The notes under the pieces are model-generated. The model was given only the letters and a program-made list of their open reading frames with translations. It was not told where the DNA came from and ran no database searches. Of a stretch of DNA of 40,515 nucleotides, positions 1 to 40,515 are shown piece by piece; the first letter of the stretch is position 1; the number at the start of each line of letters is the position of its first letter. Origin of the DNA: Planctomycetaceae bacterium (lineage in GTDB: Bacteria > Planctomycetota > Planctomycetia > Planctomycetales > Planctomycetaceae); NCBI GenBank assembly GCA_014762625.1, contig JABURQ010000134.1, positions 1 through 40,515 of the forward strand, written 5' to 3'. The translations under genes were made by a program, and so were the position numbers.

Positions 1-629
1 ACCAAGAGAAAGAACGTGGTGGAGAGACCACCGACGAACGCACCGGTTGTATTGAGTGCATACGCGAGCGAAACGCGTCCGGCGTTTTGGGGATCGGTTA
101 GGTCGCGCCTTCCTTCGGACGCGAGAAACTCGGCCATCATCGGCAGAGTGACACCCAAAGCTGTCGTCGCCGGCAACAGAAGAAGAAAGCAGAAAACGAC
201 TCGGTTGACCGTCTGCATGCCAGGCGATGGGATGCTCAGCCATGAGGCGACCACTGGTGATTCAGACAAATTCAGAAAGACTGGAATCAGGCACGCCCAC
301 GCTGAGACAACGAACTCTGCAACACCATAGCCAAACAGCGGTGAAACGCGAGAGGACAGCTTTGCTCCGACGAGATGCCCAACCGCCATACCGGAAAAGT
401 AGCTGGCCAGGACAACTGAAGCTGCGTAGACAGTGTGACCAAACAAGAGTCCAATCTGGCGTGACCAGGAGATTTCGTAAAACAGAGCTGCCACGCCAGA
501 AAAGAAAAAGATGAAATAGATGAGAATGTTCGGACGAGAACCAGGCGCGACCGACACAGAGACCTTGTCCGTTTTTGAACGATCTGAGTTTGCAATTTCC
601 TCATGTGAAAAAATGTCGCTATTTGGCAA
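1..629 (-). CDS. Fused MFS/spermidine synthase-type membrane protein, N-terminal part
   Basis: The minus strand has an open frame running off the left edge, so only about 209 N-terminal residues are present. No ATG lies before the membrane segments. I chose the TTG at 629 because AGGA sits 8 bases upstream of it. After a polar N-terminus of about 33 residues there are several hydrophobic segments, with motifs SGVAALFYEISWSRQIG and FGHTVYAASVVLASYFSGMAVG, then LPATTALGVTLPMM and LNTTGAFVGG. These are typical of the N-terminal membrane half of proteins that carry a spermidine-synthase-like methyltransferase domain at the C-terminus. That domain would lie outside the window, so catalytic function cannot be judged. 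It follows the universal stress protein gene on the same strand and may share its transcript. The family call is from recognised motifs; the start is inference. Confidence 0.72.
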   Translation of the reverse strand, partial: MPNSDIFSHEEIANSDRSKTDKVSVSVAPGSRPNILIYFIFFFSGVAALFYEISWSRQIGLLFGHTVYAASVVLASYFSGMAVGHLVGAKLSSRVSPLFGYGVAEFVVSAWACLIPVFLNLSESPVVASWLSIPSPGMQTVNRVVFCFLLLLPATTALGVTLPMMAEFLASEGRRDLTDPQNAGRVSLAYALNTTGAFVGGLSTTFFLL

Positions 630-649
630 TTTCTGATTCCTGGGGGTTA

Positions 650-877
650 TTATATCTGGTTGCACCAACGAAACAGCCATGGTCCGAAATGCTCATGTCT
701 TGTAGTGTTTGCCAGGAATACTTCATTTCTTGGGAAAGACAATTCATCAACTGGCGTATGTGTATGGTCTGGTTCGATCTCTAACATTGGAGAAAAAATC
801 GTGCAAATTGGCGTTAGCATGATCAGAGTCAAAAGGCATAAGATGACATCTCTAAATCGACATCGTTGACAACTCAA
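650..877 (-). CDS. Possible small membrane-anchored or secreted protein (doubtful)
   Basis: This 75-codon frame starts with TTG two bases after the stop of the upstream stress-protein gene and stops 20 bases before the TTG of the next gene, so its position fits a small operon member. Residues 9-30 (DVILCLLTLIMLTPICTIF) form a hydrophobic segment after a basic CQRCRFR start, as in a signal anchor. The rest is polar with four His residues. I see no Shine-Dalgarno sequence and recognise no family. It may be a chance frame; only the position and the signal-like N-terminus support it. Confidence 0.3.
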   Translation of the reverse strand: MSCQRCRFRDVILCLLTLIMLTPICTIFSPMLEIEPDHTHTPVDELSFPRNEVFLANTTRHEHFGPWLFRWCNQI

Positions 878-878
878 A

Positions 879-1355
879 TTAATTTGAATTTGAAGACTCA
901 GTCAGCGAACGCGGGCTTACTGTGAGTACCGAGCATGGTGCATTGCGAACGACATGTTCCGCGACACTTCCCATGAGTAGTCGTGTCAAACCTGTTCGAC
1001 CGTGCGTGGCCATTACGACTAGATCCGCTTGCTCCTCTTTTGCCAAAGTCACGATTGCGTCACCTGGATTGCCTTCGAGCAGCCGATGCTCAACAACGAC
1101 GCTGGAATCGTCAGGCACGATAGTCTCTAATTTCTTCTTAATGGTTTCCGGTGTGTCGTTTGTCGGAAGAGCGACCGGTGTGGGAGCAGCGGGCGGCATG
1201 GACGTCGCCGGTACAGCAGGTTCCATTACGTAGGTGACCAACAGTGTTGCCCGATGGTCTCGCGCCAAGGAAGTTGCCAGTGGCAGCGCCGCCTGGGAGA
1301 ATCCTGAAAAGTCGGTTGGAAACATGATCTTCTGGAATTTCATTTCTCGTGCCAT
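879..1355 (-). CDS. Universal stress protein, UspA family
   Basis: This is a 158-residue cytoplasmic protein with a single Usp domain. It begins with the typical first strand (FQKIMFPTDFSGFSQAAL, residues 7-24). The ATP-binding signature G-x2-G-x9-G-S is present as GRTG (119-122) followed by GS (129-130), then the closing strand CSVLTV. Usp proteins of this type bind ATP and are linked to stress survival; the ligand role is known for the family, not shown here. The frame is open 21 codons further upstream (to 1418), but the ATG at 1355 puts the start just before the first strand and matches family length. It is separated from the RND pump gene by about 220 bases containing a terminator, so it is probably a separate transcription unit. 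Confidence 0.88.
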   Translation of the reverse strand: MAREMKFQKIMFPTDFSGFSQAALPLATSLARDHRATLLVTYVMEPAVPATSMPPAAPTPVALPTNDTPETIKKKLETIVPDDSSVVVEHRLLEGNPGDAIVTLAKEEQADLVVMATHGRTGLTRLLMGSVAEHVVRNAPCSVLTVSPRSLTESSNSN

Positions 1356-1515
1356 GGGTAATTTCTCACTTTCTCTATGCGATTGGGTTGTAAAAATAAA
1401 AGAAGGAAAATGCGACAAAATAATATTTTAGACAAACGAGCTGAGAGCCTTTGATTCAGTGCGAATGCCAGCTTACAGGCCACGCCATTTGCATTCCCAG
1501 CTTAAGAAACCGTTC

Positions 1516-1540
1516 AAAAACGAGGCAACAATTCCTCGTT
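1516..1540 (-). terminator. Intrinsic terminator after RND pump 1 gene
   Basis: Read on the minus strand, AACGAGG pairs with CCTCGTT across an 8-base loop and runs straight into TTTTT. It lies about 37 bases after the stop of the RND gene, so it is a good end for the first efflux operon. The remaining bases of the 1356-1576 gap show no other clear signal. Confidence 0.6.
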
Positions 1541-1576
1541 CTGTGTACATTCTTTCCCATTGCCAGTCGATAATCT

Positions 1577-4500
1577 TCATTCCTCTTGCAGCTTTTGGCC
1601 CATGCCCTGCGGTTGGTTTTCACTATTCGGTTCATCAAATTCCTCATTTGCGTCCTGTTTCGGCTCGAACCACTTGTAGATTGACGGTAGCACGATCAGC
1701 GTCAAAAGGCTTGACGTGATCACGCCGCCGATGACGACGGTCGCCAATGGTCGTTGGACTTCGGCTCCGCTGCTGGAGGAAAAAGCCATTGGGAGAAAGC
1801 CAAGTGCGTCCGTGGTCGCAGTCATCAAGACTGGTCGCAGCCGGTCAACGGCTCCATCAAAGACGGCCTCGCCCACTTCTTTGCCCGACTCCCGGAGCGC
1901 GCGAATGTGCTCAATCAGCACGACACCGTTCATCACAGCGATACCGAACAGGGCGATAAAGCCGACACCAGCAGAGATCGAAAATGGCATATCGCGAAGC
2001 CACAATGCCAAGATACCGCCGACTGTCGCGATCGGTACGTTCAGGAAGATGAGCAACGCCAGTTTAACAGAGTTGAACGTCAGATACAGCAGTGATGCGA
2101 TCAAAAACAACGCCAGTGGAACGGCGATGGACAATCGCCCTACCGCGTCCTGCAAGTTCTTGAACTGCCCGCCCCACGTCACTCGATAGCCCGGTGGAAG
2201 CTCCACCTGTTCCTCGACGGCCGCCTGAGCATCGGCGACGAAGCTGGCCAGATCGCGACCACGCACGTTGACCTGAACGAGGAACCGACGTCGAATCTCA
2301 TCGCGACTGATCTGCGCGATCCCTGGACCGACCGTGATTTCGGCAAGTTGCTCCAGCGGGATTTGCCGTCCGGTCTTATCGGCAACCCGCAGCTTCTTGA
2401 GCGACTCCAAGTCCTCGCGATACTTTGGTGCCAAGCGGACCATCAGTGGGAATCGCTTTTGACCTTCAAAGACTTCGCCGGCATTTTTGCCACCAATCGT
2501 CGCGACCGTGTCGAGAACGTCTCCCGCGTTGATACCATAACGCGCGATCTGTTCTCGTCGAATTCTGACTTGAATATACGGCAATCCTCCCGTTTGCTCG
2601 GGCTGCACATCGGCTGCACCGGGAACCTGCGAAACCACGCCAGCAATCTCGTTGCCAACCTCTTTGAGCGTTTCAAGATCGTCACCGTACAGACTGATGC
2701 CAATGTCACTACGGACGCCTGAGAGCAACTCTTGAACACGCAGTTCAATCGGCTGGGTAAAGCTGAAGTTGTTTCCCGGTATGCGTCTATTGAGCGATTC
2801 ACTCATTGCGGCGATCAACTCTTGCTTGTCGTCAAACCGCCACTCGTCGTGCGGCTTCATAATGACGAAAATGTCGCTGGCCTCGACTCCCATCGGATCA
2901 GTCGCGATCTCTGGGCGTCCTGTCTTCGACACAACGGATTCAACCTCCTCGCCAAATTCTTCCAATAGTGTCTTTTCGATGTCGGTGGTCATTTCGATTG
3001 ATCGTTCCAACGAAACACTTGGAAGCCGTACTGCCTGAATCGCCATGTCACCCTCGTCGAGCTTGGGAACAAACTCGGCTCCAAAGCGGCTGGCAATAAA
3101 AATGCCGATGACCAGGGACACTATCGCGATACCGACAATGGTCATGGGATGCTTCATGCTGCGGCGAAGCAACGGTTTGTAGCCGCGTTTGGCCCATCGA
3201 ATTAGAATCGGATCCTTTTGAGTGAACTTGCGAGCCAGAAACAACGATGCCAATACCGGCATTACGGTCAGCGAGACAATCAGCGCACCGACGAGGGCAG
3301 ACATGAAGCTAAATGCCATCGGACCAAACATCTTTCCTTCAATCCCCTGTAGTGACAGAATCGGGAAGAATACGATGATCACGATTGCACCGGCAAACAG
3401 GATCGGACGCGCGACCTCATGACCAGCCTCGCGAAAAACATTCAGCGGCGCCTTTTGGAGATCGGGATTGCGTTGTTTGGCCAAACCGACTTGACGAATA
3501 ACATTCTCGATCATCACCACAGCCCCGTCGACGATGATCCCAAAGTCCAATGCTCCTAAGCTCAAGAGATTGGCTGAGACATTGAAGTATTTCATTGCCA
3601 TGAATGTAAACAGCGCTGACAATGGAATTGCGGACGCCACGATCAAACCGGCTCGCCAGTCGCCAACAAGCAAAAACAGCATGATGATGACCAGGATCGC
3701 TCCGCCGCTGACGTTCTCGACGACCGTATCGACGGCTCGTTGGACCAATTCCGTACGGTCGTAGAACGTGTCGATGTAGACGCCTTCGGGGAGAGACTTC
3801 TGAATCTCCGCGACCTCTGCCTTGACGTCCTCGACGACGACCCGCGAGTTCTCGCCGATCAGCATCATCACAATTCCCACGACCGCTTCGCCACGCCCAT
3901 CACGCGTGACGTATCCTTGGCGCAGTAGCGGCGCGAATCGAACTTCACCGATGTCACGAATGAGGATCGGTGTACCATCTTCACGGCTGTCCAAAACGAT
4001 GTCGCTGATGTCATCGAGCGATTCAACTAGTCCTTCCGCACGGATCAATCTCTGTTCTTCGTGGTGTTGGATGTAGCCACCACCAGCATTTGCATTGTTA
4101 CGGTCCAGGGCATCGAAGACTTGCTGCAACGAGATGCCGTAGTTGAGCATCGCAGTCGGGTCGATCTGGACTTCATAAGTTTTCAGTTCACCGCCGAATG
4201 TGTTGACCTCGATCACGCCCGGGACGCCTCGCAACTGAAACGCAACGTTCCAGTCGAGAATCGTTCGTAGATCCTGAAGGCTGTAGTCGTAGCCTTCCTC
4301 GGCTCGGACTTCAAACTGGTAGATTTCGCCCATCCCGGTAGCGATTGGTCCCATCGTTGGCACGCCGATATCGGAAGGGATTTCAGCTCGTGCCTCGGTC
4401 AGTCGTTCGCCCACAAGTTGCCTGGCCCAGTAAATGTCGGTGCCTTCCTCGAAAACAACTGTCACATTGGAAAGTCCGAACCGTGTGACGCTACGAATTT

Positions 4501-4741
4501 CAGTCACCTTCGGAATACCGCTCATGGCGGTTTCGACTGGAAAGGTGACAAACTGTTCCATTTCAACGGGACCGAGTGCCGGAGAGGTCGTCAGCACCTG
4601 CACCTGCACATTGGTCAAATCGGGAACGGCGTCTACGGGCAACCGAAGCATTGAGTAGATACCGGCCACGACCAGCAGCACGACACCCAACAGGACGACG
4701 ATACGGTTATTCAGCGAAATATCGATGATGCGATTTATCAT
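1577..4741 (-). CDS. Heavy-metal RND efflux pump 1, CzcA-like
   Basis: This 1054-residue inner-membrane proton antiporter of the HME-RND class would move metal ions out of the periplasm or cytoplasm in a tripartite complex. The usual RND layout is visible: TM1 near 10-30, a large periplasmic loop, TM2-6 around 340-490, a second loop, and TM8-12 at the C-terminus. The TM4 relay reads DFGIIVDGAVVMIEN (about 398-412), with the Asp-Gly-Ala form typical of divalent-cation pumps. In the porter domain TDPMGVEASDIFVIM has Ala where CusA has its Met623 by my hand alignment, and an Asp two residues on, which also favours Zn/Co/Cd-type substrates over Cu/Ag. The ATG at 4741 starts 7 bases after the adaptor stop, so the two genes are co-transcribed. 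No outer-membrane factor is encoded on this strand. Substrate choice is inference. Confidence 0.93.
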   Translation of the reverse strand: MINRIIDISLNNRIVVLLGVVLLVVAGIYSMLRLPVDAVPDLTNVQVQVLTTSPALGPVEMEQFVTFPVETAMSGIPKVTEIRSVTRFGLSNVTVVFEEGTDIYWARQLVGERLTEARAEIPSDIGVPTMGPIATGMGEIYQFEVRAEEGYDYSLQDLRTILDWNVAFQLRGVPGVIEVNTFGGELKTYEVQIDPTAMLNYGISLQQVFDALDRNNANAGGGYIQHHEEQRLIRAEGLVESLDDISDIVLDSREDGTPILIRDIGEVRFAPLLRQGYVTRDGRGEAVVGIVMMLIGENSRVVVEDVKAEVAEIQKSLPEGVYIDTFYDRTELVQRAVDTVVENVSGGAILVIIMLFLLVGDWRAGLIVASAIPLSALFTFMAMKYFNVSANLLSLGALDFGIIVDGAVVMIENVIRQVGLAKQRNPDLQKAPLNVFREAGHEVARPILFAGAIVIIVFFPILSLQGIEGKMFGPMAFSFMSALVGALIVSLTVMPVLASLFLARKFTQKDPILIRWAKRGYKPLLRRSMKHPMTIVGIAIVSLVIGIFIASRFGAEFVPKLDEGDMAIQAVRLPSVSLERSIEMTTDIEKTLLEEFGEEVESVVSKTGRPEIATDPMGVEASDIFVIMKPHDEWRFDDKQELIAAMSESLNRRIPGNNFSFTQPIELRVQELLSGVRSDIGISLYGDDLETLKEVGNEIAGVVSQVPGAADVQPEQTGGLPYIQVRIRREQIARYGINAGDVLDTVATIGGKNAGEVFEGQKRFPLMVRLAPKYREDLESLKKLRVADKTGRQIPLEQLAEITVGPGIAQISRDEIRRRFLVQVNVRGRDLASFVADAQAAVEEQVELPPGYRVTWGGQFKNLQDAVGRLSIAVPLALFLIASLLYLTFNSVKLALLIFLNVPIATVGGILALWLRDMPFSISAGVGFIALFGIAVMNGVVLIEHIRALRESGKEVGEAVFDGAVDRLRPVLMTATTDALGFLPMAFSSSSGAEVQRPLATVVIGGVITSSLLTLIVLPSIYKWFEPKQDANEEFDEPNSENQPQGMGQKLQEE

Positions 4742-4747
4742 GGCAAA

Positions 4748-6283
4748 TCAGTGACCGTGGCCGATCTCTCCTTTCATCATTTCCGACTTCAGAGAGAACG
4801 CACCCGATGTTGCGACTTGATCTCCCGGTTTGACGCCGTTGCGAATAGCAATTATGTCTCCCATCTGTTGACCCAAAACGACCGGTACAGCGCGAAATTT
4901 CGTTTCCGCTTCCTGGAGGAAGACCATCGGTTGACCGTCAATCTCCTGAACCGCTTCAGCCGGAACGGCCACGATCTGTTTTGATTCTTCCTGTGGAATT
5001 TCAATTTCGACAAACATCCCCGGTTTCAGGTGACGATCATCGTTCTCCGCTACGGCCCGCAGACGAAGTGTTCGTGTGTCAGGATCAAGGACATCGCCTC
5101 GATAGAAGATGTCCGCTGTATGTGCATGTATCGAATCGTCACTGATTCGCGGAGCACGAAACGCCAACTGGTCGCCCAGTCGGGAAATGGCGGGCAGATC
5201 TTTTTGATAGATGTCCGCCTGAATCCAGACGGAAGACAAATCGGCCACCTGAAACATCTCGGTGTCCGTGCCGACCCGTTCAGCCAGTACCACGTTCTTG
5301 GCAATGATGGTCCCGGCAAACGGAGCGACAACTTCGTAGTGTGAAAGATGACCGTCCTCGGGATCAGTCTTGATGTTTTTCAGATCCTCCTCCGAGTAAC
5401 CCAGAATTTCCAGTTTCGCCTTTGCGACCTCGACACTCTGCTGTGCTTGTTGAAGCGACTGTTGAGCCTCCAGTGCATCCTGGGGCACGGCAAACTTCAA
5501 TTGCTCCACCACGGCACCAAAACTGGCTTTGGCTGCGTTCAATGCGGCTTCGGCGTTGATGAGCGTTTCTCCTGCAATTGCACCGCTCGACGCGGCAGGC
5601 TTAAGCCGATCGTAGTCGGTTCGTGCTTTCAACAGCGCCGTATAAGCTCCTAATAACTGTTCGCGGTATTTACCAATCGGTTTGTCGCCAAGGGTCTCTT
5701 CGATCTGGTCTGGAGACGATTCCTTGTCAAGAGCTTCGATCAATTGCAGTGCGTTCGTTTTAACTCGTTGAGCGAAATCATTGGCCTGTCTGGCAAAGTC
5801 TTCCTGCAAGCGAGCCTGATAGAGTTCCAGCTTAGCCGTCCCCACTTCCCGACTGTCGATGATGGCAAGGATTTGACCTTCTTTTACTTCATCACCAAGA
5901 CTGACAAGCACTTTGTGTGCGCGGCCTTCGGTGATTGAGTAAATGTGAGCGGTCCGCTCTTCATTCAGCATGACTTTGCCGGTCGCCCAAGTCTGTCCGG
6001 TGACCGAGCGACGCTTGACTGACTCGACCTTCAGCTTGGCCGCTTCCCACATCGGTTTGGGAAGGCTGACGACACGTTCCTCTGTTTCGCCTTCGTGGTC
6101 ATCTTCCCCATGCTCGTCCTCACCGTGTCTGCCCTCGACCTGTTCGTCAACCGGTCCAGCACCACCCAACGCCAAACCACCAGACCAGTACGGCAATGTG
6201 AAATAGACAGCGCCCCCGGCCAGGATCGCCGATGCGAGGCAGGAGCCGACTAACGTCAAGCTTCGTGACATCTTGTTTTTCAT
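4748..6283 (-). CDS. RND periplasmic adaptor 1 (membrane fusion protein), CusB/CzcB family
   Basis: This 511-residue adaptor would link RND pump 1 to an outer-membrane channel. It has an N-terminal membrane anchor (about 10-30), then a short acidic and His-containing linker (RHGEDEHGEDDHEGE, 52-66) that could bind metal. A split lipoyl half-motif (GRAHKVLVSLGDEVKEGQ) follows, then a long alpha-helical hairpin rich in Gln/Ala/Glu (about 150-295), the second lipoyl half (APFAGTIIAKNVVLAERVG), a beta-barrel and a membrane-proximal domain ending in GHGH. The start is uncertain: ATG at 6283 or the ATG four codons later; neither has a clear ribosome site. It is 224 bases downstream of the Cys/His leader gene. 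That gap holds no gene I can recognise. Confidence 0.9.
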   Translation of the reverse strand: MKNKMSRSLTLVGSCLASAILAGGAVYFTLPYWSGGLALGGAGPVDEQVEGRHGEDEHGEDDHEGETEERVVSLPKPMWEAAKLKVESVKRRSVTGQTWATGKVMLNEERTAHIYSITEGRAHKVLVSLGDEVKEGQILAIIDSREVGTAKLELYQARLQEDFARQANDFAQRVKTNALQLIEALDKESSPDQIEETLGDKPIGKYREQLLGAYTALLKARTDYDRLKPAASSGAIAGETLINAEAALNAAKASFGAVVEQLKFAVPQDALEAQQSLQQAQQSVEVAKAKLEILGYSEEDLKNIKTDPEDGHLSHYEVVAPFAGTIIAKNVVLAERVGTDTEMFQVADLSSVWIQADIYQKDLPAISRLGDQLAFRAPRISDDSIHAHTADIFYRGDVLDPDTRTLRLRAVAENDDRHLKPGMFVEIEIPQEESKQIVAVPAEAVQEIDGQPMVFLQEAETKFRAVPVVLGQQMGDIIAIRNGVKPGDQVATSGAFSLKSEMMKGEIGHGH

Positions 6284-6507
6284 GACATCTATAGCTTTCA
6301 GGGTAAAATGAGATTACGGTCGAACTCGAACGGTTTACCTGAAATAGCGGTGACTCTATACGCGGGAAAATCGCAGCAAACTAACAGCATGCTTGAATGC
6401 TGGTGCTCCATAAGAATCACTGTGGTGAGCGAATTCAGTTCACGTGCCAGGGCATTGGTAACCCAGCGACCAAGTCGACCAGAGAAAAGGTCTTGAATAC
6501 TTACTGC

Positions 6508-6957
6508 CTACAGTCGCCAGACTTGAGTGTGGGCACGAGCGATTTGACCCAATAAGTAGAACAAATGAGATGATGTCTCAAAATCAGAGCACAGCGAACA
6601 CCGACTATACAGAGTCGTGAAATGGACCACGTTGCCCAGAGTCTGACATGAAATCGAGTATGCAAGCAATGATTCCAAGTCATCACTTCGATTTACAAGT
6701 GTAAAACTGCAATCGCTTTCATCACAACCTTGATGTTTATCGCCGTGTTTTCGGTGACAGCCATTTCCAAAATCTTCATTTTGAGTACATATGTCCTCTT
6801 CGTGATGATGATCACCATGGTCGACTTCAGGAGAGGCTATTTCTGCCAAGTGTAACTCATGACCATGCACATTATGGGCATGGTGTGCACAGCATCCCAG
6901 CAGTGCGTGAAGTGCAACTGTAAGAGTCGTCAAAATTGTAATGATACAGTGAATCAT
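6508..6957 (-). CDS. Small secreted Cys/His-rich leader protein 1 (LLGCC/CDExDC family)
   Basis: This 149-residue protein matches no family I can name. Residues 5-21 are hydrophobic and end in HALLGCC. LLG before Cys22 resembles a lipobox, so it may be a lipoprotein, though no basic residue precedes the hydrophobic stretch. I count 10 Cys and 18 His, clustered as AHHAHNVHGHELH (24-36) and DHGDHHHEE (46-54). The signature CDESDCSF (78-85) is followed by SDD (91-93), and the C-terminus is TQVWRL. The proteins at 16512-16970 and 24747-25208 share these elements at near-identical spacing and have similar length, so the three are paralogues. It lies between a thioredoxin-like lipoprotein gene and the adaptor of efflux set 1. 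Periplasmic metal trapping or chaperoning is inference from composition and neighbours. Confidence 0.78.
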   Translation of the reverse strand: MIHCIITILTTLTVALHALLGCCAHHAHNVHGHELHLAEIASPEVDHGDHHHEEDICTQNEDFGNGCHRKHGDKHQGCDESDCSFTLVNRSDDLESLLAYSISCQTLGNVVHFTTLYSRCSLCSDFETSSHLFYLLGQIARAHTQVWRL

Positions 6958-6988
6958 GGCAGTTCTTACAGAGATTCTATCTATCCTT

Positions 6989-7003
6989 GTAGATTCCGTC
7001 TAC
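6989..7003. promoter_or_regulatory. Small dyad upstream of leader protein 1
   Basis: GTAGA and TCTAC flank a 5-base centre about 32 bases before the ATG at 6957. It could be an operator half or simply a small hairpin. No regulator family can be assigned. Confidence 0.2.
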
Positions 7004-7056
7004 TCTGAACTAAGTTGTATCATGGTTGCGAATGCTGCCGCGAGGACACGACAACT

Positions 7057-7542
7057 TCAGTGATGTTGTAGATCAGTATCGACGTAGCCGCCTTTGTGCA
7101 TAAGAGATGTTGCTTCATAGTGTCGCACAACCGATACCATCACGGCTTCAACTATTTCATCATGCGCCTTCATCCCAATGAGCCGCTGCACTTCTTTGCC
7201 ATCGACGAAGATCAACAGCATCGGGTACTTGTCGATCTTGTATTTCCCTTTGATGAAGGGGTTTTCTTCGATGTTTAATTCGCCAACCTTGGCTGTGCCC
7301 TTGAGGTCCTCGGTAACGTCACGAATTGTTGGTTTCATCGCGATGCAGGGCTGGCACCACGGTGCCCACATGTCGACGAGAACCGGCACTTGACTTTCAA
7401 TCACTTCCGTATGGAAGTTGGTATCCGTCAGATGGACAGGTTCAACGCTCCCCAAAGACTGCATGTCCTTTGGCGGCTGTCGATCACAACCAATCACGAT
7501 AATTGCTAACGCACCCGTGAGTATCTTGAAGTCTAATTTCAT
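7057..7542 (-). CDS. Thioredoxin-like lipoprotein with WCQPC motif
   Basis: This 161-residue predicted lipoprotein has the signal segment ILTGALAIIVIGC with lipobox VIG before Cys19. It is followed by one thioredoxin fold: the active site WCQPC (62-66, in place of the usual WCGPC) sits in DMWAPWCQPCIAMKP, and the cis-Pro loop is KYPMLLIF (Pro107). It would act in the periplasm or on the outer membrane face as a disulfide reductase or oxidase. The next gene, 99 bases downstream, encodes a protein with 10 Cys, so keeping those thiols reduced is an attractive but unproven role. No clear Shine-Dalgarno sequence precedes the ATG. The C-terminal 25 residues, with a final HH, extend past the normal fold. 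Confidence 0.85.
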   Translation of the reverse strand: MKLDFKILTGALAIIVIGCDRQPPKDMQSLGSVEPVHLTDTNFHTEVIESQVPVLVDMWAPWCQPCIAMKPTIRDVTEDLKGTAKVGELNIEENPFIKGKYKIDKYPMLLIFVDGKEVQRLIGMKAHDEIVEAVMVSVVRHYEATSLMHKGGYVDTDLQHH

Positions 7543-7801
7543 ATAGTATGTTTATAGTCTCGTCACTTTTTCGATCCACTCGTTCGGACGAACAAGGAAC
7601 CGGTTCAATCGGTGTTCATCAAGGAGTTGGGGACGATTTAGTAGCCTGGAGACACCTCAATCGAACGACTGACACGCTAAAGGCAGTCTTCGAATGATTG
7701 CACACTCAGCCGAGAATGTCAGCAACACAACGACACGTGCCATGTTGCCGACACCCGACCGATTCATTCAATTTCTCATCCCGTTGAGTTAAAAACACGT
7801 C
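7543..7801. other. Intergenic region between two minus-strand efflux operons
   Basis: These 259 bases hold no coding frame I would trust. They should contain the promoter of the thioredoxin gene and the end of the efflux set 2 transcript. GTTCG-GA-CGAAC (7582-7593) is a short dyad 40 bases upstream of the thioredoxin ATG. I do not see a convincing terminator hairpin after the stop at 7802. Confidence 0.4.
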
Positions 7802-8164
7802 CTACTCAGTTGGTTCCGGTGGTTTGTGACCGGTTTTCGCTTCGTACTGAGCGATGAATTTCTCCGCCCGTTTTGGACCGCAAATGAAGCATTGCGATTC
7901 TGGTCGATCATGCTCTTCACACCAGTCACCCGCTTCCTTAAATTCTGCGACCAGTGACTTGTCACAGCGAGCGCACTCACCTTCAGGCACTCCGTGCTCA
8001 ACACACCAATAGCCACCATGGCTGTGATCGACTTCCGCAGTGGCGGCTGCCGAGGATTCATCAGGTTCGGAAGCAGTTTCGCTGTTACTACATCCGATCA
8101 GGCCAATAGCTGCCGTTGCCAGCAAACCCAGCGACAGGCCACGCATACTCATCATCCAATTCAT
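7802..8164 (-). CDS. Lipoprotein with two WCxEHxxPExxCxxC modules
   Basis: This 120-residue predicted lipoprotein has the hydrophobic stretch LSLGLLATAAIGLIGC with lipobox LIG before Cys25. The ATG at 8164 has AGGAGAA in good position. Two copies of a Cys/His module stand 28 residues apart: W53 C54-x-E56 H57-x2-P60 E61-x2-C64-x2-C67, and W81 C82-x-E84 H85-x2-P88 E89-x2-C92-x2-C95. Each copy offers three Cys and one His, a plausible metal site. The same module occurs in the adaptor at 11449-13131 of the same operon, so metal passing between the two is a reasonable inference. A short His-containing linker (DHSHGG) precedes the first module. It is the last gene of efflux set 2. Confidence 0.82.
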   Translation of the reverse strand: MNWMMSMRGLSLGLLATAAIGLIGCSNSETASEPDESSAAATAEVDHSHGGYWCVEHGVPEGECARCDKSLVAEFKEAGDWCEEHDRPESQCFICGPKRAEKFIAQYEAKTGHKPPEPTE

Positions 8165-8194
8165 TTCGTTCTCCTTCGGCTCTGTGCCGAATTT

Positions 8195-11100
8195 CTAATT
8201 TGTGACCGTCGTTGGTTCGGACCATTGCTGTGACTCTGGCTTTGACGCAGAATCAAACTGCAGTCCGGCCTCCGGGTCGGTCGGTTCATCTGGTTCAAGA
8301 CGATGACCATCATCGTCTCCTCCATCTTCATCGTGGCTCTCTGTGGGCAGATTGAAGACCACATAAAGCACTCGTAATACGAGCAGGCTCATTATCATGG
8401 CGCTACACACGCCACCGATCACGACCGTCGCCAGTGGTCGTTGCACTTCCGCGCCCATCCCCGTACTGAAGGCCATCGGCACGAAGCCGAGACTGGCCAC
8501 CAAAGTCGTCATCAGGATCGGGCGTAATCTGGTCATCGCAGCCTCTTCAACGGCTTCATCCAGCGAACGACCACGCTTGCGCAGCTGTCGAATGGTGGAA
8601 ACCAGCAGCATGTCGTCGAGCACGGCTACACCGGACAGTGCGATGAAGCCCACCGCCGCTGAAATCGAAAACGGCATATCACGGATCCAAAGTGCAAGCA
8701 CTCCGCCGATCCAGGCAAACGGAACACCTGTAAAAACTCGCAATGAGTCGATCCAGTTGCGGTACGTCATGTAGAGCAATGCCATGATCATCATCAGGGC
8801 AATCGGCACGACAATAAGCAACCTTGTTTGTGCACGTTCGAGATTCTCGAATTGACCACCCCATTCCACGCGATAGCGTCCCGCAGGCAGCTGAACTTTT
8901 TCATCGATGACTCGCTGAGCCTCGGCGACAAAGCTGCCCAAGTCGCGACCACGAACGTTGGCTTCAATCGTGATGCGACGCTGATACCAGTCGCGTTTAA
9001 TCGTGTTGAAACCTTCCACTCGCTCAATAGAAGTCAGACGCGAGAGCGGGATGCGTTGCCCAGACGGCGTGGCTACTAATATGTTGCCGATAGCTTCGGG
9101 GTTAGCTCGGGCTTCCTCTGGGAGTCGAATGACTAAAGGAAATCGCAGCTGTCCTTCATACACTTCGCCAACATGGTTGCTACCAAGAGAGCGAACAATA
9201 TTCATGACCGAACGGGCGGAGACTCCGTAGCGGGCAATCTGATCCTGTTTGACTTGAATCTGAAGAACCGGCTGACCGGAAATCTGTTCGATTTTGACGT
9301 CTTCGGCACCATCGATTGAGTTCAGGGCACGCTCAATCTCGATTGCCTTTTCGTTCATCAGGTCCAAGTCGTCACCATACAGAATCGCTGCGACATCTGA
9401 TCGAACACCCGAAATCATTTCGTTCATTCGCATTTCAATCGGCTGCGACAACGCCAGGCGAGGACCGGGGAGGTCACGAAGTTCTCGCTGTACGAGAATG
9501 GTCAGTTCTTCTTGCGTCTCCGCTCGCGTCCACTGTTCACGCGGATGCAGGGTGATGAACAGGTCCGTCAATTCCGTGCCCATTGGGTCGGTCGCGACTT
9601 CCGCAGTTCCGATCCGACTCCAGACCTGATTGACCTCGTCGGGGAACTTCTTCAGCAGAACTTGCTCCATGCGTGTGTTGTAACGCATCGATTCTTCCAA
9701 CGGTGTCCCGGCGAGTCGAACCACGTTGAGTGTGATGGCTCCTTCTGAAAGCCGGGGCACGAACTCGCTGCCAAGGTTGGGCGCAACGAGACCGAACACA
9801 CTGACCAGCAACAACAGAGCTGAACCGATAATGAATGCCTTGTGGTGCATCGTGAATCGCAGCACGGGAGCATATAGCCGTTTCAGCACCCGGATCAGGA
9901 GCGGCTCTTTCTCTGTAATGTTCTTCGGAAGAAAGATGCTTGCCAGGACAGGCATCAGAGTCAATGACAGCACCATCGATCCGGCAAGTGCCATAATTAC
10001 CGTCAGAGCCATAGGGCGAAACAGCTTACCCTCGATGCCTTCCAGCGTGAGGATTGGTAGATAGACGATCATGATGATCAACTCGCCAAACATCGTGGGC
10101 TTTCGCACTTCGATCGCTGCTTCACGAATAATTTCGAGACGACTCTTGCCGTCTCGATTGTGAGCCAAATGGCGCACACAGTTTTCGATCATCACCACCG
10201 AACTGTCGACGACCAGTCCGAAGTCAATTGCCCCCAAACTGAGCAGACTGGCGGCAATTCCAAATTTCAGCATTCCCGAGAACGCAAACAGCATGGACAA
10301 CGGAATCGCCATAGCAACGATCAATCCGGCTCTTAGATTGCCAAGGAAAATGAAAAGAATGGCAATGACGAGCAATCCACCTTCGAATAAGTTTTTTTGT
10401 ACAGTGTGAATGACATGGTCGATCAACTCAGTGCGGTCGTAGACTGTTTGAATCGCGACACCGGCAGGGAGACTTTCCTTGATCTGTTCGAGTTTCTCCT
10501 TGAGTGCCCATGTGACTTCATCACTATTCTCACCCATCAGCATGAAGCCGAGGCCGAGTACTGCTTCTCCTTGACCGTTAGCCGTAACGGCTCCGCGACG
10601 AATCTCGTGTCCGATCTCGATGGTCGCAACGTCGTGAAGATGCACTGGCACGCCATCTTTTGCCGTTACGATAATTTCTTCAATTTGTTCGATGCTCACG
10701 GTTCGACCGACGCCGTGAACGAGCAGCATCTCGCTGCCGTCGGTGACCGTCCCGCCCCCGACGTTCTCGTTGTTGGATTCAATGGCTTCACTGACCTGCT
10801 CGAACGTCAGTCCATATTTGAGTAGCAGGTCCGGGTCGATCCGCACCTGATACTGCTTTTCGTAACCACCCCAGCTGTTGACTTCCGCGACGCCTCGAAC
10901 AGAACGCAATTGCGGTTTGATGACCCAGTCGTGAATGGTGCGGAGTTCAGTGAGTCGCTTGACCCGTTCCTCACGAGAGACTTGAGAAAGATCGACTCCT
11001 TCGTAGACCACCACGTAATGGAAGACCTCACCGAGACCGGTAGAAACCGGTCCCATCTGTGGTCGCTGAATCCCATCGGGCAGTTCGACCGTCGATAGTC

Positions 11101-11437
11101 GTTCGTTGATCAGTTGACGTGCAAAATAAATGTCAATGCCATCGTCAAAGATCAAGACCACCTGCGACAGTCCGAACTTCGAGATTGAACGGAGTTCGTG
11201 CAGTCCCGGCAACCCACTAATGGCTTGCTCGACAGGAAAAGTAATCTGCCGCTCAATCTCTTCAGATGCCAGTGATGGCGCGACTGTGTTAATCTGTATT
11301 TGAACCGGAGTCGTGTCCGGAAATGCGTCAATATCGAGCTGTTGAAGCGAGAAAACGCCGACTACAGCAAACAGCAACGCCGCCAGAATCACCAGCCCGC
11401 GGTGCTTGAGTGAAAAATCTATCAGCCAATTCAGCAT
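8195..11437 (-). CDS. Heavy-metal RND efflux pump 2, CzcA-like
   Basis: This 1080-residue HME-RND pump has the full 12-TM, two-loop layout. TM4 reads DFGLVVDSSVVMIENC (about 404-419), with Ser-Ser where pump 1 has Gly-Ala. In the porter domain TDPMGTELTDLFITL has Leu where CusA has Met623 by hand alignment, plus an Asp two residues on, so a divalent cation is likelier than Cu/Ag. The C-terminal tail after TM12 is long, acidic and polar (SHDEDGGDDDGH and beyond). The ATG at 11437 has GGAGAGCAAGG directly upstream and lies 11 bases past the adaptor stop, so the genes are one transcript. The paralogue at 1577-4741 is similar but clearly diverged, so this is not a recent duplication. The actual substrate is not visible from sequence. 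Confidence 0.93.
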   Translation of the reverse strand: MLNWLIDFSLKHRGLVILAALLFAVVGVFSLQQLDIDAFPDTTPVQIQINTVAPSLASEEIERQITFPVEQAISGLPGLHELRSISKFGLSQVVLIFDDGIDIYFARQLINERLSTVELPDGIQRPQMGPVSTGLGEVFHYVVVYEGVDLSQVSREERVKRLTELRTIHDWVIKPQLRSVRGVAEVNSWGGYEKQYQVRIDPDLLLKYGLTFEQVSEAIESNNENVGGGTVTDGSEMLLVHGVGRTVSIEQIEEIIVTAKDGVPVHLHDVATIEIGHEIRRGAVTANGQGEAVLGLGFMLMGENSDEVTWALKEKLEQIKESLPAGVAIQTVYDRTELIDHVIHTVQKNLFEGGLLVIAILFIFLGNLRAGLIVAMAIPLSMLFAFSGMLKFGIAASLLSLGAIDFGLVVDSSVVMIENCVRHLAHNRDGKSRLEIIREAAIEVRKPTMFGELIIMIVYLPILTLEGIEGKLFRPMALTVIMALAGSMVLSLTLMPVLASIFLPKNITEKEPLLIRVLKRLYAPVLRFTMHHKAFIIGSALLLLVSVFGLVAPNLGSEFVPRLSEGAITLNVVRLAGTPLEESMRYNTRMEQVLLKKFPDEVNQVWSRIGTAEVATDPMGTELTDLFITLHPREQWTRAETQEELTILVQRELRDLPGPRLALSQPIEMRMNEMISGVRSDVAAILYGDDLDLMNEKAIEIERALNSIDGAEDVKIEQISGQPVLQIQVKQDQIARYGVSARSVMNIVRSLGSNHVGEVYEGQLRFPLVIRLPEEARANPEAIGNILVATPSGQRIPLSRLTSIERVEGFNTIKRDWYQRRITIEANVRGRDLGSFVAEAQRVIDEKVQLPAGRYRVEWGGQFENLERAQTRLLIVVPIALMMIMALLYMTYRNWIDSLRVFTGVPFAWIGGVLALWIRDMPFSISAAVGFIALSGVAVLDDMLLVSTIRQLRKRGRSLDEAVEEAAMTRLRPILMTTLVASLGFVPMAFSTGMGAEVQRPLATVVIGGVCSAMIMSLLVLRVLYVVFNLPTESHDEDGGDDDGHRLEPDEPTDPEAGLQFDSASKPESQQWSEPTTVTN

Positions 11438-11448
11438 CCTTGCTCTCC

Positions 11449-13131
11449 TTATTCAGCGACGCAGTCACAGCCTGCACCAAGATTGTTTTTCAGTAACTGT
11501 GCTTTCAACACATCGCTGCCGGCAGTCGCAATGACTTCGCCGGGCAACACACCGGAGAGAACTTCGGTGACATCACCGTTAATGGCTCCTAATCGGACGG
11601 AACGAACATGGAAGACTTTGTAGCTGTCTGGGCTGTCGAAATAGTTTTTATCACGCACGAAGACGACCTGACAGCAACCTTCCCAGTGCGATGATCCGGT
11701 CGGAATCACGATGGCATCGGATTCTTCGCGCAGGATGATTTCCCCCATGCCGAAGGTTTCGTTCCGCAGCTTTCCATCTGTGTTGGCGAGAATGGCGCGC
11801 ACTCCCACCATCCGTGTTTCCTTGTCAACCGATGTGCTGACCCAGTCCAGTTTCCCCTCAACAACACGACGACTCCCGTCTGGAGTAAATCGAATCTGCT
11901 GACCCACTTCAAGTTGATCCATATTCTCTAGCGGCACGCTCAGTTGCAGCCACATCTGCTGAGTGTCGGCGACTTGAAACAGAATTCGAGATGGATTGAC
12001 GACCTCACCGGGGGTCACAGATCGTTGAACGACAATCCCGTTCATTGGTGAGAGAATCGGCAACAAATTCGTCGTGGCAGTTTCTAAGTTGATCTGGTTG
12101 CGTAACGATTCAGGGATTCCGAGCAAGCGAAGTTCGTTAAGCACCTGCTTCTCCGATAGCTCGCGCAGCCGATCAACGTCGACTGGCAAACCCAGGTTGA
12201 TCAGTGATTGTTCAGCACTGAGGACGTCAGCGTGTGCTTTGGCAAGAGCGGCTTCGGCATCAAGGATTCTCGAGCCAGCAATCGCTCCACTTTTCCCAGC
12301 TTGCGACAACCGGGCAACGTTTTGCCGCTGGAGTTTTTCTTCAGCGAGTGACCGCAACAACATTGTCTTCAAGTCACCCACTTCCACAGCATCGATGACC
12401 GCCAGTACTTCTCCTTCAGAAACTGGATCACCAATGTTTTTGGAAACGCTCCAAACGCTCCCCGGAACACGAGACGCCAGGCTGGCGAGTCGCGTTGGAT
12501 CGTAAACGACTTCGCCGTTGCCGAAGATCGACTCAACAATCGACTGTCGCTCGACCAACTCGACATCAACTCCCGCCTGTTGCACTGCTTCGATCGATGC
12601 GAATTGAATCCGGGTCTTGTAGATGCCACAGCTGCTGTTGTTTTCTTTGCGAGGTGCGATCTCGAATGCTCGCGCTGCTCGTTGCAAGTCCGCAACAAGC
12701 TCCTCCTGAGAGGGCGGTTCCTTGATTTGGGATACGTCTGGGTGATCAAGTGTACAATTGTGGACGCCATGCTCGGCACACCAGCCATAGTCGGGACCTT
12801 TGGGCTTTAAGGTCGGATCACACGCAACGCAGATCGACTCCGGGACAGCATGTTCTTCACACCAGTCATCGACTGAGGTTTCTACTGGTCCCGTCAATGC
12901 AGCGAACTTGGGGATTCGCCAATCGTTGTGGTGTCCATAATAAAACACCGCTGCGAAGCCAATCAGCACCAGCGTCGGTCCTAAGCTGGAAACCACGAGT
13001 CTGGCGGTACGACCGAAGACTCTCCGAGATCGCCCTTGAGGAGCCGATTCAACCGGTTTGTTATCGACTTTTTTTGGTGGAGAAGAAGATGTAGCGTGCT
13101 TGGTCGTCACATCCATCATAGAATTGGACAT
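11449..13131 (-). CDS. RND periplasmic adaptor 2 with N-terminal WCEEH metal module
   Basis: This 560-residue adaptor of the CzcB/CusB family has a cytoplasmic N-terminus of about 45 residues and a TM at about 46-65. Next come periplasmic modules W90 C91-x2-H94-x2-P97 E98-x2-C101-x2-C104 and a degenerate second copy, W117 C118-x2-H121-x4-C126. The lipoyl half-motif SVWSVSKNIGDPVSEGEVLAVID, an alpha-hairpin (about 250-330), the second lipoyl half (SPMNGIVVQRSVTPGEVV) and beta-barrel domains follow. It ends in AGCDCVAE, a further Cys-x-Cys. AGGAGATTTATA before the ATG supports the start. The extra Cys/His part replaces the His-rich linker of the other two adaptors and is shared with the lipoprotein at 7802-8164. 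Delivery of metal from this module to pump 2 is inference. Confidence 0.92.
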   Translation of the reverse strand: MSNSMMDVTTKHATSSSPPKKVDNKPVESAPQGRSRRVFGRTARLVVSSLGPTLVLIGFAAVFYYGHHNDWRIPKFAALTGPVETSVDDWCEEHAVPESICVACDPTLKPKGPDYGWCAEHGVHNCTLDHPDVSQIKEPPSQEELVADLQRAARAFEIAPRKENNSSCGIYKTRIQFASIEAVQQAGVDVELVERQSIVESIFGNGEVVYDPTRLASLASRVPGSVWSVSKNIGDPVSEGEVLAVIDAVEVGDLKTMLLRSLAEEKLQRQNVARLSQAGKSGAIAGSRILDAEAALAKAHADVLSAEQSLINLGLPVDVDRLRELSEKQVLNELRLLGIPESLRNQINLETATTNLLPILSPMNGIVVQRSVTPGEVVNPSRILFQVADTQQMWLQLSVPLENMDQLEVGQQIRFTPDGSRRVVEGKLDWVSTSVDKETRMVGVRAILANTDGKLRNETFGMGEIILREESDAIVIPTGSSHWEGCCQVVFVRDKNYFDSPDSYKVFHVRSVRLGAINGDVTEVLSGVLPGEVIATAGSDVLKAQLLKNNLGAGCDCVAE

Positions 13132-13368
13132 TATAAATCTCCTGCTGGATAAGGTTCAAAGAAAGATCGCTTCCCAGTTTTTCGGTCGTTATTGCGACAA
13201 AACCAGCGACCGCAGAACGGTCGACTTATGAACGGGAAGATACAGTTGTCGACGCAACGAGAAGCGCGTCTCAACGATGATCGAGTCCGTCAAAAAGCCA
13301 ATGGTCGACTCGGAACGTGAAAAATCCGCAGTGATGACCAATTAATAGGACGGACTGCCAGCAGAGAG

Positions 13369-13779
13369 TTACACTGTCAGAGAGCTGAAGACGAGGCGCA
13401 CCGACTGACCATTAAGGAGATCTGGTCGACCCTCGCGCCATCGGTAATGGATGGAAAACGGTTTCTCGACATCCACATCGTGCAATACGGCAGGAAGAAG
13501 TTCCGTCAACTGTTCACAAAAGACCACTACGTCTCGATGCTGAGACTCGTGCGTGCCCTTACAGATACAACTTGAATCACAAGGAACTGGGCAATTGCCT
13601 GGAGATTCGGAGGGTTCCGGATCAAAAACGTTTTCACAAGCCTGCGAGGAATTGTTCTGAGAGCAATTGCAACTGCTCTTTTCGACTTCTGCGCAAACCA
13701 CATCACAACCCGCCGCACAAAAGATTGGGCAAAGCAAGACTCGAAAAACGAGAACTGTGATGAGTGAAAACTGAAACAT
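13369..13779 (-). CDS. Small Cys-rich secreted protein heading efflux set 2
   Basis: This 136-residue protein is of a family I do not recognise. A hydrophobic N-terminus (residues 4-20) leads into a run of Cys at positions 17, 21, 25, 29, 37, 39, 48, 63, 67, 71, 73 and 88. This includes CNCS and the tight cluster CPVPCDSSCICKGTH (63-77). The C-terminal half is more ordinary, with HYRWREGRPDLLNG and a hydrophobic end. It lacks the LLGCC and CDExDC signatures of the trio at 6508, 16512 and 24747, but has the same size and export signal, and likewise sits first in an efflux operon, 237 bases before the adaptor. No ribosome site is evident before the ATG. A periplasmic metal-binding role is inferred from composition only. 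Confidence 0.65.
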   Translation of the reverse strand: MFQFSLITVLVFRVLLCPIFCAAGCDVVCAEVEKSSCNCSQNNSSQACENVFDPEPSESPGNCPVPCDSSCICKGTHESQHRDVVVFCEQLTELLPAVLHDVDVEKPFSIHYRWREGRPDLLNGQSVRLVFSSLTV

Positions 13780-14147
13780 TTGTAATCTTTAAGGGGGGCC
13801 GATATGCAACATCTTTCATCGGACCAGGACGAAGTGTTGATTCAGTGTACCAGCGATAAAAGTACCAAACAAGAGAGAATTTTTGAATCAGACTCCATGC
13901 CTACTCCTCTCGCCTTCCAGACATTTCGGATTTCACACACGATTGGCACTTAACCAGTGGGGTTGAGAACTTTGTGGTGTGACAGTTTAAGGTAAAGTTT
14001 AACGATTGTATTAGTTCACGGGGAGGAATGCTTTCTAAGCAAGTTGCTGATTGAACATGTCCGAAGAGTAATGATGATGAGGAATGTTCCACCAACTCCC
14101 AGACGTCTGGGGGCCAACTTCTCAACCTCAGTCTTCGTTTTGCATGG
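13780..14147. promoter_or_regulatory. Divergent promoter region between the minus and plus efflux operons
   Basis: These 368 bases separate two divergently read Cys-rich leader genes and must carry both promoters. Inside I see the direct repeat GTTTAA-ggtaaa-GTTTAA (13985-14002) and the 14-base palindrome at 14098-14111. I do not see a sure sigma-70 -35/-10 pair. The short frames that can be read here have no protein-like features. Confidence 0.45.
14098..14111. promoter_or_regulatory. Perfect 14-base palindrome CCCAGACGTCTGGG, candidate operator
   Basis: The palindrome is perfect and lies 36 bases before the ATG of the plus-strand leader gene. It could bind a dimeric regulator, or fold as a tight hairpin in the 5' leader. 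I found no second copy in front of the other leader genes by eye. Confidence 0.35.
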
Positions 14148-14573
14148 ATGCAGATCGTGTCGATTCGTCAGTTCTTGCCTGTTCTTCTCATCGCCCTGCT
14201 GGCGTATCAGGCAGTGGTACCGTGTTGTTCGTGTATTCCACTTAAAACGACAAGTTTGATTGGTGCGACAGACTCATTTACGGTCCCATGCAGCTTCCAC
14301 TGTTGTCACCATGTTCACTCTCAAACGGGTGTCAAAAGTGGGACACGGGATGGCGAGACCCCTGAAGCCCCTCACTGCCCTTTTTGTGATGCTATCGCAG
14401 ACGTTCACGTTTATTCTCGTGAACATATTCCGCTGCACAGTACCGATTGTGATGCGCACTCCCGTAATGTCATCGATGGAGTTGCACCACAGATAAGAAT
14501 GACTCGAAACAACGAGTGTCGTTGCTTGCACAGGCTGGTGAGAGGTCCATTGGGAGTCAGGCTTCAGGTTTAG
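14148..14573 (+). CDS. Small Cys/His-rich secreted protein heading efflux set 3
   Basis: This 141-residue protein is of a family I do not recognise. Residues 8-24 (QFLPVLLIALLAYQAVV) form a signal-type helix ending in PCCSC. I count 11 Cys and many His: CC at 26-27, C29, then CSFHCCHHVH (48-57), CPFC (77-80, a CxxC), C101 and CRC (124-126). It is the first gene of the plus-strand block, 76 bases before the outer-membrane factor gene. It resembles the other leader proteins in size, export signal, a CC right after the membrane segment and position, but lacks the CDExDCxF signature. The start is the first ATG in frame. Metal binding is inference. Confidence 0.6.
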   Translation: MQIVSIRQFLPVLLIALLAYQAVVPCCSCIPLKTTSLIGATDSFTVPCSFHCCHHVHSQTGVKSGTRDGETPEAPHCPFCDAIADVHVYSREHIPLHSTDCDAHSRNVIDGVAPQIRMTRNNECRCLHRLVRGPLGVRLQV

Positions 14574-14649
14574 AATGACGTTCGCATGATTTCATCATTA
14601 CTAAATCGAGACTTTCTTCCCAATACAATCCCTTTACAGGAGACCGGTC

Positions 14650-16206
14650 ATGACCAAGTCACCGTATCGTCGTCGTATTCTTTCTATCGGACTTGTTCCC
14701 TTTGTGGGACTGGGATGTGCTTCGGCGCGAACTCAGGTCGCTCAAATAATCATGCCAGCTGAGACGACCTCCCAGGTTGTGGCTGCTGCAGATAAGCCAA
14801 CTACGGAACGACCAACTCTCGAATTGGCCAGTCCGTCCATCAATTCTGTTGACGCCACACCAAGTTCGGCTGAGCAGATTGAGATTGAAGTTGTCAATCA
14901 TCAGTCTGAGCTGAACCAAAAATCCAACTCTTCAGTGGAACCTGCCAAACTTCCTCCCGCACCACCCGCGAGTTCGATTCCAGAGCAGAAAGGATTGACT
15001 CTGCAAGCGTTGGAAGAGTTGGCGCTTCAAAACAATCCCTCGATCCAGCAAGCAAACGCTGTGGCAGCGAAAGCGTCTGGAATCCATTATCAAGTGGGGC
15101 GAAAGCCGAATCCTTCGATCGGCTACTTCGGAGAAGAGATTGGGAACGAAGGAGCAGGCGGGCTGCATGGTGCATTTGTCTCACAAACCTTTGTCCGTGG
15201 CGACAAACTCGCCTGGAACGAACAGGTGATTGGCCATGATGTTGAGTCGATTCGATGGCAGACCGAAGCACAACGGCAGCGTGTCCGCACCGACATCCGC
15301 ATTCAATTTTATGAAGCCCTCGCTGCCCAAAAGCGTTTGGAACTGGCCCGTGACTTCCGAGACATTGCAGAGAAAGGAGTGGAAGTTTCCCAACAGCGCG
15401 TGGATGCTCAGGTGGGAACTCGACCGGATGTCCTTCAATCGGAAATTCAGCAGAATGAAGTTGAGCTGATTATTCAGCAGGCGGAGTACGACTTTGAATC
15501 GGCCTGGAAGCAGTTGGCTGCCATCGCAGGGGTTCCTGGTATGGAAACTCCGACACTATCAGGAAAACTTCAACCGTCTGATTTGGAGCGAGAGGCCGAT
15601 GCATTATACCAACAGATTGTCTCGCAGAGTCCATTAATTTCGGCGGCACAGGCTCGTGTTCACCGCGCCCAGGCGAACATGCAGCGACAGAATGTCCAGG
15701 CAATCCCCAACATCAATGGTCAATTTGGAGTCGGACGAGATGACGGAACCGGTGACGCATTTGCCAATATCCAGTTGAGTTTGCCGATTCCTTACAACAA
15801 CAAGAACACTGGGAACATCTCAGCAGCTCACGGCGAATACTGTGAAGCTACTCAGAACGTCCAGCGGCTCAAGATGCAGATTCGACAGAATTTAGCCATC
15901 GCATTGCGAGACTATCAAGTTGCTCAGGCGAACGTACAACGGTACCAATCAGCAATTCTGCCCAAAGCCCAGGAAACGCTGGACCTTGTTCAGGAAGCAC
16001 AACTGGCGGGGGAGTTTGACTTCCTGCGAGTGCTGACAGCACGCCGGGCTTACTTCGACGCAAACCTCAATTACGTGAGGAGCCTGGGAAATCTCGCGAC
16101 AGCGAACGCCAGAATCGAGGGTCTTCTGCTGACTGGTGGGCTTTCCAACACCGTTACCTATGATGGAGACGATGGTCTGCGTGGACAAGCGTTGAGTGGT
16201 CAATAA
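14650..16206 (+). CDS. Outer-membrane factor of the TolC/CusC family
   Basis: This 518-residue protein would form the trimeric outer-membrane channel of the tripartite pumps. A signal segment (ILSIGLVPFVGLGCA) is followed by a low-complexity Ser/Pro/Glu linker (about 40-115). Two OEP repeats come next: the first begins LTLQALEELALQNNPSIQQA (about 116), the second near LYQQIVSQSPLISAAQARV (about 320), each followed by beta-hairpin parts such as NINGQFGVGRDDG and LPIPYNNKN. The Cys after GLG is not a good lipobox (Gly at -3), so acylation is uncertain. AGGAGACCGGTC precedes the ATG. It is the only outer-membrane factor in the window although three RND pumps are present, so it may serve all three. 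Confidence 0.9.
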   Translation: MTKSPYRRRILSIGLVPFVGLGCASARTQVAQIIMPAETTSQVVAAADKPTTERPTLELASPSINSVDATPSSAEQIEIEVVNHQSELNQKSNSSVEPAKLPPAPPASSIPEQKGLTLQALEELALQNNPSIQQANAVAAKASGIHYQVGRKPNPSIGYFGEEIGNEGAGGLHGAFVSQTFVRGDKLAWNEQVIGHDVESIRWQTEAQRQRVRTDIRIQFYEALAAQKRLELARDFRDIAEKGVEVSQQRVDAQVGTRPDVLQSEIQQNEVELIIQQAEYDFESAWKQLAAIAGVPGMETPTLSGKLQPSDLEREADALYQQIVSQSPLISAAQARVHRAQANMQRQNVQAIPNINGQFGVGRDDGTGDAFANIQLSLPIPYNNKNTGNISAAHGEYCEATQNVQRLKMQIRQNLAIALRDYQVAQANVQRYQSAILPKAQETLDLVQEAQLAGEFDFLRVLTARRAYFDANLNYVRSLGNLATANARIEGLLLTGGLSNTVTYDGDDGLRGQALSGQ

Positions 16207-16511
16207 ATTCTGTGATTTGTGAGAGCTCGATACGATGCTGTCTCTGGCGTTGTCGTTTTGACTACAAATCCCATCGGAATGATGACTTGTGTCATTGGCC
16301 TTTTTCACTTGGCAATAAGGAATCGTGCAGATTGACTAGACAATCCTGTTATTCAACTGTAAAAATCATTCTTCAGTCATGGATGGTACCACAGTTGCTC
16401 TTTTCTGATTTCTGAAATCCCTCTAGCTTCGTTCTTGAGAGACCGATAAAAATAGTAATGAAGTGGTTTGTCCGGCTTGATGGACAAGTTCATTGAAAGT
16501 TTGAGTTTTCC
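16207..16511. other. Intergenic region before leader protein 2
   Basis: These 305 bases hold no credible gene. The last 45 bases contain the dyad TTGTCC-n8-GGACAA (16468-16487), 24 bases before the ATG at 16512. This suggests an operator or a leader hairpin. No terminator is evident after the outer-membrane factor gene. Confidence 0.4.
16468..16487. promoter_or_regulatory. Dyad TTGTCC-n8-GGACAA before leader protein 2
   Basis: Six-base inverted arms with an 8-base centre lie just upstream of the start codon. The position would let a bound protein or a hairpin affect translation or transcription of the Cys/His leader gene. The arms are short and could arise by chance. Confidence 0.25.
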
Positions 16512-16970
16512 ATGTTCCGCAGCACAGTCATCTTGTTGACCACCGCAACAGTCATGTTTCATGCACTGTTGGGGTGTTGTGCGCACCATGGACACTCTCA
16601 TTCTGTCTCAGAAAAAGTGACATTTTCAGTTCACGATCATGTCCACAGTGATGACCATTCCTTAGATCATTGCCATTCGCACAGTGAACATGAGAACGTA
16701 ACTAGGGCTGATACGGTCCCTGCTGTTCCGCAGCCGTGCGATGGTGAGCATGGACCGTGTGATGAAGCGGATTGCCAGTTTGTTTCCACTTTGCAAACGG
16801 ATGATTGTCTGGCATCACTTTCGTTTTCAATTTTTCTCGCGCTAAATGCAAGTTTGCCAACGACAAATGCTCTCGTTTCCCCTCTCAATTGGGAACGAAT
16901 CGAGCAGTCAATGCCTCTCGCCGCGACGCCCAGCCCCCTGCATGCTTTGAAGCAGGTTTGGTTGCTCTAA
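16512..16970 (+). CDS. Small secreted Cys/His-rich leader protein 2 (LLGCC/CDExDC family)
   Basis: This 152-residue paralogue of the proteins at 6508-6957 and 24747-25208 is outside any family I know by name. The N-terminus MFRSTVILLTTATVMF is hydrophobic and leads to HALLGCCAHHGHSH, with H17, G21, C22 and C23 at the same positions as in the other two. A His-rich stretch (41-60) contains HDHVH and HCHSHSEH. The signature CDEADCQF (83-90) is followed by TDD (96-98), and the end is KQVWLL. I count 7 Cys and 15 His. It stands between the outer-membrane factor gene and the adaptor of pump 3. Lipidation at Cys22 is possible. Binding of soft metal ions in the periplasm is inferred from composition and context. 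Confidence 0.8.
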   Translation: MFRSTVILLTTATVMFHALLGCCAHHGHSHSVSEKVTFSVHDHVHSDDHSLDHCHSHSEHENVTRADTVPAVPQPCDGEHGPCDEADCQFVSTLQTDDCLASLSFSIFLALNASLPTTNALVSPLNWERIEQSMPLAATPSPLHALKQVWLL

Positions 16971-17196
16971 CGAGCACGCGTCCGACTTCGGAGATCTTGC
17001 TCGTACCATACTTGTGCTCGAAATGAGTGTTTAAAGAATGGTTGCTCGTGTCAATCGTTGACCGCAGCTCGTCGTGCCTTCCCAATTTCTGGTCTTGGAC
17101 GCTGCTTCGGCTTCCTGTGCCGTCCGTGCATCCATGTACGTGGTGACAGGGTCTGATTTCTATTCGCTTAAGTAGTTGAAACATAGGGTTCTGACG

Positions 17197-18705
17197 ATGA
17201 AAGCTCGTATTTCGCAATTGCCTCTCAAATGGATTTGGACGACGACCGTCATCGTGACAATCGGCGTCCTGGTACTCACTGTGAATCGCTGGTTGCCGGT
17301 CACTCAAGCCTGGGTGAACCAGACAATCAGTACATTCCGTGGGGGAGGCACCTCACATGGCGAGGGAGACTCTCACAGCGAAGAGGATCCGCACGCAGGG
17401 CATGATCACGGTTCGCACCCCGGACATGACGAAGCCACATCACTGGAACTCTCTGCTCAGGCGCTTCGCAATGTGGGACTCGGTCCCGAACAAATTCAAC
17501 CAGTGAAATTGGAGACGTACAGGAAGTCGATCACTGTTCCTGCTGTGATTGTAGAACAGCCAGGTCGAACGCGGATCCAGGTGGCGACTCCGATGACGGG
17601 CGTGATTACCAAAGTTCATGCTCTGGAAGGTGAAGCAATTAAGCCCGGAACATTGCTGTTTCAGATTCGCCTGACACACGAAGACCTGGTGCAATCTCAG
17701 ACAGAGTTCCTGAAGACACTAGGAGAACTGGATGTCGAAGAACGAGAGATCAAGCGGCTCGCCGCTGTGACCAATAGTGGTGCGGTCGCTGGAAAGGTTC
17801 TGCTGGATCGACAGTACGCCAAAGACAAACTTTCGGCACTGTTAAGTGCTCAGCGCGAAGCCCTCAAGCTCCACGGGCTTTCTGAAGAACAGGTCAATCA
17901 GATTGCCAAACAACGACGTTTGTTAAGGGAACTGCAGGTTTTTGCTCCATCATTCGACGGGAGTGATGATGTTGAGTTGAAGATTACAAGAAATGAGGTG
18001 CAGCCCGTCTCACTGTTCCAGGAGGAGCAATCCCAGGATTCCTCTGAAGATGGGCACTTCGGACCGCTGATTCTACAGGATCTTGATGTCCACAAAGGCC
18101 AATCAGTCACCTCTGGCGAGACGCTGTGTGTCTTAGTGCACTATGACGAACTCTTCATCGAGGGGCTTGCGTTCGAACAAGACATTGCCAGTTTGCGACA
18201 GACGTCGGATCAAAACTGGAAGGTCGATGCAATTTTCCAGCGACCAGGTTCAGAAACACAGCTCGTCCAAGGTTTGGAAATTGCCTATCTTTCCAATCAG
18301 GTCGATCCCGATTCACGAACACTACATTTCTATGTGCGGTTGCCGAATGAGGTCGCCAAGGACAACCGTGTCTCGGGGAATCGCTACCTCGAGTGGAAAT
18401 ACCTCCCTGGTCAACGCTTGCAATTGCGTGTTCCGATTGAGGAAATGTCAGAACAAATCGTCTTACCGGTCGATGCGGTTGCCCGGGAAGGTGCGGAATA
18501 TTTCATATTTCAACAGAACGGAGATCACTTTGACCGAGTTCCGGTTCATCTGACGTACCGAGACCAATATTCGGCGGTCATTGCCAACGATGGCTCAATC
18601 TTTCCAGGTGATGTCGTCGCCCGACGCGGTGCCCATCAACTTCAAATGGCTCTTAAGAACAAAGCAGGCGGCGGAGTCGATCCTCATGCCGGGCATAATC
18701 ACTAA
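17197..18705 (+). CDS. RND periplasmic adaptor 3 with His-rich ends, CusB-like
   Basis: This 502-residue adaptor is paired with pump 3. The frame is open to a TTG at 17176, but the ATG at 17197 with TAGGG upstream is the better start. A TM at about 15-37 is followed by the His-rich linker (HGEGDSHSEEDPHAGHDHG, about 51-69). Next come the lipoyl half-motif MTGVITKVHALEGEAIKPGT, a short helical hairpin with NSGAVAG, the second lipoyl half near LDVHKGQSVTSGE, beta-barrel and membrane-proximal domains, and a His-rich C-terminus (DPHAGHNH). An unusual insert after VFAPSF (about 250-290) splits the barrel-sandwich region. The His tails could load metal for the pump. It is co-directional with and 43 bases from the RND gene. 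Confidence 0.9.
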   Translation: MKARISQLPLKWIWTTTVIVTIGVLVLTVNRWLPVTQAWVNQTISTFRGGGTSHGEGDSHSEEDPHAGHDHGSHPGHDEATSLELSAQALRNVGLGPEQIQPVKLETYRKSITVPAVIVEQPGRTRIQVATPMTGVITKVHALEGEAIKPGTLLFQIRLTHEDLVQSQTEFLKTLGELDVEEREIKRLAAVTNSGAVAGKVLLDRQYAKDKLSALLSAQREALKLHGLSEEQVNQIAKQRRLLRELQVFAPSFDGSDDVELKITRNEVQPVSLFQEEQSQDSSEDGHFGPLILQDLDVHKGQSVTSGETLCVLVHYDELFIEGLAFEQDIASLRQTSDQNWKVDAIFQRPGSETQLVQGLEIAYLSNQVDPDSRTLHFYVRLPNEVAKDNRVSGNRYLEWKYLPGQRLQLRVPIEEMSEQIVLPVDAVAREGAEYFIFQQNGDHFDRVPVHLTYRDQYSAVIANDGSIFPGDVVARRGAHQLQMALKNKAGGGVDPHAGHNH

Positions 18706-18748
18706 TTCGCACCGGCAACGATCGTGCTGACATGAGGAGAGATGAAGA

Positions 18749-21700
18749 ATGTTAAATGCAATTATTCGATTCGCACTGCGGCAGCGGATGCTCGTCATCG
18801 CGGCGGCTCTATTCCTGGTTGGATACGGAACGTGGCAGGCGTTGCAGGCGCCGATTGATGTGTTCCCCAACTTGAACCGTCCCCGTGTGGTGGTGATGAC
18901 CGAAGTGCCGGGAATGGCACCGGAAGAAGTCGAAACGCTGGTGACATTTCCGCTGGAAACTGCACTGAATGGTGCCAACGGAGTGCAGGCTGTTCGCAGT
19001 TCGTCAGGTGTAGGCATTTCGGTAGTGTATGTCGAATTCGACTGGGGAACGGATATCTATAACGATCGCCAGATCGTCAACGAGCGCATCCAGCTCGTTC
19101 AAGAACGAATGCCCGAGGGCGTAAAACCGACGTTGGCTCCGATTTCGTCCATCATGGGACAGATTCTCATGTTGGGGATGTGGAGTGAAGATGAACAAAC
19201 TAATGCCCTGGAGATGCGCACGATCGCCGACTGGGTCGTTCGTCAACGGCTACTGACGATTCCTGGAGTTTCGCAGGTGTTTACGATGGGCGGAGGACGC
19301 AAACAGTTCCAGGTGCTTGTCGATCCAGATGCCATGCTGCGGTACGGAGTCGCGCTTCATGAAGTCAAGGACGCCGTTCAAAATAGTAACGAGAATGCGA
19401 CGGGGGGATACCTCGATGAACAAGGCCCGAATGAATTGCTGGTCCGTGCATTAGGGCGAGTTCAGTCGATTGAAGATCTACAAAAAGTCGTCGTGACGAT
19501 TCGCGACGGCAAGCCGATTGCCCTCGCACAGATCGCCCAAGTGATTGAAGGTCCGCAGGTCAAACGGGGGGATAGTTCAGCTTTTTTGCGTGTGGAAGAT
19601 GGAGAGTTTTCCGGCGGTCAGTCAGTCATTTTGACGATCAATAAGCAACCCAACGCTGATACGCGTGAAGTGACCGAAAGCGTGATGGCGGCCATTGAGG
19701 AACTCCGCCCTTCGTTGCCGGACGATCTTAGAATTCGTCAGTTCTATTCCCAAAAGTCGTTCATTGATCGGGCGATTGAGAATGTCATCGAAGCATTGCG
19801 CGATGGTGGCATCCTGGTCGTCATCATACTATTCCTGTTTCTGATGAACTTTCGCACGACGTTTATCACGCTGACGGCAATCCCCCTCTCTCTGGTCAGT
19901 ACCGCGATTGTTTTCCACTTCCTTGGACTCTCCATCAATACAATGACGCTGGGAGGCTTAGCAGTCGCCATCGGTGAGTTGGTCGACGATGCGATTGTGG
20001 ATGTGGAGAACATCTTCCGACGACTCAGAGAGAATCGAATTAAAGACAAGCCGCTGCACCCGCTACTGGTGGTCTTCCGAGCGAGCGTCGAAGTTCGCAA
20101 TTCGATTGTGTTCGGAACCATGATCGTGATTCTCGTTTTCGTTCCACTATTTGCTCTCTCAGGCATGGAAGGACGTCTCTTCACTCCGCTGGGGATCGCT
20201 TACATCGTCTCGATTCTCTCATCGCTCGTCGTCTCGCTGACTGTCACGCCAGTATTATCGTATTGGCTTCTGGGACATCAGAAGTCAACGGAAGAAGAGA
20301 AAGACGGCTTCTTTCTCAGAGGACTCAAGTGGGTCGGTGACAAGGTGATCCGCTTCAGTTTGCAATTCCCACGGTTGAATCTGACCGTCACGTTGACCGC
20401 TGTGGCATTGGCAGGACTGTTTGTGACCAACCTCGAAAAAGATTTCCTTCCGCCGTTTAACGAAGGCGTGATTCAGCTGAATGTTGTGCTGCCACCGGGC
20501 ACGTCGTTGGAAACCTCCAACGCAATCAATCGTCGGGTCGAACAGCGTCTGCTCGAAATCGAAGACATCGAACAGTTCGTTCGCCGGACAGGACGTGCGG
20601 AACTCGATGAGCATGCGGAGGGCGTCAACATGAGTGAATACATCATTGACCTCGATCCCGAAGCAGAACACTCACGAGAAGAACAACTTGAAGAAATTCG
20701 TGAAGCCATGGCTGATATCCCCGGCATCGTGACTGCCGTGGAACAGCCGATTGCCCACTTGATTTCTCATATGCTTTCGGGAGTGAAAGCTCAGATTGGT
20801 ATTAAGATTTACGGCGACGATCTCGATGTCCTCCGTCGCAAAGCCGACGAAATGAAAATGGCGATGCAATCGGTGCCAGGGGTGACGGACTTGCTCGTCG
20901 AACCGCAGGTCATCATCCCACAGATGCGTATCGAACTCGACCGCGACAAGTTGCTCCTTTACGGACTGACCCCGGTTGAAGTGAATGAATTTATCGAAAC
21001 CGCAATGAATGGGCAGGTCGTCTCGGAAGTGTTGATGGGACAACGCACCTTCGACCTGTTGATCCGATTGGACGAGAACTACCGCGAGAACTTGCACGAG
21101 TTGAAGCGGCTCACCATTGATCTTCAAGGTGGCGGAAAGGTTCCCCTTGAAGCCGTTGCCAATATCTACGAATCTGGCGGCCCCAACACCGTCAATCGAG
21201 AAAACGTTCGTCGTCGGATTATCTTGCAATGTAATGTTTCCGAGCGCGGTGTCGTCGATGTCGTGCAAGACATTCAACGTCAAGTGCGACCGGTCGTTGA
21301 AACCCTCCCGACTGGCTACTTCGTCGAATACAGCGGACAGTTCGAGTCACAACAATCGGCGTCACGCATTATTGGAGCATTGTTCGCAGTTTCGATGATC
21401 GGCGTCTTTATGGTGCTATTCACCATGTTCCGTTCGGTCAATCTCTCCTTGCAGGTGATGGCCGCATTGCCGATGGCGTTTATCGGATCTGTGGCAGCCC
21501 TCGTCATCACCGGACAAACGCTGACAGTCGCAGCCATGGTCGGATTTATCTCTCTGGCCGGAATTGCCTCCCGCAATGGCATTTTGTTGCTCAATCATTA
21601 TCTGCATCTGGTGAAGTACGAAGGTGAAGACTGGAGCAAGAAAATGATTGTTCGCGCCGGGCTGGAGAGACTCGCGCCGGTGTTGATGACCGCACTGACC

Positions 21701-21958
21701 TCGGGCATCGGACTCGTTCCACTAGTCCTCGCGTCTGGTGAGCCAGGAAAAGAAATCCTCTACCCAGTCGCCACAGTCATCCTGGGAGGCCTGATGAGTT
21801 CGACATTGCTGGACTTTTTTGTCCACCCGGCACTCTTTTGGCTCTTCGGACTGAAAGAGGCGCAGCGAGTCGTCAATGAATCTCAAACCGAAATCGCACT
21901 CACCGAAGAACACGACGAAACTCATGGTATCGAACAGCCCATCGCGATTGCGACTTAG
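18749..21958 (+). CDS. Heavy-metal RND efflux pump 3, CusA-like subgroup
   Basis: This 1069-residue HME-RND pump has the standard 12-TM layout. GAGGAGAG before the ATG supports the start. TM4 reads AVAIGELVDDAIVDVEN (about 405-420), lacking the DFG of pumps 1 and 2 and closer to the IG-VD-A-V-EN pattern of Cu/Ag pumps, with an extra acidic residue. In the porter domain EGVNMSEYIIDL keeps a Met where CusA has Met623, and ISHMLSGVK has a Met at or next to Met672; the Met573 equivalent (VIQLNVVLPP) is not Met. These are hand alignments from memory. A Cu/Ag-type substrate is therefore possible but the metal site is not canonical. The downstream genes at 22099 and 22875 are His-rich and probably belong to the same transcript. 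Confidence 0.93.
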   Translation: MLNAIIRFALRQRMLVIAAALFLVGYGTWQALQAPIDVFPNLNRPRVVVMTEVPGMAPEEVETLVTFPLETALNGANGVQAVRSSSGVGISVVYVEFDWGTDIYNDRQIVNERIQLVQERMPEGVKPTLAPISSIMGQILMLGMWSEDEQTNALEMRTIADWVVRQRLLTIPGVSQVFTMGGGRKQFQVLVDPDAMLRYGVALHEVKDAVQNSNENATGGYLDEQGPNELLVRALGRVQSIEDLQKVVVTIRDGKPIALAQIAQVIEGPQVKRGDSSAFLRVEDGEFSGGQSVILTINKQPNADTREVTESVMAAIEELRPSLPDDLRIRQFYSQKSFIDRAIENVIEALRDGGILVVIILFLFLMNFRTTFITLTAIPLSLVSTAIVFHFLGLSINTMTLGGLAVAIGELVDDAIVDVENIFRRLRENRIKDKPLHPLLVVFRASVEVRNSIVFGTMIVILVFVPLFALSGMEGRLFTPLGIAYIVSILSSLVVSLTVTPVLSYWLLGHQKSTEEEKDGFFLRGLKWVGDKVIRFSLQFPRLNLTVTLTAVALAGLFVTNLEKDFLPPFNEGVIQLNVVLPPGTSLETSNAINRRVEQRLLEIEDIEQFVRRTGRAELDEHAEGVNMSEYIIDLDPEAEHSREEQLEEIREAMADIPGIVTAVEQPIAHLISHMLSGVKAQIGIKIYGDDLDVLRRKADEMKMAMQSVPGVTDLLVEPQVIIPQMRIELDRDKLLLYGLTPVEVNEFIETAMNGQVVSEVLMGQRTFDLLIRLDENYRENLHELKRLTIDLQGGGKVPLEAVANIYESGGPNTVNRENVRRRIILQCNVSERGVVDVVQDIQRQVRPVVETLPTGYFVEYSGQFESQQSASRIIGALFAVSMIGVFMVLFTMFRSVNLSLQVMAALPMAFIGSVAALVITGQTLTVAAMVGFISLAGIASRNGILLLNHYLHLVKYEGEDWSKKMIVRAGLERLAPVLMTALTSGIGLVPLVLASGEPGKEILYPVATVILGGLMSSTLLDFFVHPALFWLFGLKEAQRVVNESQTEIALTEEHDETHGIEQPIAIAT

Positions 21959-22098
21959 CAGCTGTCCGTTGCCGCTACAAAACAGTTCCGTAAATCATGT
22001 AACTCTTTCAACCGTATTACGACGGCGGTTCATCAAGATGCTTTGATCTCCACAGGACGTGCGATTCACAGCAAAGAAATGACTTAAGGAAACGAACG

Positions 22099-22785
22099 AT
22101 GAAAACTTTCCAAACAACACTTCTCGCATCCACTGTGATGCTCGTCATGAGCATGGCTTCATCTGCGATGGCCCAAAAGTCTTTTGTGATTGCCTATCGG
22201 CTGAGCGACTGGAAGACCATGGAATTTGACAACCCGACAAAGGCTCAACAGCATTTGCAAGCGGTCAAGGATCTCGGATGTGAAGCACGCACCGAAAATC
22301 ACGAAGGACATCTGGATGTGACCTATCGTCTTCCCGCGTGGAAGCCGCTGGAATTGGCAACCGACAAACTCGTACACCAATGGGAAGGGTGGTTGAAATC
22401 TTCGGGCTTTGAGACGATCCATGGCCATGGTAACGATCACGCTCAGGGACCTGCCGGACACAACCATGCCAATGATGATCACGCGGGGCACGAACATGGT
22501 CCCGAAGGAGAAGAGTCGATTGCCTATCGACTGCCCAACTGGAAAACACTCCATTTTAAAACCGCCGACGAACGGAAGCAACTGATTGCCATCGCACAGG
22601 GATTTGGATGTGAAGTGCGCCAGGAAACACACGACGGTCACGACGACGTCCTGATCCGATCACCACGCTGGATGCACGCTGAGTTCCCAACTCATGCCGC
22701 GGCAGCCAAATGGGAACAATGGTTGAAGCGGACAGGCTTCGAAACGCAACACGAACATGCTGGTGAGCACAAGCATGATCACTAA
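22099..22785 (+). CDS. Secreted His-rich protein built from four repeats
   Basis: This 228-residue protein is of no family I recognise. The signal peptide ends at SSAMA (cleavage about 25/26). The mature part has two units, 31-109 and 141-219, that align with no gap at an offset of 110 residues: IAYRL, GCE-R, H-GH-DV, W-E-x-W-L-K and GFET-H all coincide. Each unit also splits into two halves 43 residues apart (Y33/Y76, G60/G103, E62/E105), each starting Y-R-x3-W and ending LG-C/F-E. This implies two rounds of duplication of a 40-residue element. A His-rich linker (HGHGNDHAQGPAGHNHANDDHAGHEHG in two parts, 108-134) joins the units and the tail is HEHAGEHKHDH. It follows pump 3 by 140 bases. 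Periplasmic metal storage or buffering is inference. Confidence 0.82.
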   Translation: MKTFQTTLLASTVMLVMSMASSAMAQKSFVIAYRLSDWKTMEFDNPTKAQQHLQAVKDLGCEARTENHEGHLDVTYRLPAWKPLELATDKLVHQWEGWLKSSGFETIHGHGNDHAQGPAGHNHANDDHAGHEHGPEGEESIAYRLPNWKTLHFKTADERKQLIAIAQGFGCEVRQETHDGHDDVLIRSPRWMHAEFPTHAAAAKWEQWLKRTGFETQHEHAGEHKHDH

Positions 22786-22795
22786 TTTTACGGTA

Positions 22796-22834
22796 GCACA
22801 TCGACGTTATTCACTGCGAGTGGTGTCGATGTGC
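22796..22834 (+). terminator. Hairpin GCACATCGAC/GTCGATGTGC between two His-rich protein genes
   Basis: A perfect 10-base inverted repeat with a 19-base loop that itself contains CACT/AGTG lies between the stop at 22785 and the ATG at 22875. No T-run follows directly, so it may be an attenuator or an mRNA-stabilising hairpin rather than a full terminator. Confidence 0.45.
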
Positions 22835-22874
22835 GTCACTTTAAACTTTCTCTACTCAACTCAAGGATTGCAAA

Positions 22875-23426
22875 ATGAAACGTTTCCCTCATCTCACAAC
22901 GGCATTAGTCGCTTCCCTGTCCATTGCAATGGTCGGGTGCGCGGATAACGAACCTTCCTCTGATGGTCCAGTCTCTACCGGACCGCCAGCAACGGTCGAC
23001 GATCATGAAGGACATGATCATGGTCCCGGTGGACACGATCACCCGACAGAAGGTCCCCATCATGGCTCGCTGATCGAACTCGGTGCCGAAGAGTATCACG
23101 CAGAAATGGTTCACGCTGAAGAGTCAGGTTCTGTCACTATTTATATTCTTGACAGTGCCGCCAAGACTGCGGTCCCGATTGAAGCATCTGAAATCACGAT
23201 CAATCTCAAACATGATGGCAAAGGCGAACAGTTCAAACTCGCCGCCAAACCGGACAGCGGTGACGCAGAAGGAAAGTCGTCGCGGTTTGTTTCCTCAGAT
23301 AAGGAACTCGGAGAAGACCTGCATAGCGAGGACGCTGAGGCAACTCTTGTCCTGTCCATCAACGGAAAATCCTATCGTGGCAAAATCGCTCACGATCACG
23401 ACCATGCGCATGATCATGCGCACTAA
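22875..23426 (+). CDS. His-rich lipoprotein with PHHGSLIELGAEEYHAE motif
   Basis: This 183-residue predicted lipoprotein has a basic start (MKR), the hydrophobic segment LTTALVASLSIAMVGC and lipid Cys22 (Met at -3 is a little unusual). A His-rich segment follows (DDHEGHDHGPGGHDH, about 42-56). Then comes a conserved-looking GPHHGSLIELGAEEYHAEMVH (in parts, about 60-80), and a beta-rich domain with YILDSAAKTAVPIEA and LSINGKSYRGKIAHDHDH. The last residues are DHAHDHAH. I know similar sequences as uncharacterised proteins next to metal efflux genes; no reaction is known to me. The C-terminal domain resembles a small immunoglobulin-like fold by pattern only. Metal binding at both His ends is inference. 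Confidence 0.75.
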   Translation: MKRFPHLTTALVASLSIAMVGCADNEPSSDGPVSTGPPATVDDHEGHDHGPGGHDHPTEGPHHGSLIELGAEEYHAEMVHAEESGSVTIYILDSAAKTAVPIEASEITINLKHDGKGEQFKLAAKPDSGDAEGKSSRFVSSDKELGEDLHSEDAEATLVLSINGKSYRGKIAHDHDHAHDHAH

Positions 23427-23500
23427 TGCGTCAGGCTGAGACTGGACGCTCTCCACAATATGGACGTTCAAGTCGGTTCAAACTCTAGCCCCCCAACAGA

Positions 23501-24511
23501 ATGTCATCCCCATCCGCAACGACTAAGAACGAAGAATCGCCATCGAACGACCATGACCACTCGGGGCATACCCATGGGATGACCCGCAGTGGCGAGGTGG
23601 TGGACGTTAGCGATTCGCGCCTGTTGTGGTCAGTGGTTCTCAACCAGATTTTGACATTGGGACAGGTGATTGCCGGAATCATGTCCGGGAGCGTCGCTTT
23701 GCTCTCGGACGCAGCTCACAATTTCAATGATGCCAATGCCCTGTTGATTGCGTGGATCGCTCGGCGCATTTCTCGAAAGGAATCAAACGAACGTTACACG
23801 TTTGGATATCGGCGAGCCGAACTCATCGGGGCAACGATCAATCTGACGCTTTTGGCAGTCATCGGGTTGTACCTGGTCTACGAAGGAATCAATCGCATTT
23901 TCTATCCGCAGGAGATTATCGGCTGGTTAATGGCCGCGGCGGCGATCTTGGCCCTCGTCGTTGATGTGGGCACAGCCTTGCTGCTGTGGGCAATGAGTCG
24001 CGGATCGCTGAACGTGAGAGCGGCTTTCATTCACAACATTGTCGATGCTCTGGGATCGTTGGGAGTTTTGCTTGGAGCAGGAGCGATCATCTGGCTGAAG
24101 TGGAATTGGGTTGATCCAGCATTGACGTTATTGATTTCCGGCTACGTGCTATATCAAGTGGTCGTGATGCTGCCGCAAGCAACACGTGTGTTAATGGAGG
24201 GCACACCGACCGATTTTGACCTCGATCATCTCGTCAAGGATGTCACCGCCATCGATCAAGTCATCGACCTGCATCATCTGCATGTCTGGCAACTCGACGA
24301 ACAACACATTGCCTTGGAAGCTCATATCGTCATCAAACGCCAGAACGCTGGCGACTTGGAGACCATCAAGAAGTCGGTCAAAAATCTTTTGAAGGACGAA
24401 TTCGACATCACTCATTCAACTCTCGAATTTGAGTTTAATGATGAGCGAACACAGCAGGACCACACCTGTCAGCTTGATGCGGGCGCATCAGGTCTGTCCC
24501 CTGGAGATTAA
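23501..24511 (+). CDS. Cation diffusion facilitator, CzcD/ZitB type
   Basis: This 336-residue inner-membrane exporter would move Zn, Cd or Co ions out of the cytoplasm against protons. The N-terminus has a His cluster ([12 protein letters not shown], 16-27). Six TM segments follow. The transport site residues are visible as H73-x3-D77 in TM2 ([11 protein letters not shown]) and H178-x3-D182 in TM5 (FIHNIVD), the His/Asp pattern of zinc-type CDF proteins. The cytoplasmic C-terminal domain shows [22 protein letters not shown] and ends with Cys and Asp. It begins 74 bases after the His-rich lipoprotein gene. Together with the RND pumps it gives a two-step route: cytoplasm to periplasm by CDF, periplasm to outside by RND. 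The division of labour is established for such systems but inferred here. Confidence 0.93.
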
Positions 24512-24746
24512 GTCATTTAGCCAGAACACTTTGGAATGATGATATTATAAATTGAGTTCGTGTTCAGAATGAGCGATATCAGTACGATTTTCGCTGACGT
24601 AGTTTCGCCCAAAGTCGAGACCCATTGAGGAGGCATCTCACCCTGAGTTTTTCCTCTAGACTCACTGCTCCATGTCCGATAAATAGAGATAACCGTTGTT
24701 TCCGTCCTTCACACTCTCATTCCAGCAATTGGACTCCTCGGATTTC

Positions 24747-25208
24747 ATGTTTCGCAACTTCCTCATTCTCTGGACCGTGTCGGCAGCCATTTTTCATGTG
24801 CTGTTGGGATGCTGTTCACCGTATGTGGGTTGTTGTGCCTATGCCTGCACAATGTGCGTCGATTCTTCTTCGTCTGAGTGCAAAGGTGACTGCTCCGCCT
24901 CTGATTGCGATGAAGCGGAGAATCACGAATCAGAACAGAGAAGCAATCTTTCATCGTCCCCATGTGGGAACAGTCATCCGAGCCCACCAAAGCCATGCGA
25001 TGACGTTGACTGCCAGTTTGTGTTTGCACCTCGGACCGATGACACCTTAGACACACTTTCAAGCGACTTGCTGGCAACAGTTCAAAACGTCTACCCGGCT
25101 TCGTTTGTGCTTGACGTGTTGCCTCGCCTCACTCGGCTTGAGCGACCGGATCAATTCTTGACAACTTCTGAACCGCTATACGCTATCAAGCAGGTTTGGT
25201 TGGTCTAA
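24747..25208 (+). CDS. Small secreted Cys-rich leader protein 3 (LLGCC/CDExDC family)
   Basis: This 153-residue protein is the third member of the family at 6508-6957 and 16512-16970. The frame is open from 24696, but the ATG at 24747 gives MFRNFLILW, matching the MFR start of member 2 and placing H17, G21, C22 and C23 at identical positions (FHVLLGCC). In place of the His cluster it has a Cys cluster: GCCAYACTMC (28-37), CKGDCSASDC (45-54) and C73. The signature CDDVDCQF (84-91), then TDD (97-99), and the end KQVWLV are kept. I count 12 Cys but only 3 His. It precedes the double thioredoxin-fold protein and the ABC exporter rather than an RND pump. A different metal or a thiol-based ligand set is suggested, as inference. 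Confidence 0.8.
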   Translation: MFRNFLILWTVSAAIFHVLLGCCSPYVGCCAYACTMCVDSSSSECKGDCSASDCDEAENHESEQRSNLSSSPCGNSHPSPPKPCDDVDCQFVFAPRTDDTLDTLSSDLLATVQNVYPASFVLDVLPRLTRLERPDQFLTTSEPLYAIKQVWLV

Positions 25209-25473
25209 CGCTCTTATAGACCACTATTCTTTCCTTTGTTTGGACTGGAGTGCGCTCAGTTGAGCGACCTTTCCATCCGCCCCTCGTAATACTCGGCGGC
25301 TGTCGAATTGCTTCCAGCTGCCGCAGTCGCTGTTCTCATACTTAAATACGACGTTCATGGGGATCTCGTTCTCAACGTCCCCATTGAGCGATAGTAATCG
25401 AATGCAGAATCCGATCCGTCGAGTCGGTTGTTGCAGTCTCAATTCACATTCGGCATAGAAAAGGATTTCAATC

Positions 25474-26256
25474 ATGACTAGAAATACGCAAGCACTCACA
25501 GTCGCGTTCATGCTGATTGCAGGAGCGCTTCCCTTGAGCCATCAAGCAACCGCTGCTGAATTCAGCGCGGGGCAACAAGCAGTTGAATCGAATGCCCAGA
25601 ATGGGAAGTTCAGTTTTGTCCTGTTTTATCGCAGTAATGACTCAGCGACTCAGTCGATGCAGCAAGTCCTTCAATCGACACTTGCGAATCGACAGGACTC
25701 AGTGATCGTACCCATTCAAATTAACGATAACCGCGAACAAGCGTTAATCAGTAAGTTTGATGCGACTCGGATACCGATGCCTGCCGTGGCTGTGCTTGCT
25801 CCGAACGGGGCGATCGCGAGTGTGTTTCCTCAGCGAGTCACTCCTCAGCATCTCACTGCTGCAATTGTTTCTCCCGCGCAGGCGAACTGCCTGAAAGCAC
25901 TTCAGGAGCAAAAAATCGTTCTGCTGTGTGCTCATCCGGAAGGCCAAAAAATCGTTCCAGCCGGTGTGACTCAGTTCCAGAACGACGCTCTGTTCAAGAA
26001 ACGAACCGAAGTCGTCACTGTCAATGCAAACGATCCGGCGGAAGCGCGCTTCCTGCAGCAGCTTCGCATCCGTACCGATCAGCCAAGTTCGGTTGTGGCG
26101 TTCATGGCCCCTCCGGGAGTGATGCTCGGTCTCTATAACGAAAATGTGACTCACAATATTCTGGCTCAAAAACTGGCTGCCGCCGGTAAGTGCTGCGACG
26201 ATGCGAATTGCAAGCACATTAAGGCTGCTGGTGGAACACAAGCACCACGCCGCTAA
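25474..26256 (+). CDS. Secreted double thioredoxin-fold protein with C-terminal Cys/His site
   Basis: This 260-residue protein is exported by a signal peptide (cleavage near ATAAE, about 28). Two thioredoxin-like units follow. The first (about 30-133) has [17 protein letters not shown] where an active site would be, so the CxxC is missing, and IPMPAVAVL as a cis-Pro-like loop. The second (about 135-236) shows [12 protein letters not shown] and [13 protein letters not shown]. The C-terminus [14 protein letters not shown] has C240, C241, C246 and H248, a likely metal-binding tail. The protein is thus probably not a redox enzyme. It lies between leader protein 3 and the ABC permease, with a hairpin just after it. 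The family is known to me only as hypothetical. Its role as a substrate-binding partner of the ABC exporter is inference. Confidence 0.72.
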
Positions 26257-26268
26257 TTCTATTTCTTC

Positions 26269-26313
26269 AAGCACGGGAATCGCTTCATTGCAGACAACGT
26301 GATTCCCGTGCTT
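26269..26313 (+). terminator. Strong 13-base hairpin before the ABC permease gene
   Basis: AAGCACGGGAATC and GATTCCCGTGCTT pair perfectly around a 19-base loop, followed by TCCTTAA. It sits between the stop at 26256 and the ATG at 26346, so it may cut down read-through into the ABC genes. The T-tract is weak, so partial termination or mRNA processing is as likely as full termination. Confidence 0.6.
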
Positions 26314-26345
26314 TCCTTAATACTCAACACTTAGGGGTGGATTCC

Positions 26346-27578
26346 ATGAAACTTCGTACACTCATCTGGAAAGAACTCTGGCAACGTCCGACGACAATGC
26401 TAACGAGTCTATTAACGGTGACGCTCGGCGTCGCGGCGCTCGTCGCAATTCAAAATATTACAGTCTCTTCAGAACGGAAAATTGCCGGTGACATGGAGTC
26501 GCTGGGAGCGAACGTCCTTGTCTTACCCGACAATGTCTCGTTGCAGGATTATTATTCTGCCGACATGCACGGTCAGACTATGCCCGAAGAGTATGTCACC
26601 AGATTGGCACTGGCTCGGATGCCGGGAGTGGAAAACCTTGCTCCGAAACTTTGCGTCGCGGCAACGGTGGACTCGATCCCCGTCACCCTCACTGGGATTC
26701 TTCCGCGTTCGGAGTTTCAGGCGAAATCGGCGTGGCAGGGCCTGAACCTCATCGCAAATCCAGTCGGTTCTGATCGAGGATGCTGCCCCACTGCGACTTC
26801 TGTCGGAGATGGCGATAGCGAAAGCCCAGCAGATCTCGCGACCACACGATCCATTCAAACACTTGGAAAGCGAGAAGTGATCCTAGGGGCTGACATTGCC
26901 ACGCAACTCGGGACGGAGGTTGGAGACGAACTCAATCTGATGGGAGAAGATTTCGAGGTCCTAACTGTTCTTCCTGAAACAGGAACGGTCGATGACAGTC
27001 GCCTGTTCGCTCATTTGCATTCCGTTCAGGATCTCTCCGGTTCAGGACCAGTCATCAACGTAATCGAGATTATGGCGTGCTGTGAGGACGCTGCCGGCGA
27101 TCTCATCGGCAATCTCTCGGCGGAACTCCCTGAGACCCGTATCGTGACCATTGCACAAGTCGTGGAGACACAAGTCGCCGTCAACGGATTGATGTCGAGT
27201 CTCTCCTGGGTCTTCTTCTCGATCCTGCTACTTGTTGGTGGAGCGAGTATCGCCAGTGTTATGTTCGCAAATGTCACCGAACGACGCAAAGAAATTGGCA
27301 CACTCATGGCATTGGGTGCGGGGCGTCGGTTTGTGACGCAACTGTTTCTCGGTAAGGCCACCCTCCTCGGCGTCTCGGGCGGGTTGATCGGATTTCTGAT
27401 CGGGACAGTTGTTGCAGTCGTCCTTGGACCGCAACTTCTCGGGATTGCTGTCCGCCCGATGCCACAACTGCTCGTCATCGGCATGATCACAGCGACGGTC
27501 GTCTCGTTACTTGCCAGCTACTTTCCCGCTCGGAAAGCAGCGGGACTCGATCCCTGCCTCGTGTTCAACGACGCGTAA
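26346..27578 (+). CDS. ABC transporter permease, MacB/FtsX type, with two Cys-Cys pairs
   Basis: This 410-residue permease has one N-terminal TM (about 18-36), a MacB-type periplasmic domain (about 38-280) and three C-terminal TM segments of the FtsX domain (about 285-405), with the [14 protein letters not shown] coupling motif at about 314. The ATG at 26346 with AGGGGTGG upstream is preferred over a GTG three codons earlier. The periplasmic domain carries Cys-Cys at 146-147 (RGCCP) and 245-246 (MACCED), not part of typical MacB proteins as I know them. Such pairs could bind a soft metal or form vicinal disulfides. It pairs with the ATPase gene 36 bases downstream. MacB-type systems act mechanically on periplasmic substrates; a metal-related substrate is inference from the neighbours. 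Confidence 0.88.
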
Positions 27579-27613
27579 TTCTCAAACTGGTCACTGGACC
27601 AAGGAGCTTTTTC

Positions 27614-28297
27614 ATGTATCAACTTAAAGAGGTCACGAAGACCTACACGCGTCGCGGTGAGACCGTGACAGCTCTCGATCATTCGAACCTGGCGATTGCC
27701 GACAACGACTTCGTTGCGATTGTCGGTCCCAGTGGCAGCGGAAAGACAACGATGCTCTCCGTCCTCGGCGGCATGATGGCCCCGACCTCGGGACAAGTCA
27801 TCCTCGATGGACAATCCGTGTATGATCTCTCCATCGAAGAACGAACAGCCGTTCGGGGAGAAAAGATCGGATTCGTGTTTCAAACCTTCAACTTAATTCC
27901 GTATCTCTCCGCTTGCGAGAATGTGCAGGTGCCGTTGTTGCTGTCAGGCAAGACTCCCGATGAACAACGAAAACGTGCACTGGAAATGCTCGACCGTGTC
28001 GGATTGTCTGACCGGGTCGATCACAAGCCCAATGAACTCAGCCAGGGACAGCAGCAGCGTGTGGCGATGGCCCGCACTTTGGCGAATGATCCGCAAATCA
28101 TCCTGGCTGATGAGCCGACCGGGAATCTCGACTCTGAAACCCGTCAACAGGTGATGGAATACCTAACCGAGTTTCATCAGGACGGTCGTACCATTGTCAT
28201 GGTGACCCACGACAGTGACTCCGCTGCCTACGCGAAAAGAACAATCCGCCTCGTCGATGGTGTTGCCTTGGATGTGAAGGATGCAAGAGCTGCCTAA
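27614..28297 (+). CDS. ABC transporter ATPase, LolD/MacB type
   Basis: This 227-residue cytoplasmic ATPase drives the permease encoded just upstream. All ABC motifs are present: Walker A GPSGSGKT (38-45), Q-loop [12 protein letters not shown], signature [13 protein letters not shown], Walker [13 protein letters not shown] and switch His in MVTHD. AAGGAGC in the 5' region and the ATG at 27614 give a normal start. It is the last gene before the strong terminator at 28326, so the block from the CDF gene or leader protein 3 to here is likely one unit or two. Confidence 0.95.
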
Positions 28298-28325
28298 TCA
28301 AACCTGTCGGTTCACAATTGCGATT

Positions 28326-28382
28326 CCGTGTTGCAAGTTCTGACGCGTTTCTTCCGACGCAAGGAACTTGTACACGGTTTTT
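28326..28382 (+). terminator. Strong intrinsic terminator after the ABC genes
   Basis: CCGTGT-TG-CAAGTTC pairs with GAACTTG-TA-CACGG with one small bulge, an inner GCGT/ACGC stem extends the hairpin, and TTTTT follows. It begins 29 bases after the ATPase stop and marks the end of the plus-strand metal block. Confidence 0.8.
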
Positions 28383-28492
28383 CAAAAGTTATCGACCACG
28401 CTCTGTTAACAAGATGCTTGGAAGTGTTTTCACACCCAACTATCAAAGAACATGTCATCAATTCGTCCAAAGAAGTGATTGTGGAACCATAA

Positions 28493-29980
28493 ATGTTGAA
28501 GATTCGACAACCGGATTCATCACTAAACGGCTCACGATCGATACGAACTCAGCTGTTATGGTCAGTCAACCTGACGTTGGGAATTGCCATACTTTGTCTA
28601 CTCTCTTTTCATTATCAAAAAGAGATGAGCGGCGAGTCACGCAAAAAATTCGAAAATCTCCGCGACGAAGCGATTGCAATCCACACAGCAGTCAATCATC
28701 TTGCTCTCAATCACGACTCCGGCGAAATACAACGCTACATCGATGGGGTTTGTAACCGTATTTGTTCAGGCAATCCCTCTGGACATCGGATCACTGTTAA
28801 AGTGGACGGGAAAGTGTTGCATTCCCACAAACATGCCGAAGACGCCCCGAACATTCTTGAGGTCATTAGTGAAGCGGCAGTTGCACCTGATCATCAAGCA
28901 GTGATCCATGATCGTGCTATTGTTGTAGGCAGCCATATTGAAAATGGGATCAGTGTATTCGTCTCTGAAGATTTGGCAGATGCTCGCAGGGCGATTCGCA
29001 CGCATCTCCTGACACAACTAGGAATATTAGCAATACTCGGAATCGGCGCTGCAGTCATCGTGAATATCGTCCTGCTTCGTATCGTCGATCGTCCATTGAA
29101 GCGTCTTGTACAACGGGTCGAACAGATCGCGGTGGGGGAGTACGGGCTCACGACAAAACCGTTCGGTTGTCGTGAGCTTCAAAATCTTTTTTGGGCGATC
29201 AATTCAATGAGCGAACGACTTCAGTTCAATGAAAGAGAAAGACATCAACAGTTGGAGAAAGCGCAGAGAATCCAACAGCACTTGCTGCCCGATGCAGTGG
29301 CAGTCCCAGGAATCCGCATCGCACACTCGTTCAAACCGGCAGATGTTGTGGCGGGGGATTACTACGATTATCTCCCGCTGTCCGATGGGTCATGGCTGAT
29401 TTGTCTGGCCGATGTGACGGGACACGGAATCCCGGCAGCAATGGGAGCAGCGATGTTGAAATCCATCCTTCTGGGCGTAACAGAAGAAGAACCTTTCGAG
29501 TTGATTTCAATCGTTCAGAAAGTCAACCGACGATTTGCAGCGACTGTACTTCCCGGAAACTTTGCATCAATGTTTCTCGCTCAGTGGACACCTGCTAAGC
29601 AGGAATTCTCATGGGTCAGCGCGGGTCATGAAACTGGAATTCTGCTCACCGATCGAAGCACAGTACAAGAACTTTCCAGTACCGGGTTGCTACTGGGCAT
29701 CGATGAGAAAGCGAATTACAAGCAGCAAACAATCACGCTCGCGCCCAACCAAAGAATTCTCTTGTTCAGTGATGGAGCTACTGAAACACTCAGTCTTTCA
29801 GGTGAACTCTTTGGACGTGAACGACTACTTGAATGCTTTCGTCGCCATCGAGAAGCACGAATTGAATTTGCTCTTGCCAAAATTGAAGAGCAACTGGATT
29901 CCCACCGAGGGACCGCGAACTTGTCGGACGACTTGACACTGATTGCCATGGAATTCGCGGAGATGAACGACAGCGAATAA
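28493..29980 (+). CDS. Membrane-bound PP2C/RsbU-type serine phosphatase with HAMP domain
   Basis: This 495-residue protein has TM1 at about 20-39, a periplasmic sensor domain (40-172), TM2 at about 173-197, a HAMP linker (about 198-250), a coiled stretch (NERERHQQLEKAQRIQQHLLP) and a SpoIIE/RsbU phosphatase domain (about 285-490). The catalytic motifs are visible: VVAGDYYDY, LADVTGHGIPAAM, LLFSDGATE and LSDDLTLIAMEF. Enzymes of this class dephosphorylate anti-anti-sigma proteins and so switch sigma factor use. The sensor domain has C87-x3-C91 (GVCNRICSG), H98 and HSHKHAED (110-117), a plausible metal site. It lies right after the metal block but behind a terminator, so it is its own unit. No partner anti-sigma gene is in the window. 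Confidence 0.88.
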   Translation: MLKIRQPDSSLNGSRSIRTQLLWSVNLTLGIAILCLLSFHYQKEMSGESRKKFENLRDEAIAIHTAVNHLALNHDSGEIQRYIDGVCNRICSGNPSGHRITVKVDGKVLHSHKHAEDAPNILEVISEAAVAPDHQAVIHDRAIVVGSHIENGISVFVSEDLADARRAIRTHLLTQLGILAILGIGAAVIVNIVLLRIVDRPLKRLVQRVEQIAVGEYGLTTKPFGCRELQNLFWAINSMSERLQFNERERHQQLEKAQRIQQHLLPDAVAVPGIRIAHSFKPADVVAGDYYDYLPLSDGSWLICLADVTGHGIPAAMGAAMLKSILLGVTEEEPFELISIVQKVNRRFAATVLPGNFASMFLAQWTPAKQEFSWVSAGHETGILLTDRSTVQELSSTGLLLGIDEKANYKQQTITLAPNQRILLFSDGATETLSLSGELFGRERLLECFRRHREARIEFALAKIEEQLDSHRGTANLSDDLTLIAMEFAEMNDSE

Positions 29981-30017
29981 AAAACTGCCTGACAACTCTT
30001 GGTGAATTGCAGGCAGT
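29979..30017 (-). terminator. Intrinsic terminator, minus strand, also between convergent genes
   Basis: On the minus strand ACTGCCTG pairs with CAGGCAGT across an 18-base loop and runs into TTTTTT. It follows the stop of the His-rich secreted protein at 30045 and overlaps the stop region of the phosphatase gene. For the plus strand the hairpin has no T-run. Confidence 0.7.
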
Positions 30018-30044
30018 GGATTGTCTCAGTCTATTGTTTTGAGA

Positions 30045-30947
30045 TCATGGAACGGTTGGAGGTGGGGGGGAACCAATCGCGTTTGGATTTTGATTGGTTG
30101 GAACCGCTTGTCGAAAGGTCGGACTATTCGATGGTGCTGATTGCTGGAATCCCGAACCGGCGGGCGGTGGTGCTTGTCCGTTTGCAGGACCTCCCGGTGG
30201 AAGTGCTTGACCATTGCCAGCGTTGACGCCTGACTGCCTGACTCCAACATCATTCATGAGATGATGCAGTGTTGATTCGATGTAATCCATTTTCGTCAAG
30301 ATTCCGAGACTTCCAACCTGTCGATGATGGTGACGGCTCCAGCCGCGCACATCGTCTTGAATATGATGGAACAGCTCATCAAGACCACCAAGTTTTGAGG
30401 CGATGGCGTCGCGATCACGCTGATGTTCAGCGGCGTGGATATATTTGGCAACATCAAGGATCTGGTAAGCTTCTGCGTACGTTTCCCGGAATCCATGATT
30501 GTGCGAGTAATTGAAATGCAGGTCCAAACAAAGCTCGTTCGTGAGGGTTTCCAGTCGTGAGGCCAGATCATCAACTTGAGAGAACCCTCCGAACTGCATC
30601 TGCACTGGCTTTGCAGCAGTATGGACTTGCTGCCCATGCGGATCTGCTGAGGCAGTGCGTTGGGGGTAATAATAAGAACGACCGCCGTGCGAATAATAAC
30701 TCCCTGCATGCGCAGTGTTGAAGTGTGGCACGACATGTGTTGAGTTGGGGTGAATTACATCATGATGATGACGTTGCACGACATGCCCGTGGCTATCCCG
30801 CACAACATGATCGTGATGATCGATGTGCGCTCCTCCCGAGTAGCGTGGTTGATAGCGACGATGAACATGCTGAGCTTCGACAGTACTGGCTGTCCAAGCC
30901 AATGCCAGCCCGGCAATCGTTAGAAATGTTGCGGCGTTCGTTTTCAC
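30045..30947 (-). CDS. Secreted His-rich protein with helical core and Pro/Gln-rich tail
   Basis: This is a 300-residue protein. The frame is open 13 codons upstream, but the GTG at 30947 with GAGGAGAG gives a clean signal peptide (VKTNAATFLTIAGLALAW, cleavage after VEA). The mature N-terminus is rich in His/Tyr (HIDHHDHVV, VQRHHHDVIH). A helical domain (about 120-230) follows, with LCLDLHFNYSHNHGFRETYAEAY and two more His clusters (LDELFHHIQDD, SRHHHRQ). The C-terminal 70 residues are Pro, Gln, Asn and Gly with a repeated NGQAxPP element. I know related sequences only as uncharacterised planctomycete-type secreted proteins. It may bind metal or coat the cell surface; neither is shown. A minus-strand terminator follows directly. 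Confidence 0.72.
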   Translation of the reverse strand: MKTNAATFLTIAGLALAWTASTVEAQHVHRRYQPRYSGGAHIDHHDHVVRDSHGHVVQRHHHDVIHPNSTHVVPHFNTAHAGSYYSHGGRSYYYPQRTASADPHGQQVHTAAKPVQMQFGGFSQVDDLASRLETLTNELCLDLHFNYSHNHGFRETYAEAYQILDVAKYIHAAEHQRDRDAIASKLGGLDELFHHIQDDVRGWSRHHHRQVGSLGILTKMDYIESTLHHLMNDVGVRQSGVNAGNGQALPPGGPANGQAPPPAGSGFQQSAPSNSPTFRQAVPTNQNPNAIGSPPPPTVP

Positions 30948-31101
30948 AGGACTCTCCTCTGTTGAAATTGCGAGACATCCTGTCATCGATTTGGCCCGCT
31001 GCTCCGCAACAGGTGTTCACTGTAGAATTTGATTATGTCCTTCTCATCACCATTTTTTCAATGTAGCAGCCAATAATCAGAGGTGGACATTGGGAGAATC
31101 G

Positions 31102-31131
31102 CGGGATCAATTTCCGAAAAACTTGATCCCG
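31102..31131. repeat. Hairpin CGGGATCAA/TTGATCCCG after the Gly/Tyr-rich protein gene
   Basis: A perfect 9-base inverted repeat with a 12-base loop lies 20 bases beyond the stop at 31151 of the minus-strand gene. No T-run follows on that strand, so it may be a weak terminator or a processing site. Confidence 0.5.
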
Positions 31132-31150
31132 TGATCCGACAATAGGTCAT

Positions 31151-31504
31151 TTAATGACCGTGTCCAGTGCGATGAGAATCATAGTGTCCGGGCGTGTAGT
31201 CGAGATGTCCTCGATGCCGCTGGACTGTCGGCGGCTGATAGTCGTAATGGCTCGTGTTGTGGTAGGAACGACCATATCCGAAAGAAGGATTAGAGCCATA
31301 GTTTGACCGATAGCCGTTGTTAAACCTGGATCCGTAGTTGCCGTGATTTCGTGAGTAAGAGCGACCGTACCCCCCGTGAGAATAGGCACCGCCATAGTTG
31401 TTGTAACCGTTTCCCCAACTGACTCCGAATCCGGAAGCCTGAGCTGATGATCCCATCAGTATTGTGGCAGTCAGGACAGCACTCAATGTAAGTAAACGTT
31501 TCAT
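31151..31504 (-). CDS. Small secreted Gly/Tyr/His-rich protein
   Basis: This 117-residue protein has a signal peptide (MKRLLTLSAVLTATILMGSS, cleavage near AQA). The mature part is almost all Gly, Tyr, Asn, Ser, Arg and His, with repeated GYGRSY and SRNHGNYGSR-type elements, and a His-rich end (YTPGHYDSHRTGHGH). GAGGAGATAG before the ATG gives strong support for translation. The composition suggests an unfolded surface or matrix protein; its His-rich tail could bind metal. It runs in the same direction as the protein at 30045-30947, with about 200 bases between them. Confidence 0.65.
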   Translation of the reverse strand: MKRLLTLSAVLTATILMGSSAQASGFGVSWGNGYNNYGGAYSHGGYGRSYSRNHGNYGSRFNNGYRSNYGSNPSFGYGRSYHNTSHYDYQPPTVQRHRGHLDYTPGHYDSHRTGHGH

Positions 31505-31849
31505 CGTTCTATCTCCTCGTTAAGACTTCGATTTCAAGTGAATCACAATTTCGCGATGTACCAATGGATTGCACAAGCGATGCCAAACCGGCAAATATTG
31601 CCGAGCCCGCTTTTTCGTAGCAAAAACCCAACAGAAACTGTCAGTTCGAGGCAATCACAGTATTGGCGTCAGTAAACGCGGTGTCGCGTTCATGAGCTTG
31701 GTGTCATCAAGGTGATACCAGAAAAGCAATGTTAGTTCCGGTTTGATTGAGCATCAGCTTTGAACGAGGACAAAACTCGCCTTGAGTTGCCTCCATCAAG
31801 CAGATACTGACGCCCGGTTCCCCAAAAGAGGCAGACGAGAGCTAGGCAA
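31505..31849. other. Intergenic region between the ArsR gene and the Gly/Tyr-rich protein gene
   Basis: These 345 bases hold no credible gene. The part near 31505-31600 should carry the promoter of the secreted protein. No hairpin with a T-run is obvious after the ArsR stop at 31850. Confidence 0.4.
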
Positions 31850-32155
31850 TTACCCGAATCGACCTTCGATGCAGCGGATGATCTCAGCGAGATGTGGTTC
31901 AGTCACCTTGTAATAGACGCGGCGACCTTGGCGTTCGGTCTCGAGTAGTCCAGCTCGCTGCATCAGCCGCAGATGTTCTGATGCCATATGAGGGGCGATT
32001 TCACATGCTTCAGCCAATTCACTGACCATATGCCGATCATTGAGGAGCATTTGGATCATTCGTAGACGCCACGGGTGAGCAATCACTTTGAGGCACTCAG
32101 CAGCCTCTTTCAAATCCTCAGGACTCGTGAGGGATGTTTTCTTCGGTTTCTCCAT
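31850..32155 (-). CDS. ArsR-family transcriptional repressor
   Basis: This 101-residue winged-helix regulator starts at the ATG 32155, with GGAGAAGCA upstream, five codons inside the open frame. The HTH region reads MVSELAEACEIAPHMASEHLRLMQRAGLL (two parts, about 43-71), followed by the wing RQGRRVYYKV. Cys residues are C21, C51 (in the helix before the recognition helix) and C95 (in the last helix). Two distant Cys able to form a di- or polysulfide link are the sensing device in SqrR/BigR-type ArsR proteins; whether C51 and C95 serve this here is inference. The gene is divergent from the DUF442/persulfide dioxygenase pair, which it likely represses. A metal-sensing role cannot be excluded, but the classic CVC motif is absent. 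Confidence 0.88.
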   Translation of the reverse strand: MEKPKKTSLTSPEDLKEAAECLKVIAHPWRLRMIQMLLNDRHMVSELAEACEIAPHMASEHLRLMQRAGLLETERQGRRVYYKVTEPHLAEIIRCIEGRFG

Positions 32156-32315
32156 TGCTTCTCCACACAATCATTGCTCGCCGCACCAGTTTGGCACAAC
32201 GTCGAATTCGCAGCTACTTCGATGGATGTGATTTTCGGCTTTGCTCGTTCAGCGATTGTATAGTTCGTTCGACAATCTTGTCTTTAAGGGAGCGAAATGT
32301 TGAAAACGCTGCAAG

Positions 32316-32329
32316 CAATCGTACAATCG
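32316..32329. promoter_or_regulatory. Repeat CAATCG-TA-CAATCG, candidate ArsR operator
   Basis: Two direct CAATCG copies stand 2 bases apart in the divergent region, and an inverted CGATTGTA lies 60 bases away at 32253-32260. These are the only repeated words I see between the regulator and its target genes. Confidence 0.3.
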
Positions 32330-32403
32330 TGACAGTACGACCCTTTTGGGTTGGTCAGTCCCGAGTTGTGATTTATTTCTCCCACCTGAGATGGAGCCTC
32401 AAG

Positions 32404-32853
32404 ATGCAGAACACCATGAAAATCAATGATCAAATAAGCGTCGGTCCTCAGCCGAGCGAAAGCGATCTTCAACAACTCAGCCAGCAGGGATTTAAAACTG
32501 TTGTAAACTTTCGTACTGAGGGCGAGGAGGATCAGCCGCTCTCGCCCGCAACTGAGGGAGACAAGGTGCAGGCTATCGGCATGGAGTACCTCAGCATTCC
32601 CGTGTCGATGAAGTCGATGGGGGCGGAACTGGTCGATCAGTTTCGAGACCAGTACCCGGAACTTCCCAAGCCCGTCTTCGCCCATTGCAAGAGTGGAAAG
32701 CGGGCGGGTGCAATGGTGATGATGCACGTCGCGGTTGAACAGGGGATGAGTGGTGAGGAGACGCTTCAAAAAGCTGAAGAGATGGGTTTTGAGTGTGAAC
32801 AGGAAGAATTACGAAAGTTTGTGAAGCATTACGTAGATAACCACTCCAAGTAA
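32404..32853 (+). CDS. DUF442-type phosphatase-like protein (beta-lactamase hydrolase-like)
   Basis: This is a 149-residue protein. The ATG at 32404 is taken because the sequence from there (MQNTMKINDQISVGPQPSESDLQ, in parts) begins the DUF442 fold; the upstream open frame is not protein-like. The active-site loop HCKSGKRAG (94-102) has C95-x4-R100, the form common in this family. Related domains are found beside or fused to persulfide dioxygenases and sulfide:quinone oxidoreductases in sulfide-responsive operons. The reaction is not settled; a phosphatase or sulfurtransferase-type Cys chemistry is possible. It lies 37 bases upstream of the dioxygenase gene in one transcript. Confidence 0.85.
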   Translation: MQNTMKINDQISVGPQPSESDLQQLSQQGFKTVVNFRTEGEEDQPLSPATEGDKVQAIGMEYLSIPVSMKSMGAELVDQFRDQYPELPKPVFAHCKSGKRAGAMVMMHVAVEQGMSGEETLQKAEEMGFECEQEELRKFVKHYVDNHSK

Positions 32854-32890
32854 TCATTGATCCCCCCCCCTTGGAAAAGGAACCTCTAAT

Positions 32891-34294
32891 ATGCAGTTCC
32901 ATCAACGCTTTGTACCCGGATTGGCAATTGCCTCGTATATTGTTGGTGATGAGAAGAGTGGTGAAGCGGTCGTCATTGATCCTACCCGGGATGTCGCTGA
33001 CTTCATCGCTTTCGCCAAGAATCATGACCTACACATCCGGCACATCATCGAGACTCACGTGCATGCCGACTTCGTCTGTGGGTCACGTGAGTTAAAAGCT
33101 CGACTCAAAGACGAGCCGACGATTCACTGCTCTGGTTACGGAGGCGACGACTGGAATCAGCCCTATGCAGATGAGTACGTCAAGGAAGGGGACACGATCA
33201 CGATGGGTGACGTGAAGTTCGGCTTTCAGCATGTTCCCGGCCATACACCGGAGCATGTTGCCGTCACCATGTTCGACACGTCCCGTAGCAGCGATACGCC
33301 GTGGGTCATGTTCAGCGGAGACTTCCTGTTCGTCGGTGATGTGGGTCGTCCCGATCTGCTCGGCGAGGAAGAGAAGAGAGAGCTTGCTCACCAACTCTAC
33401 GAGAGCGTCTTTCAACGTCTCGGTGATCTGCCCGACATCACTGAAGTCTTTCCCGCACATGGAGCCGGTTCGCTTTGTGGCAAGGCAATCGGTTCTCGGC
33501 GTTCCTCTACGGTCGGCTTCGAGCGTCGGTTCAATCCATCGCTACAAGAGAAACCCGAAGAGCAGTGGGTGAAGAACCTGCTTAATGAGATGCCGCTCTC
33601 GCCGCCGTACTTCAAACGCATGAAACAAGTGAACAAGGATGGTCCGGCGATCATCGGTCCTGAGCTCCCCGGGCAAAAACGGTGGAGTGCTCATCAAGTT
33701 CATGAGCGAGTCTGTGAGAATTGCCTCATCGTAGATGTGCGATCGAAGGAGTCGTTCGCCGCCGCTCACATCCCGAATGCAATCAACATTCCCTTCGGAA
33801 ATAACTTGCCGACGTGGGCGGGCTGGGTGCTACCCTATGACCGTCCGATTTTGTTGATCTCGGATGATCCTTCGCAAATCAAACAGGTCGTCACCCACTT
33901 GCTGCGGGTCGGTTTTGACGACGTACAAGGTTATCTCGAAGGGGGGATCGGCTCGTGGGAAACCTCCGGCTATGAACTCTCGACACTCAACACGATGTCG
34001 GTGCATGACCTTGAAAAGCAACGCAAGGCTGAGAAGCAACTGACGATTCTCGATGTTCGCACGGAGAAGGAGTGGAACGGAGGACACATTGAAAATGCCC
34101 TCCACATCCACGGCGGCACGCTTCAAGACCGGTTTGGCGAAGTCTCCAAGGACAAGCCGGTCGCTGTCGTATGCGGTTCCGGTTACCGGGCTTCGATTGC
34201 TTCCTCGTTTCTTCGGCGAGAAGGATTTGAGAATGTCACCAACGTGATCGGCGGCATGTCCGCCTGGCGAGCCGCGAAGTTGCCGACTACCTAG
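32891..34294 (+). CDS. Persulfide dioxygenase-rhodanese fusion, CstB-like
   Basis: This 467-residue protein has an N-terminal metallo-beta-lactamase domain (about 1-245) and two rhodanese domains. The metal ligands are visible in THVHADFVCG (H56, H58, D60), HVPGHTPEH, SGDFLFVGDVGR and FPAHGAG. The first rhodanese (about 270-365) reads ILLISDDPSQ where a catalytic Cys would be, so it is inactive. The second (about 375-465) has CGSGYRAS with C428. This order of dioxygenase, pseudo-rhodanese and active rhodanese is that of CstB, which oxidises persulfides and makes thiosulfate. AAGGAACC precedes the ATG. Together with the ArsR and DUF442 genes it forms a sulfide/persulfide detox module. No sulfide:quinone oxidoreductase is in the window. 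Confidence 0.92.
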   Translation: MQFHQRFVPGLAIASYIVGDEKSGEAVVIDPTRDVADFIAFAKNHDLHIRHIIETHVHADFVCGSRELKARLKDEPTIHCSGYGGDDWNQPYADEYVKEGDTITMGDVKFGFQHVPGHTPEHVAVTMFDTSRSSDTPWVMFSGDFLFVGDVGRPDLLGEEEKRELAHQLYESVFQRLGDLPDITEVFPAHGAGSLCGKAIGSRRSSTVGFERRFNPSLQEKPEEQWVKNLLNEMPLSPPYFKRMKQVNKDGPAIIGPELPGQKRWSAHQVHERVCENCLIVDVRSKESFAAAHIPNAINIPFGNNLPTWAGWVLPYDRPILLISDDPSQIKQVVTHLLRVGFDDVQGYLEGGIGSWETSGYELSTLNTMSVHDLEKQRKAEKQLTILDVRTEKEWNGGHIENALHIHGGTLQDRFGEVSKDKPVAVVCGSGYRASIASSFLRREGFENVTNVIGGMSAWRAAKLPTT

Positions 34295-34570
34295 ATCGCT
34301 ACGACGATGAAGCTGAAATCATGAACGACACACAGTGCCGGTCTGAGTGTCATCGAGATCCTGGCACTCATGCCATTAAGAACTTTGTCTACGCATTTGT
34401 ACTCAAGCGACTCCACGGATCACTCGGCTGCAACCCGAAGTCTACAGTTCCTTACACCCTCTTAAGGAGAACGTCAAACGTCGATTTCATCGGTTACAAG
34501 GGTACGGACAACCACTGACAGACCCACGGTCTAAAGCGCTCGAAACAAGTAAACACAATGGGATTCGACG
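34295..34570 (+). other. Gap before the hydroxylase-family gene
   Basis: These 276 bases contain a 65-codon frame (34321-34518) starting with ATG soon after the dioxygenase stop, but it has no export signal, no motif and an odd composition. I do not annotate it as a gene. I see no clear promoter or terminator. Confidence 0.35.
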
Positions 34571-35425
34571 ATGGAATTTGTAATCGCCGTGACATCGGCG
34601 TGTCTGTTTGGGGGACTGTTCCTGTTGGAGCGTGTGTTGCCCTTGCGACAGCCAACCCGTTTGCTCTGGCGGCGACTGCTCGTGAATTTCACGGTGTCGA
34701 GCTTGGCGTTGGCGGTGGCTGCTCTGGTCGTGCAACCCGCCGCCGCAGCGATGTTGGGGTCCCAACCATCGCAAATCGGTCTTCTCAATTTGGTCTCCGC
34801 TCCGGCTTGGCTCAAAGCGCTTGCCGGATTCCTGCTACTCGATCTGTCGTTCTACTACTGGCATCGGCTCAATCATCGAGTCGGGTTCCTATGGCGGTTT
34901 CACAACGTTCATCACATCGATCCCGACTTGGATGTCTCGACGGCGTTTCGATTCCACTTCGGCGAAGTCGCACTTTCAGCACTCTTTCGAGTTATCCAAA
35001 TTACGCTCATCGGTATGTCCGTGGAAACATACTTGCTCTACGAATTTGCGTTCACGACCAATACTATGTTTCACCACAGCAACATGCGACTTCCGATTAA
35101 GGTGGAGCGCTGGCTGAACCTGTGCCTGGTGACGCCTCGAATGCACGGGATTCACCATTCACAGGTCGAACGGGAAACGAACTCGAACTATTCGGTCGTG
35201 TTGCCTTGGTGGGATCGACTGCACCACAGTCTCCGGCTGAATATCCCGCAAGCCCAAATCCAGATCGGCGTCCCCGCTTATACGCAGCCGGACGACAACA
35301 CGCTCTGGAACGTCTTGCTGATGCCGTTTCGCCGTCAGCGAAACTATTGGAACTCCCCGGAGGGACCATCTGTGGAGCGAGAAGCGTCAGCAGACACGGC
35401 GAATCAAACCACGTTGGCTGATTGA
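34571..35425 (+). CDS. Sterol desaturase/fatty acid hydroxylase family membrane protein
   Basis: This 284-residue membrane di-iron enzyme has hydrophobic segments at about 3-20, 40-62, 82-97 and 130-165. The His boxes of the superfamily are complete: H98-x3-H102 (WHRLNH), H111-x2-H114-H115 (HNVHH), H168-H169 and H192-x2-H195-H196 (HGIHH). Members hydroxylate or desaturate lipid-type substrates using oxygen; the substrate here cannot be told. The C-terminal 60 residues are soluble and polar. It is downstream of the persulfide dioxygenase gene in the same direction with a gap of 276 bases, so co-regulation is possible but not clear. Confidence 0.88.
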   Translation: MEFVIAVTSACLFGGLFLLERVLPLRQPTRLLWRRLLVNFTVSSLALAVAALVVQPAAAAMLGSQPSQIGLLNLVSAPAWLKALAGFLLLDLSFYYWHRLNHRVGFLWRFHNVHHIDPDLDVSTAFRFHFGEVALSALFRVIQITLIGMSVETYLLYEFAFTTNTMFHHSNMRLPIKVERWLNLCLVTPRMHGIHHSQVERETNSNYSVVLPWWDRLHHSLRLNIPQAQIQIGVPAYTQPDDNTLWNVLLMPFRRQRNYWNSPEGPSVEREASADTANQTTLAD

Positions 35426-35457
35426 CGCCACTTCCCCACCGACACGGAGAACGGACC

Positions 35458-35610
35458 ATGATGAACATGATGGAAACCTGCTGGAACTGGATGATGAGCT
35501 TTGGCGTCGTGGGAATGCTGTTGGGCGTTGTCGTGCTCGTCCTGCTCATTGCCTTATTGGTAGCCCTGCTTCGGCGGCTCATGTCGCCCCGCCACAGCGA
35601 TCAGACATAA
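35458..35610 (+). CDS. 50-residue Met-rich single-span membrane protein
   Basis: The protein begins MMNMMETCWNWMM, with six Met, one Cys and two Trp in 13 residues, then has one TM segment (about 15-38) and a basic end (RRLMSPRHSDQT). GGAGAACGGACC stands right before the double ATG; either ATG (35458 or 35461) may be used. It follows the hydroxylase-family gene by 32 bases, so it is likely in the same transcript. The Met/Cys-rich N-terminus could bind Cu(I) or Ag(I), as is seen for other Met-rich segments, but no family is known to me. Confidence 0.65.
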   Translation: MMNMMETCWNWMMSFGVVGMLLGVVVLVLLIALLVALLRRLMSPRHSDQT

Positions 35611-35885
35611 CACACGGTTTCAGAGAACACCGTTTAGTGAAAAGACGCTTCGGTTGAGCAGCCCTGTGCGTCGCATGGCTCATGAGTAGAGAAGAGGTGT
35701 TGATCGATTCTCAATCGTTGCGTAAAAGTTGATCGGTGATGTTTGTAGCCGAGATGATGTCGAACGAAACCAGAAAATCTCTGAGTTGATTGATTGTCCT
35801 CACGGACTTTGTTCCTTCGGAGACTAATCCAGTAGACGATTTAGGCCACCTTTCGATTACCTCAGCTCCAATGTCCTAGGTTCGT
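35611..35885. other. Gap between convergent genes
   Basis: These 275 bases lie between a plus-strand and a minus-strand gene end. I see no gene and no clear terminator with a T-run on either strand. Confidence 0.4.
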
Positions 35886-37817
35886 TTACTCTGAGGACGG
35901 GTGGGGAATCCCGTTAGATAAGTCAAGTTGATCCGCCGGTTCTATTTGCACCCCAGCAGCTGCGAGCCAGTCATAGAGTAGCTGCACATTCGTTTGCCTC
36001 TGTTGACTTCCGAATCGCCTTCTTGAAAACGTAAATACAACGCGTTTCTTAGCGCGGGAGAATGCTACGAAAAAATTGTTTCCCTCTCCGACTGGGTCTT
36101 TGAGATTGTTGAACGCGGCGTCTTCGAGGCCCATGAAGATGACAGTATGGTATTCGAGCCCTTTACTTTTATGGACTGTCATCATTGGAATGGAATTCAT
36201 ACCAATCATCGATTGAAGTGCTGTTCGCCAACCATCTAAAGGTGACGCTTCTGAAACAAATCCAGTGCAGAGATTATCACAGAACTGAGTCATCAGTTTG
36301 TCGAAGTAATCACCCTGAATGTACTGGGGGAACTGCTGTTTCAATCTTTCGATTCCAAATACAGCCAGAACACCTTGAAAAACTTCTAGTAATTTGTCCG
36401 GTTCAGGCTCTGTGACGAGCAACGACGCCGACAAATAGTCGATTCCCAATGACAGCATACGACTCGCTGTGCGTCTCCCCTTGCCCTTCGGCGTCGTTAT
36501 CGCCAACAACTCCTGAAGTCGAGACCACGATTCGCTTTCAGAGGTTCCAGTGGCAACTGTGATGGCATCCGAAAGGATTATTGTGATCGGTTCCGCAAGA
36601 AGATCCTGTAACGAAGACTCGTCTCGAATTCCATAACCTTCCGCACGATGCTCTACAGATCGGAACAGTTCTTGGGAGTAGTTGGCCACCAGTTTTCGGC
36701 ATAGGATACAGATTTCGCGCGGTGGGATGTTCTCTTGCTTCACCGAATAATCAAGCAATTGTGAGATTGCATGTGCTTCTGCGCGATCATCAGCGAATTC
36801 AAAGACTCGACATAGACCTTCGCCAGATGTTTTCCCCGTTCCATGCTCGGGTTCAATGGCATCGGGTTCGATCTGTTTGGCAAGACTCCCGAGGATGGTG
36901 ATGAGCTCGGGTTCGGATCGATAATTTCGTCGCAAAACGTAAGGTTTCGCTGAAAAATCATCGGCGAATGTCTTCATGACACCATCGAGGGCACCGGCCC
37001 ACGTCATGATACACTGCTTCGGATCGCCAACGGCCGTCAGAATCGTTGATGAATCGTGAAAAGCTGTTTTAATGATATCATATTGCAAATTCGTCGTGTC
37101 TTGAAACTCGTCAAGAAACACGAACGCATAAGTGGCACGCAGCCCGTTGCGAATTGCAGGGTTCATCCGGAGTTGCAATTCGACGAGCCTTGAGATCATT
37201 TGAAAATTGATCACAGAGGGGTGATTGGCAAGACAACTCTTCCAGAAAACGGTTGCTAACCGTTGTTCCAGGTCATCTGAGTATTCAGCAATGTCTTCAA
37301 GCAACGGAGAAGCACCGATGAAAACATCGTTGTACCACTTTGCTCGTTGGATATGAGCAATGTCACCAAGACCGAGACCAAGCGCCGATGCACAATTCTC
37401 CAGAATTCGACCTGCATTCTGCTCTTTGATCCAGAAACTGAGTTCGTAATTATCAACAGGTCGCCAACAAGTCGGCAGCCCCTTCCTGAATCGGTCGAGC
37501 ATCTGTTTGCTAAACTTGTCGAATGTCCAGGAATCAAATCGACTCGCCATCTCTTTCGGCAGTCGCTCAGCGACTCGTTCTTCGAGATTACGAGCTGCGT
37601 CTCTCTTGAAGCTGATTGCTGAAATTCTTCTCGGGGGAGCACATATTCCGGTCCGCAACAAGTAATCGGCACGCTGAGCCAAAAGTTCTGTTTTGCCTGC
37701 TCCTGGACCAGCAACAACGACACCGTTCGTCTCACTTCGAACAGCAAATTCTGCAGCCTGTTCCAGACTCGATACACCAACTGGGCTCCATTCCTCTGGG
37801 GTGATAGTACGCTTCAC
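35886..37817 (-). CDS. UvrD-like superfamily 1 helicase, Gabija GajB-like
   Basis: This 643-residue protein has all UvrD/PcrA motifs: Walker A AGPGAGKTE (36-44), motif Ia ISAISFKRDAARNL, motif II FLDEFQD, motif III AVGDPKQCIMTWAGA, motif IV LRRNYRSEPEL, motif V MTVHKSKGLEY and motif VI FVAFSRAKKR. Its ATG overlaps the stop of the upstream OLD nuclease gene (ATGA), showing tight coupling. An OLD-TOPRIM nuclease followed by a UvrD-type helicase is the layout of the Gabija anti-phage system (class 2 OLD pairs). It is longer than the roughly 500-residue GajB I know, so it may belong to a diverged branch. In Gabija the helicase part is thought to sense DNA ends; this is known for the system, not shown here. 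Confidence 0.88.
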   Translation of the reverse strand: MKRTITPEEWSPVGVSSLEQAAEFAVRSETNGVVVAGPGAGKTELLAQRADYLLRTGICAPPRRISAISFKRDAARNLEERVAERLPKEMASRFDSWTFDKFSKQMLDRFRKGLPTCWRPVDNYELSFWIKEQNAGRILENCASALGLGLGDIAHIQRAKWYNDVFIGASPLLEDIAEYSDDLEQRLATVFWKSCLANHPSVINFQMISRLVELQLRMNPAIRNGLRATYAFVFLDEFQDTTNLQYDIIKTAFHDSSTILTAVGDPKQCIMTWAGALDGVMKTFADDFSAKPYVLRRNYRSEPELITILGSLAKQIEPDAIEPEHGTGKTSGEGLCRVFEFADDRAEAHAISQLLDYSVKQENIPPREICILCRKLVANYSQELFRSVEHRAEGYGIRDESSLQDLLAEPITIILSDAITVATGTSESESWSRLQELLAITTPKGKGRRTASRMLSLGIDYLSASLLVTEPEPDKLLEVFQGVLAVFGIERLKQQFPQYIQGDYFDKLMTQFCDNLCTGFVSEASPLDGWRTALQSMIGMNSIPMMTVHKSKGLEYHTVIFMGLEDAAFNNLKDPVGEGNNFFVAFSRAKKRVVFTFSRRRFGSQQRQTNVQLLYDWLAAAGVQIEPADQLDLSNGIPHPSSE

Positions 37818-39853
37818 GAATCACCCTGTCCTTGCTTGGCTCGCTCAGTCAGACATGTCAACAATCTCGTCAACACTTCCGGACAGTTTTCAAGGAAGGC
37901 ATCGTCCTCGATCATCGATAATGCTGACATGTGGGTTGCAGGTTTGCTACGTGTGAGGAAGAGGTGTCGATACCATCTGAAGGACACTATCTCCCCCTTT
38001 GAATATGTTTGCCCAGCCGTAAGGGCGTCGCGAAGCACCGCTTTTTTAAGAGATCGCCTCTGTTTTGCAGCCACATCATCTTTCTTGGACGGTCGCCGGG
38101 GTCCGGAAGGCGTGGTTTGTTTGTATACGTCGCGAAATGCGCGATAGAGCAGGAAATCGATATCGAGAGGAGATGAGAAAAAGACACCATACTGTTCGAG
38201 TGACTCGACCCAATTCATTAATTCGGGGGATGATATCTTCCATTTCTTCATTTCTTCGAATTCCTCATCAGACAATACGTGAGCATCGTCTCCATCCCCA
38301 ACTAGCAGCAGTTGATCGCGATCAACCCCATTCTCGATGAGCTGCTCACAAACATAATGAATCCTTCCCCAACCGCCTCCCGAACGTTCCCGATCCAAAT
38401 CAAGAATCGTCACAAAGGGGATTGAGAGACTGATGAGAAGTTTCCACATGTGATTGACATGCCGTCCGCCAAGGGGGACGATCGAAATCACATTGGGATC
38501 GGTTGGAATGTCTTTTGCCTCAAACAGCCGATTCAGGATGATTACTTCACTGTCACCCTCGCCAAGCACGACAGCACGAGCAAAGTACAACTCTGGAAAC
38601 GCTTGAACAGCTTGGCGTATAAACTTCTCCGCGACCTGATCTCCAGTCGGGATTGGAAGTTCAGAGATGATCGTGCAATCTGTTGACGGGTCAAGAGCGA
38701 GATGCCGCACCTCTTCTGGTTCAATACGATTCATAACCGAAGGGGAATGCGAACTGAAAACCGCTTGTGCTCGGTACGATTCAACAAGATCACGAATCAT
38801 CTTCAGAATTCGTCCCAAAAGATGCGGTGCTAAATGAGTTTCCGGTTCCTCAATCGCAAACAGGGTCAAAAGGGGTGGATTGAGCTTGTCTCGATCAAAT
38901 GTCGCTTCTTCTTGGCCAGAGGTCACTGCGTCTTGTTCAATAACGAATGAGCTTTTCACGAGCGTAAAGTAGAGTAAAGATCGCAAACCATCACTCAATC
39001 GTTGAACTCCGTCGGACTGAGAACGATCCTCAGTCAACAACCTCGCTGAGAGAGTCGAGACAACGTCTTCCAAGCGTTGAGACTCCAGTTCGAGGCTCAG
39101 TCCCGTAAAACGTTTACGGTTATACAGTGATTTCCAAGCATTGTTGATCTGGGACTGAAGCTCTTGGATTGACTTTTCCTTTGCAATAGATTTCCCAAGC
39201 TCCTCCGTAGCGTTTTCAACCTGATCAGCGAGATCGTCGCTCCAAATTGCAGAATCCAGAAGTCGCTTCAGCATCGAGCGTGTTGCCACGCGCAGGTGTT
39301 TTGAGGGATCACGTGAAGCTGGGATATAGTGCACATGAATTTGTTGACGATCGACGGGCTTCATTGGGAAGCAGTCGTTCTCGCTGAACTCTTCTTCATC
39401 GTTAGTTGCCTTCGTTACCCAATACAGTGTTTGATCAATCTCGCCATCGGGAAGGTTGCCCTTTTGCCATTCCGCAATGAGGCGAATTCGACAGTGAGGA
39501 ACACTGCCGGTGTCATCAACAAGCATTTGACGAAAGTTTTGTGGGATCGTCTGGAGCGATTCTTCATCGGTGTCGTCTTGTAGTTCTGGAAACTCAATCC
39601 GTGCCTCAATCCATAGTTTGATTCCGTCTTCATCAAAGTCCGACCTTGTCTTTCCTCGATCGATGTGAAAGTCGTCAACGCGTACTGTTCGATCGTCAGT
39701 TGCGATGCCAAACAGACGGGCGAAGCCCACCAGAACAGCAGATTTTCCAGCTCCATTCTCACCAATGAGCGCGTTGACCGGTTTCAGGTTGATCGTAGTT
39801 GGTGAGGGACCAAAACAGCGAAAATTAGAAAATGTAATCGTTGAAATATGCAT
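37814..39853 (-). CDS. OLD-family ATP-dependent nuclease with TOPRIM domain, Gabija GajA-like
   Basis: This is a 679-residue protein. The ABC-type ATPase part has Walker A IGENGAGKSAVL (30-41), Walker B FAIEEPETHLAPH (about 333) and switch His FSSHSPSVMNRI; a helical insert lies between about 190 and 300. The TOPRIM nuclease part begins AVVLGEGDSEVIIL (Glu near 433) and has ILDLDRE (about 484), giving the acidic metal-binding residues. In Gabija such proteins nick DNA when nucleotide is depleted by phage replication. It is about 100 residues longer than the GajA proteins I know, mostly at the C-terminus. The gene is upstream of and overlaps the helicase gene. Defence function is inferred from the pair; no toxin or third gene is visible nearby. 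Confidence 0.88.
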   Translation of the reverse strand: MHISTITFSNFRCFGPSPTTINLKPVNALIGENGAGKSAVLVGFARLFGIATDDRTVRVDDFHIDRGKTRSDFDEDGIKLWIEARIEFPELQDDTDEESLQTIPQNFRQMLVDDTGSVPHCRIRLIAEWQKGNLPDGEIDQTLYWVTKATNDEEEFSENDCFPMKPVDRQQIHVHYIPASRDPSKHLRVATRSMLKRLLDSAIWSDDLADQVENATEELGKSIAKEKSIQELQSQINNAWKSLYNRKRFTGLSLELESQRLEDVVSTLSARLLTEDRSQSDGVQRLSDGLRSLLYFTLVKSSFVIEQDAVTSGQEEATFDRDKLNPPLLTLFAIEEPETHLAPHLLGRILKMIRDLVESYRAQAVFSSHSPSVMNRIEPEEVRHLALDPSTDCTIISELPIPTGDQVAEKFIRQAVQAFPELYFARAVVLGEGDSEVIILNRLFEAKDIPTDPNVISIVPLGGRHVNHMWKLLISLSIPFVTILDLDRERSGGGWGRIHYVCEQLIENGVDRDQLLLVGDGDDAHVLSDEEFEEMKKWKISSPELMNWVESLEQYGVFFSSPLDIDFLLYRAFRDVYKQTTPSGPRRPSKKDDVAAKQRRSLKKAVLRDALTAGQTYSKGEIVSFRWYRHLFLTRSKPATHMSALSMIEDDAFLENCPEVLTRLLTCLTERAKQGQGDS

Positions 39854-40157
39854 AGTGTGCCCGGTTAGAATTTGAAAATGAAGCGTCCTCTTACTGGCTC
39901 GGTTGTTCTCCAGAGCAAACTCAGAGTTGTAGGTTATCCCTACCTGAGTGGATTTTGTAGTGAGTCTCGCTTGGCGCTAAATTGGAGGCAAAAACGTGGC
40001 AAGTGAAGTGATGCCCCTGGCATAGCTCTGGGAACTTGCTTCTCAGGCATTCGCAGCCCCGTGTGAACCGACTTCAGCCGGTTCACACGAGGCTTTCTTT
40101 ACTTCAGGACCGGTCGTCGGTCCTGCATTCGTTTTCTGTAACTCGGAGGAACAAGCC
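39854..40157 (+). other. Intergenic region with structured leader before the DUF1257 gene
   Basis: These 304 bases lie between the divergently read nuclease and DUF1257 genes. I see two hairpins: 39919-39949 (ACTCAG and GTAGG pairing with CCTAC and CTGAGT, one 4-base bulge) and 40056-40093. ATGCC at 40011 could pair either with GGCAT at 40019 or with GGCAT at 40046, which would be mutually exclusive. Promoters cannot be placed with certainty. Confidence 0.4.
40056..40100 (+). terminator. Hairpin with T-rich tail, attenuator or small-RNA terminator
   Basis: GCC-c-CGTGTGAACCG pairs with CGGTTCACACG-a-GGC (14 pairs, one mismatch, 8-base loop), followed by TTTCTTT. There is no plus-strand gene upstream, so it either ends a short RNA starting in this gap or controls read-through into the DUF1257 gene 58 bases later. 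Confidence 0.55.
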
Positions 40158-40515
40158 TTGTCGCACATTGTTTCGATTCAGACAGAAGTCCGTGATCCCG
40201 TCGCCATTCGGTCGGCGTGTGATCGACTCAAATTGCCGGAGCCGGTCTTCGGCCAGGTAAAGCTGTTCAGCAGTTCGGCGACCGGCTGGGCTGTGCAGTT
40301 GCCGCAGTGGCGGTACCCGGTGGTGGCAGACGTCAACACCGGGACGCTCGCCTTCGACAACTTCAACGGACGCTGGGGTGAGCAGACGCAACTTGATCGG
40401 TTCCTGCAAAGATACGCGGTTGAGAAAGCCTCTTTGGAAGCGCGCAAGGCGGGGCATTCTGTGATCGAACAACCCTTGAAAGATGGTTCAATCAAATTGA
40501 CCGTGAATGTGGGAG
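40158..40515 (+). CDS. DUF1257 protein, N-terminal part (cut by the window end)
   Basis: The plus-strand frame from a TTG at 40158 runs to the right edge, 119 codons. CGGAGGA lies 7 bases before the TTG, which decides the start. The sequence begins MSHIVSIQTEVRDPVAIR (TTG read as Met) and contains QLPQWRYPVVADVNTG, NFNGRWGEQTQLDRFLQ and YAVEKASLEARKAGHS, then IEQPLKDGSIKLTVNVGG. I recognise this as the DUF1257 (Ycf35-like) family, common in planctomycetes and cyanobacteria and of unknown function. It often accompanies a DUF2997 protein and an AAA ATPase, which would lie outside the window. Confidence 0.85.
   Translation, partial: MSHIVSIQTEVRDPVAIRSACDRLKLPEPVFGQVKLFSSSATGWAVQLPQWRYPVVADVNTGTLAFDNFNGRWGEQTQLDRFLQRYAVEKASLEARKAGHSVIEQPLKDGSIKLTVNVG

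Follow-up and report, generated by a model that had tools for sequence, protein, structure and literature searches.

Several described systems combine ABC permeases, ATPases and thioredoxin-fold proteins. In the FetMP-FetABCDEF/Fls iron system of Campylobacter and uropathogenic E. coli, these components are co-encoded and linked to metal transport, and the authors propose that FetBCD and FetEF, comprising two permeases, an ATPase and thioredoxins, form a redox-power relay for iron uptake (PMC10783030). According to this source, the two permeases are thought to be heterodimeric and are accompanied by an iron permease, the DUF2318 protein FetA and single-domain CXXC thioredoxins, with the motifs CPSC and CGVC in FetE and FetF (PMC10783030). 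For the SAO (selenocysteine-assisted organometallic) ABC system, which contains selenocysteine (Sec) in a thioredoxin-like protein and an ABC permease, Sec has been suggested as a possible metal ligand (PMC13188914). In addition, plasmid pPRO1 of Pelobacter propionicus carries genes for DUF2318, an FtsX permease and an ATPase in a run, with a heavy-metal P-type ATPase nearby, and MacAB-TolC and LolCDE share the permease fold and helix pattern of the locus analyzed here.

This locus lies within 40,515 nucleotides of DNA from a Planctomycetaceae bacterium (hereafter the window) and comprises the following features:

24747..25208, + strand: Cys-rich ORF of 153 aa ("leader 3") with 12 Cys by count
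25474..26256, + strand: Trx2, a double-thioredoxin-fold protein of secreted type (ORF list, AlphaFold, Foldseek)
26191..26196, + strand: codons of Trx Cys240-Cys241 in the tail (C241 in 114/116, C240 in 71/116)
26209..26211, + strand: codon of Trx Cys246 in the tail (116/116)
26269..26313, + strand: strong hairpin with a T-rich 3' flank in the Trx-permease gap (81-nt stretch, -27.1 kcal/mol, z -6.2)
26346..27578, + strand: MacB/LolC-type permease, 410 aa counted from ATG (Pfam, AF2, Foldseek)
26781..26783, + strand: codon of permease Cys146 (117/117), a residue modelled as part of a loop with low confidence
27078..27083, + strand: codons of permease Cys245-Cys246 (117/117), immediately preceding a periplasmic helix
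27614..28297, + strand: LolD/MacB-type ATPase (Pfam ABC_tran)
28326..28377, + strand: terminator-like hairpin followed by TTTTTC, 3' of the ATPase gene (111-nt stretch, -37.4 kcal/mol, z -4.6)

The ORF list and translations of the window place all four ORFs, on the + strand, where the first-pass annotation put them and in the same consecutive order; that annotation had also named co-occurrence of the four genes as a test. The conserved unit is formed by three of them, Trx2, permease and ATPase: among 117 distinct permease loci, Trx is present at 116 and the ATPase at 115, with all misses at contig ends, but an ORF of the leader family lies within 6.5 kb of just 6 of the 117 cassettes, and a four-gene unit was rejected on this basis. 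The 12 Cys of leader 3 were confirmed; this ORF has no Pfam match and is a paralogue of the ORF at 16512-16970 (31% identity, E 2e-23). Profile searches of 392 genomes, with results matched by eye and all permease matches scoring 388 bits or more, found Trx and permease together and adjoining in 36 genomes, permease without Trx in one, Trx without permease in two and neither in 353. The sole permease-only genome, G428, carries a Trx-like ORF overlooked by the profile, and the matches in the two Trx-only genomes (E 3e-14 and 8e-14) end before the tail. Apparent Trx-permease fusions of 679-702 aa were discarded as an ORF-extension artefact, as a stop separates both genes. Cultured planctomycetes with the cassette include Rhodopirellula solitaria CA85, Thalassoglobus neptunius KOR42 and Stieleria tagensis. 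Among 72,556 plasmids, no Trx match was detected (E 1e-3) and permease matches were all under 60% identity. A search of titles and the start of abstracts in open-licence PMC returned no description of the three-gene module, and no Rfam family reached its gathering score across positions 14000-32500 of the window. The gene group had been reported to end at a strong terminator; a hairpin and T-run do follow the ATPase gene, yet a second strong hairpin is located inside the group, in the Trx-permease gap, and is perhaps an attenuator or mRNA-processing site; its position suggests that Trx mRNA may be more abundant than permease mRNA. Runs of at least ten stacked pairs occur in 26 of 54 homologous Trx-permease gaps of 40-200 nt (cassette gaps alone were counted), and a simple consensus scan showed no excess of terminators (7 found versus 7.6 expected).

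The AlphaFold model of Trx2 contains two thioredoxin folds (pLDDT 90), and two copies of the beta-alpha-beta-alpha-beta-beta-alpha arrangement are present in its secondary structure. Foldseek likewise points to proteins of QSOX, PDI and ERp44 type with Trx domains in tandem, although TM-scores over the whole chain are only 0.24-0.35 among these tandem-domain matches; Pfam yielded Thioredoxin_6 alone, below cut-off, and PADLOC one weak match. Since Cys residues are limited to positions 139, 152, 240, 241 and 246, the CXXC motif of thioredoxin oxidoreductases is absent, which agrees with the first-pass view of a double thioredoxin fold devoid of a redox motif. The motif CCDDANCKH, described as the end of the protein, is present in the tail and is followed by 12 further residues, so Trx2 does not strictly end in it. 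At least three Cys are found in the tail of all 116 Trx proteins, with C241 and C246 near-invariant and invariant, respectively.

For the permease, Pfam reports MacB_PCD and FtsX over cut-off, confirming the MacB-type assignment, and the best Foldseek matches are LolE and MacB, while PADLOC returns FtsX-type (LolE_TM) models only. The AF2 model (pLDDT 81, pTM 0.61) shows four long helices, which are read as transmembrane, and the periplasmic domain would then span about residues 55-268. Pfam, the four-helix model with its predicted transmembrane positions and Foldseek together place the protein in the type VII (MacB/LolC/FtsX) class. The ORF list opens the gene with a GTG at 26337; the ATG at 26346 was used for numbering. 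With this numbering, Cys-Cys pairs do occur at 146-147 and 245-246 of the window permease as first described, but Cys147 is found at 29 of 117 loci only. Conservation of the Cys pairs in orthologues had been set beforehand as a test: C146, C245 and C246 are kept in all 117 permeases and in 14 of 14 additional distinct ones, and a 15th (L253) retains C146 and has TGA-Cys at 245-246. A "CC" at any position is present in 117 of 117 cassette permeases versus 1 of 40 other MacB-type permease ORFs. The neighbouring gene product is an ATPase of ABC type as annotated, matching Pfam ABC_tran, and falls below cut-off in all 25 NCBIfam models listed of the 210 matched.

These features set the module apart from the systems introduced above. 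Compared with Fet in gene content, motifs and context, the window contains one permease gene instead of two, a double non-CXXC Trx with a Cys tail and a heavy-metal or ars context. A second permease ORF is nearby at a single locus (L224) in the locus table, a few rows of which lack the permease because it was missed by the simple ORF caller. The pPRO1 run resembles the module in its single permease and ATPase and, placed by reading, has CSGC where the triad permeases have CC; it differs in a permease of 26.6% identity over 86%, in a DUF2318 protein that replaces Trx and in showing, again by reading, no equivalent of Cys146. The module ATPase scores 141 bits versus a SaoA cut-off of 360, and no SaoP or SaoT match was obtained in NCBIfam. 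MacAB-TolC and LolCDE are distinguished by the absence from the module of a fused ATPase and a fixed MacA, by the invariant Cys and by scores far under the cut-offs: permease and ATPase are separate genes, whereas solved MacB chains have 654-671 aa with the ATPase fused to the permease, and the equivalog models give 57.7 bits versus a cut-off of 966 for the MacB macrolide exporter and 45.8 bits versus 362 for LolCE.

The genomic neighbourhood links the cassettes to metals. Metal or arsenic efflux genes are located within 6.5 kb of 65 of 117 cassettes versus 1 of 40 other MacB-type permeases; at the remaining 52 loci a core metal gene is absent from this range, and the same is true of 16 of the 20 rows in the clade that includes Gimesia. 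A FastTree phylogeny, which came with long-branch warnings, separates two clades with 99% SH-like support, and the context switches twice among 75 labelled rows. Clade 1 is found next to ars genes and has all-Cys tails; clade 2, to which the window belongs, is found next to CusA/CzcA or P1B genes and has CC-x4-C-KH tails. Tails with at least three Cys are present in 24 of 24 members of the ars clade and 92 of 92 of the metal clade, whereas C-x3-5-C-[KRQ][HYF] is present in 82 of 92 members of the latter and 0 of 24 of the former. The first-pass proposal of a possible exporter or metal-site assembly system is partly supported: the neighbourhood enrichment backs its link to metals, and the module may export metal or assemble metal sites.

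In two genomes, G428 (locus L253) and G432 (L144), an in-frame TGA lies within the Cys motifs: in the Trx tail of both and at permease Cys245 of L253 only. A further TGA in the G428 Trx (L253:319) lies in a linker rich in Gly, at which no Cys aligns. Both are metagenome-type draft genomes, and one, whose tRNA-Sec match is read as tRNA-Ser, is 77% complete. We rejected a change of the genetic code, since TGA still serves as the stop codon of other genes in these loci, namely of Trx2 and the permease in L144 and of the ATPase in L253. SelB is over cut-off in both genomes and in none of three directly compared Cys-bearing genomes; the cut-off is also passed by 8 of 12 other cassette genomes, which keep Cys, so SelB alone is no marker of Sec forms. 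A tRNA-Sec was found in G432 and not in G428. Passing the RF01852 cut-off is not sufficient to identify a tRNA-Sec, as ARAGORN calls the genes that do so in G278 and G428 tRNA-Ser. The SECIS-like hairpins surpass those at control codons to a moderate degree only (11/128, 2/84, 6/80 and 3/86 control codons were as good). Searches for more Sec homologues found the permease in no genome except G428 among 23 of its class and Trx in no genome except G432 among 29 of its class. The permease occurs in 3 of 345 genomes of the phylum of G535 and 2 of 80 of that of G538, none with TGA inside the gene; Trx tails in these phyla were seen for L193 (the G535 cassette) and L205 (the G538 cassette) only. Judged from these sequences, the two TGA genomes carry candidate Sec variants of the module, in which some of the site atoms would probably be selenium.

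The reading that we favour, with a probability of about 0.6, is a three-gene type VII (MacB/LolCDE/FtsEX class) ABC module that handles soft metal(loid)s via thiolates and, rarely, selenolates. From the computed gene linkage, Cys conservation, two subtypes, metal-gene enrichment and TGA codons at or inside the Cys motifs of two genomes, we infer how such a module might bind, hand over and move its metal. In the periplasm, a secreted, non-catalytic Trx2 would capture a soft metal(loid) through the three or more Cys of its flexible tail and pass it to a thiolate site formed by Cys146, Cys245 and Cys246 in the periplasmic domain of the permease, presumably a homodimer. Shape changes driven by the ATPase would then release the metal(loid) or transfer it further, and either an outer-membrane channel or a neighbouring RND pump might receive it. 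The all-thiol tail of the ars-operon subtype would suit As(III) or Sb(III), and the Cys plus His tail of the Cus/Czc and P1B island subtype, that of the window, may suit Cu, Ag, Zn, Cd or Hg. More tentatively, and at somewhat less than even odds, the module may be an undescribed ATP-driven periplasmic thiolate/selenolate relay from the Trx2 tail to a Cys3 or Sec-Cys2 site of a homodimeric MacB-type permease, with an arsenic subtype in several phyla and a Cu/Zn/Cd-type mostly in planctomycetes. Such a relay would include, to our knowledge, the first transporter of the MacB/FtsX class for which selenocysteine use is predicted.

Against metal handling count the 52 loci with no core metal gene within 6.5 kb and the fact that the substrates of the type VII ABC systems known to us are proteins, lipids, heme or drugs, not free ions. 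Three other explanations have been weighed. The module might reduce or oxidise thiols in a periplasmic redox relay, moving no metal and instead keeping metal-efflux proteins active or altering the oxidation state of the metal. Redox sites typically have vicinal Cys pairs and show exchange between Cys and Sec, and the related CSGC permease on the Pelobacter plasmid sits between DUF2318 and ATPase genes, both of which count in favour of this explanation. The same part types are also found in FetBCD and FetEF, for which a redox relay has been proposed; however, FetE and FetF possess the CXXC motif that the window Trx lacks (PMC10783030). Moreover, the tails vary with context as metal ligands would, and those of the ars clade, with at least three spaced Cys, resemble a thiolate cluster over a single redox pair, leaving a redox relay unlikely.

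An envelope-repair machine would fit the structural matches to LolE, MacB and the tandem Trx of QSOX and PDI type. In this scheme, a LolCDE/MacB-like complex, co-induced with metal genes, would extract or fold proteins or lipoproteins that metal has damaged, and Trx2 would serve as its chaperone in the manner of PDI. Here, the invariant Cys triad and the three or more tail Cys, for which a chaperone has no obvious need, and the Cys/Sec exchange, which points at the Cys themselves, render this improbable. Although the assigned Pfam families are all generic, as expected of an ordinary MacB-type drug exporter found in metal islands by chance, the invariant Cys and the rarity of both CC and metal neighbours among the 40 other MacB-type permeases argue otherwise; membrane-fusion-protein genes are near 29 of 117 cassettes only, so a MacA-type partner is not a fixed part, and we give this explanation hardly any credence.

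Type VII ABC machines are known for roles with lipoproteins, drugs, heme and cell-wall signalling. If the metal(loid)-handling module is real, the range of such machines would extend to toxic metal(loid)s, handled with the help of a thiol chaperone specific to this task, and a missing part would be added to the ars and Cus/Czc resistance loci of several phyla. The matched differences between arsenic and heavy-metal tails, together with the Cys-to-Sec cases, would make its metal selectivity directly testable.

All four open reading frames that the first-pass annotation had combined into a possible thiol-metal ABC exporter or metal-site assembly system are present as described, and a metal-resistance island, which also holds two small His-rich proteins, surrounds the cassette:

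18749-21958: CusA-type RND reading frame (name taken from its homologues)
23501-24511: CDF cation efflux protein
24747-25208: Cys-rich leader (153 aa)
25474-26256, plus strand: thioredoxin-like protein (Trx)
26346-27578, plus strand: permease with MacB_PCD and FtsX domains
27614-28297, plus strand: ATPase nearest to LolD/MacB types, under the cut-off of all 25 listed models of 210 matched

The closest named homologues of the permease carry the labels Planctomycetaceae and other Planctomycetota, which points to a planctomycete as the source. By reading, the Trx N-terminus is signal-like, and the protein lacks CXXC.

The conserved unit comprises three genes: Trx, permease and ATPase. Of 170 genomes of the order searched at the protein level, 73 gave permease matches, only weak and partial ones in three of these, and 80 loci were taken from this search. 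Trx precedes and ATPase follows the permease on the same strand in 77 of these loci, one of them cut before the ATPase; the other three are outgroup permeases without Trx. A scan of named genomes, of which the best 80 of 265 relatives were kept, covered Planctomycetota and records labelled Deltaproteobacteria, Riflebacteria, Krumholzibacteriia, Hydrogenedentes and others; Trx was absent in one of these loci and ATPase in two, all at contig ends. Dropping identical permeases left 117 distinct loci (64 from the genome search, window included, and 53 from the named scan). The proposed four-gene linkage stood for Trx (116/117) and ATPase (115/117) and failed for the leader, whose family lies near only 6 of the 117 and includes a second member in the window. 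Searching one set of 392 genomes with a Trx profile and with a permease profile, and comparing the outputs by eye, gave an independent check: both matched in 36 genomes, adjacent in every case, and neither in 353. A permease without a Trx match occurred once, where a divergent Trx-like reading frame nonetheless adjoins it, and Trx matched alone in two genomes, the match ending before the tail. Permease scores drop from 388 bits directly to 138, so the family is discrete.

Several smaller elements accompany the cassette. The leader and its paralogue at 16512-16970 share their ends (start: MFR...FH-LLGCC; end: DCQFV and KQVWL), the middle of one being His-rich and of the other Cys-rich; they resemble interchangeable metal-binding leaders of Cus-type operons. 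The reading frame at 14148-14573 shows no clear kinship to them (E 0.15). A 130-aa Cys-rich protein without a Pfam match, upstream of Trx in 18/117 loci (L170:4551-4943 among them) and mostly in the Gimesia-containing clade, is possibly a stand-in for the leader. A HAMP and SpoIIE-type phosphatase gene (28493-29980), possibly regulatory, adjoins the cassette in 4/117 loci (window, L040, L088, L157). The strong hairpin between Trx and permease (26269-26313) perhaps sets the Trx level above that of the permease; of 54 homologous gaps 40-200 nt long, 26 contain a similar hairpin by an uncontrolled count.

Numbered from the ATG of the window permease, Cys146, Cys245 and Cys246 are invariant in the 117 permeases, while Cys147 occurs in 29, Cys103 in 72 and Cys404 in 109; of the two Cys pairs proposed earlier, 245-246 is therefore retained and 146-147 is reduced to Cys146. 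The CC motif was one of two patterns used in the named-genome scan, which biases those loci for CC. Loci found without it have C245 in 81/81 rows and C146 and C246 in 78/81; the remaining three rows are the outgroup permeases. Among 21 later loci, six duplicate permeases of the 117; of the 15 new ones, 14 carry the triad and the last, L253, has C146 and TGA-Cys. As a control, any CC was found in 1/40 other MacB-type permease reading frames from genomes of the same family. Every Trx tail (CCDDANCKH region in the window) has at least three Cys (116/116). Sister permeases (L077, L078, L118, L316) carry DCLC or CSGC in the region that holds CC in cassette permeases; a search of their surroundings found no Trx partner, and the L316 permease adjoins a DUF2318 gene.

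In L253 (genome G428), TGA falls exactly at permease Cys245, and the C-terminus of the Trx-like lipoprotein reads ...SCGSG-TGA-K-stop; in L144 (G432), TGA lies within the tail Cys motif of two tandem Trx proteins. A changed genetic code is ruled out, since TGA also ends genes there, and a Cys-to-Sec exchange in these motifs is probable. Of five genomes tested, SelB exceeds the cut-off in G428 and G432 only; it falls below in the window's genome, G427 and G278, whose cassettes bear Cys. Among other named-cassette genomes, 8/12 pass the SelB cut-off yet keep Cys; having the machinery thus does not compel a genome to use Sec. G432 has a tRNA-Sec(tca), and the sole RF01852 match over the cut-off in G428, a 77% complete genome, reads as tRNA-Ser. 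Compared with other codons of their own genes, the four TGAs are followed by SECIS-like hairpins that rank 11/128, 2/84, 6/80 and 3/86. The G428 Trx has a second in-frame TGA (L253:319), which lies past the lipobox in a Gly-rich linker and has no aligned Cys. The Trx and permease forms tested pass no NCBIfam model of June 2026. SAO ABC components are named in a 2026 review of prokaryotic selenoproteins, whose main text contains no 'MacB' (PMC13188914).

A metal gene (RND heavy-metal pump, P1B-ATPase, CDF, ACR3, ArsC or ArsM) lies within 6.5 kb of 65/117 cassettes versus 1/40 windows around other MacB_PCD permeases (Fisher p 2.9e-10), these controls coming from 15 of 21 genomes searched, all in the window's own family. 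Genome-search loci alone give 31/64. The other 52 of the 117 cassettes have none, as do 16 of 20 rows in the clade containing Gimesia loci.

The permease tree (FastTree, with long-branch warnings) contains a 23-row clade with ars-type neighbours (ArsR/SmtB, ACR3, ArsC or ArsM clusters, ArsR/SmtB not being arsenic-specific) in 20 rows and none in three, and a 92-row clade with RND/MFP/OEP/P1B or His-rich neighbours in 52, none in 39 and both kinds in one, the window; clusters were named from one representative each. L048 and L225 fall outside both. The larger clade holds mostly planctomycete records, L166 and L173 carrying other labels. Tails follow this split and form two context-matched types. 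Those of the ars clade, counted together with L048 and L225, have at least three Cys in 24/24, a mean of 0.08 His and often Gly-rich runs such as CGPGGCGP; those of the larger clade have at least three Cys in 92/92, a mean of 1.38 His and C-x3-5-C-[KRQ][HYF] in 82/92. In terms of coordination chemistry, all-thiol sites are suited to As(III) and Cys/His sites to Cu, Zn or Cd.

In the predicted structures, Trx has two thioredoxin folds and a loose tail (pLDDT 90). Its Foldseek matches are tandem domains of QSOX, PDI and ERp44 type, some catalytic, with low whole-chain TM-scores (0.24-0.35), indicating a different arrangement of the domains. The permease model has four long helices with a domain between helices one and two; C245-C246 directly precede helix 247-260, and C146 sits in a loop with pLDDT <50 on both sides. 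LolE and MacB are its best structural matches, the heme exporter HrtB ranking lower.

Computation establishes the linkage, the invariant thiols, the enrichment in metal islands and two tail types matched to context, and makes a Cys-to-Sec exchange probable. The main rival is a redox relay, as the FetABCDEF authors propose for that system (PMC10783030), which the lack of CXXC in Trx makes less likely. In the likeliest mechanism, the Trx tail would capture soft metal(loid)s in the periplasm, arriving via ACR3, P1B or RND pumps or by leaking in; the permease site would take them over, and ATP-driven mechanotransmission would release them outward or to a partner. A description of the module turned up neither in the papers nor in the family libraries covered; it is a real conserved module, a variant within the type VII ABC class.
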